DNA from: Coffea arabica
Taxonomy: Eukaryota; Streptophyta; Magnoliopsida; Gentianales; Rubiaceae
Assembly (NCBI RefSeq): GCF_036785885.1
Contig: NC_092314.1
Span: 13,785,638-13,849,637, forward strand
Length of the DNA: 64,000 bases
Direction: 5' to 3'
The translations under genes were made by a program, and so were the position numbers. Positions 1 through 64,000 of this stretch are shown here, piece by piece (the first letter of the stretch is position 1; each line of letters opens with the position of its first letter). A model generated the notes under the pieces. That model worked only from the letters and a program-made list of their open reading frames with translations. It was not told where the DNA came from and made no database searches.

Positions 1-1680
1 TTCACCGGTTCAATTAACGGTCCGGTTTTTAAAACATTGTTCTTCACTTCTCCAGCTCCAGCTGCAAGCTCTCCGCTCCGCTTCATTGCAAGCTCTAACA
101 ACAAGCTCTTGGACCAACTCCGATAGTAAGCTCTCAGACCAAGCCCAGCTTCGACAGTCCCTCTCTCTCTTTTTTGTCCTTAGTAGGTTTTGAGAATGGA
201 GAGGAATTGGGGATATTGATTCAATCGGATATGGAGAATGGAGAATATTGCAGATCTTAGAAGCCCTAATTGGAGATGTAGAATCGAAGCTAGAGAATTG
301 AATGGAAAGTTGGAAATTGGAATTACCCTAATCGAATGGGTTGCTGCTTCAATAGGGGATTTCATTTTTCAGGACAATTTTTGGAGTGAAAAGACATTTC
401 CACCCTTCAAAAAATTCACACGAAGACTAACATATCATAAATTCAAGCACTCTTGTGGGCATAAGAGTAATTTCAGAATAATAATATTTTAAAAATTGAA
501 AATTAAAAAAAAAACTCAATAAGGCTCAACCAGCCTTTAACCTTGCTGTTGAATACTCGAACTCAATTAGATTGACCAATCGAGCTACTCAAACTCAATC
601 AACCAATTTCAAGTCAAGTTATTGATTGAGCTACTCGCGAGCAACTCGGATCGATTACATCCCTAATCCAGAGAAGCCTGCTGTCAAACCTTTATCAGGC
701 TGGTCCGGTTTTGCTTTTCAACTTATCATATCTTGAGCTCTGCAAATTGTAGCAATGGAAACTCCAGTTAAAGTACTAAATATCTCGTGGAGAATGCATT
801 CCCAAATTATGATCAAAACCTATTTGAGGGTAACGAAGACAAGGCAACATCAAAGCAGGAGCTGAACAACTGCGCCAGAGCTGATTTTCAGCTAATTTCG
901 GAGCTGCACCAAATCATTTATACGTAGAACTGGCGTGCAATATTCATACTGAAAGAAGGCCAAATAATGTCGTTTCATCCAAAACAGACGGAGTTCAATT
1001 CTAATATTTCTACACCATATTACAGTTTAATTCCGACAACAACTCAAAGCTGACTGCAGCTTCGGCAGCTACAATGGTTCCGAATCCAATGTTTGATTCA
1101 TGGATGTTATACGGCTAATTGACTTAGAATTCCCACGATTTCATCAAGAACTCATATATAGACACTTATAAACAATAATATACTAATTACATAGCAGATT
1201 TGTCAAAAATCTCTCACCTCAAGTGGAGAACACTCCTCACGGTTTGAAGCTATCCGCAGCCCCATCAGCCTCTAGCTTGCTCCTCTTGTTTATGTTCCCT
1301 TGTCTAAATCTGTGCACATGGCTACGTGATGCTCCTGCGTCCCTCCCTTCTTGATATCTTGCAACTTCTCTCACTCTTTTCTTAACAACAAAATTGCAGC
1401 AGCAAAACAGGGCACTACACCTTCCTTTCTTTCTTCTTCTCCTAACACTCTTTCTTATCTATTCCATCTAGTCTCTCGGTCTTTCTTACTCTCTACAAAC
1501 TCTCAATAAAAATGTGAACACAAATTTTCTCAATTTATTTGCATAATTCGTAAAGTCTAAATTACGGGCGACACATCTTTTTTGCTGCTACTTGTTCCAT
1601 TTGCAGTTGCTGGGTGATAATTCGATATAATTTGAATGTCTGAGCTACAAACTTATCTAACATATGTAGAAGATATTAAA
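1..1680. other. Intergenic DNA, no gene recognised
   Basis: I see no supportable gene here. Positions about 490-665 carry repeated 'actcaa / gagctactc' words and end in 'gattacatcccta', which resembles the end of a common plant DNA-transposon-derived repeat, but I could not find a matching opposite end. An open stretch at 238-492 has no recognisable domain and sits in low-complexity sequence. The rest is AT-rich with no splice-consistent coding run. Confidence 0.4.
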
Positions 1681-1837
1681 CAAGTGTATAAATTCTTCTC
1701 CAGAAAATGAAGTGAATCAATATAAGTTGTCCTAACAAAAAATAAATATAATAATAGTAATAATTAAAAAAAGAAGAAAGAATCGGTATGGCCAGCATAT
1801 GATGCCATCGAAAATGGTGAGAAGAACAAGACAACCC

Positions 1838-2046
1838 GTGAGCTAATGAGAGAGAGCTAATTCCTCGTGTTTGTGTGTGTGTGAGCTAACGAGAGAGAGC
1901 TAATTGGCTGGATGGATGTTTCTCGTGGATCCTACCTTAGATTGTTCGTTTGGGTCGGTGTGTTCGATGCATTCCTCTGCGTGTGTTCATTGTTTGTGTG
2001 TGTGTGTTAATTCCGTTTCGGAAAAAAAAATGAGAGAGAGCTAACG
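1838..2046. repeat. GA/GT-rich imperfect repeats
   Basis: The word 'gagagagagctaa' occurs three times (near 1847, 1889 and 2033), separated by 'tgtgtgtgtg' runs. This is a short mixed microsatellite, possibly in the 5' region of the pseudogene that follows. Confidence 0.6.
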
Positions 2047-2179
2047 ATCTGCTTCTTCAAGAATTTTACACGTGGTAACTAGTACAAGCAATGTTCAAAA
2101 GAAAGCAACCACAACACTTTTTTCAGCAAAGGACACAGCAAAAGAAATTTTGGCCCAGAAGCAAAATAGGATCAAAGAT

Positions 2180-3132
2180 ATGATGAGACATATCCATGCC
2201 CCCCTTGTTCTTCTTCTCATTTTTTTTTTAGTATGCATTTTGATCTTATCCATCACTAGCTGGGCACCCCAAGCATTAGTTCTGTTGAGATCTTCCACAC
2301 GATTATCTCCGGGTAGATATGCTAGTGTTTTTTGTTAGCATGACCTGTGAGCTTTTCTTATCTTGTATATCATCTGTCTCAGGTTGCCAGCACTGCTACT
2401 CTCAGCACTGCAAGAAAGGACCCACCGAAGTATTGGAACACATCATGAAAGGCGAAGCCATGCCTCTAAGTGGTTAAGGACTTCATTCCTCAAACTACTC
2501 GGTCTCAGTCTGACCAACAGCAATTCATCAAGAATTTTGATACTAGGGCAAATGTTATAATCTAGGGCATTACAATTTACCTTTATATGGTTTAGTATTT
2601 TTTTTTACATAACCCTTCTATAATTTTAAAAACTTTACATAACCCCCTCATGATTTGGATTAAAATATTCAAATGACGGAAATAGTCATTTGTAATGAAA
2701 CTTTTAAAAATGTCGAAATTACCCTTATAAATATATGATACACGAACCCCGTATAATTTTTTTGTTTTATCATATAAACCTCTTATGATTTAATGTTTTA
2801 TCATATAACTCGCCTATGATTTTCAAAATATATACATAACTCCCTTTGATTAATAAATAATTTTCAACTTTACATAAGGTTATTTTTAATGTTTTAGGTG
2901 ACTCCATTATGAATGACTATTTCCGTCATTTTAACACTTAATCCAAACCATTATGTATAACTTTTGAAATCATAGGAGGGTTATATAAAAAATACTAAAC
3001 CACAGGGAGTAAAATGTACTTTGCGCTATGATATATCTCACCAGCCAAGTTTATTGTCTAGGAGAGAAATCTCCTGTCAAAGAAGTAGATGTTTCTGTAT
3101 TTAAAAGAGATAAAGAAACAGCTAATAATTAG
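2180..3132 (+). pseudogene. Organ-specific protein (S2/P4-like, DUF2775) pseudogene, interrupted by a MITE
   Basis: Three-frame reading of 2385-2564 gives pieces typical of the small secreted 'organ-specific' proteins: ARKDPPKYWN, then in another frame EHIMKGEAMP, then back to the first frame VVKDFIPQ and FIKNFDTRANVI. Two frameshifts are needed, one directly after YW and one after the MP motif. At 2565 a MITE begins. On its far side (from about 3036) a frame with LGEKSPVKEVDVSVFKRDKE runs to a TAG at 3130-3132, which fits the family C-terminal region. A putative first exon with a strongly hydrophobic N-terminus starts at ATG 2180 or 2183 and stays open to 2338; its link to the rest is unproven. 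Family function is unknown. What is seen: frameshifts plus insertion. Inferred: a dead gene. The family call rests on motif memory, so moderate confidence. Confidence 0.55.
2565..3026. mobile_element. Mutator-type MITE with long terminal inverted repeats
   Basis: The left part ('ggtttagtatttttttt...cataaccc...gatttggatt...aatgacggaaatagtcatt') returns as the reverse complement at the right end, giving inverted repeats of roughly 120 bp around a short centre. Flanking 9-mers are TATAATCTA (2556-2564) and TATGATATA (3027-3035), 7 of 9 matching, as expected for an aged 9-bp Mutator-type target duplication. There is no transposase. It lies inside the organ-specific-protein pseudogene. Confidence 0.8.
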
Positions 3133-3686
3133 TTAGCCTCCTTGAGTGGTGTATGTATGCAACAGATGCATGAAATGTAGTTTACATAGAATTCAATAAG
3201 AAAATGAAAGAAATAGTCTAATAAACCCGTGCAGCTGCTTATGAACATTTAAAATTTTTGATTGCCTGCTCTCTTAACTATGCGGTTTAACTTTTCTCTT
3301 TTCTTCTCATTTTTTTTTTTTGCACAACAGTTTACTGGTTTCGCATCTGGTGCTTGAAATTGATCATATTTGGAGTACATAAAAGCTTTGGCGTCCTTAA
3401 GCTTTAACTCCAGTTTGCTGGTTAAGGTTACAAATTGAGATTGCTTAGCATGATGACTTTTCTTTCAAAATTAGGCAATTTCTCGTTTAAAATCTAGTTT
3501 CAAAAAGACAAGTGCATCTTCTTTTCAAATTTCCATCATATGCATCTGTTTGTACATATTACATCATGCTAGTCGAATTGAACCTCAACAGGACTGGCCT
3601 TTTGAGTTGGTAAAATGAAACTTTTGATATCACAACCAAACAAATTATAACACCACACGGCAAACAACTTAAGCACAACTTCTGGA
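3133..3686. other. Intergenic DNA downstream of the BURP gene
   Basis: AT-rich sequence between the pseudogene and the BURP stop codon. It probably holds the 3' UTR of the minus-strand BURP gene. Nothing else is recognised. Confidence 0.4.
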
Positions 3687-5356
3687 CTAAACTGAAGTAG
3701 ATGGAACCAACACAAGGTGATTTGCAGCAAAGAAATGACAAACAGGGGAAGTTCCTCGTTCAATTCCAAGCACACGGAAGGAGATGTGATCAGGGCTCCA
3801 ATGAGAGGTATCCATGTGACAAACAGCAATAGCTTCAACCCTGTCACCATTTTCACCATTCAGGGAACCTTTATACACGCGACTCTCACTTTCTTGAGAG
3901 TGACAATAGAAAACTGTATAAGGGTAAGGCATGGTATGACATGCCACCATCTTTGGTGCTGAAATTCGTACAGGAACTTTAATTATTGTGTACTTTTGTA
4001 GTCCGGCAACTGATCTCGTGAGGTGAACTGTTGACAGAATATTGACGTTTTTTTGCAACCCAAGTGTCCCTCTGGCAAAATTAAGCATGGACTCAAAGGA
4101 TGTAGAACAAAATTTCTTCTCTCCTTTAATGGGCTTAGCTTCACATTTTCTTAGCGTATCTTCCATGGCTTTGGCCTGGGGAGATTCTTGAGAGAAGGGA
4201 AAGAATTGAAGAAGTTTTGGGAATTCCACTGAGGAAAAAGGAATTTTGTCTGCTTTTGCTTTGGGCAGCAATACAAGAGATGACAAGGGATCTGTTTTGG
4301 GGAATTTGGTGAACATTGTTTTTCCTACCTTTAAATCCTCCAATCTGAAGAAACCTAAGAGTGTTGGATCCATATGATCTAAGTGGGATGATGTGTGTCC
4401 TGTTGGATCCGTATGATATAGGTGGGATGATGTATGTCCTGTCCCTGTTATGTCCTGATTGCCACCATTATGCTTATCGTATATCCATGCTTGATTACCA
4501 ACTGCATTAATTTTTCTGTCATAGTCCATTGCATCATTTATTCCATTGTGTATCTCCTGATTATCACCATTATGTTTATCATGTATCTCCTGATTACCAA
4601 CTGCATCATTTTTCCTGTCATAGATCCACACCTGTTTGTCCACTGCATCATTTATCCCATTGAAGATCCACAGCTGTTTGGCCACTCCATCATATCTCCT
4701 ATCATAGATCCATGCCTGATTATCTACTGCCTCATTTGTCCCATCGTAGATCCACAGCTGCTTGTCGACTCCACCACTTTTTCCGTCATAGATCCACGCC
4801 TGATTATCCACTGCATCAATTTTCTTATCTATAGCCCTCAATTGATTGCCAATTGTGCTGTCATCTTTCTTGTCATATATCCAGAATTGATTGTCCTGTA
4901 CCCCAGCAACTCCGCTAGACTGTAGAACTTGGAAATATTTTTACAGTAAGTATCAATTCAGTTTTTCAAGCATATGTTAACAGCAAAGCGACACCAAATG
5001 ATGAAGCAGGGGAACAAAAAAAAAATCAATCGAAATTGAGCACATGTACAAGGACATTATCAATTTTTCCTTTGCTTCTTTCTCAACGAAATCAGAATTT
5101 TGGGCTCAAATTCCTAGAACACAGTAGAAATCCGACAGGAAACGATGTAACAATTAGACTAGGTATATTACCATCTCACAGTTAGAGAACCTACCACGTC
5201 AAAAAAACTTGGGCAAATTTAAGGCGCATATTCATATTAGCTAGCAGACTGGCAAATGAAGTAGAATAATTTAAGAAAATGTTGTAGCATGTTTTATGTT
5301 ACCAGCAGAAACAACAGATGAAGGAAGAGAATCAAAGAAGCAAATCTGGAATCCAT
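3687..5356 (-). CDS. BURP-domain protein with signal peptide and QxWIYD repeats; candidate fused burpitide precursor and cyclase
   Basis: Two exons can be modelled on the minus strand: exon 1 at 5356-5303 (ATG at 5356-5354, 18 residues, hydrophobic secretion signal MDSRFASLILFLHLLFLL, then a GT donor) and exon 2 at 4919-3687 after a 'ctacag' acceptor. Both junctions are phase 0, and the predicted protein is 428 residues. Residues 29-166 hold seven Q-x-W-I-(Y/F)-(D/N) units, mostly on a 14-residue period. A doubled GHTSSHL.H.DPT element follows, then the BURP domain from about residue 208. The BURP signature is complete: CH-X10-CH-X26-CH-X25-CH at residues 345-413, ending 15 residues before the C-terminus. 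Established: BURP domains bind copper through these CH motifs, and some are autocatalytic peptide cyclases that crosslink Trp or Tyr in repeated core peptides of their own chain. Inferred: this gene is such a precursor acting in the secretory pathway. The alternative is an RD22/USP-like structural BURP protein. Confidence 0.88.
4476..4889 (-). repeat. Tandem 14-residue (42-bp) repeat encoding QxWIYD units
   Basis: Within exon 2 of the BURP gene. Units read QFWIYD (residues 29-34), QAWIYD (58-63), QLWIYD (72-77), QAWIYD (86-91), QLWIFN (100-105), QVWIYD (114-119) and QAWIYD (161-166). The five from residue 58 to 119 are spaced exactly 14 residues apart. Degenerate units (QLRAID, QEIHD, QEIHN) fill the gaps. 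Each good unit is preceded by Asn or Lys and usually followed by a spacer containing an (A/G)V(D/G) element. Trp and Ile are invariant in the seven units, and the residue after Gln is variable. Confidence 0.9.
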
Positions 5357-6387
5357 CTCTGAAAGCTGAGCTTGAAGTTTGCAAATGGCTATGACTCCGC
5401 TTGATATACTTCAGTAGTAGTAGTTAACAAAGAAGGGAGTGGATAGACATCGATGCAGAATTTCTTGATAGGAACTCAAAGATTAATAAGCATATATCCT
5501 AAAGATCATGTGAGAGAGAATTAAAAAATAGCCAATCGTAAGAATAATTGCAAGGCTGTCTACATGATTGAATCATCTCAATTATTGATATTTTGAAATT
5601 CACTGTAAATGAATTTTAAATTACTCAATTATTGACATTTTGTTGCCTTTTGCTTTCGAGACATTCGAAATTAATATCTGCTAAGTTGCGGTTTAACCGT
5701 CCTCAGGCCCCTCCATTGTACCGAAAAAAGAAATTATATGTGCTATTGACATCATGCGTAAGTATGGTTATGAGTAATTTATTTCCAAATTGTCCCCCAA
5801 TATGGAAGTCCTGTCAAATTCTTTGAACAACTTTTTCTTTAGCCTGGAACGCTTTACATCCAGCAAGGGATAATCAGTTATCGTTTGCGGCAGCTGATCA
5901 TACTATCATTTTCGCCGCTGGACGATATTTTAATGGCTAAATCCGCTAATATATATCTTATAATAAAACTGGTCACGAATTATTGGGGCCGCGACTTGAA
6001 TTTTAAATTGTCTCTACCTCTGCATTTAACAGTATTAAAGTTTCCTGATAAAGAAAGGTTTTTTTTTTTTGGTACCTCATGGCTTTTCTTCTCATGTTCA
6101 GGTCATAGTTTCCATGGCTATTTTTCTCTGCAAAAAACCTTGAATACTTGGTAATGCTACAACTAAAGCCCATACACAGGTGTGCACTACCTAAGTCCCC
6201 AATACCAAGCCTTTCTGCCTAAGTTAAAAATTTTGTATAAGCTGAGGGTATAATTTATAATCACATCAATAATTAGAGGGTCATGGTATAGATTTTGCAA
6301 TATTTACCTCTTCTCCATTGCTTGGCCATTTTTATATTTATGTTCTTGCTGCCTAATTATTAGAAGCAGTAGAACAAAGAGACAGAA
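5357..6387. other. Upstream region of the BURP gene, no gene seen
   Basis: AT-rich sequence that should contain the BURP promoter and 5' UTR on the minus strand. I could not single out a convincing TATA box. Plus-strand open stretches at 5632-5826 and 5885-6154 have no recognisable domain and no supporting splice context. Confidence 0.35.
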
Positions 6388-6934
6388 TGTTATGGTACAG
6401 AAACCCGAATTGCAGCAATTTAAAATGAATCAAATTCAAATGGGAACAAAATCTCAGCAAATAATCAATGGAACAGTGATTGTAATGAACTCACTTTCAT
6501 TAATGTATCTTTAATGACAAGTTACAAGATCAGAGAGAATGAATTAAGCAAAGAAGGTGAAAGAATCTGAAGGAAAATTTGGGAGGGAAAAAAACGGGGA
6601 TTGCACCCCAAGTATTACAAACAAATCAGGAAAGAATGATCTAAAAAGCTGACTAAAATGAAGCAGACAGGCCCGCTTATAATGCTATCGATTTCTAACA
6701 AACTACTAACTAAACCAATCAGAATTAAACACGTGTCCAATTGCAGCTGCAAGTTGCGATTCTTGGCTTCTGTTAGAACAGATGAAACCCAGAAAAGGCG
6801 TGATTTTGAGAGCACGCCTTTGGTGATCCTCCTACTCAATGATCACACTTTCAGCTTCTGATATTCACGCCTTCTTCGTTCCTGCTTCCTAGCTTGTGCC
6901 TTCAACTTCAGTCCAGCTCTCTTACTGCATTACA
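6388..6934 (-). repeat. LTR (3' LTR in element sense) of a Ty3/gypsy retrotransposon
   Basis: On the plus strand this 547-bp block starts TGTTATGG and ends CATTACA (TG...CA). The adjoining 'atgcctcctcctcgc', read on the minus strand as gcgaggaggaggcat, is a purine-rich polypurine tract placed exactly where a 3' LTR should begin in a minus-strand element. The pol remnants at 6935-8512 have the same orientation. No second copy is in the window. Confidence 0.65.
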
Positions 6935-8512
6935 ATGCCTCCTCCTCGCAAGAATCTTGTCCTCAAGATTGGAATTGAGGAAACTTCTCCCTTATCATCA
7001 CAACATCCTCCCAAGTTGCTTCTGCAGGTTCAATTCTCCACCATTGAATTAGCCATTGAGTTACAGGAGCATTCTTTCTCTTAATCATCCTCCTGCCTAG
7101 TAATGCCACTGGCTCCACTCTAATCTGCCCCCTTTCATCCGTGTCTGGCAGTTGCAGGATAGGGGTTGCCTTGTCTCCTAGTTTCTTCTTCAGCAAAGAT
7201 ACATGAAATATAGGGTGTATCTTTGATGCAGCAGGCAGTCTGACCCTGTAGGCCACCTTTCCAATCTTCTCTTCTATCAGGTAGGGGCCAAAGTACTTAG
7301 CAGATAGCTTGGTATTGTTCCTGATCATCACAGTTGATTGTCTGTAAGGTTGTAATCGCAAGTAAACCCAATCTCCTACTTGGAACTCCCTTTCACTCCT
7401 GTGCTCATCAGCATATTTCTTCATCCTCTCCTAAGCAGCCTTCAGGTTATATTGCAATAGTTCATCCATTTTCTTCCTGTCTCTCATGCAGTCTTCCACT
7501 ATTGCCACTTTAGCTTGCATATAGGGGCCAAAGGCTAGCTGGGGGGGGGTTTAGTTCCATGCAAAGCCTTGAATGGACTCATTTGTACAGCAGTGTGGTA
7601 GGTAGTATTATACCACCACTCAGCTAAGGATAGCCATGAGTTCCACCTCTTAGGTTTCAGGTGAGTCATACACCTGAGATACATTTCCAACACCTGGTTT
7701 ACCCTTTTAGTTTGACCATCTATCTAGGGGTGGTAAGCTGTGCTCAGGTTCAGTCCTGCCCCCAGTAGTGTGAATAACTCAGTCCAGAACTGGTTGATAA
7801 AGATCTTATTTTTGTCTAAGATCATACTCTGAGGTATGCCATGTGGCTTACTGACATGGTCCAGGAAAACTCTGGCTACCTTAGGAGCATCAAAAGGGTG
7901 AGACAAACTCATGAAGTGAGCATACTTAGTAAACCTGTCTACCACAACCAGGATAGTATCTCTCCCTTCTGATTTAGGCAATCCTTCAATAAAATCCATG
8001 GTGACATGACTCCAAGAGTATTGTGGTATAGGGAGGGGTTGGAGTAGACCTGGATAAGCAACACGTTTATCCTTACATTTCCTGCATGTATCACACTGTA
8101 GTACTGCTGTCTTGATTTCCTTGAACATACCTGGCCAATGGAATAGTTGTTTAGCCCTCATCCAACTGACCTGTATGCCTGAATGCCCTCCTAGTTGTGA
8201 ATCATGAAGGCCAGAAATGAGTTTCTTCCTTATTTCATCCCCTTGTCCTACTACAAGTCTCCCTTTGTATCTCAGTATTCCGCTCTGGTAGTTGTAATCT
8301 GAGCTCTGTCCTAGAGATGCTAGGATTCCTCTGATGAGGTCTTGAGCCCAGTCATCACCCTAGTAGCTCTCCATTACCTCCTTCATCCACTCTGGTATCA
8401 CTGTGGTAGTCACTGTACACTCAGCGCCTCCTCCCTTCCCTTTCTGGAGAGAGCATCTGCTACCACATTTTCTTTTCCCTTCTTGTAACATATCTCATAA
8501 CTTAGCCCCATT
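6935..8512 (-). pseudogene. Ty3/gypsy pol fragment: RNase H end, integrase, chromodomain-type tail
   Basis: Minus-strand frames, from right to left. About 8440-8512 reads YEICYKKGKENVVADALSR, the conserved junction after RNase H. 7724-8161 holds the integrase core (HWPGMFKEI, CDTCRKCKD, VTMDFIEGLPKSEGRDTILVV). 6963-7424 holds the integrase C-terminal region (VGDWVYLRLQPY, KLSAKYFGPYLIEEKIG, IHPIFHVSLLKK) and a chromodomain-like end with the WW..EPAEATWED motif. Frames are broken by stops and shifts between these blocks (for example 7425-7723, where a G9 run lies near 7540). Gag, protease and most of RT are missing because the element is cut at 8512/8513 by LTR-like DNA. It is a dead remnant. 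Confidence 0.85.
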
Positions 8513-10974
8513 TGTGAGGACCCAAATTTTTACTTATTTTTATTTTATTTTACTAGTTTATTTAATTATTTAATTATCCGTTTTCTCCAATTAGTTTATT
8601 TCATCCATTTTAATTTTATTTGCATGGAACAATGTCTCATTTTATGTTTTAAAACGTTTTGCTAGTAAAATTAATTTTTCTCCGACTCGTTTAGTAAGAA
8701 ATAGCGACTACACATTTTTCGAGGTAAATTTGGTCCAAGAGTGCAATAATCTTGGAGAATTAAGAATGATCAATAGTAGACTAAGAAAAGTTAATGGCGG
8801 GATTAGAGGTGAGTGAGTTAAATTAAACTCAATTAGGAGCACTAATTGCTCACTAATTGATTGTTAACTTTTGGGCACCAAGAACACTTTTATGTCATTT
8901 TTCTTGTCACTCAATCAAATCACCAATTACCACCCGAAACCCTTTCTTCCTCCTCTCCCCTTGGCCGACTTCCCCTTCACCCATTTCTCCTCAAAATTTC
9001 AGCTAGCTTGTCTTCCATTTTGCTACAAGAAAACACTTCAAACTTGCTCCTTTTCTTGGTTCATCACACAAGCTTGAAGGGTGACTTGAAGGAGGAAGGA
9101 ACTTTGGTGGTTTAGGAGCTTATACACTAGTGGTTGATCTACCTCTCTTGGAAGCAAGGTAATCATCCAAAGCCCTCATATTTTCCTTTCAACTTATAGT
9201 AGTTAGTGGTTATATCTAGTTAATCTTTGGGTTGTTGATGGATTCATAAGAACCTTGACACTAGGTAGAGAACTTGAGGTGACTTTATAGGTAGAGGTCT
9301 TGAGGATTTTGTATGTTTACTTGTTGGTTTGATGCTTATTTTGAGAAGATATGGCTTAGTTTTAGTTGGAAAGTTAGAAAAGAAAACTAGAAGATGAAGG
9401 ATGCTTGCTATCCAAATTTTGGCTGGATGAATCTCTCGTGTTAATTTCAAATTTTGATGTTATTTTGGTGCTATAATGATTTTTATATGATGGTGTTTAC
9501 GTGTGTCAAATATCTCCCAAAAAGCTTTACAATTGGTAGAGTTACAGTGGGGTTAAAGTGAGGAAGAAATCTGGAAAATTTTTTGATTAGGAGACTCGAC
9601 CAATGTTCACATTTTGGCCCATAACTTGTTGTCTGGGAGTTCAAATTAGGTATTGTTTGTGGCATCTGAAACTAGACTCCGAGAACTTTCTATCAGTATA
9701 AAATGCACCTCCTAATTCGTTTCCTATAAGCCGTAGTGAACCGGCAAAAATGACTGATTTTCCTCACTGTTTTCATCCGAGAAACAAGTGTAGCTGCAGC
9801 TTGTAGCTCATTTTTACCTATCTTTCCAAACGAATTTTAAGATAGTTTCTTCTAGTGAATTTTAGAATTTTGAATCTAGTTTTCAATGCCACAAACCATG
9901 CTAAATTTTGAGCTGTGTAACTTTAGTTAAGACCAGATTTTGAAACCCTGTCAAGTACTTCAAAACTGGAAATTCCGTGAAACAGATTCCAAAAATTAGC
10001 TTTCTTAGAACTGTTGTATCTTGGTGTAGAAAGGTCCGAATTGAATTCCATTTGTTGCATTTGAAACTAGATTTGAATTTATATTATTTATGTAAATTTC
10101 AAGAGTGGATTCTATTTCTATGAATTTTTCCAAATTTCCAAAATTTACTGAATTTGCAAGCCTGTTTTGTTCTGTCCTGTCTGGAACAGTGACTTTGAGC
10201 TACAATTTGAATGCTTTTGAATGGGATTATGAGAAAAGTGTCTTCTAGAATTTTAGTGCATTGAGACTAGTTTTCAACGGTATAAAGTTTCCAAAATTTG
10301 GACTTACGAAGCTCGAGATATGATTTTTTCAAGTAGTGTCGCACCAAGCTGGAAATTTTCTGGTTTCAAACAAAGTACTCTTTTAAGAACTTTCAACCTT
10401 CCTTTAAGATTGTTGGTCCCTTTTGAGTTTAATTTCACGGTTGGATATAAGATCTCTTTGAACATTAGGCCTTCATTTTGAATCTTGGTTTCCAAATGAT
10501 TATACTTCCCTTAATGTGTTTCTTGGTTGCTTAACTTTCTTGGACAATTGCACCTCACTCACCTCATACTTGAGAAATGGATTTCAAACCCTAGTCTTAT
10601 GCCCTTGATTCCCATGAGTTTGAACTCTAAAAATAGAGCGTTTTAACTAGAGTAATTCTTGGAGAATTTCACTAGTTTTATACTCGAAATTTGGAACCTT
10701 TATCTTTGACATTTACTATGAAAATGAGTGGAGTTTTGATGAGTTTTGACTCCATTAGTTGGAAAATGTGAATGTCCCTTTATATTCTAAAGTTTGGGCA
10801 TAAGATTAGAAGTTTTGAGAAATCGAAATCATCTACCTTTTCTCTATTTTTGTGCCGAAAGTATGTAAGATACTTTTTTTGGAATTGAGATTAGTTGTCA
10901 CAACTTGAATCGAAAACAACCTTTGAGTTCTCTTTGAGCATTATTTCAATGATTTAGCGAGAAAATGTGACGCT
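8513..10974. mobile_element. LTR-like repetitive DNA inserted in the gypsy remnant
   Basis: Begins abruptly as TGTGAGGACCC inside gypsy coding sequence, so it looks like an LTR start. It has no coding run longer than about 84 codons. It shares phrases such as 'tatcttggtgtagaaa..tcc' followed by 'gcatttgaaactaga' (about 10017-10072) with the spacer at 46466-49471 (about 48158-48208), so both belong to one dispersed family, probably long LTRs of a gypsy lineage. I could not find the other end or a target duplication. Confidence 0.5.
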
Positions 10975-11649
10975 CCTATTTCTCCATAGGGCAAACCCAA
11001 GGGTATCGGCGGGACGCCTGCTTAAATCTCGCTAGGACTCAATACGAATCTAATTCAAACTTAAGGATAAACAACCAATAATAAAAGTATATACAAAGAA
11101 AGGTTGCTTCCTTAAATAAATATTCAAATCTTACATCACAAGTTTTCAAAAGTACATCAAATCTCCCCATAAATACAATCACCATAAGTCGACTAATCAA
11201 TTACATTCAAATTTCTATCAAAAGATAATCAAGTCGGCTTCCCCAAAATTCTTTCCAATCCGAGCTCCTATTAAGGAAAACAAACTAATGGGATGAGCTA
11301 ACGCACAGCGAGACCAAGAAAAACATGCAACAAATAATTCAAGTAACGATTACACTTGTACAAGAAGTATAGCTAGAAAGTTTGGGTAATTCACAAATAA
11401 CGATAAAACACAATCAATAAGGATACAGGAGCTTTCAGGAGCTAAATTCCCACTGCCTTGCCAAGTCTCGATTTAATACCTCCACATGATGACACTCCAT
11501 CAACCGGATAGATATCGAATCCGTAGAAATTTCACTTACATCCTCCATCCTTCATTTCACTCTTTCGGATCCGTAACCAAATACTCACTGGGAGGGCGAT
11601 ACTACTCGAGTATGTCAAACAAGATTTCAAAAGATCAAAATATTTCAAG
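10975..11649. mobile_element. Second LTR-like fragment next to the Helitron remnant
   Basis: A new sequence type starts at about 10970 (TGTGACGCTCC, followed by a 'ggcgggacgcc' block). It runs to about 11649, where it meets Pif1-like helicase coding sequence in mid-domain. The content looks like non-coding retroelement DNA, and the abrupt junction at 11649/11650 implies a truncation or insertion there. Boundaries and family are inferred. Confidence 0.35.
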
Positions 11650-12313
11650 ATGATCAACAAGTGTGTTCTTATACCAAAGAACTCTTGTGTTGATGATATT
11701 AATGAAATGATGATTGACCAATTCCCTGGACAAGCCTATGTTTATATGAGCACTGATAGAACTCTTAATGAAAGAGATCAAGGGGACTACCAAGACTTCC
11801 TGAATTCTTTAAATCCAAAAGGGTTGCCTCCGTATAAATTTGTCCTGAAAGAAAATTGTCCTATTATTCTTCTAAGGAACCTAAATCCTACAGAAGGATT
11901 ACGTAATGGGACAAGACTCATTTGTAGAAGCTTAAAACAGCATGTGCTTTGTGCTGAGACTACAGTGGGTGAGCATCGAGGCAAACAAGTTGTTTTGCTT
12001 AGAATTCCACTGTAGGCATTTGATACCGAGAAAATTGGAATTCCTTTAAAACGAATTCTATTTCCAATAAAGCTCTGCTTTGCCATGACAATCAATAAGT
12101 CGCAGGGTCAACGGTCAAACATTGGACTGTGTAGGCATCTATCTGCGCAAGCCTGTTTTTTCGCATGGCCAGCTATACATTGCTTTATCTTGCGCTAAAA
12201 TGGCAACTGCAGTTAAGGTTTTGATAATGCCGCCAACCTTTCATGATACTGTCGTTGAGGTTAAGACCCGAAATGTTGTTTACAGGGAAATTCTAGAATT
12301 AGCTAAAAATTGA
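11650..12313 (+). pseudogene. Helitron Pif1-like helicase, C-terminal fragment
   Basis: Frame 1 (11650-12015) carries PKNSCVDDINEMMIDQFPGQ, KGLPPYKFVLKENCPIILLR and NGTRLICRSL. After a TAG and frame changes, 12016-12313 continues with IPLKRIQFP-like, AMTINKSQGQ and FSHGQLYIALSCAKM, the conserved C-terminal helicase motifs (V and VI) of Helitron Rep/helicase proteins. The N-terminal Rep and helicase motifs I-IV are absent upstream because the fragment abuts LTR-like DNA at 11650. Stops and shifts make it non-functional. It is followed directly by an RPA-like gene, a usual Helitron layout in plants. Confidence 0.85.
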
Positions 12314-12466
12314 CTACAGGCATTAAGGTATTTGTACTCTTGTAGCTTTAACTGCAAAAATTCTTTGCATTGCCTGCATTCTGCTCACTGCATTTAATGT
12401 TTACTTTCTATTTTTATTTGTTCAGTTTGAGGCTTTATATAGATTTGCTTCTTCTTTAATGCAGTA

Positions 12467-14340
12467 TGGGTGATGTTTTGTTTATTGATGATATAAAGCT
12501 TGGAATGAAGTCATGGACATCTATAGTAACAGTCCAAGAAAAAATGAATATTAGATCTTCGTTGTCTACTCCAACCAAGTACCAAAAATTCATACTTGCT
12601 GACTCAAAGGTAGACTTATGATAGCAACGACTATTACTATAGAAATTTTCAGTAGTTAATAAATATTATATACTTTATGATCTGCTTGGTTTTAACTCTT
12701 TCTTTTTTACTTTTCTCATTTTTTGTTAAATCCTTTACACTAATCTCTCTTTTGCAGGGATCTAAAGTTCAGGGGATACATTTTAATTATGCCATAGAAA
12801 AAATGGGTCCAAAGCTGAGGCTGTAAAAAAAATATCGTATCTCTAATGCAGATGTTAGGCCTACTGCTGAAAAGTTTCGAATTGATGATCTTAAACTTCA
12901 GTGGGTTATAGGAACTGGCACGGTTGTTGAAGAAGTTGATGAGGATGATTCTGGTGTGTTGCCATTTCGATTCAATTTTACAGAATATAAAGATCTTGGC
13001 CATTATGCAGACTCTGCGAATGAAACTGTTGGTCAGTGCAATGCGCATTTTCCTGTATATTATATTTATATGAACCTCAAGTAGTGCTGGTTTACATTTT
13101 TTTTTCTAATGCAGATGTCATTGGCGTTATTGTTAATGCATCCTCTATCATTCTAGTCCATAAGGATTCTGGTGACTCATCTGTGCAGAGATTTGTGCTT
13201 GTCAATGAAGAGTTAAGCATTATCTTCTTCTACAAATCTGTTGGTCATAAATTACATGTCTGTTCTTGTTGCAGCATTAACTTTTATTGCAATAATAATT
13301 GTTTTCTTCTTTGCTCTCCTTATGCATAGAATGAATCCTGTTGTACTATCTCTCTGGAATGAATTCATCGAAAACGAAGGAAAGGCAATCCTTCACCAGA
13401 AGGATAAGTTTCCTGTTGTCATATGTCGCAGGCTTAAAGTTGTCATGTATGATGGTTAGTGACACTATTGCTAAGTATTTTTATTAACTTTTCTCTCATG
13501 CTTTATGCCTATGTTTGTCTTGAGTTTAATAATATATAAAAAAAAATAGGGATTGCTTTGTCAACTAAAAAAGACAGCCATTCTTGTTAATCCACCAGTT
13601 AGAGATGCCAACCAACTCAAACACTGGTAACTTTTCCTCAGCAATTTGTTTTTCCTACCTCTTAGACCTAAATACCATTAAAAAGAACATCAGTATGCTC
13701 TTTTCTGCTATTTTTGTAGGGCTGTTAGGAATGAAAAATACTTAGCTGATCTTGTTCAAGATAAAAAGACTTCAAATCGCAGCCCTCAGATGTTTTATCC
13801 GTCGCAGCAAAAAATCACTTGCTTATTGATGTTGTTCCTACTCAAAAGGTTAGCTGTATTTTTTAATAGCTTTCTTTTTCTCCGATTGTTTGGTGTATTA
13901 TACATATTATTCATCAGCCATTTTATTTCAAAATTTGAATGTATTTTTTTAAAATACCTCAGCTGTCATGGGTGAAAGCAAAGTTTTCCTTTCAACGCAT
14001 CTTCCAGAAGTACTATTACATGGCTTGTACCAAATGCCATCGTATGACATCGGCAAATTTTGGCACTACTTACACCTAAAATCACTGTGATGAAAAGCAA
14101 AAAGCATTACCCAGGAAAATAATCTTACCTTTCAGCTATTTAATTTTTGCACAAAATTCTTAATCTCTGTATGAATTACCATACTAAGCAACTTTAATCT
14201 TATGTAATGTAGATGCAGCTTTGATGTCGATCTCACCGATGACACAGATACACTAACTGCGTCGATATTTGGTGACTTAGCTGAAAATTTGCTCACATTC
14301 ACTGCGGTTGAAGCTATGGAACATCACAAGAAGGTCATAT
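12467..14340 (+). pseudogene. RPA70-like (replication protein A) multi-exon gene of the Helitron
   Basis: Starts at an ATG near 12467 (MGDVLFIDDIKLGMKSW, then TKYQKFILADSK). Further exon-sized blocks follow: GSKVQGIHFNYAIEKMGPKL (about 12758), ISNADVRPTAEKFRID, DVIGVIVNASS (13116 on), VVLSLWNEFIENEG (13340 on), TAILVNPPVRDANQLKHW (about 13575), YYYMACTKCHRMTSANFGTTY (about 14010) and CSFDVDLTDDTDTLTASIFGDLAENLL (in two parts, about 14217). This is the OB-fold series plus zinc-ribbon-like segment of RPA large subunits. An in-frame stop after MGPKLRL and degenerate splice context suggest decay. Such RPA-like genes are often carried by plant Helitrons. Confidence 0.7.
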
Positions 14341-14690
14341 ATATATGAGAAACTATCACAGCCCTTTCATTAAATTGCATCAAGATAATAGCAACCATAA
14401 AATTTATCAGTAGAGTAGTTCATGAACTGATATAAGAAAGCAAGATGGTATGATATTAGATAAAGTAACATGAAGAGAGGGTGAAAAATTAGTGCTGCAG
14501 ATCGCCAAAAACATCTTGCTTTCTTATAAAAGAAAACCTATTTTTTTGTTGTAACGTTACAATTTCCTTTACTTGTTGGTTATTTTATTCTCTCTTATTA
14601 CATCCTTTATTACATCCAACAACGTCAACTTTTATTTTCTAAAGGATATATCTACTATATCTTTTTCATGGGCATCCATGATAAATTGTT

Positions 14691-14731
14691 GCCGCGTATC
14701 GCGCGGCCCATGCCTCCAAGTGTTGAACTAG
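14691..14731 (+). other. Possible decayed Helitron 3' end (GC-rich hairpin then CTAG)
   Basis: GCCGCG (14691-14696), loop tatcg, CGCGGC (14702-14707) forms a perfect 6-bp stem. CTAG follows at 14728-14731. Helitron 3' ends have such a hairpin, but usually only about 10 nt from CTRR; here the gap is 20 nt, so either the end has changed or the true end was lost. The position just past the RPA-like gene fits. Confidence 0.4.
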
Positions 14732-14785
14732 AAGGCATAATCACACTTCGCTGGATAGAAATGTAAAATGGCCTACCCAATTTTG

Positions 14786-15049
14786 TGTTGGATTGAATTG
14801 TAATTGGTATCAGATAAGATTCGTGAATATTCTTAATGTTTGAATGTATATCAATTAGAGATATGATAGGAATGATTGTTATCTATTAGTGGTTGATAGA
14901 TATCTGTTAGTGGTTGATAGGTGAGAGGATAATCAATGACCTTCTTGTGTAAAGCCTATAAATAGGCATCGGTACCATCATTAGTCTGCATCAGAGAAAT
15001 AAAGAAAATCTTCCCAAAACTCTCTCTCTAAATTTCGTTCCTTCAAACA
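14786..15049 (+). repeat. 5' LTR of the copia element
   Basis: Starts TGTTGG and ends CAAACA. It contains a TATAAATA box at 14957-14964, the likely core promoter of the element, and two nearly identical 'gttatctattagtggttgataga' / 'tctgttagtggttgatagg' words just upstream. It is identical to the 3' LTR by eye. Confidence 0.97.
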
Positions 15050-15061
15050 TGGTATCAGAGC
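15050..15061 (+). promoter_or_regulatory. Primer-binding site for initiator tRNA-Met
   Basis: TGGTATCAGAGC lies immediately after the 5' LTR. It is the standard complement to the 3' end of plant initiator methionine tRNA used by copia elements. Confidence 0.95.
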
Positions 15062-15120
15062 AGGGATTCTAGGATCTCTGCTCCAAAGTGTTACTCTGAT
15101 AATTTCTTCAACAACCAGCC

Positions 15121-18033
15121 ATGGCCGAATCGTCTACGCTCACGGACGGTAGGAAAGGACAAGCTGACGTAGTTCTAGAGGATTTTGCCACTCGGATGAT
15201 GGAAGTCCTGAATAGCTGCCAGAAGTCTACACCGAGCATGGATTCGTCTTCGGCTCAGATCGGCATCAAGTTGGATGATACCAACTATGCCTTATGGTCC
15301 CAAATTGTCGAGATGTATATCTCAGGGAAGGACAAATTGGGGTATATTAATGGTGAACTCCCTCAGCCGTCACCAACAGATCCAGCGTATCGACGGTGGC
15401 GAACTGAAGACTCTATCGTGAAAGGGTGGTTGATAAATAATATGGCTCCATCCTTGATCGGTACCTTCGTTCGTTTTCCCACAGCAAAAGCGGTATGGGA
15501 TGCTATTGCTACCACATACTTTGATGGAACCGATACATCCCAACTGTATGATCTGAGGCGGAAGGTGACTAGACTGAGACAAGCTGGTGGGCTGATCGAA
15601 AAGTACTACAACGATTTGCAAGGTTTGTGGAGGGAGATCGATTTTCGTCGGCCGAACCCGATGGAATGTGCTGCCGATATCAGCAGGTATAATTCTCTCA
15701 TACAGGAAGAGAGAGTCTACACTTTCCTCGATGGGTTAGATGACCGACTGGACCAGATTCGCAGTGATGTTCTGCGGATGAAACCATTTCCAACAGTAGA
15801 AGAGGCATATGCCTATGTCCGACGAGAAGACAGCAGACAATCGGTGATGATAACAGGGGGAGACCACTCAATCGGCTCTGTCATGGCTTCCAAGGGAAGG
15901 AAGAATGAGCCGATTTTAGTACCCCGAGCCGAGATGCCAACTGAGGAAGTTAATTGTGCCCACTGCAATAAGAAAGGGCACACACAAGATACGTGCTTCA
16001 AGTTGCACGGATATCCAACATGGTGGAAAGAGCGCAAAGGGCGAAATTGGCCAGCTGATCGACTGAATGTTGCTGGTCAGAACGGAAAGGTGGCCGTTGC
16101 AGTTGCTGATATCAATATTGCCCAGGTGCACTCTACGTCTTCTACCAATCAGCATCAAGGTATGAACTCCTCACATCGACGCGATAGTAATTGGATTGTC
16201 GATTCAGGAGCCACTGATCATATGACCTATGATCCAACTGACTTCTCATCCGTAACTCAACCACGACGGTTGAAAATTTCCAATGCTAATGGTGTGCAGT
16301 ATCCAGTTACAGGAGCTGGAACTGTTACTTTATCTCCGTCTTTATCTCTACCGAATACTTTATTGATTCCCTCACTGTCAAATAAGTTACTATCAGTAAG
16401 TCAAATAACTACTGATCTTAACTGTATGGTACTGATGTATCCAACCTTCTGTCTTCTTCAGGAAATTCTCACAAAGGAGATAATCGGTCGTGGTACTAGG
16501 AGGGGGGATCTATATTACATTGATGATTTCAGTATCGGTAGAGCCAATCAGACAAGGAGTACCGATAACACCAAAGAACGAGAGATTCGACTGTGGCATC
16601 AGCGACTAGGACATCCTTCTTTTGGGTATATGAAGCACCTTTTTCCAGCACTTTTTTCGAGTATCAAAACTGCCGATTTAAAATGTGAGACCTGTGTATT
16701 AGCCAAAAGTCATAGGGCCTCATATCCTGTCAGTTTGAATAAGTCGAATACACCTTTTGCTTTAGTACATTCTGATGTTTGGGGACCATCCCCGATCACT
16801 TCATCTACTGGAGTCCGTTGGTTTGTAACTTTCGTAGATGACTGTACTCGAATGACTTGGTTGTATTTGTTAAAACATAAGAATGAAGTTCTTGATATTT
16901 TCAAGTCATTTTGTTCCATGATTCATACACAGTTTTCAGCAACAGTCAAGATTCTTCGATCTGATAATGGTGGTGAGTATGTTAATCGGCCACTACAAGA
17001 GTTCTTTAATATCAATGGTCTTATACATGAAACATCATGCACCCAAACTCCACAGCAAAATGGAGTAGCTGAAAGAAAGAATCGACATATCCTTGAAATA
17101 GCAAGAGCATTACTGATTGGTGCCCATGTTCCTCGCCGATATTGGAATGATGCAGTCACAACAGCAGTCTATTTATTGAATAGACTGCCTTCAAAAGTTA
17201 TCAACTTCCAGACACCGCTGCAAGCACTGTCTCAACATTTCACTCTACCATCGGTTCTAATGCTTCCGGCACGGGCGTTTGGTTGTGTAGCATTTGTTCA
17301 TCGGCACAAGAATCAACGAAGTAAGCTTGATCCCTGTGCTGTTCGTTGTGTCTTCGTGGGGTATGCAGTGCACAAGAAGGGCTATCAGTGCTATGATCCA
17401 ACCACTAGCAAGATGTATGAAACCATGGATGTTACATTCTTGGAGTCGGACACATTTTTCTCCTCGGCATCCAATTCTTCCCTTCAGGGGGAGACAAGGG
17501 ATACAGAAGAAAAGAATTGGCCAGGATTAGCGTGGCCGTGCTGTCCCACTGATTCTGTCGGTGAAGCTACTGTTTCTCCCATTGCCGAGCCCACGGAGCC
17601 CACTGTCGATGGAACCGATAAAGCTGCTGATGAAAGTACGGTTGCTAGCTGTCCTATTGATTTTGTCCGTGGAGCCGTCGATGGAGGAGCTGCCGATGGA
17701 AATGCTGATGCTACTGATGAAATTGTTGATATAATCCCTCCCTCTTCAGTACCTAACTGCATGTCTCCTGAGAATGTTCCTGAGGTAAGTACTCCTGCTG
17801 ATTCTAATGTTATGTTAGATACTACTGCAAGATATGTATTACCTGACAGATTCAATCGGGGTAAGCCACCGACTCGGTACTCTCCAGAAAGTCATGCAAA
17901 GCGATCAAAGTATTCCATTGCCAATTATATGTCCACTCACAGGCTATCTGAACCTCTTGAAGCCTTTGTGAATAATGTGTCGTCAACTGACATTCCAAAA
18001 GATGTGCATGCTGCTTTCAAAGATCCAAACTGA
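15121..18033 (+). CDS. Copia gag-protease-integrase part of the polyprotein, ends at an in-frame TGA
   Basis: 970 residues from ATG 15121. Order: gag with a UBN2-type region (residues about 48-250, DDTNYALWSQ), CCHC zinc knuckle from residue 279 (C-X2-C-X4-H-X4-C), aspartic protease DSGATDH at about 361, GAG-pre-integrase LWHQRLGHPS, and integrase with catalytic D-D-E at about 552, 614 and 650 (HSDVWG, SDNGGE, VAERKN). The TGA at 18031-18033 splits a frame that otherwise continues into reverse transcriptase in the same register. Related copia proteins read through this position, so it looks like a nonsense change. As it stands the copy cannot make the full polyprotein from one frame. Confidence 0.95.
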   Translation: MAESSTLTDGRKGQADVVLEDFATRMMEVLNSCQKSTPSMDSSSAQIGIKLDDTNYALWSQIVEMYISGKDKLGYINGELPQPSPTDPAYRRWRTEDSIVKGWLINNMAPSLIGTFVRFPTAKAVWDAIATTYFDGTDTSQLYDLRRKVTRLRQAGGLIEKYYNDLQGLWREIDFRRPNPMECAADISRYNSLIQEERVYTFLDGLDDRLDQIRSDVLRMKPFPTVEEAYAYVRREDSRQSVMITGGDHSIGSVMASKGRKNEPILVPRAEMPTEEVNCAHCNKKGHTQDTCFKLHGYPTWWKERKGRNWPADRLNVAGQNGKVAVAVADINIAQVHSTSSTNQHQGMNSSHRRDSNWIVDSGATDHMTYDPTDFSSVTQPRRLKISNANGVQYPVTGAGTVTLSPSLSLPNTLLIPSLSNKLLSVSQITTDLNCMVLMYPTFCLLQEILTKEIIGRGTRRGDLYYIDDFSIGRANQTRSTDNTKEREIRLWHQRLGHPSFGYMKHLFPALFSSIKTADLKCETCVLAKSHRASYPVSLNKSNTPFALVHSDVWGPSPITSSTGVRWFVTFVDDCTRMTWLYLLKHKNEVLDIFKSFCSMIHTQFSATVKILRSDNGGEYVNRPLQEFFNINGLIHETSCTQTPQQNGVAERKNRHILEIARALLIGAHVPRRYWNDAVTTAVYLLNRLPSKVINFQTPLQALSQHFTLPSVLMLPARAFGCVAFVHRHKNQRSKLDPCAVRCVFVGYAVHKKGYQCYDPTTSKMYETMDVTFLESDTFFSSASNSSLQGETRDTEEKNWPGLAWPCCPTDSVGEATVSPIAEPTEPTVDGTDKAADESTVASCPIDFVRGAVDGGAADGNADATDEIVDIIPPSSVPNCMSPENVPEVSTPADSNVMLDTTARYVLPDRFNRGKPPTRYSPESHAKRSKYSIANYMSTHRLSEPLEAFVNNVSSTDIPKDVHAAFKDPN

Positions 18034-19530
18034 ACTCAAGCAATTAAGGATGAGATGTCGGCATTGCAAAAAAATGACACGTGGACTTTGGTCCCATTAC
18101 CAGATGGGAAGAGGACGGTGGGATGCAAATGGGTTTTCACAATCAAGTATAAGGCTGATGGATCAATCGATAGATATAAAGCTCGTCTCGTGGCTAAAGG
18201 ATACACTCAGACCTATGGCATCGATTACCAGGAAACTTTTTCACCAGTGGCTAAATTGGATACGGTCAGAGTACTGATATCTCTTGCGGCAAATTTGGAT
18301 TGGCCATTGCATCAGTTTGATGTGAAGAACGCTTTCCTGCATGGGAATCTGGAGGAGGAAGTCTACATGGATATCCCACCAGGGTGTTCTACAGTATCGA
18401 AAACAACTACTGTGTGCCGATTACAGAAAGCATTGTATGGACTCAAACAGTCACCACGTGCTTGGTTCGGCCGTTTTACGCTAGCTATGAAGAAGTATGG
18501 TTTTCAGCAGAGTAATGCCGACCATACTCTTTTCCTAAAATATCGGCATGGAAAGGTAACTGCCTTAATAATTTATGTCGATGATATGATTATCACAGGC
18601 AATGATGAAGAGGAAATCTCCAAACTACAAAATCAGCTGGCGGCTGAATTTGAAATGAAGAGTTTAGGGAATCTCAAGTATTTCCTGGGAATTGAAGTGG
18701 CGAGATCGGCACAAGGCATCGTCCTATCCCAGAGGAAGTATGTACTTGATCTGTTGGCAGATGTTGGGCTCCTGGATTGCAAACCTGCTGACACGCCAAT
18801 TATGCTAAACCACAAGTTAGGAGAATATCCATATCAGAAACCAACTGACAAAGAGAGATATCAAAGATTGGTCGGTAAGCTGATCTACTTGTCACATACT
18901 CGGCCCGATATTGCCTATTCTGTTAGTGTGGTCAGCCGATTTATGCATTCACCCAGTAATCGGCACATGGAAGCTGTGATGAGAATTCTTCGGTACTTAA
19001 AGGGTTCTCCTGGGAAGGGTCTCTTATTTTCCAAAAATGGTCATCTTAATATTGATGGTTACACTGATGCCGATTGGGCAGGAGATGCTACCAATCGAAA
19101 GTCAACCTCAGGTTACTTTACATTCGTCGGTGGTAATCTAGTTACTTGGAGAAGCAAGAGACAAAAGGTGGTAGCATTATCGAGTGCAGAAGCTGAATTT
19201 AGAGGCATGGCTAAAGGTATGTGTGAGCTTCTGTGGCTCAAACGGTTGATGGCCGATATCGGTTTTTCTCCTATATTTGAGATGAACTTATTTTGTGACA
19301 ACAAAGCTGCTATCGATATCAGCCATAACCCAGTTCAACATGATCGCACTAAGCATGTTGAGGTCGATCGGCACTTTATCAAGCAGAATCTTGAAGAAAA
19401 AATAATACGGCTTCCGTTTGTGAGATCTGAAGATCAACTAGCTGATATACTCACAAAAGCCGTGCCGACTAAGGACTTTTACAACTCACTCGGCAAGTTG
19501 GGCATGCATGACATCTATGCACCAACTTGA
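18034..19530 (+). pseudogene. Copia reverse transcriptase and RNase H part, downstream of the in-frame stop
   Basis: Same frame as the upstream gag-pol part; the first internal ATG is at 18055. It shows reverse transcriptase motifs (TFSPVAKLDTVR, DVKNAFLHGNLEEEVYM, LYGLKQSPRAW, catalytic YVDDM at about 18577) and RNase H motifs (YTDADWAGD, RKSTSGY, SSAEAEF, CDNKAAIDIS, HVEVDRHFI). It ends at TGA 19528-19530, overlapping the polypurine tract. No defect other than the stop at 18031 is apparent. Confidence 0.93.
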
Positions 19531-19537
19531 GGGGGAG
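19529..19537 (+). other. Polypurine tract of the copia element
   Basis: GAGGGGGAG directly before the 3' LTR start (TGTTGG at 19538). It is the expected plus-strand primer. Confidence 0.9.
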
Positions 19538-19801
19538 TGTTGGATTGAATTGTAATTGGTATCAGATAAGATTCGTGAATATTCTTAATGTTTGAATGTA
19601 TATCAATTAGAGATATGATAGGAATGATTGTTATCTATTAGTGGTTGATAGATATCTGTTAGTGGTTGATAGGTGAGAGGATAATCAATGACCTTCTTGT
19701 GTAAAGCCTATAAATAGGCATCGGTACCATCATTAGTCTGCATCAGAGAAATAAAGAAAATCTTCCCAAAACTCTCTCTCTAAATTTCGTTCCTTCAAAC
19801 A
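19538..19801 (+). repeat. 3' LTR of the copia element
   Basis: 264 bp, TG...CA, matching the 5' LTR throughout, followed by the target duplication TTTTG. Confidence 0.97.
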
Positions 19802-20204
19802 TTTTGTATAGATTGAAAAACAAAATATATGAAGTAATAAAAATAGTAATTTATGCAAAAAATAGTATTCCGATTATTAGTAATTATTAGTAAAATTCAA
19901 AAAGGATGGATCCTTAAGCTTAGTAATTTGTTTTGCATATGGAAACCGTTTGCAAAAGAAATCGCAATGACTAAAGAAAGAGGACATCAAAGTTACCAAA
20001 GAAAACACTTCAAACATTCACTATCAAAACTGGATAAGTGCAGTCAGTAGCTTAACATTGATTTTGTGGCTAGATATCTATTATAAAAGCTTGACTCACT
20101 AAACAATTGCAACAACTTGCTAACATCAAACTTCCAGTGCTTTGGAAACATTGTTCCAACCAGAACTCAACCTATATTAAGAACAGAAGATTCTGTATCA
20201 ATAT

Positions 20205-20505
20205 CAGGCCACTGGAGCAAGAAAATCCCTTGGAGCCGCAAGACCATTGGGCACCTACAAATAATAACAATTGACCGTAATCAATCAATACCAAATGATT
20301 GCACAAGAAATAATCACTTTCAAAATTTTTGCTGCACCCATTTGCCCAAGATCAAGAAGCTGAAAATGAGTTCCAAAAATCTCAGCAACATAACCATGTG
20401 AAGACCCATCTGGAAGGTCAACAACAAAGCGAAACCCTAGAGGTATAACAACTATCTCACCAGGAACTACTTGCAATCTATCACATTCAGTTGTGCTCCA
20501 TAACT
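20205..20505 (-). pseudogene. Homogentisate 1,2-dioxygenase gene fragment (two exons)
   Basis: Minus strand. Exon 20505-20338 reads ELWSTTECDRLQVVPGEIVV, then IPLGFRFVVDLPDGSSHGY and VAEIFGTHFQLLDLG, which matches the conserved cupin core of plant homogentisate dioxygenase (tyrosine degradation). It has a 'tag' acceptor and a GT donor after ATG-G. The next exon starts at 20254 after 'ttgtag' and reads PNGLAAPRDFLAPVA, then TGA. At the junction one extra C shifts the frame, and the expected following sequence (WFE and beyond) is missing. The metal-binding C-terminal half and the N-terminal half are not in the window. It is a broken gene piece, possibly captured by a transposon or left from an old duplication. 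Confidence 0.75.
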
Positions 20506-21067
20506 CTACATAGACAACATGTACAATATAAATGAATGAATAGCATCTACAACCAAAAAGCTTATCAGTTGGAATATGAAAGTGAAAATGATTATAATCC
20601 AATTAAAAGGCATATAAGAGGCAGAATTAATCATTTTTGGACGTATAAAGCTGAATGCTTAAATTTCTGAGTTCGCTAATCACAAACCTTAATGGCTTCA
20701 CCCGTTCTTCTGAAATATTGTGATTACATTAATTACTCCCCCCGCGAAGCTGGCATTAAATTCAACATGCAAGGAATACAAACTGTAGTGATGCTATGCT
20801 AGTTATCCGCTATATCATTTAGGCCTTGTATAGATATACCTGAATTGCACTTTAAGGAATATCGTTAATGGCTTAGAGATTGATACCTGGTTATGGTTTT
20901 GATGTTAAGTCTATTTAGTTAATGATGCTACAAAAAGAAATCTTTTTACGTGTAGATTATTGATGGAAACATTTTATAATGAGAATGCATAAACATGTAA
21001 TCATTTGAGGTTTCCATACCGGTTATTTTGAAAGTTGTTCATCTGATGTGCCATAAGCTGCCTGCTT

Positions 21068-24000
21068 TCAAATTTGTCCAACCTTCAGTTTTGGTGCATG
21101 TCCCACACCATATTTTTGGGGGTCAGAATTGAACTCTTCCATGTTAGGACACTTCTCTAAAACCACTTGTACCAGGGATGGTAGATCAACAGAAAAAGAC
21201 ATTGCACAGAGTCTATTTATGTTAGACATGTCTTTGATCTTCATGCTGTATAGTTCCGGCAGTGAAATTCTGTTGTCTTCAGTGTCTTCTTCTCCTTCCT
21301 CATCATGGCTTATTAGTTCAACCATATCCTCACAGCTGCTAATGTTTATTTCTTTGAGCTGTTGAAGATATCGAGCCTCAGCAACTGAAAACAGCTTTCT
21401 CAGCCTTGAGCATTCACTCACCTCAATAATCCTGAGGTTTGGAAAACAATTATGCTGATATTGATCAACTGATACATCTGGCCTTTTCTCGACAATGCTT
21501 TCTAACTTGTTGCACCAGTTTATCTTAAGAACTTCCAGTTGCGGTAGATTTTGAGCAATGGAATATGGAAAGATAACTTTTAGGCTCCTGCAGCTGCTGA
21601 GCTCAACCACTGTTAGTTTTGCAAGGCGCACTGAAGGAGGAAGTGGTTTTACCCCTCCTTTCCATATGGTTCTCAAACTCTCCAGACCGCGTAACCTTAT
21701 AATTCTAAGATTAGACAGAAGGAACTGTTGATTCTCAGAACTAATGTTGCCAAGGTCAAATATACTCGACATTTGCTTGCACCATGTTACTTCAACTTCT
21801 TCCAAACTCAGTAGCCTCTGGAGTAATGTGGCAGTGATTGCTACCCACATCCGCTTACAACTTTGAAGTTTTAAAAACTTTAACTTGTGCAGGGAACCAA
21901 CTGGAAGTAATTTTGGACATATAACGAACAATTCGTTCATAAGTTGAAGATGTAAACTTTCCAAAGCTGCCAAGATTGCAGGGGCATCACTTGCAGATTG
22001 GTTCACGGATAACAAAAACGAGGTTTCCATACAAGCAACGACCTTAAGATATCTTAAGTTGTTTAAGGTCCCCAGATCAACATCTAAAATATTCCTTATC
22101 ATTTCATCATACAAGCAGAAAAGTCTCAAATCTTCTGTGTTCTGAAGTATGTCCTTCACTCCTTCAGGTATTGAAGTCTTAATTTCTCGGAGTGACAGGC
22201 TTCTTGAGTTTGGGTAACATGTCACTGAATCATACCCTTTACCAATAACTATCTCAAATTTTTGTACGTTAGGTATATGCAATTTTCTGGGAACCGATTC
22301 AGGATCGGATACTTGAATACATAAAGTAGTCAAGTGGGACAAGGATGTTATTTCTGAAAGACATGCTTTACTTGTGTCTTCAACCATCCCTTGAATCGCC
22401 CACTGATGAAAACTCTCCCACATGTAGAGTTCTTCTAATTGACACAAACGCGATAACAGGGTTGCCGGAACAGTCTTGAGCTTTTGGCAGAAGTTGAGGT
22501 CTAACAACCGCAGGTTGACTAATTCTCCAATCTCCTTTGGTAATTCTTCAATATCACATCCATAGAAGCTTAGAACCTCGAGTCTTTTTAATTTTCCAAG
22601 GACTGCTACATCATCCAACTTGCAGTGATTTAAATGCAAAGTCCGAAGGTTCACCAAGGCTTCAAACGAGGAGGGAAGTTTGAAGGAACTGGACAGCATT
22701 GAGGTCCATTTGTCTGGTTCAAAATAGTGATTTAGAGAGCGAGCACCAATTTTTTCACTTAAATCCAGCACCCTGAGCGTTGGCATCCCTAGAAAGAATC
22801 CCTCTGGTATTATCTCAAAAACCTCATTTTTCCCCAACAACAAAATTTCGAGCTTGGGACAAATTAGGCGCTCAGGAAGTGACTGAATATGATTAGTCAT
22901 CAGAGAAATGATTACTGCATTGCGTTCAAGAGTCTCCTGATTTGGCCACTCCTTCAAGCCAAGACCTGCTTTTATGACGAAACCATGTTCCCTTGTAGAT
23001 GCAATTGATATGGCAAAGTCACGAACCATATCATGCATTATTACAGAATCTTCCGTACTGCTGTCCAGAAGCAAGCAACAGTCAGTAAGGTTTCTGATTA
23101 TCCATCGTGTTTCTCTTCTTGCTTCCTCCATTGTGTCTACATCTGTAAACACTCCTTTTCCCAGTCCATATCTGGCTATGTCTTCAATTTTTATATCATG
23201 ATCCTCAGGAAACAAGCAACACAATAGAAAACATTCTTTAGCGTCCTCACTTTGCAGCTGATCGTAGCTCAACTTTAGGCATGAGAAAATGTCTTTTTCT
23301 TCATTGCAATTGATGTTCAATGGTTTGGACTTCTTTAGTTGCTGAAGTGCAGCTTTCCAAAGCTCCAGATCTTTGTTTCTCAGTGCTCTCCCAACCGTTA
23401 CAAGTGCCAATGGGAGCCCACAACATTCTCTAGCAACCTTCATGGCGACATCATCTTGTTGGGGAGAAAATGTATCAGCCAATGACCCTGCGTTAGTTTT
23501 AAACAGGTTCCAGGATTCATCATCTGACAAGAGTCTCAATGGAATTTCCTTTGTTTTTCTAAGCCCCATAGTGCTGCATAGATTTCTTTGACGAGTAGTA
23601 ATCAGAATCTTACAACCCTTGCCCTCAAAATTGACAGGAATTCCAATTTCTATGAAATTAACAAAATTCCAAACATCATCCAATATAAGCAGGATTCTTT
23701 CCTGGGTAGTTAGCCTTTCAAAGAGCCGACCAGCTCTTCCCATTTCACTCTCCTCCTGGAAATATAGACCTAACATATCCCCAATTCGACCTTGAATTTT
23801 TCTCACATCTATATTTCGCGAAACAACAGCAAAAATCACCTTATTGAAAAGGCCACTAGTTTCAGCCATCCTACCAATTTCCTTTGCCAGAGTCGTCTTA
23901 CCTATGCCCCCCATCCCGTACATTCCTATGATTGCACAGTTGTCATCCTGCAATTCATCAAAGATCTGATCCACAGCTTCTCTTTGGTGGGAAATAATCT

Positions 24001-24895
24001 GATTTACCAATCCTCTCCGCTGAGAAATGATCTCACTAACTGTTTTCTTTTGCAGGACAACATTCTCATTTACAGTTGGTTTACTTGCTCCCAAAGTGAC
24101 AGCTTCAGCTTTTCTTTTCACACTGGTTACTGATGCACTTGCTCCTGAAGTGGCATCTTTAGCCCTGCTTTTCTCATTCATAATTGATGTGCTGGCTATT
24201 GAAGTGACACCTTCAGCCCTGCTTTTCTGCTTCAGAGTTGATGTGCTTGCTCCCGAAGTAACATCTCCAGCCCCGCTAACCTCATTCAGAATTGATGTGC
24301 TTGCTCCAAAATTGACATCTTCAGACCTGCTTTTCTGATTAAGGGTTGATGTGCTTGCTCCTGAAATAACATCTTCAGCTCTGCTTTTCTCGTTCGTGGT
24401 TGATGTGCTTGCTCCTAAAGTGACAAGCTCAGCCCAGGTTTCAGCAGGTGTTAAGTGCTCTGGAAGGATTTCAATATTCAGGGGAGGCATTGTGATGTAT
24501 ATATCTTCTCTGGGCTGCAATTCTTGAAGTTCCATTACAATCGCTGTTTTTTCGATTGCCTCCTTGCTCAACTGATAACGCGCAATCCAGTCAGGAAAGC
24601 AACCTCTCAGACATCTCTTGTCCAAATTAACTTTGTGAATTAACGAATCTGTTTCAGCTATGGTGCTCTCAACAGCTTCCGACCATTTGCGAACAGTAAC
24701 CTTGATAACTTTGCCATTTCTTTTGGCTTCATTGATAGACTGCTCTACATCCATTCTCATGTCATTCAACTCCTCAACTTGCTCTTGCAGGTTCTTTACA
24801 ATCTTACGATAATCATAGAGATAGCTCAGTCGATTTCCGACTGGAGTTGTCAGATAATATCCAATCCTTGCGAATATGGTAATAATAGCATCCAT
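21068..24895 (-). CDS. CC-NB-LRR disease resistance protein (RPS2/RPS5, At4g27190-like)
   Basis: Single-exon frame of 1275 residues, ATG at 24895. Residues 1-150 form the coiled-coil type N-terminus seen in the RPS5/At4g27190 clade (RIGYYLTTPVGNRLSYLYDY, VRKWSEAV). Residues 161-280 are an unusual tandem repeat. The NB-ARC follows: P-loop GMGGIGKTT at 327-335, kinase-2 ILLILDDVW, RNBS-B KILITTRQ, GLPL as CCGLPLALVTVG, RNBS-D with CLFPEDHDI, and MHD as VIMHDMVRDFAIS. Leucine-rich repeats run to the C-terminus (for example LRTLHLNHCKL, LRLLDLNFCQKLKTVP). All nucleotide-binding motifs look intact, so it is probably a functional intracellular effector receptor. No integrated C-terminal decoy domain is seen. 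Introns are not needed. Confidence 0.96.
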   Translation of the reverse strand: MDAIITIFARIGYYLTTPVGNRLSYLYDYRKIVKNLQEQVEELNDMRMDVEQSINEAKRNGKVIKVTVRKWSEAVESTIAETDSLIHKVNLDKRCLRGCFPDWIARYQLSKEAIEKTAIVMELQELQPREDIYITMPPLNIEILPEHLTPAETWAELVTLGASTSTTNEKSRAEDVISGASTSTLNQKSRSEDVNFGASTSILNEVSGAGDVTSGASTSTLKQKSRAEGVTSIASTSIMNEKSRAKDATSGASASVTSVKRKAEAVTLGASKPTVNENVVLQKKTVSEIISQRRGLVNQIISHQREAVDQIFDELQDDNCAIIGMYGMGGIGKTTLAKEIGRMAETSGLFNKVIFAVVSRNIDVRKIQGRIGDMLGLYFQEESEMGRAGRLFERLTTQERILLILDDVWNFVNFIEIGIPVNFEGKGCKILITTRQRNLCSTMGLRKTKEIPLRLLSDDESWNLFKTNAGSLADTFSPQQDDVAMKVARECCGLPLALVTVGRALRNKDLELWKAALQQLKKSKPLNINCNEEKDIFSCLKLSYDQLQSEDAKECFLLCCLFPEDHDIKIEDIARYGLGKGVFTDVDTMEEARRETRWIIRNLTDCCLLLDSSTEDSVIMHDMVRDFAISIASTREHGFVIKAGLGLKEWPNQETLERNAVIISLMTNHIQSLPERLICPKLEILLLGKNEVFEIIPEGFFLGMPTLRVLDLSEKIGARSLNHYFEPDKWTSMLSSSFKLPSSFEALVNLRTLHLNHCKLDDVAVLGKLKRLEVLSFYGCDIEELPKEIGELVNLRLLDLNFCQKLKTVPATLLSRLCQLEELYMWESFHQWAIQGMVEDTSKACLSEITSLSHLTTLCIQVSDPESVPRKLHIPNVQKFEIVIGKGYDSVTCYPNSRSLSLREIKTSIPEGVKDILQNTEDLRLFCLYDEMIRNILDVDLGTLNNLRYLKVVACMETSFLLSVNQSASDAPAILAALESLHLQLMNELFVICPKLLPVGSLHKLKFLKLQSCKRMWVAITATLLQRLLSLEEVEVTWCKQMSSIFDLGNISSENQQFLLSNLRIIRLRGLESLRTIWKGGVKPLPPSVRLAKLTVVELSSCRSLKVIFPYSIAQNLPQLEVLKINWCNKLESIVEKRPDVSVDQYQHNCFPNLRIIEVSECSRLRKLFSVAEARYLQQLKEINISSCEDMVELISHDEEGEEDTEDNRISLPELYSMKIKDMSNINRLCAMSFSVDLPSLVQVVLEKCPNMEEFNSDPQKYGVGHAPKLKVGQI
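24056..24415 (-). repeat. 54-bp tandem repeat in the NLR linker (18-residue units)
   Basis: Six in-frame units of exactly 18 residues at protein positions 161-268, consensus GASTSxxNEKSRAEDVxS, then a partial seventh (GASKPTVNENVV) to 280. Divergence rises toward the NB domain: units 1 and 2 are closest, units 5 and 6 most changed. Composition is Ser/Thr/Ala with charged KSRAED, so it is likely disordered. It is not part of the standard CC or NB fold. Confidence 0.95.
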
Positions 24896-25660
24896 TTCAG
24901 GTCTCTATGTTTAGAATCTGAGTAGCCAGAAAAGGAAAAAATGGGCTCAAAACACTAACAATCTCAGTTGTCGTACTAGAAAGATAGAGATTGCAAACAG
25001 GTGCACAATTGTTCTCGGATCATCCATTTCAGGTCTCTATGAAGTATTCATTTTTCTCATATTTGTTTTTTGATATCGGTGTATGATTGATGATGTAATT
25101 TACATTTTAATGAAATTATAATGTTTTATGAAAAAAAAAAACGAAATCATGTGGCATATTAAAGAGCCATGGTCATATCCAATGTGTGCCACTTAAATTA
25201 AAGATGATAAAGAATAATGCATGATTATGCAAGAAAACCCCCATGACTTGCAAGTAGGATTCTAGACCAAATTTACCTAATTATTTCCCATTTTATATTA
25301 TATAATACTTTCCACCAGACGAAGATAATAGATCTTTTCATTGTAAACATCTTTTTTTTTTCCCTTTTGGGTTCAAGAATGAAAGAGAAGTATCCTTAAA
25401 CAATGTCAAGAACGTAATATTAAGGAAAAGGGAAGTATATTTATTTTTGTTTTTTTGTTATGAAGAAAATATAAAGCGTTTCACAACAAAATATAAAAAA
25501 AAAAGTCAAAAGTTAGATTTTTGATTTATTATTTTCATCAAAAGAATTAAATTTTTAGGTACTAATAATTAGCTTGTAAGAACCTAAAAGTTTGACAGAG
25601 ACCAAGAAAATAAAGAAAAAAAAAAGTGTGACAAAGGACCTAATAACCCCAAAGAAGCGG
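24896..25660. other. Upstream region of the NLR gene, no other gene seen
   Basis: AT-rich. The phrase 'catttcaggtctctatg' at about 24893 recurs at about 25025, a short direct repeat spanning the NLR start. It should hold the NLR promoter and 5' UTR; no motif could be assigned with confidence. Confidence 0.35.
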
Positions 25661-25669
25661 CAGGAGAGA

Positions 25670-25690
25670 GGGGGGGGGGGGGGGGGGGGG
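25670..25690. repeat. Poly-G tract (21 G)
   Basis: Uninterrupted run of 21 G preceded by 'gagaga'. Unstable and prone to sequencing length error. Confidence 0.9.
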
Positions 25691-25894
25691 TTCACTCAAC
25701 CTTTAAGACACAAGGCAAAATGACTATCCCAAAACTATGCCAAGGGGAGGGCTCATATGGTCTTTTTCACTGTCAAGTTCAGAGTTCGAACTAAGGTTGG
25801 AATTCTAATAGTTCGCGGTGAGAAAAGTATGTTGAGAGTTGAAGGGTTAAAAAAAGTTAAAAACAAAAGAAAAAGAGACTATTCTGAAACTACG

Positions 25895-26345
25895 AGAAGT
25901 CTTGACATTAAACCACAATGGGGTAAATGAATTAATAACAAAAACGTTCATACCTTTTGTAAGGAAAAATGCTTTACTGAATGATGAACTGAGCCTTTCT
26001 GGAATGTCTTTATGCAGTTACAGAAACAATTGTATGATCTTTCTTGCTATTAGCTCCAAACTGCCTTGTCAAAGCATGCATCATTTAGGTAATCTGTCAT
26101 GAAAGGAAATCATAAAAACACAAATTTGATTTTGATCGGCTTTATCAATATTACCTTTCACAGATCGATGTCTGGATGGAAATGCAGTAGCTGAAGTCTG
26201 AAGATAATACGAGAGGCAGCGAAAGTCAACTCCTTGAACAAGTAGAACGTTTGCACCAATGCTTGAGGTTTGTAAATGGTACAGACATATGCGAAAGAGA
26301 GGTATGAAAATGATCAAAGCCTCTGAAGTCAACAATAGTAGCATG
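25895..26345. repeat. Left copy of an old duplicated block
   Basis: Shares a diverged but collinear series of words with 28620-29060: 'ttca.accttttg.gaggaa', 'gaatgatgaac.g.g.ctttctgg.at.tctt..gcagt', 'gcatgcatcat.ttag', 'gaacaag.a.', and 'cttcatt.tttggc'. Minus-strand open frames in both share FHD.L.(K/N)MMHAL. It may be an old gene fragment, but no family is recognised. Confidence 0.55.
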
Positions 26346-26745
26346 TTCTACTTGTCTTCATTTTTTGGCCTCACGTGAACAAGTCAAACAAGGTGTTTTG
26401 TATTAAAGCTTGAAAAAAAAAAAGGGGGAAAGGATTGCAAATTATTTGTAAATTATTTGAAACAAAGCAAAAAACAAAGGAAACGATTGTAAACAAAGCA
26501 AATTATTTGAGATATTTTTACTGTAACACTTTTTGTGATGTGATGTATGTGAGATAAAAAGATAATTGGAAAGATAAAAAGGTGTGTTGGAAATTATAAT
26601 GATGATGTAAGTAAATAAATTTTAGCAAATAATTTACAATCAAAACAGAGCTGAATTCAAAGTTTGTCCTAGAATATTTTTGCATTGTTCGTGATCACAT
26701 TTTCCAATTGCCTTTTTACTTCACTTATAACAAAATCGTTACAAT

Positions 26746-26747
<2 letters not shown>

Positions 26748-26782
<35 letters not shown>
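26748..26782. repeat. Poly-T tract (35 T)
   Basis: Uninterrupted T run, possibly the tail of a retroposed sequence on the minus strand; no element body was recognised beside it. Confidence 0.85.
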
Positions 26783-26787
<5 letters not shown>

Positions 26788-26799
26788 AGCTCCATAAAA

Positions 26800-28230
26800 C
26801 AATAATCCAAAAGTTAGTAGATTATTTGGGATAATTGTTTTAGAAAAATACCGTAACAACCTTTTGATGTAATGTATGCAAGATTAAAAATATGGTTGAA
26901 AAATGTATTTATGATGCAAGCAAATAAATTTATACAAATTTGCTCCGGTATCTGGAGTCAAAATTAATTGTGTGTACCTAAATCATAAAACAAAGGAAAA
27001 AATGGTAAATTTACTCTCAAATTAGCTTCATTTTAAATAAAAATTAGCACCATTTACTTCCTTCTCATACTTCCACAATTAAAGTGACTAAGATATTCAA
27101 ATAATTTTGTTTAAAATTTCGTATGACCAGATTATATTACTTGTGCACATTTATGGGTTCTTTTGTCATTTTGATCGTAAAAACAAATGTAAATAAGGAG
27201 TGAATGAGGCTACAAATACAATAATGGAGTTCTCAAACAAGTACTGTCCTTCAATCCTCCTTGGAATAGGGTGGTCTTACGGGAGAGAGCAGTCATTCTT
27301 TTTATTTATCAAAAAGTCTACTCTTTTTCAGATCATCCAATTGATGAATTTTATGCTGATATAAATCTTCTTCTTTTTTTTTTTTTTTTGTGACATGAAC
27401 AAGATCAACAATGTGTTCGAAATTCTTATTATTCCAATTGGTGACAAATTAATTAAAGTGATATCTGCTTTCAAAATATATCATTATCACTCCTAACAAA
27501 ATTTTTCAAGTGAATCTGAGTTTTGGTTGGTATGGCTGATGAATTATCTGTTAATAGGATTAAACCCCCTTTTATTTTGGATGATTTTTACTTTATCCCC
27601 CTACGGTTATTTTTGAAGCACCTTGCGCCTTGTGTTAGACAAAGTCACGTTTGATTATTAGACAATGTCTGAACTTCCAAAGTTGCCCTCATCTTCAACA
27701 CTAACAAAACATTATTAATTTGCAATTTTCCCCCACAAACTATGACCTTATTTGCATTTTGTTCTCTAATAAATTTTACAGGCATTTTATCCCTAGTACT
27801 TTAATTTTTTTTCATTTTTCTTTATTCCTTCATTTTTTGTTTATTTCTTTTCTTTGTTTTATTATTCTTTTAATTTTATTTTTTCTTTCATTCCCACTTG
27901 TCACCTTTATGCTATTATGTCACTTTTCATCATTGATTTGCCATACAAGCAAGAAAACAACTATTTTTTAATTTTTTTTAACAGGGAATGGGTGAGATTT
28001 AAGAAACACGAAGGGGATAGGGGAACTTGAACCTTAACTCCTTACGGCCTCGACCTTAGACCTTAGTCACTAGATCAAAGTTTCTTCGACAACAAAATAA
28101 CTATTAAACTACAACAACATTAATATCGGAGTTTGAAATTAGTTATTGATACTGAAAATTAAAAAAAAAAAAACAACTCTTACAAAATAAAAGAATGAGG
28201 AAGAGAAAATTAAGAAAACCAATCATTGTA
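26800..28230. other. AT-rich intergenic DNA, no gene
   Basis: No coding region found. About 27555-27720 ('taggattaaacccccttttattttgg...') looks like one end of a foldback element without a clear partner. About 27985-28075 has a 'gggaacttgaacctt...' block reminiscent of plant SINE-like or MITE-like repeats. Neither could be bounded. Confidence 0.3.
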
Positions 28231-28235
28231 GTCTA

Positions 28236-28238
<3 letters not shown>

Positions 28239-28276
<38 letters not shown>
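28239..28276. repeat. (AT)n microsatellite
   Basis: About 19 uninterrupted AT dinucleotides. Confidence 0.95.
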
Positions 28277-28280
<4 letters not shown>

Positions 28281-28544
28281 TGCTGGTATTATAAAGCACA
28301 TTTCATTCAAATATAGCCTGCTGGAACGTAAGGAGTCTTAATGACCCTATTAAATAGGTTAAAGCATCCAAATTAGTGCATGAATTCATGTGTTGGGGAT
28401 TTGTTCAAACAAAAGTAAGACACTGTAATTTTCTATGCAATAGTAGGATTCTTTTTTGGGCAATATAATACGTGCGGGCATGCGTATCTATTGGTAGTTT
28501 TCTACTATTTCATAGAAAACGCTTTTCTAAAGTAAAAAGGAAAA

Positions 28545-28547
<3 letters not shown>

Positions 28548-28579
<32 letters not shown>
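28548..28579. repeat. (CA)n microsatellite
   Basis: About 15 CA dinucleotides following an A-rich stretch. Confidence 0.95.
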
Positions 28580-28581
<2 letters not shown>

Positions 28582-28619
28582 ACACATAGAACATATCCAG
28601 CAACACAAGAAAGAAAGGA

Positions 28620-29060
28620 TAAAGAAAACCTTCACACCTTTTGCGAGGAATAATGGTTTCCTTTTGCAAGATGAGAATCTATCTGCTCTTTGAATGATGA
28701 ACCGTGTCTTTCTGGGATATCTTTTCGCAGTGTACTTGGCTCTTTAGAACTTGGGAGCTCCAACTGCCATGTCAATCAATCAATGCATGCATCATATTAG
28801 TTAGTCCATCGTGGAAACAACTTGAAAAACAAAATACCAATTGGATCCGCTCTACATACCTTTCGTTTCCTGTATTTTGCTCTGCAAGATGGATTTGTAG
28901 TTGGGAAGATGAAGCAGTGGAAGTCAATTCACTGAACAAGAATGATTCCACCAGCACTTGGGATTTGTGAACTCTGCAGATGCAAAAAAGAAGTTTGAAG
29001 TATTCGAGACTTACAATTCAATAATACTCTGAACAATATTCTAACCAAGAAAAAGGTGTC
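28620..29060. repeat. Right copy of the old duplicated block
   Basis: Diverged counterpart of 25895-26345, same orientation, about 2.7 kb away. It carries the same word order and the same FHDxL.xMMHAL open-frame remnant on the minus strand. Confidence 0.55.
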
Positions 29061-29241
29061 TTCATTCTTTGGCACCAAAATGTAATTTTATGAACAAGTC
29101 AAATACGCGTGTTTTCACTTTTCTTTTTTTTTTTTTCTAGTTTTTTTTCCTCCCCCTCCATTCGACGCCCTTTTTAGTCTTCACCGCTCAATTTGTCACG
29201 CAGAGGATTCGAACCGACTTTTCCTAATCCTAACAAGAGGC

Positions 29242-29597
29242 CACTGGCGGACTTAAGGGACTGGGGGGGGGGGGGGGGGGCACTGGGGGCACGGGCCCCA
29301 CTGCTCCCCCTTAAATTCCTACAATATGCATAAAATTTTGATATTATTTTAAGTGTGTTCCCAAAATTTTTTTATGAAATAAGTGAAAGAATTACGTGAA
29401 TTTTAAATTGGTTCATGAATTAATATTTTAAAAGGATATGTGGGTCACAAAATTTCATTTGAAATAAGTTAAAAATTTTTTTTTCATTTTAACTTATTGG
29501 TGAATATTTTTTTACTTAAAAAATTAACAAAAGAGTAGGAAAAAAATTTTAGTGTTGCTTTTGTCCCCACTGAAAATTTTTTCTGGCTCCGCCACTG
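29242..29597. mobile_element. hAT-like non-autonomous element
   Basis: Starts CACTGGCGGAC and ends GGCTCCGCCACTG, so the terminal inverted repeat is about CA(C/G)TGGCGGA. Flanking 8-mers CAAGAGGC (29234-29241) and CAATAGGC (29598-29605) differ at one base, as expected for an 8-bp hAT target duplication. It contains an 18-G run (29263-29280) and no transposase. Confidence 0.7.
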
Positions 29598-30299
29598 CAA
29601 TAGGCAAGATCCTAAAAGTCTGATTGTCAAAATATTAAAAGTTTTCTCCTGATCATTGGATCGATTCCAGTGACTCACTTTTTCTTTTTTCTTTTTTTTT
29701 AATTCAGAAAAAATGAATAAAAGATTTGAAAAACCATGTGCACTGATATCACTAGTCAAAAAAAAAAAAGATATCACTAGTCAAAATCCATTGCGCGTAC
29801 CTAAAATAGTTGACTTGCAAATATTTTAATAGTACTTCTTTGTCGTATTTTAATAGTACTAATTAAAATGACAAAAAATTCCAAACAATTTTGCTCAAAA
29901 TTTTGAATCACCACATTAATATGATTCACCAGTACACACACTATTTTATCCCTTTCACTCAGTTCAATGGTAAACAAATATAATTAAGGAGTGAATGAGG
30001 CTAAGAATTGGAGTTTTCAAACAAGTAATATCCTTCTTGAAATCAGATGATGAGTTAGGTCAGAATCCATGTATTTGTGTTATAGCTGTTAGAGTAAAAG
30101 TAGAAGATAAAGTTAATTAGCATGTAGTAAGAGATTAGTAGAGTTTTGAAAAAACAAATAGAAAGGTTAATTAATGGCCCAAACCAGAGTTAGCGTCACT
30201 TAATTTGACATGAGCTATTTGAATTTGGCCATGTAGCTGTAACTTGATGTTATCCAATAATTTAAAATCAATGACTAAGGTCCAATACACTAGGAGAAA

Positions 30300-30960
30300 A
30301 AGATCATGGTAACTAATCTGTCGTTTTTTATATATATATAAAATATCATAATTTCATTAAAATATACACTAATGGCAGAAATTATATCATCAAACATACA
30401 CAGATGTCGAAGAACAGATCTGAAGAAAAGATACTACCGATCTAAAAAATAATAAAAATTATATCATAAAACTCCAAATTTAAAAAATGGGATAAAATAA
30501 TTGTACCTCTATGGACATCTATGCATGTTTCCAATCGCTAGATCTGCTAATTAACTATTTCAAGTGCAAATATAATGATGAGATTTGTCGAATAGATTCA
30601 AGAAATTTCAGATCTAATAATCAAAATCTAAAAAAACTCAGATCTAATAAAGAAAAAAGAAAAAATTATCAAAAACTCTCACTAGGAATCCCTAGGAGAG
30701 AATAAAACTCTCACTAAAAAATTTAGAAGAGAAGGAAACTCTCACTAGACAATCCTAAGTAGAAAAGAAATTCTCACTAGAAAATTTTATGAGGGATTTA
30801 TTCACACAATTATAACTATTCTGTTGTTAAGAACATTTATAGCTGAGCCATCGGTTTCTAATGATCAAATTTATAATTATTATAAAAATAGAAAAAACTT
30901 TTAAAAATTCATAAATTTTGAGTTATAGCACAATTGAAGATTGTCCAACAAGAGCTCTAA
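30300..30960. repeat. Repetitive AT-rich block with 'aactctcactag' repeats
   Basis: Between about 30670 and 30790 the word 'ctctcacta(g/a)' or its close variant 'ttctcactag' occurs four times at roughly 30-40-bp spacing, each followed by an 'aga/aag' rich segment. Around it are 'agatct' words. It looks like part of a transposon-derived repeat. No coding. Confidence 0.45.
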
Positions 30961-31750
30961 TTACCAAAAAAAAAGAGGTAAATTTAGGAAAATGGCCAAG
31001 AAAGAGTTAAATAGAAAAGATGAAAAGATGTCGGCACAAAATTTACAAATAATTATAGAATAATCAACACAATTCCTTCTTTTCCTTTTTTTGTTCCCTA
31101 TTTCTCCTCGTTCTTGTACCATTCTTTAGCAATTCTTTTTCTTCTTCTTCATCTGCTCGTCTATTTATTTCCCTTTGTCTAATAATGATTCTTGGCCAAG
31201 ACCACAACAAAGTTCTGTAGGGCAATTTACAATATGTGCTAAAGTTGTGATGTTACAAGAACCTCTCTTTATTTTCTTTGAGATTGCAATAAGTTATATT
31301 TTTCAACTTTTTTAATTAGGAGAAAATGTTTTGCAACTTATGTTACAAAAGGTCACATTGAATGCACACTAGAAAGACAAATATCATTTTCTGTCAAAAT
31401 CAAAATTTAATTTTTCCCCATGGAAGTTTTTTTTTTTTTTTTTAACAAAGAAAATCAACAGTGATTCTCCACTTACCTACTTGATGATTTGAACCCATGA
31501 CCATCAGTTACCCAAGAAATTTAACCAAGAGAAGCTTCTGAAATAATCCTTTTTCCAAGCAATGTACCCAAGAGAAGCCTAGTACTCGAATACCCACAAA
31601 AAAAAAAAAAATTTATTGCGATCATAAATTTCTATCTCTTGAAAATGTATTTGCTCATGAAAATTGCAAAGTACACCTACACATTTAACTAATTACAGGC
31701 ATATACATTTCGAAAAGACCAATTTCCATGTAAATCATTTCAACCTCCAA
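30961..31750. other. Intergenic DNA downstream of the carotene isomerase gene
   Basis: AT-rich with T runs at about 31429 and A runs at about 31598. Probably includes the 3' UTR of the minus-strand isomerase gene near 31750. Nothing else is seen. Confidence 0.35.
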
Positions 31751-34700
31751 CTACCAGTGTAGACCAAAACTTGCAGCTTGCATAAGTGGGTGAGCAAAAT
31801 ATGCACCTAAAGTTAACACCGTTATGGTTAAATATGGCAGTCTCAGAAATTCCTTGTAATAATTTCTGGGCAACTTCTGTCGGCCGTCAAGAACAGCAGC
31901 AAATGGAATGACACTTGTTCTGTTCTTTACCACTTCAAATGCCTCACCATATCGTATCGCCAACCTCCGATCGCCATTCCAGACGCCAAATAAATGGTGT
32001 CCGATTAAGCCAACAGAAGCTGCCACTGCTACAGAATTCCCTATCCAGATGGTGTGAGCCAGACACCACATGACCTGTCCAACCATCTGAACAAAGGAAA
32101 ATAACACTTGAGGCAAAAACCAAGAGATTGGGAAAGCAAAAAGGACAAGAAAACTGAGTTCGATTCCAAACTGCTGATGAAGTTGGAGGAAGACATCTCA
32201 AAGAACATCTATGCGAGAATGAACATGGGCACAAAATCAGAATAAAGGTCTTAACATCTATGCGAGAATGAACGCTTGCAATGGCAATGATAGCTCAACC
32301 CATGAACATGCAAACAAATGCCAAAAACAGAAAAGTGAATCTGATTGCCTGTAAATTTTACTGTCAAAAGTGGTTGTGAATAGAAAACCAAAAATTTTTA
32401 CTGCCCAGATGATAAAAATTAAAAACGACTAGAAAAATAAAGAGTGGATATACATATTCTTTCTATTGTTATTTTTAAAATTGCTCCTGTCTCCAATTCA
32501 CATTTTCATCTGGCATCAACTGCTGCCCATGTTCTACAGTAAATTACTAACACTGTCATACATTACTTGACTATATCTTGTAAATGGTAAATCAGAAGCT
32601 CCAGAAGCCCAAGGTGGAAGCTTGACTTAGAAAAACACAGCTTTCCACTCCACAAGAGAAATGACATTGGTAAATCAGTAGACGTTGTGCTGCAGTAAGT
32701 GCTTAAAAAATGTATTAAAGATAATTGGACTCATTCATGGCTTTCCAAGTTTTAGGTGTCAACTAAAAGTTGATCACTATTCATTTGGTAGCAAACACAG
32801 CAAGTAGTGTGCTGATTTCTGCTAAGGTTTATTAGAGTGGTTCTCAATTTACTTTTGTTTGGCAAACATAATTTCATTTTTCATGCCCACTATTATCAAT
32901 TTTTGCTAAAAAGAGCTTCTTTCTCCTGTTTCTCTATGTTATTCAGAGTATCTTTTTCGTCACACATATGGAAACTGTCATGTGTTGACTGCAGCACACA
33001 AGGCTTGTTTGGATCTCCAGAAAGTTAACAGAGTAACAAAACCCCAAGATGGTACACTAAGTGAAAGGAAAATTAGTGGATATCCAGTTCAGTAACTGAA
33101 TTGAGCATCTCAGTAGTTTGAAGAGACTGATACAAATTTCTTCGAAAAGATTTCAAGATCTATTACACAAAAAAGCAAAGAAAAAATCAAGTAATTCCAT
33201 AAAAGCTAAACATGAGAGTAACTTCATAGCTGCATGCTTTTCCCTACTTCACACATTAACCAAGATATGTTAACTGCAAAACTAATGGAACACTGACTTC
33301 TGCCACTTATTCAGATTAACAAAAAAAGGCAGAGGAAACCAAACGTGAAAGTGAACAACACTACTCAAGATACTAATTACCATACCTGAGGGTGCCTTGT
33401 AATTCTCATTATCCCTGTTTCCCAAATATGCATTTTGGGCTTGTCCACTGCTGCTACCTCTAATAAATTGAAGGTTGATGGATAAAGGAAGAAGAAGGAA
33501 ACAAAGTTAGAAAGCCACAATAGGTGATGTAGCCAAGGCACACCCTGTAGTTGCCATAACTGGACTCCATCATATCTGTGGTTGATAAAATACACCTGTA
33601 GAAAATTCAGTAGAGCTTTTAGTTAATCAAATCAGTAACCGATAAACACGCATTTTATGGAAAGGGGCTCCAAAAAAACTTAAGAGCACTAAAGTAGAAA
33701 AACTTGGGCAATGCAGATCAGTTGGGAACTCACAACAGTACTAACAGCCAATGGAAGAGAAATTCCAGCAAACAAGACACGATAAGCACGCTCTCCAACG
33801 ATTTTCTCACCTGTGTCTCTGAGACTCGCCAAACCACTATGGACTACCGCAAAAATGAGCGTCAAGGTCAGCATTACAACCTGCAAGAAAAAATAGGTTG
33901 CTTAAAATTCCCAGTTAAAATCAGTAAAAAAGATGATTGCCATGAACTAATTGAGTTCTGGACAAAGATAAAACTTGAGGGTTCTCAGTGAAACTTTAGA
34001 ACTACAAGGGCTGAAGAGAAAGAAAGGCAAAGTTCAAGGAATAAATGAACAAATATTCCAATTGTTACATTTTGAGCTTTTTCATACATTATGGTCCCCA
34101 AGAAATAGCCTAGTCTCAGTTTAGTTCTCCACCTTTCATTTCTAAGTAAATTGCTCCCCCAACTCTTCTAGCTTCAAAAAATAGTCCCTTATCTTTCAAT
34201 TGTAACACATTCAGTACCCAATATTCATAAATTTTCCATTCATAACTTAAGCACAATACATTGAAAATGTAGAATTAAAATGGGAAGAGCTATGATTTAC
34301 AGGTCTTGAGTTCAAATTCCCCTTATTCCGCTTCTTAAATCCCACCCCCCACCTGCTAGGAAAAAAAATTAATTGTTTGAAAAAATAAATGGTAGGGGAT
34401 TGAATAATACAGTATTGAAAACTTAAGAGACTAAATGCTACTACTCACAAAACATTAAGGTCCAAGATTCTAATTAACCTTTTCCAATTTTAGTACTAGG
34501 TCTTTCATGTTCTCATCAAAGTAACAGCTTAACTAAGACCTTTAAAAAAAACTTAGGGACCAAACAAAGTGGAATTACAAACTCAAGGGACCAATAATGC
34601 AAATTTCCACTTAATTCAGTACGCATACCAACAACTCTATCTACAGCAAATAACAAAATGGTCCTTCTCCAACAATTAAACTACTAAAACTACCAAACTC

Positions 34701-35224
34701 ATATAAACAAAAAAATTGAGCAAAAACCCATAAATTTATAAAAATTATTCTGTTGAAAATATATTCAAATTTGAGTAACTGACCTCGTGACTATCAGAAA
34801 CGGAGGAAACAGCATTGATGAAGGCTTTACCAAAGCCAGTGGAATTATCAATCCAGGCCACGTTAAGAACAAAAAGCACAATTCCCAAAATGGCAGTAAA
34901 ATAAATCCAGGAGGAAATTTTCTGTTTGGACAGGTCGAATTCCGCAGAATCCTCGCCAACGAGGAATTCAGTTTCCTCGGCTTGATTCCCAAGTGCTAAC
35001 GGAATTAACGGTCTCTTTCTGGGGTTTGTTGAGGGGAAGAACAGTGAGTTAGCTTGTGGGGTGTTTGGAAATGCGGTTTTGGAGGGCTTGTTTGAAAAGA
35101 TGGGATTGAGTGAATGATAAGGGGTTTTAGTTTTGGGGGCTTGTTTGCGGTGAAGGGGGGAATTGGGTTTGGAAAATTGAGGGAATTGGAAAGGTGAGTT
35201 TGATAAGAGAATTGAAGTTGCCAT
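31751..35224 (-). CDS. Z-ISO: 15-cis-zeta-carotene isomerase, chloroplastic
   Basis: Four exons on the minus strand with GT-AG introns, all phase 0: 35224-34784, 33880-33734, 33595-33386 and 32086-31751, giving 377 residues, close to the usual length of plant Z-ISO. Exon 1 has a Ser/Pro/Lys-rich, acid-poor chloroplast transit peptide, then [20 protein letters not shown], the first membrane helix. The NnrU-like multi-spanning domain follows ([68 protein letters not shown]) and the protein ends QAASFGLHW. The enzyme isomerises the 15-15' cis double bond of 9,15,9'-tri-cis-zeta-carotene in the plastid membrane, a haem-dependent step between phytoene desaturase and zeta-carotene desaturase. Family histidines in HSGLAS, RHPQ and AHPLMQ are present. 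The gene looks intact. Confidence 0.97.
34050..34620. repeat. Foldback-like repeat in intron 1 of the isomerase gene
   Basis: The left arm ('cattatggtccccaag...') and the reverse complement of the right arm ('gcattattggtcccttgag...') are similar, suggesting a degenerate MITE of the 'ggtccc' type. Inside, about 34280-34330 carries a 'ggtcttgagttcaaattcc' word like a SINE B box. Arms are diverged, so boundaries are approximate. Confidence 0.35.
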
Positions 35225-36175
35225 GTATTATTATGAGTGGTTCGTTGTGTGTGAATTTGGGGGTTTAAGAGAGGTGGAGGAATGTGTTGTTGTTGTTGGG
35301 GTGTGTGTGTTAATTTAATAGAGGTGGGGGAATGCGTGTGTGTGTGAAAATGGGGCTTAAGAAAGGTGGTGGAAGTATATGGGAAGAAGGGAAGGGAATC
35401 TGGAGGGAGAGGTGCTTTTGGGAGGGGAATTTGGGTTGGGAATGATAAATGTTAGTACATTTTGGTTGAGGATTTATTTGAGTATTTTTATTCCATCTTT
35501 GGAATTTTCGTTTGATTTAGCTATTTTCAGGTGTATTTTTTTTAAATATTTTACTGTATTAGTGTCTATGCAAAATATTTTTTGAAATTTATTTTTCTTG
35601 AATTATTTTTATTTATGTATTACTGTAACGTTGTATTTTTTTTTTGTTGAAAAACTTATTTATAAAAAAGGCCAATTCAAACGGAATTGTCTACTCATTT
35701 TTACCATGATTTTCCAATATTTGGGATTCATTAAGTTCTCATGTCTGTTAATTTAGTCCCTTGTTTTGTCTGTAACCTAAGCTAGTTTTGATTTTGAATA
35801 ATATGCATTTTTTGTGCAATAGTTTGAAGCGATACATAAAACAACATGGAATTATATAAAAACTAAAATAAGAATCAAACTTCTTCATACCAAACCTTTT
35901 TGTTCATTCCAAGTGCACCTCAGAAAAGCCAAATGAGAAGGATTGCAAGTAGGTTTTGTGCCTGCAACTACTTATAGTGAAGTACTCAGTAGGTTGAGGT
36001 GCTGTAATTTGTTTTCTTGACTACAATAATTGGTCATTTTCCTGCATCTTATGATAACTATCCTTGGCAACCTTCTCCAATTCTCAAGACCAAATAAAAG
36101 TAGAAGAAAAGTTCATTACTGAGATCTGAGATTCATAAAATTAGACCAAAAACATGAGAATGATATCTGAGATAC
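35225..36175. other. Upstream region of the carotene isomerase gene
   Basis: G/T-rich just upstream of the start (35228-35380, with 'gtgtgtgtg' runs), then AT-rich. It should contain the promoter on the minus strand. No TATA box was assigned and no other gene is seen. Confidence 0.35.
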
Positions 36176-36189
36176 AGTTTAGCTGTTAC

Positions 36190-36480
36190 AGTTTAACTTT
36201 TTTCTACCTCCTTTCTCTCCATTTTTGTTCTTCTTCTTGTTGTTTCCCTTGCCCTGTTTGCTTTGAGAGGCCTTATTGTTGTCATTGTTTTGGGAAGCAG
36301 AAGCAACATCAGAAGGCTAATTCTTGACCTTTTCTTCAGGGACTTTCCCAATTACCCCCTCAGGCTGTGTGTTATCAGTTCCTCTAAACAAATTTTTGCC
36401 ATCATTTTCCTCCTTAGGCTCAGCATCAGAAACTATCCCAGAAGCAGTTTCCCTTGGCACAATTAAATCATTATCATTAC
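36190..36480 (-). other. Lys/Asn-rich open fragment of unknown origin
   Basis: The minus strand reads DLIVPRETASGIVSDAEPK, then EENDGKNLFRGTDN and EGVIGKVPEEKVKN, one stop, then a Lys/Asn-rich tail (SKQGKGNNKKKNKNGEKGG) to a stop near 36195. The composition looks like a real protein tail rather than chance, but I do not recognise the family and there is no start. It may be a gene fragment carried by the adjacent repeats. Confidence 0.3.
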
Positions 36481-37330
36481 TATATAAAAAGTACCATGAG
36501 TCTACTTTGGAGTGCGAGTATAAGCAGTATTTTGATCATAGTTTTTGTTATTCCAATTATGCCCTTTTAAATTTGTTATTAAGGCTTCATTTAATCTTAA
36601 TTGTGGATTAAAGTTTAATTATTGCACCCAAGGTAAGACAAAGGGTCACAAGTGACTAGAACTTCTGTTATTCCAATTATGCCATTTTAAATTTGTTGTT
36701 AAGATTTCATATAATCTTAATTATGGGTTAAAGTTTAGTTATTGTGCCCAAGGTAAGACAAAGGGTCACAAGTGACTAGAACTCCAAAACTAAAAACGTC
36801 ATATTTAATAGAGAAAATGTCATCCATTGCATATTCAAGGAACATGAAACCACTGCCCAAAAAAAAAGGCATCCAGGATATAGTTGTAAGTGGTAGTGTA
36901 TAAAAAGTACCATGAGTTTATTTTGGAGTGTGGGTGTAAGCAGTATTTTGATCTTAATTCCTATTATTCCAATTATGCTCTTTTAAATTTGTTGTTAAGG
37001 CTTCATTTAATCTTAATTGTGGGTTAAAATTTAATTATTGTACCCAGGTAAGACAAAGGGTCACAAGTGACTAGAAATTTTGTTCTTTCAATTATGCCCT
37101 TTTAAATTTGTTGTTAAGGTTTCATATAATCTTAATTGTGGGTTAAAGTTTAATTATTGCACCCAAGATAAGACAAAGGGTCACAAGTGACTAGAACTCC
37201 AAAACTAAAAACATCATATTTAATAGAGAAAATGTCATCCATTGCATATTCTCGGGACATGAAATCACTTTCCAAAAAAAAATAGCATCCAGGATATAGT
37301 TGTAAGTGGTAGTGCATTAATAGCAACCCT
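36481..37330. repeat. Nested tandem repeat (about 420-bp unit containing a doubled 117-bp unit)
   Basis: The block starting 'tataaaaagtaccatgag' at about 36481 restarts at 36899. Within each half a ~117-bp segment ('ttccaattatg.ccttttaaatttgttgttaag...acaaagggtcacaagtgactagaa') occurs twice, so it appears four times in all (from about 36550, 36667, 36965 and 37087). A 'catatttaatagagaaaatgtcatccattgcatattc' segment closes each half. No coding. Confidence 0.9.
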
Positions 37331-37429
37331 CAAAACAAGAAAAACTGAAAAAAAAAAACTGAAAACTATTCATAAAATGACATAAAGTGAATAACAAATG
37401 AACCAAGAAGATGAGAATAACATTCCAAT

Positions 37430-37640
37430 AAGATTAACCATTGCAGAAGATTTTTTAGATTTTGATCCTTTCAATAAGTCACACATTTTATTTCCAGGGA
37501 GATGCACTTGCAAATTGATGACTGCTGGGGACATCTCATTAAGATTGAATTCAAAAATTCTCCCGATAGCTCCTTGAGCTGAAACCCATCTTGCATCTTC
37601 AAAGAGTTGAATTTCATCTACCATAGTCTCACCATCAGGG
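37430..37640 (-). pseudogene. Helitron Rep/helicase fragment
   Basis: The minus strand reads DEIQLFEDARWVSAQGAIG, RIFEFNLNEMSPAVINLQ, VHLPGN, a segment conserved in plant Helitron helicase-like proteins between the Rep and Pif1 domains. It lasts only about 50 codons and then loses homology in both directions. Opposite in strand to the RPA-like gene that follows, so it may come from a different Helitron copy. Confidence 0.75.
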
Positions 37641-37740
37641 TGTGCTATGTACTACTCCTGACCTAATGCGGGTTGCACCTTTCCAGTTTTCAAAATTATG
37701 GCTTGCAATCATACAGCCCCTACAATTATAATGAAAATTA

Positions 37741-37866
37741 AAAACTAAATGGTCAGGTTACAGAAAATCTAAAACTAAAATAACACTATCAATCATTAAC
37801 ACCAACTAAAATAACACTATCAATCATTAACACCAACTAAAATACCACTACGAATCATTTACACCA
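37741..37866. repeat. Short tandem repeat, ~32-bp unit, three copies
   Basis: 'ctaaaataacactatcaatcattaacaccaa' appears twice intact and once diverged in direct succession (about 37775-37850), with a further partial 'accaatcattaaca'. Confidence 0.85.
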
Positions 37867-38140
37867 ATCATTAACAGCTAAAAAGCAAAAATTGAAAACC
37901 CCTACCAAAACTTAAAATACAATCTTAAAATCATATGAAGGTAAACAACGAATTAATCACAGAAACTGAAAAAATTAATTCATATGACATAGAAGACAAC
38001 ATTACATTTATATAAATATTGCATCTTTATTAAGTTCTACACCCAATTTCCAACACCCTTAAAAAGTGAACATGTCAAAGCTTACTCCTATTTTTTTAAA
38101 AAAAATTACAAAAAAAACTCTAATATTCTGTCTATTTACT

Positions 38141-40525
38141 ATGGCAACCAATAATCAAATCACCACTATATTTATTCCTTTTTCTACTTCTTCTTCAACT
38201 TTGCAAAATTTAATTTTGGTCCATGATAAAGTGAGAAAATATATACTTTCATGTTCATCTGTTAATTTTTTATTTATATTTTGCAATTTATTACCATTTC
38301 TTATTTACATTTTAATAAATTTACAGGGAACAAAAATTCAAGCTATCATGTTTGATGATATCATCACAAGATTTGGAAATAATTTTCAATACAATAAGTT
38401 GTACTTACTTTCAAATGGAAGTGTGAATAAAACAAACACTTCGTATGCAAATGTCAACAATGAGATTGAATTGGTCCTACGAAATTACACTCACATAAAA
38501 AAAGACCGTTCTCATGTACCAACAAGGAACATTATCTATGCACCTATCGAGTTTGAAGAGGCAAAAAATCCATACTTTATCAACAAATGAATAGGTAACA
38601 TTTTCTTCCAAAATCAATGAAATTTCTTCTGCAAAACTTCTAACAATTTTCTACACTACTAGGCTGAATCATTGTACTTATTTACATTCAAAATAAACTT
38701 ATTTTCTACAGATGTCATTGGAGTGAGTTGTTACAAGTATGGCTCAAATATTGGTGCTTCCAAAAAGAAAAGGTGGATACACTCACAAGAGAGAAATCAC
38801 CATAATAAACAAAAAGTAAGATTACTTTTTAGCTTGCTTTCTTACTATATAAATGTTTGAAGCTCCAAGCATTAAAAAAAAAACATACGTCCAGCATCAC
38901 TTTTTCCTTTATATGTAGAGTGTTCATAATTCGGCCACCTAATACATTTTCTATTTCACAACTTCGCAGTCATTACTTCATGCCTAACATTTTTATATTA
39001 AAATATAAAAATTATCCTCACACTATAGGTTTGCCACTATGAAAATCATCTTATGGGGAGATATGACAATTAATGAAGCTCAATTTCCACAAGAAGTTGC
39101 ATCTCAAAAGCCAGCAATTGCAGCAATACAATTCCAAATGTTTGAATACCAAGGTAAAAATATCAATAGTAAAAATAAAATAACATTATAATTACAACTT
39201 AACATTTTAAAATATTCTAGGAGAGTTTCATCTGTCAACAACATTCATGTCAACTCTACAAGTCAATCCAAATTGCAAAGAAGTTTTGAAACTTCAAAAG
39301 TGGTATGAATACAATTTTTTTAGACCTTTTTTTTTTATACAAATTGAATGCCTTGAATTACAATACTGAAAATTTATATAGGATTACTACAAAGAAAAGT
39401 GAAAATCTTGAAGCTGCAATCTTGAAGAACAAGATGGACTTGGCCAAGCACATTCAACTCAAAAATATTATTCATCAACAACATTCATTGAAAGAGGTAA
39501 ATTTATCGCCTCATAAATCTTCAATTTAGAAAATTCCTCGAAAAAAAAAGCCAAACATCATAAAAACAATAACAAATAACTGCTTTTTGCAGCATGCTTT
39601 CTGCATTTCCAACGCAATTGTTACCGATATAGAGAACAAAGCCGAACTATACTATAATGCTTTTAAAGGATGCAGCACCAAAATTATCAATTTCGAAAAA
39701 AGATGCAGAATGCCCCAAATGCAATTATCCAACAAAAGATTTTACACTAAGGTAAGTCACTCAATTAAATACATGACATGAAAGCTAGACTTTAAAATGA
39801 CAAACTTGAAAAGCACAGTTAACAACTTAATATCATTTCCAAAATAGGTACAATATAAGGATGGAAGTCGTCAATGGACAAGATGTGGCAACAATAATAT
39901 TATTTGAAGACTTGGCAACTAATTTTATTGGATGCCCAATACAAGAATATATAGATAGCACTACATCTTTCAAGGTAAGTTCCTAAAAATTATTAAAATA
40001 ATAAACACATCAACTCTTAATAGTTAAGCATTCAATTTAAACCTATCTGATTTACAAATACTGAAAACCGAACGGGACAAGGAGAAATCAAAGTTGTATA
40101 AGAAAATGATTGCCGCAAAGCATAAGGAGTTCAAATTCCTCATCAAGCTTAATAGGATTGGGCACTCCTCTCATGGACATCCATCAATGGTAGCAATAGC
40201 ATTCGAGCAACTACCAAATACAAATAAACAAGAAGATGCCACTCCATCTATTGCATCTGAACAACATGCTCGGCAAAGCATAATAAAAGAGAAAAATTCA
40301 AAGGTGATTGAAATTGACGATGATGTTCCACTACAGTCCTTCAAAACCAAAAAAGGGGGAGCAAGAAGTAATGCATCCAAGCTCAAAAGTCAATTGAAAA
40401 AGAAGATAAAAGTCGAGAAAATTAAAACACTAATGATTACTATTTCACATTTAATATCTTCTCTTTTTCTTCGTCTTACATTCAATAAGATTGCTTTGCA
40501 TTGCTTACTTTACAATATTTTGTAA
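38141..40525 (+). pseudogene. RPA70-like gene carried by a Helitron (copy A)
   Basis: Plus-strand exon series. 38141-38230 starts with an ATG. 38327-38590 (GTKIQAIMFDDIITRF, YLLSNGSV) ends in a stop before a donor. About 38712 gives DVIGVSCYKYGS, about 39029-39153 MKIILWGDMTINEAQFPQ, 39221-39301 EFHLSTTFMSTLQVNPNC, 39382-39497 an alpha-helical linker, and about 39594-39750 the zinc-ribbon segment (AFCISNAIVTDIENK, YNAFKGCSTKI). About 39849 holds the next OB fold (IRMEVVNGQDVATIILFEDLA), and the tail runs from about 40062. This is the layout of an RPA large subunit with DUF223/OB folds. In copy A six A at about 39696-39701 shift the frame in the zinc ribbon; copy B has five. An early stop in exon 2 affects this copy too. 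The part from 39224 on is duplicated at 49472. It lies inside a Helitron ending at 40653. Confidence 0.7.
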
Positions 40526-40625
40526 CATGCAATTCCCACCCTTGCTTCTATTCCCAACTCTACATTACAAAGGTAAACTCAATATAAAAACAGAACAAAA
40601 TGATATAACTACATATCATCCAACC

Positions 40626-40653
40626 ACGTGCAACGCACGTACGGTATCACTAG
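40626..40653 (+). other. Helitron 3' terminus (copy A)
   Basis: ACGTGC (40626-40631), loop aac, GCACGT (40635-40640) makes a perfect 6-bp hairpin. Nine bases later comes CTAG (40650-40653), followed by T. This is the canonical Helitron 3' end (hairpin, about 10 nt, CTRR, host T). It fixes where the Helitron stops and host sequence begins. Confidence 0.85.
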
Positions 40654-40654
40654 T

Positions 40655-43600
40655 GATTTAGAAAAGCCTCCAGCCTAGGCCACTTTGACTGCAAGCTCTT
40701 CAGAAGTGATCCAATTCCTTGCAAGTTTCCAGTCTGTATAATATCACTGGTGGGGGAAAAACATCAATGAAACTTCGAGTAAACTATCGAAGCTGACACT
40801 TGAAAAGCTAAACATAAAAATTGTATAGTCAGGTATTGAATGTAGCAAACTAGGGAAGTTGCACAATCTGCAATCATGAAAGCAGCAGAAGTTCTTTTGT
40901 TTCACTACTACTTGGTTCAATTGCCAACCAATATGAAAATTAAGCAACCCTTTACCTGGAATAGTGCCACAAATTCAGCTTTCTAGATAAAGTCCATATG
41001 CAAAAACCATGGATATCAATTGTCAGTTGTCACCCTAATGTTTTAGTCTAAGAAAACTTTTACCAGACCATTGCAAGCATTCGATTTCAAGTATTTAAAA
41101 GCTGTGGTTATGAACTTACCTAGCATCAAATTGCTTGATTTCGTCAAGCATGCTGCTTGCTTCACCGAATTGGTTTACACTACCACAAGGAAGAAATTTC
41201 TTTACATTCAGTCCAGCAGTTAAAAAGCTTGTACTTTCTTCCAATTCCTCCTGGAAACGAGCAGCATAAAAGAGAGTTGTTAAAGCTATTACATGGAAGT
41301 GCTTGTATGATTATTAAACACAAAATCCACAAAGCAGCTGAGCAGACCTAAGCAATCCATTTGTGATTACCTTAAATTGAGAAACATTAGAACAGCTTGA
41401 TCACTCTTCATGTTGTCTTTTCTCTGTTGATATTTGCACATCAAAGATTTTTTCAGAAAGGCCTGAGTACATCTGTGGGTTCCTTTCAGTTCCACTGCCT
41501 GTGCTCATTTTCTGATCTGGTGCCGCAGAAATGTCAATTGACATGAGAGACTCAGCATTATGAACAAGTCCTTCACACAAATTCGGAGCATTTGCTTCAA
41601 CCATAGGCCTTTGCTGATGGTAACTTCCTTGCTTTCGGAACAAGTTTCTCGTGATGTCATCAATTCTTGGTGTCAAAGCTGTGTCAATGATGATTGCAGG
41701 ACACGCAAATTTTGGACTATTTTCTCTCAAATGCACAATCACAAGAGGATTTCCAATCCTTCTGAATGCTTCTACAGTTGCATTTAAACTAAACCAATCC
41801 TGAGTCAAATTAAGCTTTCTTCTTGGCCTAAGTGCCTGAATGAATGGCATTGGCAGCTGCGAACTAATATGAGACTGATCAAGCAGATGAGAAAGAACAT
41901 TAGAATACTTGCCTGAGTTCAAGTGGAGCAAGCACAAGATAACCACAAGCCTTAATGCTAGTAGTGGATGATACTGATCTACATCAAATTTTGATTTTGC
42001 AATCCATGATGCTGTCTCCCGCTTATTAAAAAGAAACTGTTCAACCATCATAACAACAGAATCAAATATGATTTCAGGAGACAACTGCGTGTCAGCTACT
42101 GAACTCACATCTGGATACATGTCTGCTTTAAGATAAACAAGCCATTCCACAAAAGAATACTTTGTTGTGAAAAAGTAATCCTTGGAATGAAATACAAGGA
42201 GTAGCAGGCGTTCAACAAGATATATTAAACAATCAGGTGATACATAGTCATATGACCTCCAATTTGCAAGATAAGTATCTCTCAAAGCTTCGTGGAAGCT
42301 ATCAATCAGTGAAAACTTCTTCCAATCTTCAGCTGAAGTATTTGATGAAGGATCACCCAAGGATCTTGATTCTGTTATCCCAGAATGCCTCAATGAAGAT
42401 ACTTGCAAAGAATCAATGAATGCTCTCCACGAAAAATTCTTTTCAAATCTTTTTGCTATCTTCATGTACAGATCATCTGTTGGTTTTCCAGATCCAAGCC
42501 AAATCATTACCACCCTCCCAATTTGACCGTAGGTAAGGTCACCCTTGTTACTGATATTGTCAACAATAACCTCTTCAAGTAGACTCCGTGAGAGCTCAGT
42601 TTTCCTTAAAGAGATCATGTTTTCCACCAATGATTTGCAACAGTCTAGTGGAAATACATATTTAAAGTACGTAATTGGTGGCCGCAGGAAATTTTCTAGC
42701 CTCCTTTCAACACTAGCATTGAATTTGAATGATTCAGTCAAAAATTTCATCAATTGATAGATATCAATGAGGCAAATGCTTTGGCAAAATAGGGAGAATG
42801 ACTCCCTTATTGACAACTTATAAAGAGCTTCAACAGTGTCAAGTACCTTCAGGCTGACAGAAGCTACTTCAGCCTGGCAATGACTCAGAGCAGCAGATGC
42901 AAATTTTCGACCATCAATGGATACCTGGTTCTCGCTTAGCTGCTTCTGCTTGAATACAGAACCAGTTGTTTTCACCCATTCAGCATCTGAGTTCAACAGT
43001 ATATATGCTACATTTGAATTGATGACCTGCCTCCTCACACCAAAATAGTTCAAACAGAACTCACCATATTCAAGCCATTCATTATCATCTGGTTTTCCCA
43101 CTGTTTTGAGATATTGCATGATATTTGACATGTTCCTTTTCCACATATTCCAAAAGTGCATGAGTGAACCAACGGAGACGTGGTTTAGTGAAATCTTATC
43201 TTCTGAATGCTTTTTCATATCAACTTGCAATTCATCTTCCCATTCAAACTTCCGTGTTGTACAATCAAGATGAGCATCCAGGATCCTCCGGATAGATATC
43301 AATTCAACTGTCAAATTTTTACATAGCTCTGAATAAGTGAGAGACTGAAGCAACTCATGCAAGCTAATATGCTCATGTGCCAAAACTTCAACCTCTCTGC
43401 GAATGCGTTCATAGAACTCATTCGATTCTTCCTGTGCAAATGACATAGCTTTCTTTAATAGCATTTGTTTCTGTCGAAATGGCCTCAAGGGCCAACCTCT
43501 ATTTCCAGTCACCCATAGAGAGCGATGAAGCACAAATGAAATGATGAGTAAGGATGCTTCCTTGAGATGGCCTGCCTTCCCAAGCAGGTCTGCCTCCCGT

Positions 43601-44154
43601 GGCAGATCCCCTCTCAACTTTGCTATTTCTATAGCTTCCGCGAAGTTTCCGAGTTCTTCTTCCAACAACAAAAGTTCATCAATACAGCCTATGCTTTTCA
43701 GGAAGTTACGTCTGGAATCCATAGAAAGGAAAGCTCTAACATATTTTGTCATGGATTTAAAATCCTTGAGCTTATAATAACTCAAAGCGCAACTCTCCAA
43801 GAACTCTTGTTCAATTTTTTCGATTTCCTTTTCGCCAGGAGCATTCTGTTTCCATTTTGTAATGTATTGCCTTCCCAATTCAAAAAGACTCCCCTGAGTG
43901 CACACAGACAAACACTCCAACAAGTAATTGCCATCAGCATAAGCCTTTGCTGCAAGTTCATAACTTCTAGCCGAAGTGAAACAATCACCCGCTTGTTTAG
44001 GATCTCCACATTTATCGAAGTAAATTCTTCCTGAAGCAAGATTCAAGAGGTTGAACTTCAAGACTATGCTTTTCCAGTTAATTGTTTGCACAAGTAAAAT
44101 ACCATTGTCAAACCAAAGATAACTACAAAAAAAATAACCAGTTCCTCAACAACA

Positions 44155-44187
<33 letters not shown>

Positions 44188-46465
44188 AAAAAAACCCCAT
44201 CCCCTCTCCCTCCCACAATAAAACAAAAGTATGTCTATAATAATTGTATTAAAAAATTTATAACTAAGGGGAGATTGAGATATCATGCCTGCTCTTTCGT
44301 AATCCCCTCTCAACTTTGCTATTTCTACAGCCTCCTTGAAGTTTCCAAGTTCTTCTTCCAACAGCAAAAGCTCTTCAAGACAGCCTATGCTTTTCAGGAA
44401 TTTCCGCCTTGAATCCATAGTAAGGAAAGCTCTAACGTATTTTATCATGGATTTATGATCCTTGAGCTTATAATAGCTCAAAGCGCAACTCTCCAAAAAC
44501 TCTTGTCCGACTTTTTCGATTTCCTTACTTTGTTTTGCGGTACCATCATCACCAGGAGCATTCTGTTTCCATTTCTTAAGATATTGCCTTCCCAATTCAA
44601 AAAGATTACCCTGAGTACATGCGGACAAACACTCCAAGAAGTAATTGCCATCAGCATAAGCCTTCGCTGCAAGTTTGTAACTTTTAGCCGAAGTGAAACA
44701 ATCACCTGCTTTTTTAGGATCTCTACATTTATCATAGTAAATTCTTCCTGCAGCAAGATTCAAAAGGTTAAACTTCAAGACTATGCTTTTCCAGTTAATT
44801 GTTTGCACAAGTAAAATACCATTATCAAACCAAAGGAGACCAGCTGTTGTAGAACTATAACTACAAAAAACCACCACCCACCCCTCTCCCTGGCGCCGAC
44901 AATAAAACAAAAGTATGTCTATAAGAGTTATATTAAAAGATATATAACTAAGGAGACATTGATACATCATACCTGCTCTTTCGTAATCCCCCAAATCACA
45001 GAAGCATTCAGCAGCAGACTCAGCTCTGCCAATGCAGTCGAACAACTCAGCAGCCTGTCTGAGGATTGTACAAGCCTCTTGAGGATTTGACTCACGCAGC
45101 TGATCAGCAGTTGCCCTCAGGCCAGCAGCCTTGGCCCGTTTCTCCCAATTTGTATCTCCTGCCCTTTCAAAGCACATGGTTGCCATCTGATACTTGTTCT
45201 CCTGGTAAAGCTGCATTAAAATATAAAGAAAAATTTTGTAGATTCCAGAATGAATGATAACATGCACAATAAACTTGAAACATAAAATGCATAGAAGCTG
45301 CGGTAGCAGAAACTTTAGAGAGCAGTCCAACCTTTATACCCCTTGATTTCCACTCTGCAGGACTGCTTGCCATTAGCATCGTTTGTGAAAATGATTCATC
45401 CATCTCCCTTACTTGCACAAGGCCCAACTTCTTCCAGAAGTCAAACATGGGTGCAGCAAACTCCTCACTATCTTCACAAATCCACAGTCTCTGCCTTGTC
45501 CGCGTAATTGCCACATATAATTGTTTCAATTCAGAACAAAGGATACTGTGTCTTGCATGACTAAATCTAGGAAAGCACCTAGGGAAACAAGAATCACGTA
45601 GATCTTTTTTCTCCATGAAGTCATACACCACTCTCCATTGGTTCTTCAGAGGCGATGAACTGAAAAAATTGTACAGTAATACATCCTGCAAAATTGTACA
45701 ATAACCCAATCAAGACAGAGTAAATTTTGAATGAAATGTGGAAAATCTTCAGCAAAGAAATCACTAAATGGAAGAAATAAAAGCAGCTAGGCATGCATTC
45801 AGTTTTCCCAGGCCCTTGGTCATACTCATAAACGGTTGGTTAGAGAATCACTTGGTAGTAAATGACAATCAATCACCTGAAACTCTAGACCCTTGCATTC
45901 CAGTATTGTAAGAACAAGAGCATGATTTCCTACATCTCTAGAAATTCCTTCCTGAGCAGAATCATCACGTACTAGTATAACCTGTTCGGCACCAAAGCCT
46001 ACTACTTTCCCACCAGTCTTTACAGTCTTTCCGAAAATAATCTCAATAGCACTCTCGTCGTTTGGCTTAAGCAGAACAGGAGCTTCACCATATATAAAGC
46101 TAATTTCAGGTTTCAAAATATCAACAGATTGAGGGAAAAATTGGTAAAGAAGGTCTGTGACACTCTGTGCTAATTTAAGTACTCCAGCATGAGTACGGAA
46201 GTTCTGCTGCAAATTGAAAATTTCTGACATACGTCTTTTCTCTCTTCTTTCAACATATTTGTCACTCTTTGATTTCATTATGAACTCATTATAGAATACA
46301 GATCGTATATCTTCAAACCTAAAATCAGTACCCCTGGCAATAGTTTGAGCTGTATCACCAGAAAAGACAAAACCTTCATCCACATTTTTGCAGATATACT
46401 TGAACAGAGCTATCTGACTCATAGCAAGATCTTGCACTTCGTCAATGTACACAAAATCCATTTTA
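40655..46465 (-). pseudogene. Truncated duplicate (copy A) of the double-helicase TRANK1-like gene, 3' half only
   Basis: Exons on the minus strand, deduced from the copy B model: 46465-45877 (cut at the left of the UvrD DEVQD motif), 45685-45332, 45210-44973, 44747-44289, 44030-41371 (in-frame TGA at 41401-41403), 41250-41120 and a terminal piece 40736-40655 that runs into the Helitron end. The first exon starts two codons before MDFVYIDEVQDL; everything upstream (Sen1-like helicase, UvrD Walker A) is missing and replaced by LTR-like DNA. No promoter or start codon can be assigned. The exon 41250-41120 (ELEESTSFLTAGLNV... GEASSMLDEIKQFDA) is intact only here. It cannot encode a helicase. An alternative is that A and B are an assembly duplication. 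Confidence 0.85.
44157..44185. repeat. Poly-C tract (29 C) in an intron, copy A
   Basis: Followed by A9. The counterpart in copy B is 25 C. Homopolymer length is likely uncertain. Confidence 0.85.
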
Positions 46466-49400
46466 TTCGTAAACCGCGGCACCACAAAACCACTTGATCA
46501 AATTCACACTACATCTCACAACCATTTCAGCCGACTCTTTCTCTGCACAAACCAAAGTCGAAATCAACTTCACTCCAAATACCACTCTACTCTTTCATTC
46601 TTGATTCACAACAAAACCTCATTTCTTCCCTGCCTTGACCGAGAGCACCGAGAGAGGGAGAGAGCTGCCGGAAACTTCTTGGATTCAGCCGTGAGTTGGA
46701 GCAAAGCCAGGGAAGGGAATCTGCCGGAAGCTTCACCAATTCTACCTTCATCCACAACCCTTTTCAGCCGCAACTCCAAACCAGAATCACCATCTGCACT
46801 TGGCCGAGAGCTAGGAAGGAAATTTCTGGAATTTCGTGTGAAAGATTGGTTGCTAGCTGAGGTAATTTCTGGTCTAAAATAGGTTGATTATTAGTTGATC
46901 AAGCTATATCAGAGATTACATGTTTAGATTATACAATCGGATGCTGAAATCAAAACCTTAGGAAAATTTCTGTTTTGAGAAATTGTTGCTACCGAGACTT
47001 GAGGTGTTATTGCAGCTCCAATTTTGTTTTGTGTGATAATCTGAACACCCAAATGTCTTTAGCTGAGTAAGAACTGGAAGATTAAGACCATGTATGATGA
47101 ATTGGGCATTCGAATGAAGTGTTAAAGCAGAGATAAATTTCTGGGTTAGTTTGGGGTAAGAAAATTCTGCCGAGAGCCTAGCTTAATTATTACAGCTTAA
47201 CTTGGTTCAATTTGGTTGCTATCAAACTGATTTCTGGTCTGGATATGATAGCTAGTTAAATTCAGCAGTTGTGCATGTGAAATTAAGTGCAAAATACAGG
47301 AATTAACCATAGAAAAAAAATGGTTTGTGACTAAACAAATGCTGGAAGAATTTCTGGTTTGGCCGAGAGCTTAGCTTAAAGCTTTGCAACCTGATTTGGT
47401 TTAGTGTTGTTGTTTAAACTTATAACCATGATTAGATGACTAATAACAAGTTAATTAGGCCCTGCATGTAGTTGATTAGTAAGTTTTAAATCAGAGAAAT
47501 AAAGGTTAAGAGTACATTCTGCTTCAAGGCATGATCACCCGAGCCCAAGCAGGAAAATTTCTGGAAATTTTGATGTTAATAATGATAGTTTGAACTCAAT
47601 TTTGAAAGTGGAAAATTTTAGTAACTAACTAGGTGTTTAAAATGTTGAATTGAGTAACTAACACCATGTTTAAACCAAGGAAATTTGAACTAAAGTTGAA
47701 TTGTTTGCTGGAAATCTTTGAAGCCGCAAGCAAGGTTGAACCAGAAATTTCAGTTTGCCTTTAGAAAGTTTAAATGGTTTCTGAACATTTATTTTATTGT
47801 TTCCTTGGACTATGATGGTCTTGAGCTACATAAGAGATGCAAAATTTAAGTGGTTTGGCGAGGAAATATTTAATATATTGAAGGATTGAATTAAAGAGGT
47901 TAGTATACAAATGCTGGAATTTCCTTTGTGATGGCCGAAGGTTGAGTTGGAAGCTCAACTTAGTTTCGAAAATTTCCTTCAAATCATGAGGGATGGAAAT
48001 GCCTGGAATATGTTGTTTTGGAATTATATAAGAAATGTATGGATGGTTTGAATAAAAACATTTTGGTGCAAAAAGAGAAAAAGGAGTTTTTCACATGTGA
48101 AAAATGACATTTCAGATTTTTGGATGTCCCTGACCAATTTCAGTAAAATGCTTATATCTTGGTGTAGAAAAATCCGTTTAAGGTGCCGTCAGTGGCATTT
48201 GAAACTAGAAACATGGGCCTTGGTTCTGTAGAAATTTTATATTTTTCCTCCATGTGTACGGCTGTACGTGACTCCTCAAAGTAGGCTGTCTTGACTTAAT
48301 GTCCTGTTTCTTCAGGAAAATGAATTTTGACTTGAATCGAATGTTGGGCCTATCTGTGATTTGAATTTCTGAATTTCAAGTGAAGCTTACATGCTAAAAT
48401 TTTCTGGTATGTGAATGGCATTGAGCCTAGTAAAATGCTATGGTGGTAATCTGAATTTCTCGAGTTATTTAAGCGTTAAATTAGCCGTGACTTTACTCCT
48501 TGTTTCTAGTTGAAATTTTGGTTTGAAAGTGATTGGTTGCTATCAAGAGCTAATGATTGATGAAGCTCTTGGCCATTTGAATGATTTTCTAAGTACTACA
48601 GGGTGACGAAAGTTAATTGCTGGAATGTCTTGGAGGCTTTACTTTTATTTTATTTTTAGTTGCTTATGATGGGCTTGCTGAAACCAAGTGCTAATGATTG
48701 ATGAAGCCTTGGTTGATCATTTTATTTTATTCAGAAATGCACTTGTTGAAATCTAGGGCTAATGATTGACGAAGCCCTAGTAATTTGCTATGTGATTTTT
48801 GTCATATTTTGATCCATATTATAATTTCGAAACGGAATCGGAGCTGTGGAAGTTGTATCGACCTTGCGAACTCGAGTAGCTGTGATCAAATTAATCAGAA
48901 ATATTTTTCCAGCTAGTATTATATTATAAAACTTTCCAACTCGATAATTTCCTTTAGCTCAAACTAGCCTCGATTAGTAAATAAGTTATATAGCTTTTGA
49001 AAATTCTAAGTCTTATTTTAATTCATTTTCTTTCCTTAAGCTATAGTTAACTATAGGAAAAGTTCCAAAATACGAGTTGTAATAATTCTGGGGAAAAGCA
49101 TGGGAAACTTGCTCGGCAAGAAACCTTATTTTAGGGTAAAATAGTTTTAGTAATAATTTTTGCAGGAACCATAGCTTTAAAGAAATGTTCAAAGTAACTT
49201 TCTAACATTGATATTAAGAGGTTTGTCGACTTATTTCCAGAAAATTTATACTAGTTACCCTTTTTATAAGGAAAAGTACCTCAAGGAAAATTATAAGAAA
49301 CATTTCTACTATTTGTGTCAAGTTTCAATCTAAGTAGATTTTTGAAATTACTATGGGAAAGTAAACTAGCAATATATTAGATAAACCTCAATGTGTTCGA

Positions 49401-49471
49401 GTCTAAAGACTGAATAAAAGCTTATAATTTCAATATTTGATATTCTAGGATATTGCGAGGAAGCGGAATTC
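46466..49471. mobile_element. 3.0-kb LTR-like spacer between the two duplicated copies
   Basis: Homology between copies stops at 46465 and restarts at 49472, with this DNA between. It has no long coding frame (longest open stretch about 145 codons, low-complexity Ser/Arg-rich, no domain). It shares 'tatcttggtgtagaaa' followed by 'ggcatttgaaactaga' with 8513-10974 and repeats a 'gctaatgattga(t/c)gaagc(c)' word three times at about 48550-48780, as seen in long plant LTRs. Neither end is a clear TG/CA and no target duplication was found, so it is a partial element or captured filler. Confidence 0.5.
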
Positions 49472-50774
49472 AGTTTCATCTGTCAACAACATTCATGTCA
49501 ACTCTACAAGTCAATCCAAATTGCAAAGAAGTTTTGAAACTTCAAAAGTGGTATGAATACAATTTTTTTAGACCTTTTTTTTTATATACAAATTGAATGC
49601 CTTGAATTACAATACTGAAAATTTATATAGGATTACTACAAAGAAAAGTGAAAATCTTGAAGCTGCAATCTTGAAGAACAAGATGGACTTGGCCAAGCAC
49701 ATTCAACTCAAAAATATTATTCATCAACAACATTCATTGAAAGAGGTAAATTTATCGCCTCATAAATCTTCAATTTAGAAAATTCCTCGAAAAAAAAAAG
49801 CCAAACATCATAAAAACAATAACAAATAACTGCTTTTTGCAGCATGCTTTCTGCATTTCCAACGCAATTGTTACCGATATAGAGAACAAAGCCGAACTAT
49901 ACTATAATGCTTTTAAAGGATGCAGCACCAAAATTATCAATTTCGAAAAAGATGCAGAATGCCCCAAATGCAATTATCCAACAAAAGATTTTACACTAAG
50001 GTAAGTCACTCAATTAAATACATGACATGAAAGCTAGACTTTAAAATGACAAACTTGAAAAGCACAGTTAACAACTTAATATCATTTCCAAAATAGGTAC
50101 AATATAAGGATGGAAGTCGTCAATGGACAAGATGTGGCAACAATAATATTATTTGAAGACTTGGCAACTAATTTTATTGGATGCCCAATACAAGAATATA
50201 TAGATAGCACTACATCTTTCAAGGTAAGTTCCTAAAAATTATTAAAATAATAAACACATCAACTCTTAATAGTTAAGCATTCAATTTAAACCTATCTGAT
50301 TTACAAATACTGAAAACCGAACGGGACAAGGAGAAATCAAAGTTGTATAAGAAAATGATTGCCGCAAAGCATAAGGAGTTCAAATTCCTCATCAAGCTTA
50401 ATAGGATTGGGCACTCCTCTCATGGACATCCATCAATGGTAGCAATAGCATTCGAGCAACTACCAAATACAAATAAACAAGAAGATGCCACTCCATCTAT
50501 TGCATCTGAACAACATGCTCGGCAAAGCATAATAAAAGAGAAAAATTCAAAGGTGATTGAAATTGACGATGATGTTCCACTACAGTCCTTCAAAACCAAA
50601 AAAGGGGGAGCAAGAAGTAATGCATCCAAGCTCAAAAGTCAATTGAAAAAGAAGATAAAAGTCGAGAAAATTAAAACACTAATGATTACTATTTCACATT
50701 TAATATCTTCTCTTTTTCTTCGTCTTACATTCAATAAGATTGCTTTGCATTGCTTACTTTACAATATTTTGTAA
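49472..50774 (+). pseudogene. RPA70-like gene of the Helitron, 5'-truncated (copy B)
   Basis: Begins mid-exon (FHLSTTFMSTLQVNPNC) at the duplication edge. The zinc-ribbon exon keeps an open frame here (CSTKIINFEKDAECPKCNYP, then TKDFTLR), unlike copy A, which has one extra A. Downstream OB-fold exon (about 50098) and tail are as in copy A. Lacks the 5' exons, so it is not expressed as an RPA protein from its own start. Confidence 0.7.
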
Positions 50775-50874
50775 CATGCAATTCCCACCCTTGCTTCTAT
50801 TCCCAACTCTACATTACAAAGGTAAACTCAATATAAAAACAGAACAAAATGATATAACTACATATCATCCAACC

Positions 50875-50902
50875 ACGTGCAACGCACGTACGGTATCACT
50901 AG
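50875..50902 (+). other. Helitron 3' terminus (copy B)
   Basis: Identical hairpin ACGTGC-aac-GCACGT (50875-50889) and CTAG (50899-50902) followed by T, duplicated with the segment. Confidence 0.85.
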
Positions 50903-50903
50903 T

Positions 50904-53900
50904 GATTTAGAAAAGCCTCCAGCCTAGGCCACTTTGACTGCAAGCTCTTCAGAAGTGATCCAATTCCTTGCAAGTTTCCAGTCTGTATAATATCACTGGT
51001 GGGGGAAAAACATCAATGAAACTTCGAGTAAACTATCGAAGCTGACACTTGAAAAGCTAAACATAAAAATTGTATAGTCAGGTATTGAATGTAGCAAACT
51101 AGGGAAGTTGCACAATCTGCAATCATGAAAGCAGCAGAAGTTCTTTTGTTTCACTACTACTTGGTTCAATTGCCAACCAATATGAAAATTAAGCAACCCT
51201 TTACCTGGAATAGTGCCACAAATTCAGCTTTCTAGATAAAGTCCATATGCAAAAACCATGGATATCAATTGTCAGTTGTCACCCTAATGTTTTAGTCTAA
51301 GAAAACTTTTACCAGACCATTGCAAGCATTCGATTTCAAGTATTTAAAAGCTGTCCAGCAGTTAAAAAGCTTGTACTTTCTTCCAATTCCTCCTGGAAAC
51401 GAGCAGCATAAAAGAGAGTTGTTAAAGCTATTACATGGAAGTGCTTGTATGATTATTAAACACAAAATCCACAAAGCAGCTGAGCAGACCTAAGCAATCC
51501 ATTTGTGATTACCTTAAATTGAGAAACATTAGAACAGCTTGATCACTCTTCATGTTGTCTTTTCTCTGTTGATATTTGCACATCAAAGATTTTTTCAGAA
51601 AGGCCTGAGTACATCTGTGGGTTCCTTTCAGTTCCACTGCCTGTGCTCATTTTCTGATCTGGTGCCGCAGAAATGTCAATTGACATGAGAGACTCAGCAT
51701 TATGAACAAGTCCTTCACACAAATTCGGAGCATTTGCTTCAACCATAGGCCTTTGCTGATGGTAACTTCCTTGCTTTCGGAACAAGTTTCTCGTGATGTC
51801 ATCAATTCTTGGTGTCAAAGCTGTGTCAATGATGATTGCAGGACACGCAAATTTTGGACTATTTTCTCTCAAATGCACAATCACAAGAGGATTTCCAATC
51901 CTTCTGAATGCTTCTACAGTTGCATTTAAACTAAACCAATCCTGAGTCAAATTAAGCTTTCTTCTTGGCCTAAGTGCCTGAATGAATGGCATTGGCAGCT
52001 GCGAACTAATATGAGACTGATCAAGCAGATGAGAAAGAACATTAGAATACTTGCCTGAGTTCAAGTGGAGCAAGCACAAGATAACCACAAGCCTTAATGC
52101 TAGTAGTGGATGATACTGATCTACATCAAATTTTGATTTTGCAATCCATGATGCTGTCTCCCGCTTATTAAAAAGAAACTGTTCAACCATCATAACAACA
52201 GAATCAAATATGATTTCAGGAGACAACTGCGTGTCAGCTACTGAACTCACATCTGGATACATGTCTGCTTTAAGATAAACAAGCCATTCCACAAAAGAAT
52301 ACTTTGTTGTGAAAAAGTAATCCTTGGAATGAAATACAAGGAGTAGCAGGCGTTCAACAAGATATATTAAACAATCAGGTGATACATAGTCATATGACCT
52401 CCAATTTGCAAGATAAGTATCTCTCAAAGCTTCGTGGAAGCTATCAATCAGTGAAAACTTCTTCCAATCTTCAGCTGAAGTATTTGATGAAGGATCACCC
52501 AAGGATCTTGATTCTGTTATCCCAGAATGCCTCAATGAAGATACTTGCAAAGAATCAATGAATGCTCTCCACGAAAAATTCTTTTCAAATCTTTTTGCTA
52601 TCTTCATGTACAGATCATCTGTTGGTTTTCCAGATCCAAGCCAAATCATTACCACCCTCCCAATTTGACCGTAGGTAAGGTCACCCTTGTTACTGATATT
52701 GTCAACAATAACCTCTTCAAGTAGACTCCGTGAGAGCTCAGTTTTCCTTAAAGAGATCATGTTTTCCACCAATGATTTGCAACAGTCTAGTGGAAATACA
52801 TATTTAAAGTACGTAATTGGTGGCCGCAGGAAATTTTCTAGCCTCCTTTCAACACTAGCATTGAATTTGAATGATTCAGTCAAAAATTTCATCAATTGAT
52901 AGATATCAATGAGGCAAATGCTTTGGCAAAATAGGGAGAATGACTCCCTTATTGACAACTTATAAAGAGCTTCAACAGTGTCAAGTACCTTCAGGCTGAC
53001 AGAAGCTACTTCAGCCTGGCAATGACTCAGAGCAGCAGATGCAAATTTTCGACCATCAATGGATACCTGGTTCTCGCTTAGCTGCTTCTGCTTGAATACA
53101 GAACCAGTTGTTTTCACCCATTCAGCATCTGAGTTCAACAGTATATATGCTACATTTGAATTGATGACCTGCCTCCTCACACCAAAATAGTTCAAACAGA
53201 ACTCACCATATTCAAGCCATTCATTATCATCTGGTTTTCCCACTGTTTTGAGATATTGCATGATATTTGACATGTTCCTTTTCCACATATTCCAAAAGTG
53301 CATGAGTGAACCAACGGAGACGTGGTTTAGTGAAATCTTATCTTCTGAATGCTTTTTCATATCAACTTGCAATTCATCTTCCCATTCAAACTTCCGTGTT
53401 GTACAATCAAGATGAGCATCCAGGATCCTCCGGATAGATATCAATTCAACTGTCAAATTTTTACATAGCTCTGAATAAGTGAGAGACTGAAGCAACTCAT
53501 GCAAGCTAATATGCTCATGTGCCAAAACTTCAACCTCTCTGCGAATGCGTTCATAGAACTCATTCGATTCTTCCTGTGCAAATGACATAGCTTTCTTTAA
53601 TAGCATTTGTTTCTGTCGAAATGGCCTCAAGGGCCAACCTCTATTTCCAGTCACCCATAGAGAGCGATGAAGCACAAATGAAATGATGAGTAAGGATGCT
53701 TCCTTGAGATGGCCTGCCTTCCCAAGCAGGTCTGCCTCCCGTGGCAGATCCCCTCTCAACTTTGCTATTTCTATAGCTTCCGCGAAGTTTCCGAGTTCTT
53801 CTTCCAACAACAAAAGTTCATCAATACAGCCTATGCTTTTCAGGAAGTTACGTCTGGAATCCATAGAAAGGAAAGCTCTAACATATTTTGTCATGGATTT

Positions 53901-54301
53901 AAAATCCTTGAGCTTATAATAACTCAAAGCGCAACTCTCCAAGAACTCTTGTTCAATTTTTTCGATTTCCTTTTCGCCAGGAGCATTCTGTTTCCATTTT
54001 GTAATGTATTGCCTTCCCAATTCAAAAAGACTCCCCTGAGTGCACACAGACAAACACTCCAACAAGTAATTGCCATCAGCATAAGCCTTTGCTGCAAGTT
54101 CATAACTTCTAGCCGAAGTGAAACAATCACCCGCTTGTTTAGGATCTCCACATTTATCGAAGTAAATTCTTCCTGAAGCAAGATTCAAGAGGTTGAACTT
54201 CAAGACTATGCTTTTCCAGTTAATTGTTTGCACAAGTAAAATACCATTGTCAAACCAAAGATAACTACAAAAAAAATAACCAGTTCCTCAACAACAACCC
54301 C

Positions 54302-54335
<34 letters not shown>

Positions 54336-57300
54336 CATCCCCTCTCCCTCCCACAATAAAACAAAAGTATGTCTATAATAATTGTATTAAAAAATTTATA
54401 ACTAAGGGGAGATTGAGATATCATGCCTGCTCTTTCGTAATCCCCTCTCAACTTTGCTATTTCTACAGCCTCCTTGAAGTTTCCAAGTTCTTCTTCCAAC
54501 AGCAAAAGCTCTTCAAGACAGCCTATGCTTTTCAGGAATTTCCGCCTTGAATCCATAGTAAGGAAAGCTCTAACGTATTTTATCATGGATTTATGATCCT
54601 TGAGCTTATAATAGCTCAAAGCGCAACTCTCCAAAAACTCTTGTCCGACTTTTTCGATTTCCTTACTTTGTTTTGCGGTACCATCATCACCAGGAGCATT
54701 CTGTTTCCATTTCTTAAGATATTGCCTTCCCAATTCAAAAAGATTACCCTGAGTACATGCGGACAAACACTCCAAGAAGTAATTGCCATCAGCATAAGCC
54801 TTCGCTGCAAGTTTGTAACTTTTAGCCGAAGTGAAACAATCACCTGCTTTTTTAGGATCTCTACATTTATCATAGTAAATTCTTCCTGCAGCAAGATTCA
54901 AAAGGTTAAACTTCAAGACTATGCTTTTCCAGTTAATTGTTTGCACAAGTAAAATACCATTATCAAACCAAAGGAGACCAGCTGTTGTAGAACTATAACT
55001 ACAAAAAACCACCACCCACCCCTCTCCCTGGCGCCGACAATAAAACAAAAGTATGTCTATAAGAGTTATATTAAAAGATATATAACTAAGGAGACATTGA
55101 TACATCATACCTGCTCTTTCGTAATCCCCCAAATCACAGAAGCATTCAGCAGCAGACTCAGCTCTGCCAATGCAGTCGAACAACTCAGCAGCCTGTCTGA
55201 GGATTGTACAAGCCTCTTGAGGATTTGACTCACGCAGCTGATCAGCAGTTGCCCTCAGGCCAGCAGCCTTGGCCCGTTTCTCCCAATTTGTATCTCCTGC
55301 CCTTTCAAAGCACATGGTTGCCATCTGATACTTGTTCTCCTGGTAAAGCTGCATTAAAATATAAAGAAAAATTTTGTAGATTCCAGAATGAATGATAACA
55401 TGCACAATAAACTTGAAACATAAAATGCATAGAAGCTGCGGTAGCAGAAACTTTAGAGAGCAGTCCAACCTTTATACCCCTTGATTTCCACTCTGCAGGA
55501 CTGCTTGCCATTAGCATCGTTTGTGAAAATGATTCATCCATCTCCCTTACTTGCACAAGGCCCAACTTCTTCCAGAAGTCAAACATGGGTGCAGCAAACT
55601 CCTCACTATCTTCACAAATCCACAGTCTCTGCCTTGTCCGCGTAATTGCCACATATAATTGTTTCAATTCAGAACAAAGGATACTGTGTCTTGCATGACT
55701 AAATCTAGGAAAGCACCTAGGGAAACAAGAATCACGTAGATCTTTTTTCTCCATGAAGTCATACACCACTCTCCATTGGTTCTTCAGAGGCGATGAACTG
55801 AAAAAATTGTACAGTAATACATCCTGCAAAATTGTACAATAACCCAATCAAGACAGAGTAAATTTTGAATGAAATGTGGAAAATCTTCAGCAAAGAAATC
55901 ACTAAATGGAAGAAATAAAAGCAGCTAGGCATGCATTCAGTTTTCCCAGGCCCTTGGTCATACTCATAAACGGTTGGTTAGAGAATCACTTGGTAGTAAA
56001 TGACAATCAATCACCTGAAACTCTAGACCCTTGCATTCCAGTATTGTAAGAACAAGAGCATGATTTCCTACATCTCTAGAAATTCCTTCCTGAGCAGAAT
56101 CATCACGTACTAGTATAACCTGTTCGGCACCAAAGCCTACTACTTTCCCACCAGTCTTTACAGTCTTTCCGAAAATAATCTCAATAGCACTCTCGTCGTT
56201 TGGCTTAAGCAGAACAGGAGCTTCACCATATATAAAGCTAATTTCAGGTTTCAAAATATCAACAGATTGAGGGAAAAATTGGTAAAGAAGGTCTGTGACA
56301 CTCTGTGCTAATTTAAGTACTCCAGCATGAGTACGGAAGTTCTGCTGCAAATTGAAAATTTCTGACATACGTCTTTTCTCTCTTCTTTCAACATATTTGT
56401 CACTCTTTGATTTCATTATGAACTCATTATAGAATACAGATCGTATATCTTCAAACCTAAAATCAGTACCCCTGGCAATAGTTTGAGCTGTATCACCAGA
56501 AAAGACAAAACCTTCATCCACATTTTTGCAGATATACTTGAACAGAGCTATCTGACTCATAGCAAGATCTTGCACTTCGTCAATGTACACAAAATCCATT
56601 TTATCACCCTCCAGACTCTTGCTCTTCAGCCTAAGATGAAGGTCAATAACAAAATCAGACAGATCAAATTCACCACGCTGTAATTTCTTCTTCTCGTAAG
56701 CTTGAAAAACAGTATAGATCAGCTCTCTCTCATCTGAGCTCAGGGTTGATGCCCTACTATTAGACATGGAAACATATTCTTGCCTGCTCAATTTACCATC
56801 AGGGGCTTCCCCAGCTAGCAAGCCTCCTTTAATGTGAGATATTATCTCCGTAAATGTTCTTGAAGAATCAAGATTCTTCGTCAGTTGTGAATTGAAGTGA
56901 GGCCAATAATGGAAACAAAACCTCTCATAATTTACCTCCTTCATTCGTAAGAGAGATTGCAGAACAGCAGATCTGAAATTTCCACTTATACCAACAGAAA
57001 AGTCCATTATCTTCGTCATCTCAGGAAATCGTCTGAAATATGAATCACCGATTGTCCCATCAAGCATCATCAAAAACTTATGAAATGTAATGACAAGAGG
57101 GTACTTTTCGGAAGGAATGCCAACAAAAGAATCTGGTATATCTTTAAACTGTTCTATATCTTCCACATCTTCGGCATCATTCAAACTGGTTTCAGATGGG
57201 AAATTTCCACTGCAAGCAAAACTGCACTCAAGACAGTTAAGGTTAGAGATATAATTATTAAGAATACTTTAGTTTTCTCTGTACTATGTAAAAGGATATT

Positions 57301-60300
57301 ATTTTAAAGAAGAAGTCTAGTATGTCAGAATGCTAACTGTATCATGTAATCACAAAACGAGCTGCTAGGAAAAATCCAGCATATCTCACATAACTTTCCA
57401 CCAACTACACAACGATTAGAAGTGTGAATTGATTTGCTGCTAGAGTTCATTGCCGCATGGATTTCTGTGATGTTCCTTTTCTTTTTTGGTTATTCAACGA
57501 GAGGCTCCAAACCTAATAAGGGGAAGGGGGAAAGGGAGGGCTGGAGAACCTGGGACCTCACCATCACCTAGCTAATGTCCCTACAAGCTAAACTGGGTCT
57601 TGGGGACATATCCCAAAATTAAGTTGCTCGTGTGATCTCTTTCCTTTCCTGAACTATATCTGAACTGACATGCCAAATGCCTTCTCAGAACATTATGTCC
57701 TGCACAGACTTCAACCTAATACATATTCTAATCTTTTAGAACTATGATAAAATGTAAATGGCCTCACATACAGCATGTAGTTGAACTCCATCGTATCTAT
57801 ACTATGTAGCATGACTGCTAAAACAGCACATCCAAGTAAGCTAAGTTAGACAATTAGAGCAGCAATGAGTATGAATCGAACAGTACATTAAAGCACATAC
57901 AAACAAATTGTACTTAATCACTGGTTAGTGGTTACCTTATCACACGGGAAACATGATGTTTGACTGCAGAACATAGTCTTGGGCTTACTGTCACAAAAAG
58001 CTGGCGCAAAAATGTCTCCCTCGTCACTCCTGTAGAGTGATCAAACTCAGTTCTCTTCAAGACGCTCGTAGACATACTATTCTCAGCTGTAGTAAATCCT
58101 TCCGAAGCAATATGGTAGATTTGTTCTTTCTCGAATAACTTCATGGACAGGACAGTAGTTTTCCCTGTGCCAGATCGCCCAAGGATGAAGCTGCTTTTGC
58201 AGAATTGAATAATTTCCCACTCTTCATCTGTAACTTCAAAAGGCAGATCCAATTCCTGACCATCACGACTGAAAAGTAAATGACTCGCAGCACCAGGTGA
58301 TAGGGAGTAAAACTTCATGAGTTGCAAGCTTTCGCTAACTCTCGAATTTTCAGCATAACATCCTCCATCCAAGGCGCTATCAGTAGAATCTGCAACAGAT
58401 TTGCCATTATTCATGTTCTTATGTCGGATTATCTTTGATGAGTTGGGCCAACACTTTGGAAGCTCTGCTCTCCTGAACAAGTAAATAAAAGGAAAAAGCA
58501 CTAGCAAATATGTTAATGCTGTCCCATTAAAAGTGGAATTCAGTTAATACGAAGAAAAAAGTTACCCTTTAAGACATTTCTGTTTGCATTGATTGATGAA
58601 ATCATCAGTATACATGTTGAAAATGTTATCAAGACGTTTCAGCAGCTTTGGGATCTCCTCCAGAGGTAATATATCCCACACCTTCAAGACTTGCATGTAA
58701 TTTGATTTCTTAACAATGTCTATTGAGCACACCACATAGAGCCCCTCAACCTTAAAATGTTTCACAATCTGTGAAGATCTTTCACAAACTAAGTCCACAT
58801 TTATTTTCTTAGGTCGCCAGCCACTGGCAAGACTAAGCAACAGGTTTAGGACTAACTTCTTCATGCGGGTGGAAGTCATCTTTCTAAATGATTTCTGAAA
58901 GTCATCACTAAATAAAACCTGTGACATAACATATAAAAGTAATAAAAAGATTCATGAATAAACCAGAAATTCAAATCCAAAATAACCAAAATGATTAAAC
59001 TATACAAGAAAATTTGAAAAAAGAAAGGATGCCTTGCAGATTTTCGCTAACTAAAATAGACAACAGAAAATCCACAACGGATTAGGTATATATCCAAACA
59101 ACTATATATGGACAGAATACATAATATTGATATCATAACGATGATGCTACACTAAAAGGAACATAAACACGAAGAAATTTTGAATGGAGAAAAGAAAGTG
59201 CAGCATGTTAATACAAAATTTGATACCGTCCAAACTGTCATGCAAACTTTTATAGTCATAGTTTCCTAGATGGACATGTTATTCCAGTATGTGCAAGTAT
59301 GCTGCCAGGAATGTTACCTAAATTGATACCATAAAGAAGCAAACAACTGAACATTACCTTCCACCGTTGCTGTTTGAAAAGTGTGCTATCCCCATTAAGC
59401 AAATCCTCCATCTGATCCAGCTCTTTCTTCACATCCAAAATCGTGTTTGATACATCAGCGTCCTCATCAGCACTAAAGAAACAACCACGAGCCTTAGCAT
59501 CACAAATTAATGCTTTCCAAACTGATCGAGTATTTGTCAGTGTATCCACATTTCCAAAGATCCAAAGACAGTGCCTAGCAAGGGACAAAAAATTCAATTT
59601 CTGCATATTTGAAATTAAAGATTGGAGAAAAGTTCCTTGCAGTAATATAGCTGATAAAGTACCGAGCTCTTGTCAAAGCAACATTGGTTCTCTGAGGACT
59701 AGATAGGAAACCAATAGACCCTTTATTATTGGCTCTTACAGTAGATAATAAAACAATATCTTGTTCCCCACCCTGATATCCATCTATAGATTTTACTGTC
59801 ACAACAAAATTGTCAAGATTTTCAAACTTGTGACGAAGTTTTTCTTGAACCAGTGCAACTTGAGCAGCGTAGGGTGATATTACCCCAACACTTAGAGATG
59901 TATCAGTTCCATTCCAAGCTGTGCCAAAAAAAGTAATTTGTTACGTAAAAGAAGACGTGGAAAAAATAAAACAATAGTCAAAGTAGCATAAAAACCATGT
60001 CATGGGTATTAAGTACACATATTACAAATTCAATCACATTCCTAATAGATAATTAATTATACAAGCGAGAGAAGTTTTGCACCCTCAATACTCCAGCAAT
60101 TCATGTAAGATGGCTCTACCAATCTTAATTTGATGTTTTGATCCATTAAGCTTCAATTTTCTAGCCCTTCATATGATTTCCAGAGACAAATGCATATTCA
60201 TGAAACAGAAGCTACTCAGTCAAATATTATACTATCTTTAGCCAAAGGTGTCTTTTTCTCATTTTCACACTCCTTTTCTATTGTAGAATGAAGGCATATC

Positions 60301-63300
60301 TTTCCTTTCCATTGTTCTATCTGGACTGGACTAAGGCTAAACTGAAAATATGGACAAGGTAACTGCTTCCAATCCTGCACTTCGAGAGAGTCAAACTTAA
60401 TACAACAGCATATATTTTATGATATTTCTCAACAGAAAACTTGCTTGTAGATGAAATTATTCAAACTAGGAAGCCTTGACGTGCCTTTGTACAGCTTCTG
60501 AACTATCTTTACCACCACAGCCGCCTCAACAATATTTCTCAAGCTGTAATCATCACCATCGCTATCTTCTTTTCCACCTGGGACATTAATGAATGAATAG
60601 GGACCAAACATTTTCTCCCGAAGAAAACACCTTTCGTGCATTTTACTCCTAACTTCAGGTGCATCCATGATCTTGCCCGAATAGAAGATAGAATTTGGGA
60701 AGCAACTAATAGATGGATGCATTCTATATTGAATGTTAAGCAGGTGCTTTGGCTGACCCAATGAACTCAACCTTTCAAATAAGCTTCTTCCAAATGCGGC
60801 ATTGGCAGATATCTATATTATACGTAAACAGATATATATTATGTCTGAGGTAATCAGATGTCATGCCTGTAAGATTATTCTATTGGTCTGTATAAATTCA
60901 CTAGCAATTTGCATACCTTGCTATTAACGCTTGCTGGCAACTGGCACTCATCACCAACAAGAATAGCATGCTTCAAACCAGGTAGTTGAAGTGGTATAAG
61001 GGATTCACACTCTTTCAATTGGGCAGCCTCATCAATGACCAGCACTTTAAGTGGCTCCACATTTGTCCTGTGCAACTTGTAGGAAGTAGAAGCAGTGCAG
61101 AAAACCAAGGTAGCCATTTGGAAACAGAGTTCCCTTATTGATTCTTCATTCACAGCGGCTGGGATGCCCAGATTTTCAAGAGTTGAATGAACGGTTTTTA
61201 GGACAAAGAGACACTTGCTTCTAATATCTGGCAGAAACCAGGTACATGTGACTGCTTTGGAAAAATCTTCCACCATTATGCTAGAAGAATAGAGCTTCTC
61301 CAGTATATCAGAGGTCAAAACCTTTTCAGAAAGCTCCTTCTCCAAAGACTCAAGTAGATAAATCAGATGTACCATGTTTTCAAAATTTTGTTTTGCAACA
61401 AAACTTTTTGGTACATGAGTGCAGAATGTAATCAGACATCTTCCGAGGGATGGTAAAATAGCTTTTACTCGTGCTCTGATGAATTCTAGAAATGACTGTG
61501 GCTTATCTTTTGGAGCTTCATCTTTGTTTTCCTTGGTTTTGATCAGCTCATTTTCCAGAAAGATATGGTAGTGTGAGGCACCGTGCTCAAGCAAATCAAT
61601 CATAGAACGCACACAATGTTTCAAACCATTTGATGGTGCAAAGCACTCAACAAGCCTCTTCACGCGGTAGTCAAGATACATATCTTCAATATCAGGGGCA
61701 ACTTTTAGTCGATCCTTATTTCCAAATAATATAATATCTCCCAATGGAGTAAATGGATCACATTTTTCAGATTCAGCAGCATATGCCTCTTTTACCAGTT
61801 TTACCACTCGAGATGCAACTTCATTTACTGCCACATTGGTTGGGGCACAACAAAGAGTCCTGTAATTCATTCTTAATAGGATAAAGAGAATCTGACTTAC
61901 TGTTTTGGTTTTCCCGGTCCCCGGCGGACCCCAAATGAGTTCAATGTGAGAATTCTGGTCACATGTCATCTTATGGAGAGACGCCCTTATGGCTTCAGAT
62001 TGGGATTCATTCATCTGAGAGTATAAATCTGATCCAAAACTTTCAGACAATTGTCCAGTGTGATTTACTGAACAAGAATCACACTGTTCTTCAACCTGTG
62101 ACACCACAGCAAATATCAACATAAAGGGTAATCAGTAAAATAAAGATTCATCTAACCAAAAAACACACAATATTGAAAAGCAGAGAAATTGTTCAGCTGA
62201 ATATTCGATCTCCATATTAATTAGCCTCACAATGACCTTAGTTCATAAGCTGTAGAAGTATGTGTATTCATGGTAACATTTTTCATATCCTGGTGGTCGA
62301 CTTGACAAAACCAAAACATATCTATCTTATGGATTCTCCAGATTTAGCAAATGCATGTTTGTCCAAGTGAGATACCAATGAATACGAGATGAAGATGGAG
62401 GACTAGCAGATTGACCTGTTGTCAAGCTTGGTATCTGTAACCTAAGTACATGTAAACAATTGATTGAGATACAAAAGATTATTTATAGTAAACATAAAGA
62501 GGCACATCTTAATCCTTTTAAGAGAAGACAATAAGCAAAAAGATTATAGCCTTTCTTTTTGAATTTCAAAACAGCTAAATCTAATTGTAAAAATGATGAA
62601 TTTTCCTAACTTGCTCCAAAAGCCAGCCTGGTGATGGTGAACATAAATTACTTGAAGAAGTGAAATTCATTTTTAAACTTAAAACAGAGATGAGGATTGA
62701 ACCAAACTAAATCAGCTAAAGATTCTCTTCTTCATCTTCTCTTTTTGACGAGTTCCAACAACAGCTGCATTTCCCAAGTATATGACAATTTAAGAAAGCT
62801 CCTCGCCTACACCAATGATATTACACAGTGGAACTGCATTAGGTATAATCTCTCATGTTCAGCATGTAACGATATATGTCCTCTGTTTGGGAAAAAATTC
62901 TCAAAATAATGTTCTCATTCATTTTTTACTTTATTTCTCTAGGCAATTGCTATAATGTCATGAGACTCATGATCCAGAGATGGTTTACTGGGGAGATATC
63001 GAAAAGCTATTATATAGATCATGTTTTAGGGTCTGCATTGCCTAAAATGTCAGGAAAAATCACATACTCCTCCAATAAACAGAATACCTTCTAACACATC
63101 ATAAAACCTTCATTTAAACTATTTCTGTTTAGCATAAACGTCCACTAGATAGCACAAATGGGACAAGGTCTTCTCTTCAATGGAGGCAGATTTGCTCGTA
63201 GCATGTTGACAATTGGTCACTAGGCAAATTTGCCGACAGCATCGTTAGATTGAGCATTGTCTTCTGTAAGAATGAGAGGAAAGTTTTCCACATTCATGTT

Positions 63301-64000
63301 GACTGGCGATGAACAGAATTGCTTTTCTGTCTGTTGCCAATTTTCCAATTTTATGGATACCTAATCATACTTTTATGATTAACATCTGACAAATTTCGTG
63401 AAAAGCAATGGGAGCAATGGCAGGCTACCGGGGTACATCCACTATTACTAACTAGGATATTTCATTTTGACTGTAATGGGAAATTATACCTACAGTTAAA
63501 AGTATATTCAAAAAGGGGAAGAATCTGGGCATCAAATTTGGAAACTCAAGTCTTTTTGAGATAATGCCATGGAGAAAGCATCAATTCAGCCTCATACTTA
63601 CCATGGCATTAGAGAAAAGAACCTTCTCAATAAGCGTCAAATTTTTGAACCAATGCAATGCCTTCCATATTCTTTTATTTGTCATAGTATTTGTCAAGTA
63701 AACCACATAAAGCCAGTCCTGCTTCCCACCCTTGAATGGCATGTCTTCCGGTGTCTTGACCTTAAACTTAGTTGATGAAGTGCTCTCATCAATGCCTTCA
63801 CCTTTAATGTCAGTTACCGATGCCAATGTCCATGACCAGTGCATCCTTTGGAGGTCAGAACTGGTTTCAGGTTTTGAATCTGAAATAACAAGAATATCAC
63901 CCGGCAATACTTTGTAAAGCTCTTTACCATGGTCAACAAATTTGTTTTTCCATTGATCAACTTTAACATCGTATAGAAATTTTCCACAAGATTTTGCTTC
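50904..64000 (-). CDS. Large double-helicase gene: Sen1/UPF1-like plus UvrD-like plus TPR-like region (TRANK1-like), 5' end outside the window
   Basis: Exons on the minus strand with matching phases: 64000-63602 (partial, N-terminal domain found in plant Sen1-like helicases, LYDVKVDQWKNKFVDHGKEL), 62095-60917 (Walker A GPPGTGKTKT at about 61930-61901, DEAAQ box at about 61030), 60812-60485, 59918-59663 (DGYQGGEQDI, NVALTRAR), 59574-59358, 58918-58566, 58472-57936 (second Walker A, GRSGTGKTT), 57221-56015 (MDFVYIDEVQDL, SGDTAQTI), 55823-55470 (QLYVAITRTRQRLW), 55348-55111, 54885-54427 and 54172-51513, with TGA at 51543-51545. Helix-rich repeats (AGDCFTSAKSYKLAAKAYADG) form the C-terminal half. 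Established: Sen1/UPF1 and UvrD are SF1 helicases. Inferred: an RNA/DNA helicase with a TPR-like scaffold. Candidate exon remnants lie 3' of the TGA at 51392-51355 and 50985-50904. Two junctions need GC-AG introns. Confidence 0.85.
53755..55130 (-). repeat. Internal tandem exon duplication in the helicase gene
   Basis: Exon 54885-54427 (GRIYYDKCRDPKKAGDCF ... EIAKLRGDYERA) and the start of exon 54172 onward (GRIYFDKCGDPKQAGDCF ... EIAKLRGD) encode the same ~140-residue block at roughly 85 percent by eye. The introns before them are also alike ('acaataaaacaaaagtatgtctataa'). The unit therefore runs from the exon end DYERA through the intron to RGD. The same structure is in copy A. Confidence 0.9.
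54298..54322. repeat. Poly-C tract (25 C) in an intron, copy B
   Basis: Followed by A10. The copy A counterpart has 29 C. The tract lies in the intron between the duplicated exons. Confidence 0.85.
57222..57935. other. Intron of the helicase gene with a repeat-like insert
   Basis: Between the UvrD Walker A exon and the DEVQD exon. About 57475-57610 ('ttttggttattcaacgagaggctcc...ggagaacctgggacctcacc') resembles short dispersed plant repeats with a tRNA-like 'gaacctgggacct' word. The boundaries are unclear. Confidence 0.35.
62096..63601. other. Long intron of the helicase gene
   Basis: Joins the N-terminal domain exon (ends ...SNAM, phase 0) to the Sen1-like helicase exon (starts VEEQCDSC, phase 0). 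I found no convincing additional exon, although related plant proteins have some extra sequence here, so a small exon may be missed. Confidence 0.45.

Follow-up and report, generated by a model that had tools for sequence, protein, structure and literature searches.

The BURP gene and its surroundings

The stretch of Coffea arabica DNA analysed here (the window, 64,000 nucleotides) carries on its minus strand, a strand that the original prediction did not name, a BURP gene of two exons (5356..3687) encoding 428 residues. Exon 1 (5303..5356; MDSRFASLILFLHLLFLL) starts with the ATG at 5356 and encodes 18 amino acids up to the donor GTAACA at 5302; a GT-AG intron of 383 nt in phase 0 follows (4920..5302, the acceptor CTACAG ending at 4920), and exon 2 (3687..4919, stop included) holds a repeat array and the BURP domain. 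The frame is open once the exons are joined, and the start, first exon and join are the same in the database model of the Coffea eugenioides orthologue (P0001), the closest protein among the matches listed (86% over the whole query in the protein search), which bears out the two-exon structure proposed originally. The first exon had also been read as a signal peptide; its 18 residues are hydrophobic, and their signal-like character was judged by eye only. No second BURP gene was detected by tblastn within the 64-kb window. The locus is already represented by the database entry P0002, a 280-aa protein that matches the window gene at 100% and begins at an internal Met, without exon 1 and without six of the seven repeat units described below. 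Judging from the sequence, this existing prediction seems truncated, and mining of cores from entries such as this would catch one unit out of seven.

Several other features share the window. Upstream of the BURP gene lie polyprotein remnants (6963-8359, minus strand) called Gypsy-like from the look of their sequence only, followed by a retroelement on the plus strand (14785-19802) whose two 266-bp ends are identical and whose coding region is interrupted by a single stop (976 + 498 aa), copia-like by eye only. A single ORF of 1278 aa (21068-24904, minus strand) combines NB-ARC with RPS2-like LRR and represents a disease-resistance-type gene. Further along, two segments (39224-46466 and 49472-56604; offset 10.1-10.2 kb) are 99.8-99.9% identical, a tandem duplication that is either very recent or an assembly effect. 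It is overlapped by an ORF with a UvrD-helicase match (55967-57268), and a 914-aa ORF had no match.

Repeat array and BURP domain

Seven Q-x-W units precede the BURP domain in the spliced translation, as had been predicted, six of them with WIYD and one with WIFN. In order from the N-terminus, and all on the minus strand, these are QFWIYD (unit 1, 4872..4889, residues 29-34), QAWIYD (unit 2, 4785..4802, residues 58-63), QLWIYD (unit 3, 4743..4760, residues 72-77), QAWIYD (unit 4, 4701..4718, residues 86-91), QLWIFN (unit 5, without Tyr, 4659..4676, residues 100-105), QVWIYD (unit 6, 4617..4634, residues 114-119) and QAWIYD (unit 7, 4476..4493, residues 161-166). One decayed unit, QLRAID, and two units reading QEIH are interspersed among them. 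Tandem units of 42 bp (14 codons) were reported by TRF at 4589-4824, the Q-x-W-I units being only partly spaced in 14-residue steps, and between the array and the BURP domain lies a spacer in which a 39-bp unit is repeated. In 100,000 shuffles of residues 21-185, the six WIY observed were never reached, the shuffle maximum being two. The WIY array is real, and not a product of chance, given these 42-bp units and the outcome of the shuffles.

Codons were compared pairwise across the seven units. The W, I, Y and D codons showed 27 silent and 12 amino-acid-changing differences, all 12 of the latter coming from unit 5, and the Gln codon showed 10 silent differences and no changing one; for the nine other unit positions, Gln excluded, the counts were 26 silent and 129 changing. 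As pairwise counts are non-independent, this contrast between silent and changing differences is given without a test statistic, as a strong indication that the W-I-Y core is under selection within the gene.

The BURP domain (PF03181; 3705..4352, minus strand) was matched in Pfam with an E value of 1.4e-74. Its four CH motifs, on the same strand at 3936..3941 (residue 345), 3900..3905 (residue 357), 3816..3821 (residue 385) and 3735..3740 (residue 412), have exactly the predicted spacing of X10, X26 and X25, in agreement with the PF03181 pattern CHX10CHX25-27CHX25-26CH; the FF dipeptide of the family is also present, and the protein has the four His conserved in the BURP fold of burpitide cyclases. 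Upstream repeated aromatic cores and a BURP domain in one signal-like protein constitute the type II layout (PMC8672867), and the coffee protein has this fused layout, with repeated aromatic cores N-terminal to the BURP domain in one chain.

Leu replaces the canonical Trp eight residues past the last CH in the window protein, as in 27 of the 117 other rows among the matches listed (P0133, without the four-CH pattern, was excluded from residue counts); these 117 include two fragments, P0002 (from the gene in the window, and itself one of the 27) and P0050 (from a gene of the Solanaceae clade). Five residues past the His of the first CH (H+5), the three Rubiaceae proteins have Pro, and 17 of the 18 Solanaceae proteins among the matches listed have Ala. 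By counting only, this place corresponds to P242 of the enzyme ArbB2, in which P242A lost about 90% of activity (PMC12186524), and Ala at H+5 in Solanaceae could mean altered recognition or lost activity. A CX11C pair is otherwise general; its first Cys, located just before EAKPIKGEKKFC, is Tyr in P0001 of C. eugenioides and is retained in the window protein and in Cinchona.

AlphaFold2 models were built from 84 rows for the window protein and from 44 rows for a Cinchona relative, and the structure comparison re-examined Foldseek's matches, for most rows with model residues 187-401. The window model placed strands on several units (E38-45, E54-59, E66-73, E82-87 and E96-101 of exon 2), in blocks of low confidence (mean 45-54 pLDDT). 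The Cinchona model has a helix at 3-20, and its array stays under 50 pLDDT throughout residues 21-217.

Relatives and distribution of the core

Two full-length protein searches (best 120 of 659 and best 120 of 683 matches) yielded 138 different proteins, which together with the window protein form a set of 139. W[IM]Y was found upstream of the BURP domain in 17 of the 139, at least twice in 16 of them, and the fragments P0002 and P0050 carry one each beyond these 17. Among the matches listed, the carriers belong to Coffea, Cinchona and the Solanaceae, the latter including Solanum (tomato and potato kin), Lycium (goji), Withania, Anisodus, Datura and Capsicum as well as rows grouping there in the tree. 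The motif was absent from the other 120 of the 139 proteins, the named ones being mostly from other eudicot families, and four Solanaceae relatives (P0004, P0086, P0125 and P0126) lack it too.

The Cinchona relative (P0003) has 10 units. In Rubiaceae the units are mostly DNQ-xWIY-D, with x being Ala in 10, Phe in seven, Leu in four, Val in four and Gln in one of 26 units, whereas in the 15 Solanaceae proteins they are mostly Y-FWIY-N/D (x = Phe in 35 and Leu in 11 of 55 units), lie mostly 38 or 41 residues apart and stand isolated in polar linkers; the linkers otherwise differ between the two families. Of all 4-mers common to the N-terminal regions of both sets, FWIY occurs in the most proteins (3/3 Rubiaceae and 14/15 Solanaceae). 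The original prediction treated Gln as the first residue of the core, which does not hold for the shared core: Gln precedes it in 23 of the 26 units from Rubiaceae but in none of the 55 from Solanaceae, so pyroglutamate is no defining feature. Trp is present in 24 of 26 Rubiaceae units, and Arg replaces it in 10 of 55 Solanaceae units that keep Tyr; over the 81 units of both families, Tyr is retained in 75 and Trp in 68. Decayed units occur in Solanaceae as well, with W to R and Y to H changes. The Datura repeats give a Pfam OB_NTP_bind match (E 1.3e-12) that recurs with the array.

When the Cinchona repeat region alone was used as the query, only P0003 itself and P0001 were returned at E up to 10, so the repeats by themselves do not connect Rubiaceae with Solanaceae. 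The proposed link rests on the shared BURP domain together with the shared FWIY string.

The nearest relatives among the matches listed bear the names BNM2A or BNM2A-like, which on database names places the gene in the BNM2 subfamily; they include a Ziziphus jujuba BNM2A (P0068, 57% over 64% of the query), known by its database name only, for which identity with ZjuBURP is a possibility. Clustering with RD22/USP-type proteins, named originally as the outcome that would count against the prediction, was not seen in that form: named relatives are mostly BNM2A-like or hypothetical, several bear the name USPL1, and the only verified USP in the tree is AhyBURP, with no RD22 present. The first tree comprised 84 of the 139 proteins, picked to span the list, plus AhyBURP, which is its only verified fused cyclase and sits on a very long branch; a second tree of 82 rows was obtained after dropping AhyBURP, P0002 and P0050. 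In this second tree one clade (100/100) unites the repeat proteins of Rubiaceae and adjoins repeat-less relatives, among them Coffea P0013 and Cinchona P0020 (99/98); a separate clade (100/100) holds the Solanaceae set. A single common clade of repeat proteins was not rejected (p-AU 0.165), and convergence is therefore not claimed. A constraint uniting the three repeat proteins of Rubiaceae with four rows of the family that lack repeats was rejected (p 0.00135), a result from which nothing is drawn, since the set held the long-branch P0113. We think that one ancestral core was amplified separately in each family, because the first unit is FWIY[DN] in 3/3 Rubiaceae and 9/15 Solanaceae proteins; two origins are also possible.

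A candidate fused precursor and competing explanations

The original prediction set the core apart from the lyciumin and moroidin families, and both of those patterns are absent, but the right comparison is with cyclopeptide-alkaloid cores such as FPIY, FLIY, ILLY, FFFY and ILWY. Cores of this class have four or five residues and end in Tyr, like xWIY in six of the seven units. The lyciumin-type core pattern is QPxGxxxW, and no QP occurs anywhere in the protein. The stephanotic acid/moroidin type (QLxVW, Trp at position 5) was likewise set aside, with no Q-x-x-x-W present and Trp third from Gln in all seven units, and a ricin-lectin-like QxW reading failed the cut-off (E 0.98 and 0.22). As for a split precursor (PF10950/ST), the N-terminal region has no KDF/EFEP-type pattern, PF10950 is unmatched at E up to 1 and a BURP domain is present; the coffee protein also lacks the Phe(-7) motif by which split precursors are recognised, and the YWx7PMP consensus reported for BURP proteins from SST searches occurs in none of the 139 proteins.

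Comparisons with known systems place the gene close to the jujube enzyme ZjuBURP (Ziziphus jujuba), described as a BNM2-subfamily cyclase, which acts in trans and closes FPIY by joining the Tyr O to the residue-2 C-beta; its precursor consists of repeats, encodes FLIY as well, and works when artificially fused to the enzyme (PMC12871766). The coffee gene shares with ZjuBURP/ZjuPrec the BNM2 assignment by name and repeated four-residue F-x-I-Y cores. However, it joins core and cyclase in one natural gene, has Trp where ZjuPrec has Pro or Leu at residue 2, and its repeats lack the split-precursor recognition sequence. CamB1 similarly joins Tyr4 to residue 2 in ILLY, FFFY and ILWY (PMC12186524). 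The arabipeptin system ArbB2/ArbA2, from Coffea arabica and compared from its paper, has the same CH spacing (10/26/25, from published residue numbers) and a Tyr-O to C-beta bond, but consists of split genes with the core FLWGY, a 17-membered ring and Phe(-7) recognition (PMC12186524). The fused arrangement has a parallel, compared by description, in the cyclopeptide-alkaloid cyclase SkrBURP of the lycophyte Selaginella kraussiana, with repeated Tyr-ending cores (VLFYPSY/FLLYPY) and a BURP domain downstream in one chain (PMC11253845), and differs from that of peanut AhyBURP (8SY2/8SY3), a USP-subclass protein with the core QPYGVYTW inside the domain and a lyciumin-type bond.

On this basis, and given the exon structure, the repeat array, the catalytic motifs, the BURP fold, the BNM2A-like relatives, the signs of selection on the core and its recurrence in two families, all observed here, the gene is probably a natural fused (type II), self-crosslinking burpitide precursor-cyclase, most likely of the cyclopeptide-alkaloid type and of the BNM2 subfamily; that the protein modifies itself, that a crosslink forms and where it lies, and that peptides are cut out and released is what we infer from these observations. 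The protein would be secreted, its C-terminal BURP domain binding two coppers through the four CH histidines and using O2 to oxidise the Tyr of each x-W-I-Y core lying ahead of it in its own chain. The phenol oxygen of this Tyr would then bond to the beta carbon of Trp, two places earlier, giving a 14-membered ring of the cyclopeptide-alkaloid type (FPIY/FLIY/ILWY pattern). Cyclic (Q)xWIY peptides, with x being F, A, L or V, may then be freed by a protease that cuts at N|Q and D| sites, plausibly a vacuolar enzyme specific for Asn/Asp; Asn before Gln and Asp or Asn after Tyr would suit such an enzyme. Several observations weigh against this reading: unit 5 has no Tyr, some units are decayed, the Phe(-7) motif is missing, Solanaceae have Ala at H+5, C. 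eugenioides lacks one Cys of the CX11C pair, low-confidence strands were modelled on several units, and the Cinchona repeats alone matched nothing outside Rubiaceae.

The exact bond, an ether from Tyr4-O to the C-beta of residue 2 (Trp), is proposed tentatively by analogy with ZjuBURP on FPIY and with the CamB1 geometry. A somewhat unlikely variant of the fused precursor is that another bond is formed, either through the Trp indole (N or C) or, in a Q-x-W-I-Y core, with Tyr joined to x in a 17-membered ring as in arabipeptin. Trp is usable by BURP cyclases (PMC8672867) and nearly invariant in Rubiaceae (24/26 units), and in arabipeptin FLWGY Tyr5 is joined to Leu2 (PMC12186524); against this, Arg stands for Trp in 10 of 55 Solanaceae units keeping Tyr, Ala occupies x in 10 of the 26 units from Rubiaceae, and Trp comes later in the Trp-type cores already described, QLLVW and QPxGxxxW, neither of which is present here. 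Oxidation of Tyr with residue 2 as the acceptor is favoured over a bond to x because Ala is tolerated at x and Tyr is better retained than Trp.

For the fate after crosslinking, the most serious rival to a released peptide comes by analogy with PG1-beta, the beta subunit of polygalacturonase 1, in which 14-residue FxxY repeats ahead of the BURP domain stay in the mature protein and all identified FxxY Phe are 2 Da lighter (PMC5313189; compared by description). The coffee BURP domain could likewise oxidise repeats that remain in a long mature cell-wall protein, a reading we consider unlikely. FWIY is an FxxY, the Rubiaceae unit is often of 14 residues, and the window protein combines 14-residue steps with FWIY in unit 1. 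However, A, L or V opens each of its other six units, Phe occupies x in only 7 of the 26 units from Rubiaceae, the usual distance between Solanaceae units, which are set in polar linkers, is 38 or 41 residues, and the relatives among the matches listed are BNM2A-like.

The repeats might instead be unmodified aromatic structural or binding repeats, the BURP domain acting elsewhere or not at all, in keeping with the strands modelled on several units (blocks of 45-54 pLDDT) and a weak lectin match (E 0.98). This appears improbable, as the cleaner Cinchona array stays under 50 pLDDT throughout residues 21-217, Solanaceae units stand isolated in polar linkers and all CH histidines are kept. It is very unlikely that the protein is a BNM2-type cyclase acting mainly in trans on separate PF10950 precursors while its N-terminal array decays, a reading consistent with the BNM2-subfamily enzymes characterised in the papers cited acting in trans (PMC12871766, PMC12186524), with Pro at H+5 in three Rubiaceae proteins and with some decayed units, since within the gene W-I-Y stays constant while the sequence around it changes, and no recognition motif of the PF10950 kind turned up when the window was scanned by pattern, though a partner may lie elsewhere.

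In the literature searched, which left most subscription papers outside, neither an xWIY/WIYD motif in BURP proteins nor an earlier case of crosslinking at Trp C-beta was found, in line with the earlier claim of a new core motif. The core, its natural fusion within the BNM2 subfamily (by the literature found) and its spread over coffee kin and nightshades are new here. If the fused-precursor reading is true, it adds a core family and probably a new crosslink pair (Tyr-O/Trp-C-beta), provides a natural cis-acting arrangement in a subfamily whose members characterised in the literature found work in trans, and implies that coffee, cinchona, tomato and goji contain cyclic peptides that are searchable by exact mass in existing metabolomics files. 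The [M+H]+ values calculated for the cyclic (-2H) forms are 626.2973 (FWIY), 550.2660 (AWIY), 592.3130 (LWIY) and 578.2973 (VWIY), and for those that also carry pyroglutamate 737.3293 (QFWIY), 661.2980 (QAWIY), 703.3450 (QLWIY) and 689.3293 (QVWIY). A broader and more doubtful proposal from the sequences is that coffee, cinchona and nightshades share naturally fused BNM2-subfamily cyclases making a new class of cyclopeptides from FWIY and its relatives (Tyr phenol ether-linked to the Trp beta carbon), and that FWIY may have outlasted nearly all the surrounding sequence and been recast as YLxY in potato relatives. The paralog P0126 (S. commersonii, potato group, 14 cluster members) has YLIY, YLKY and YLEY at the core place, and YLIY/YLKY match the usual cyclopeptide-alkaloid pattern xLxY. 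Another paralog of Solanum commersonii, P0004, has LFNY, VFNY, AFNY and LFKY at this place; it contains two BURP domains with xFNYK or xFKYK units before each, and could be a merged gene model.
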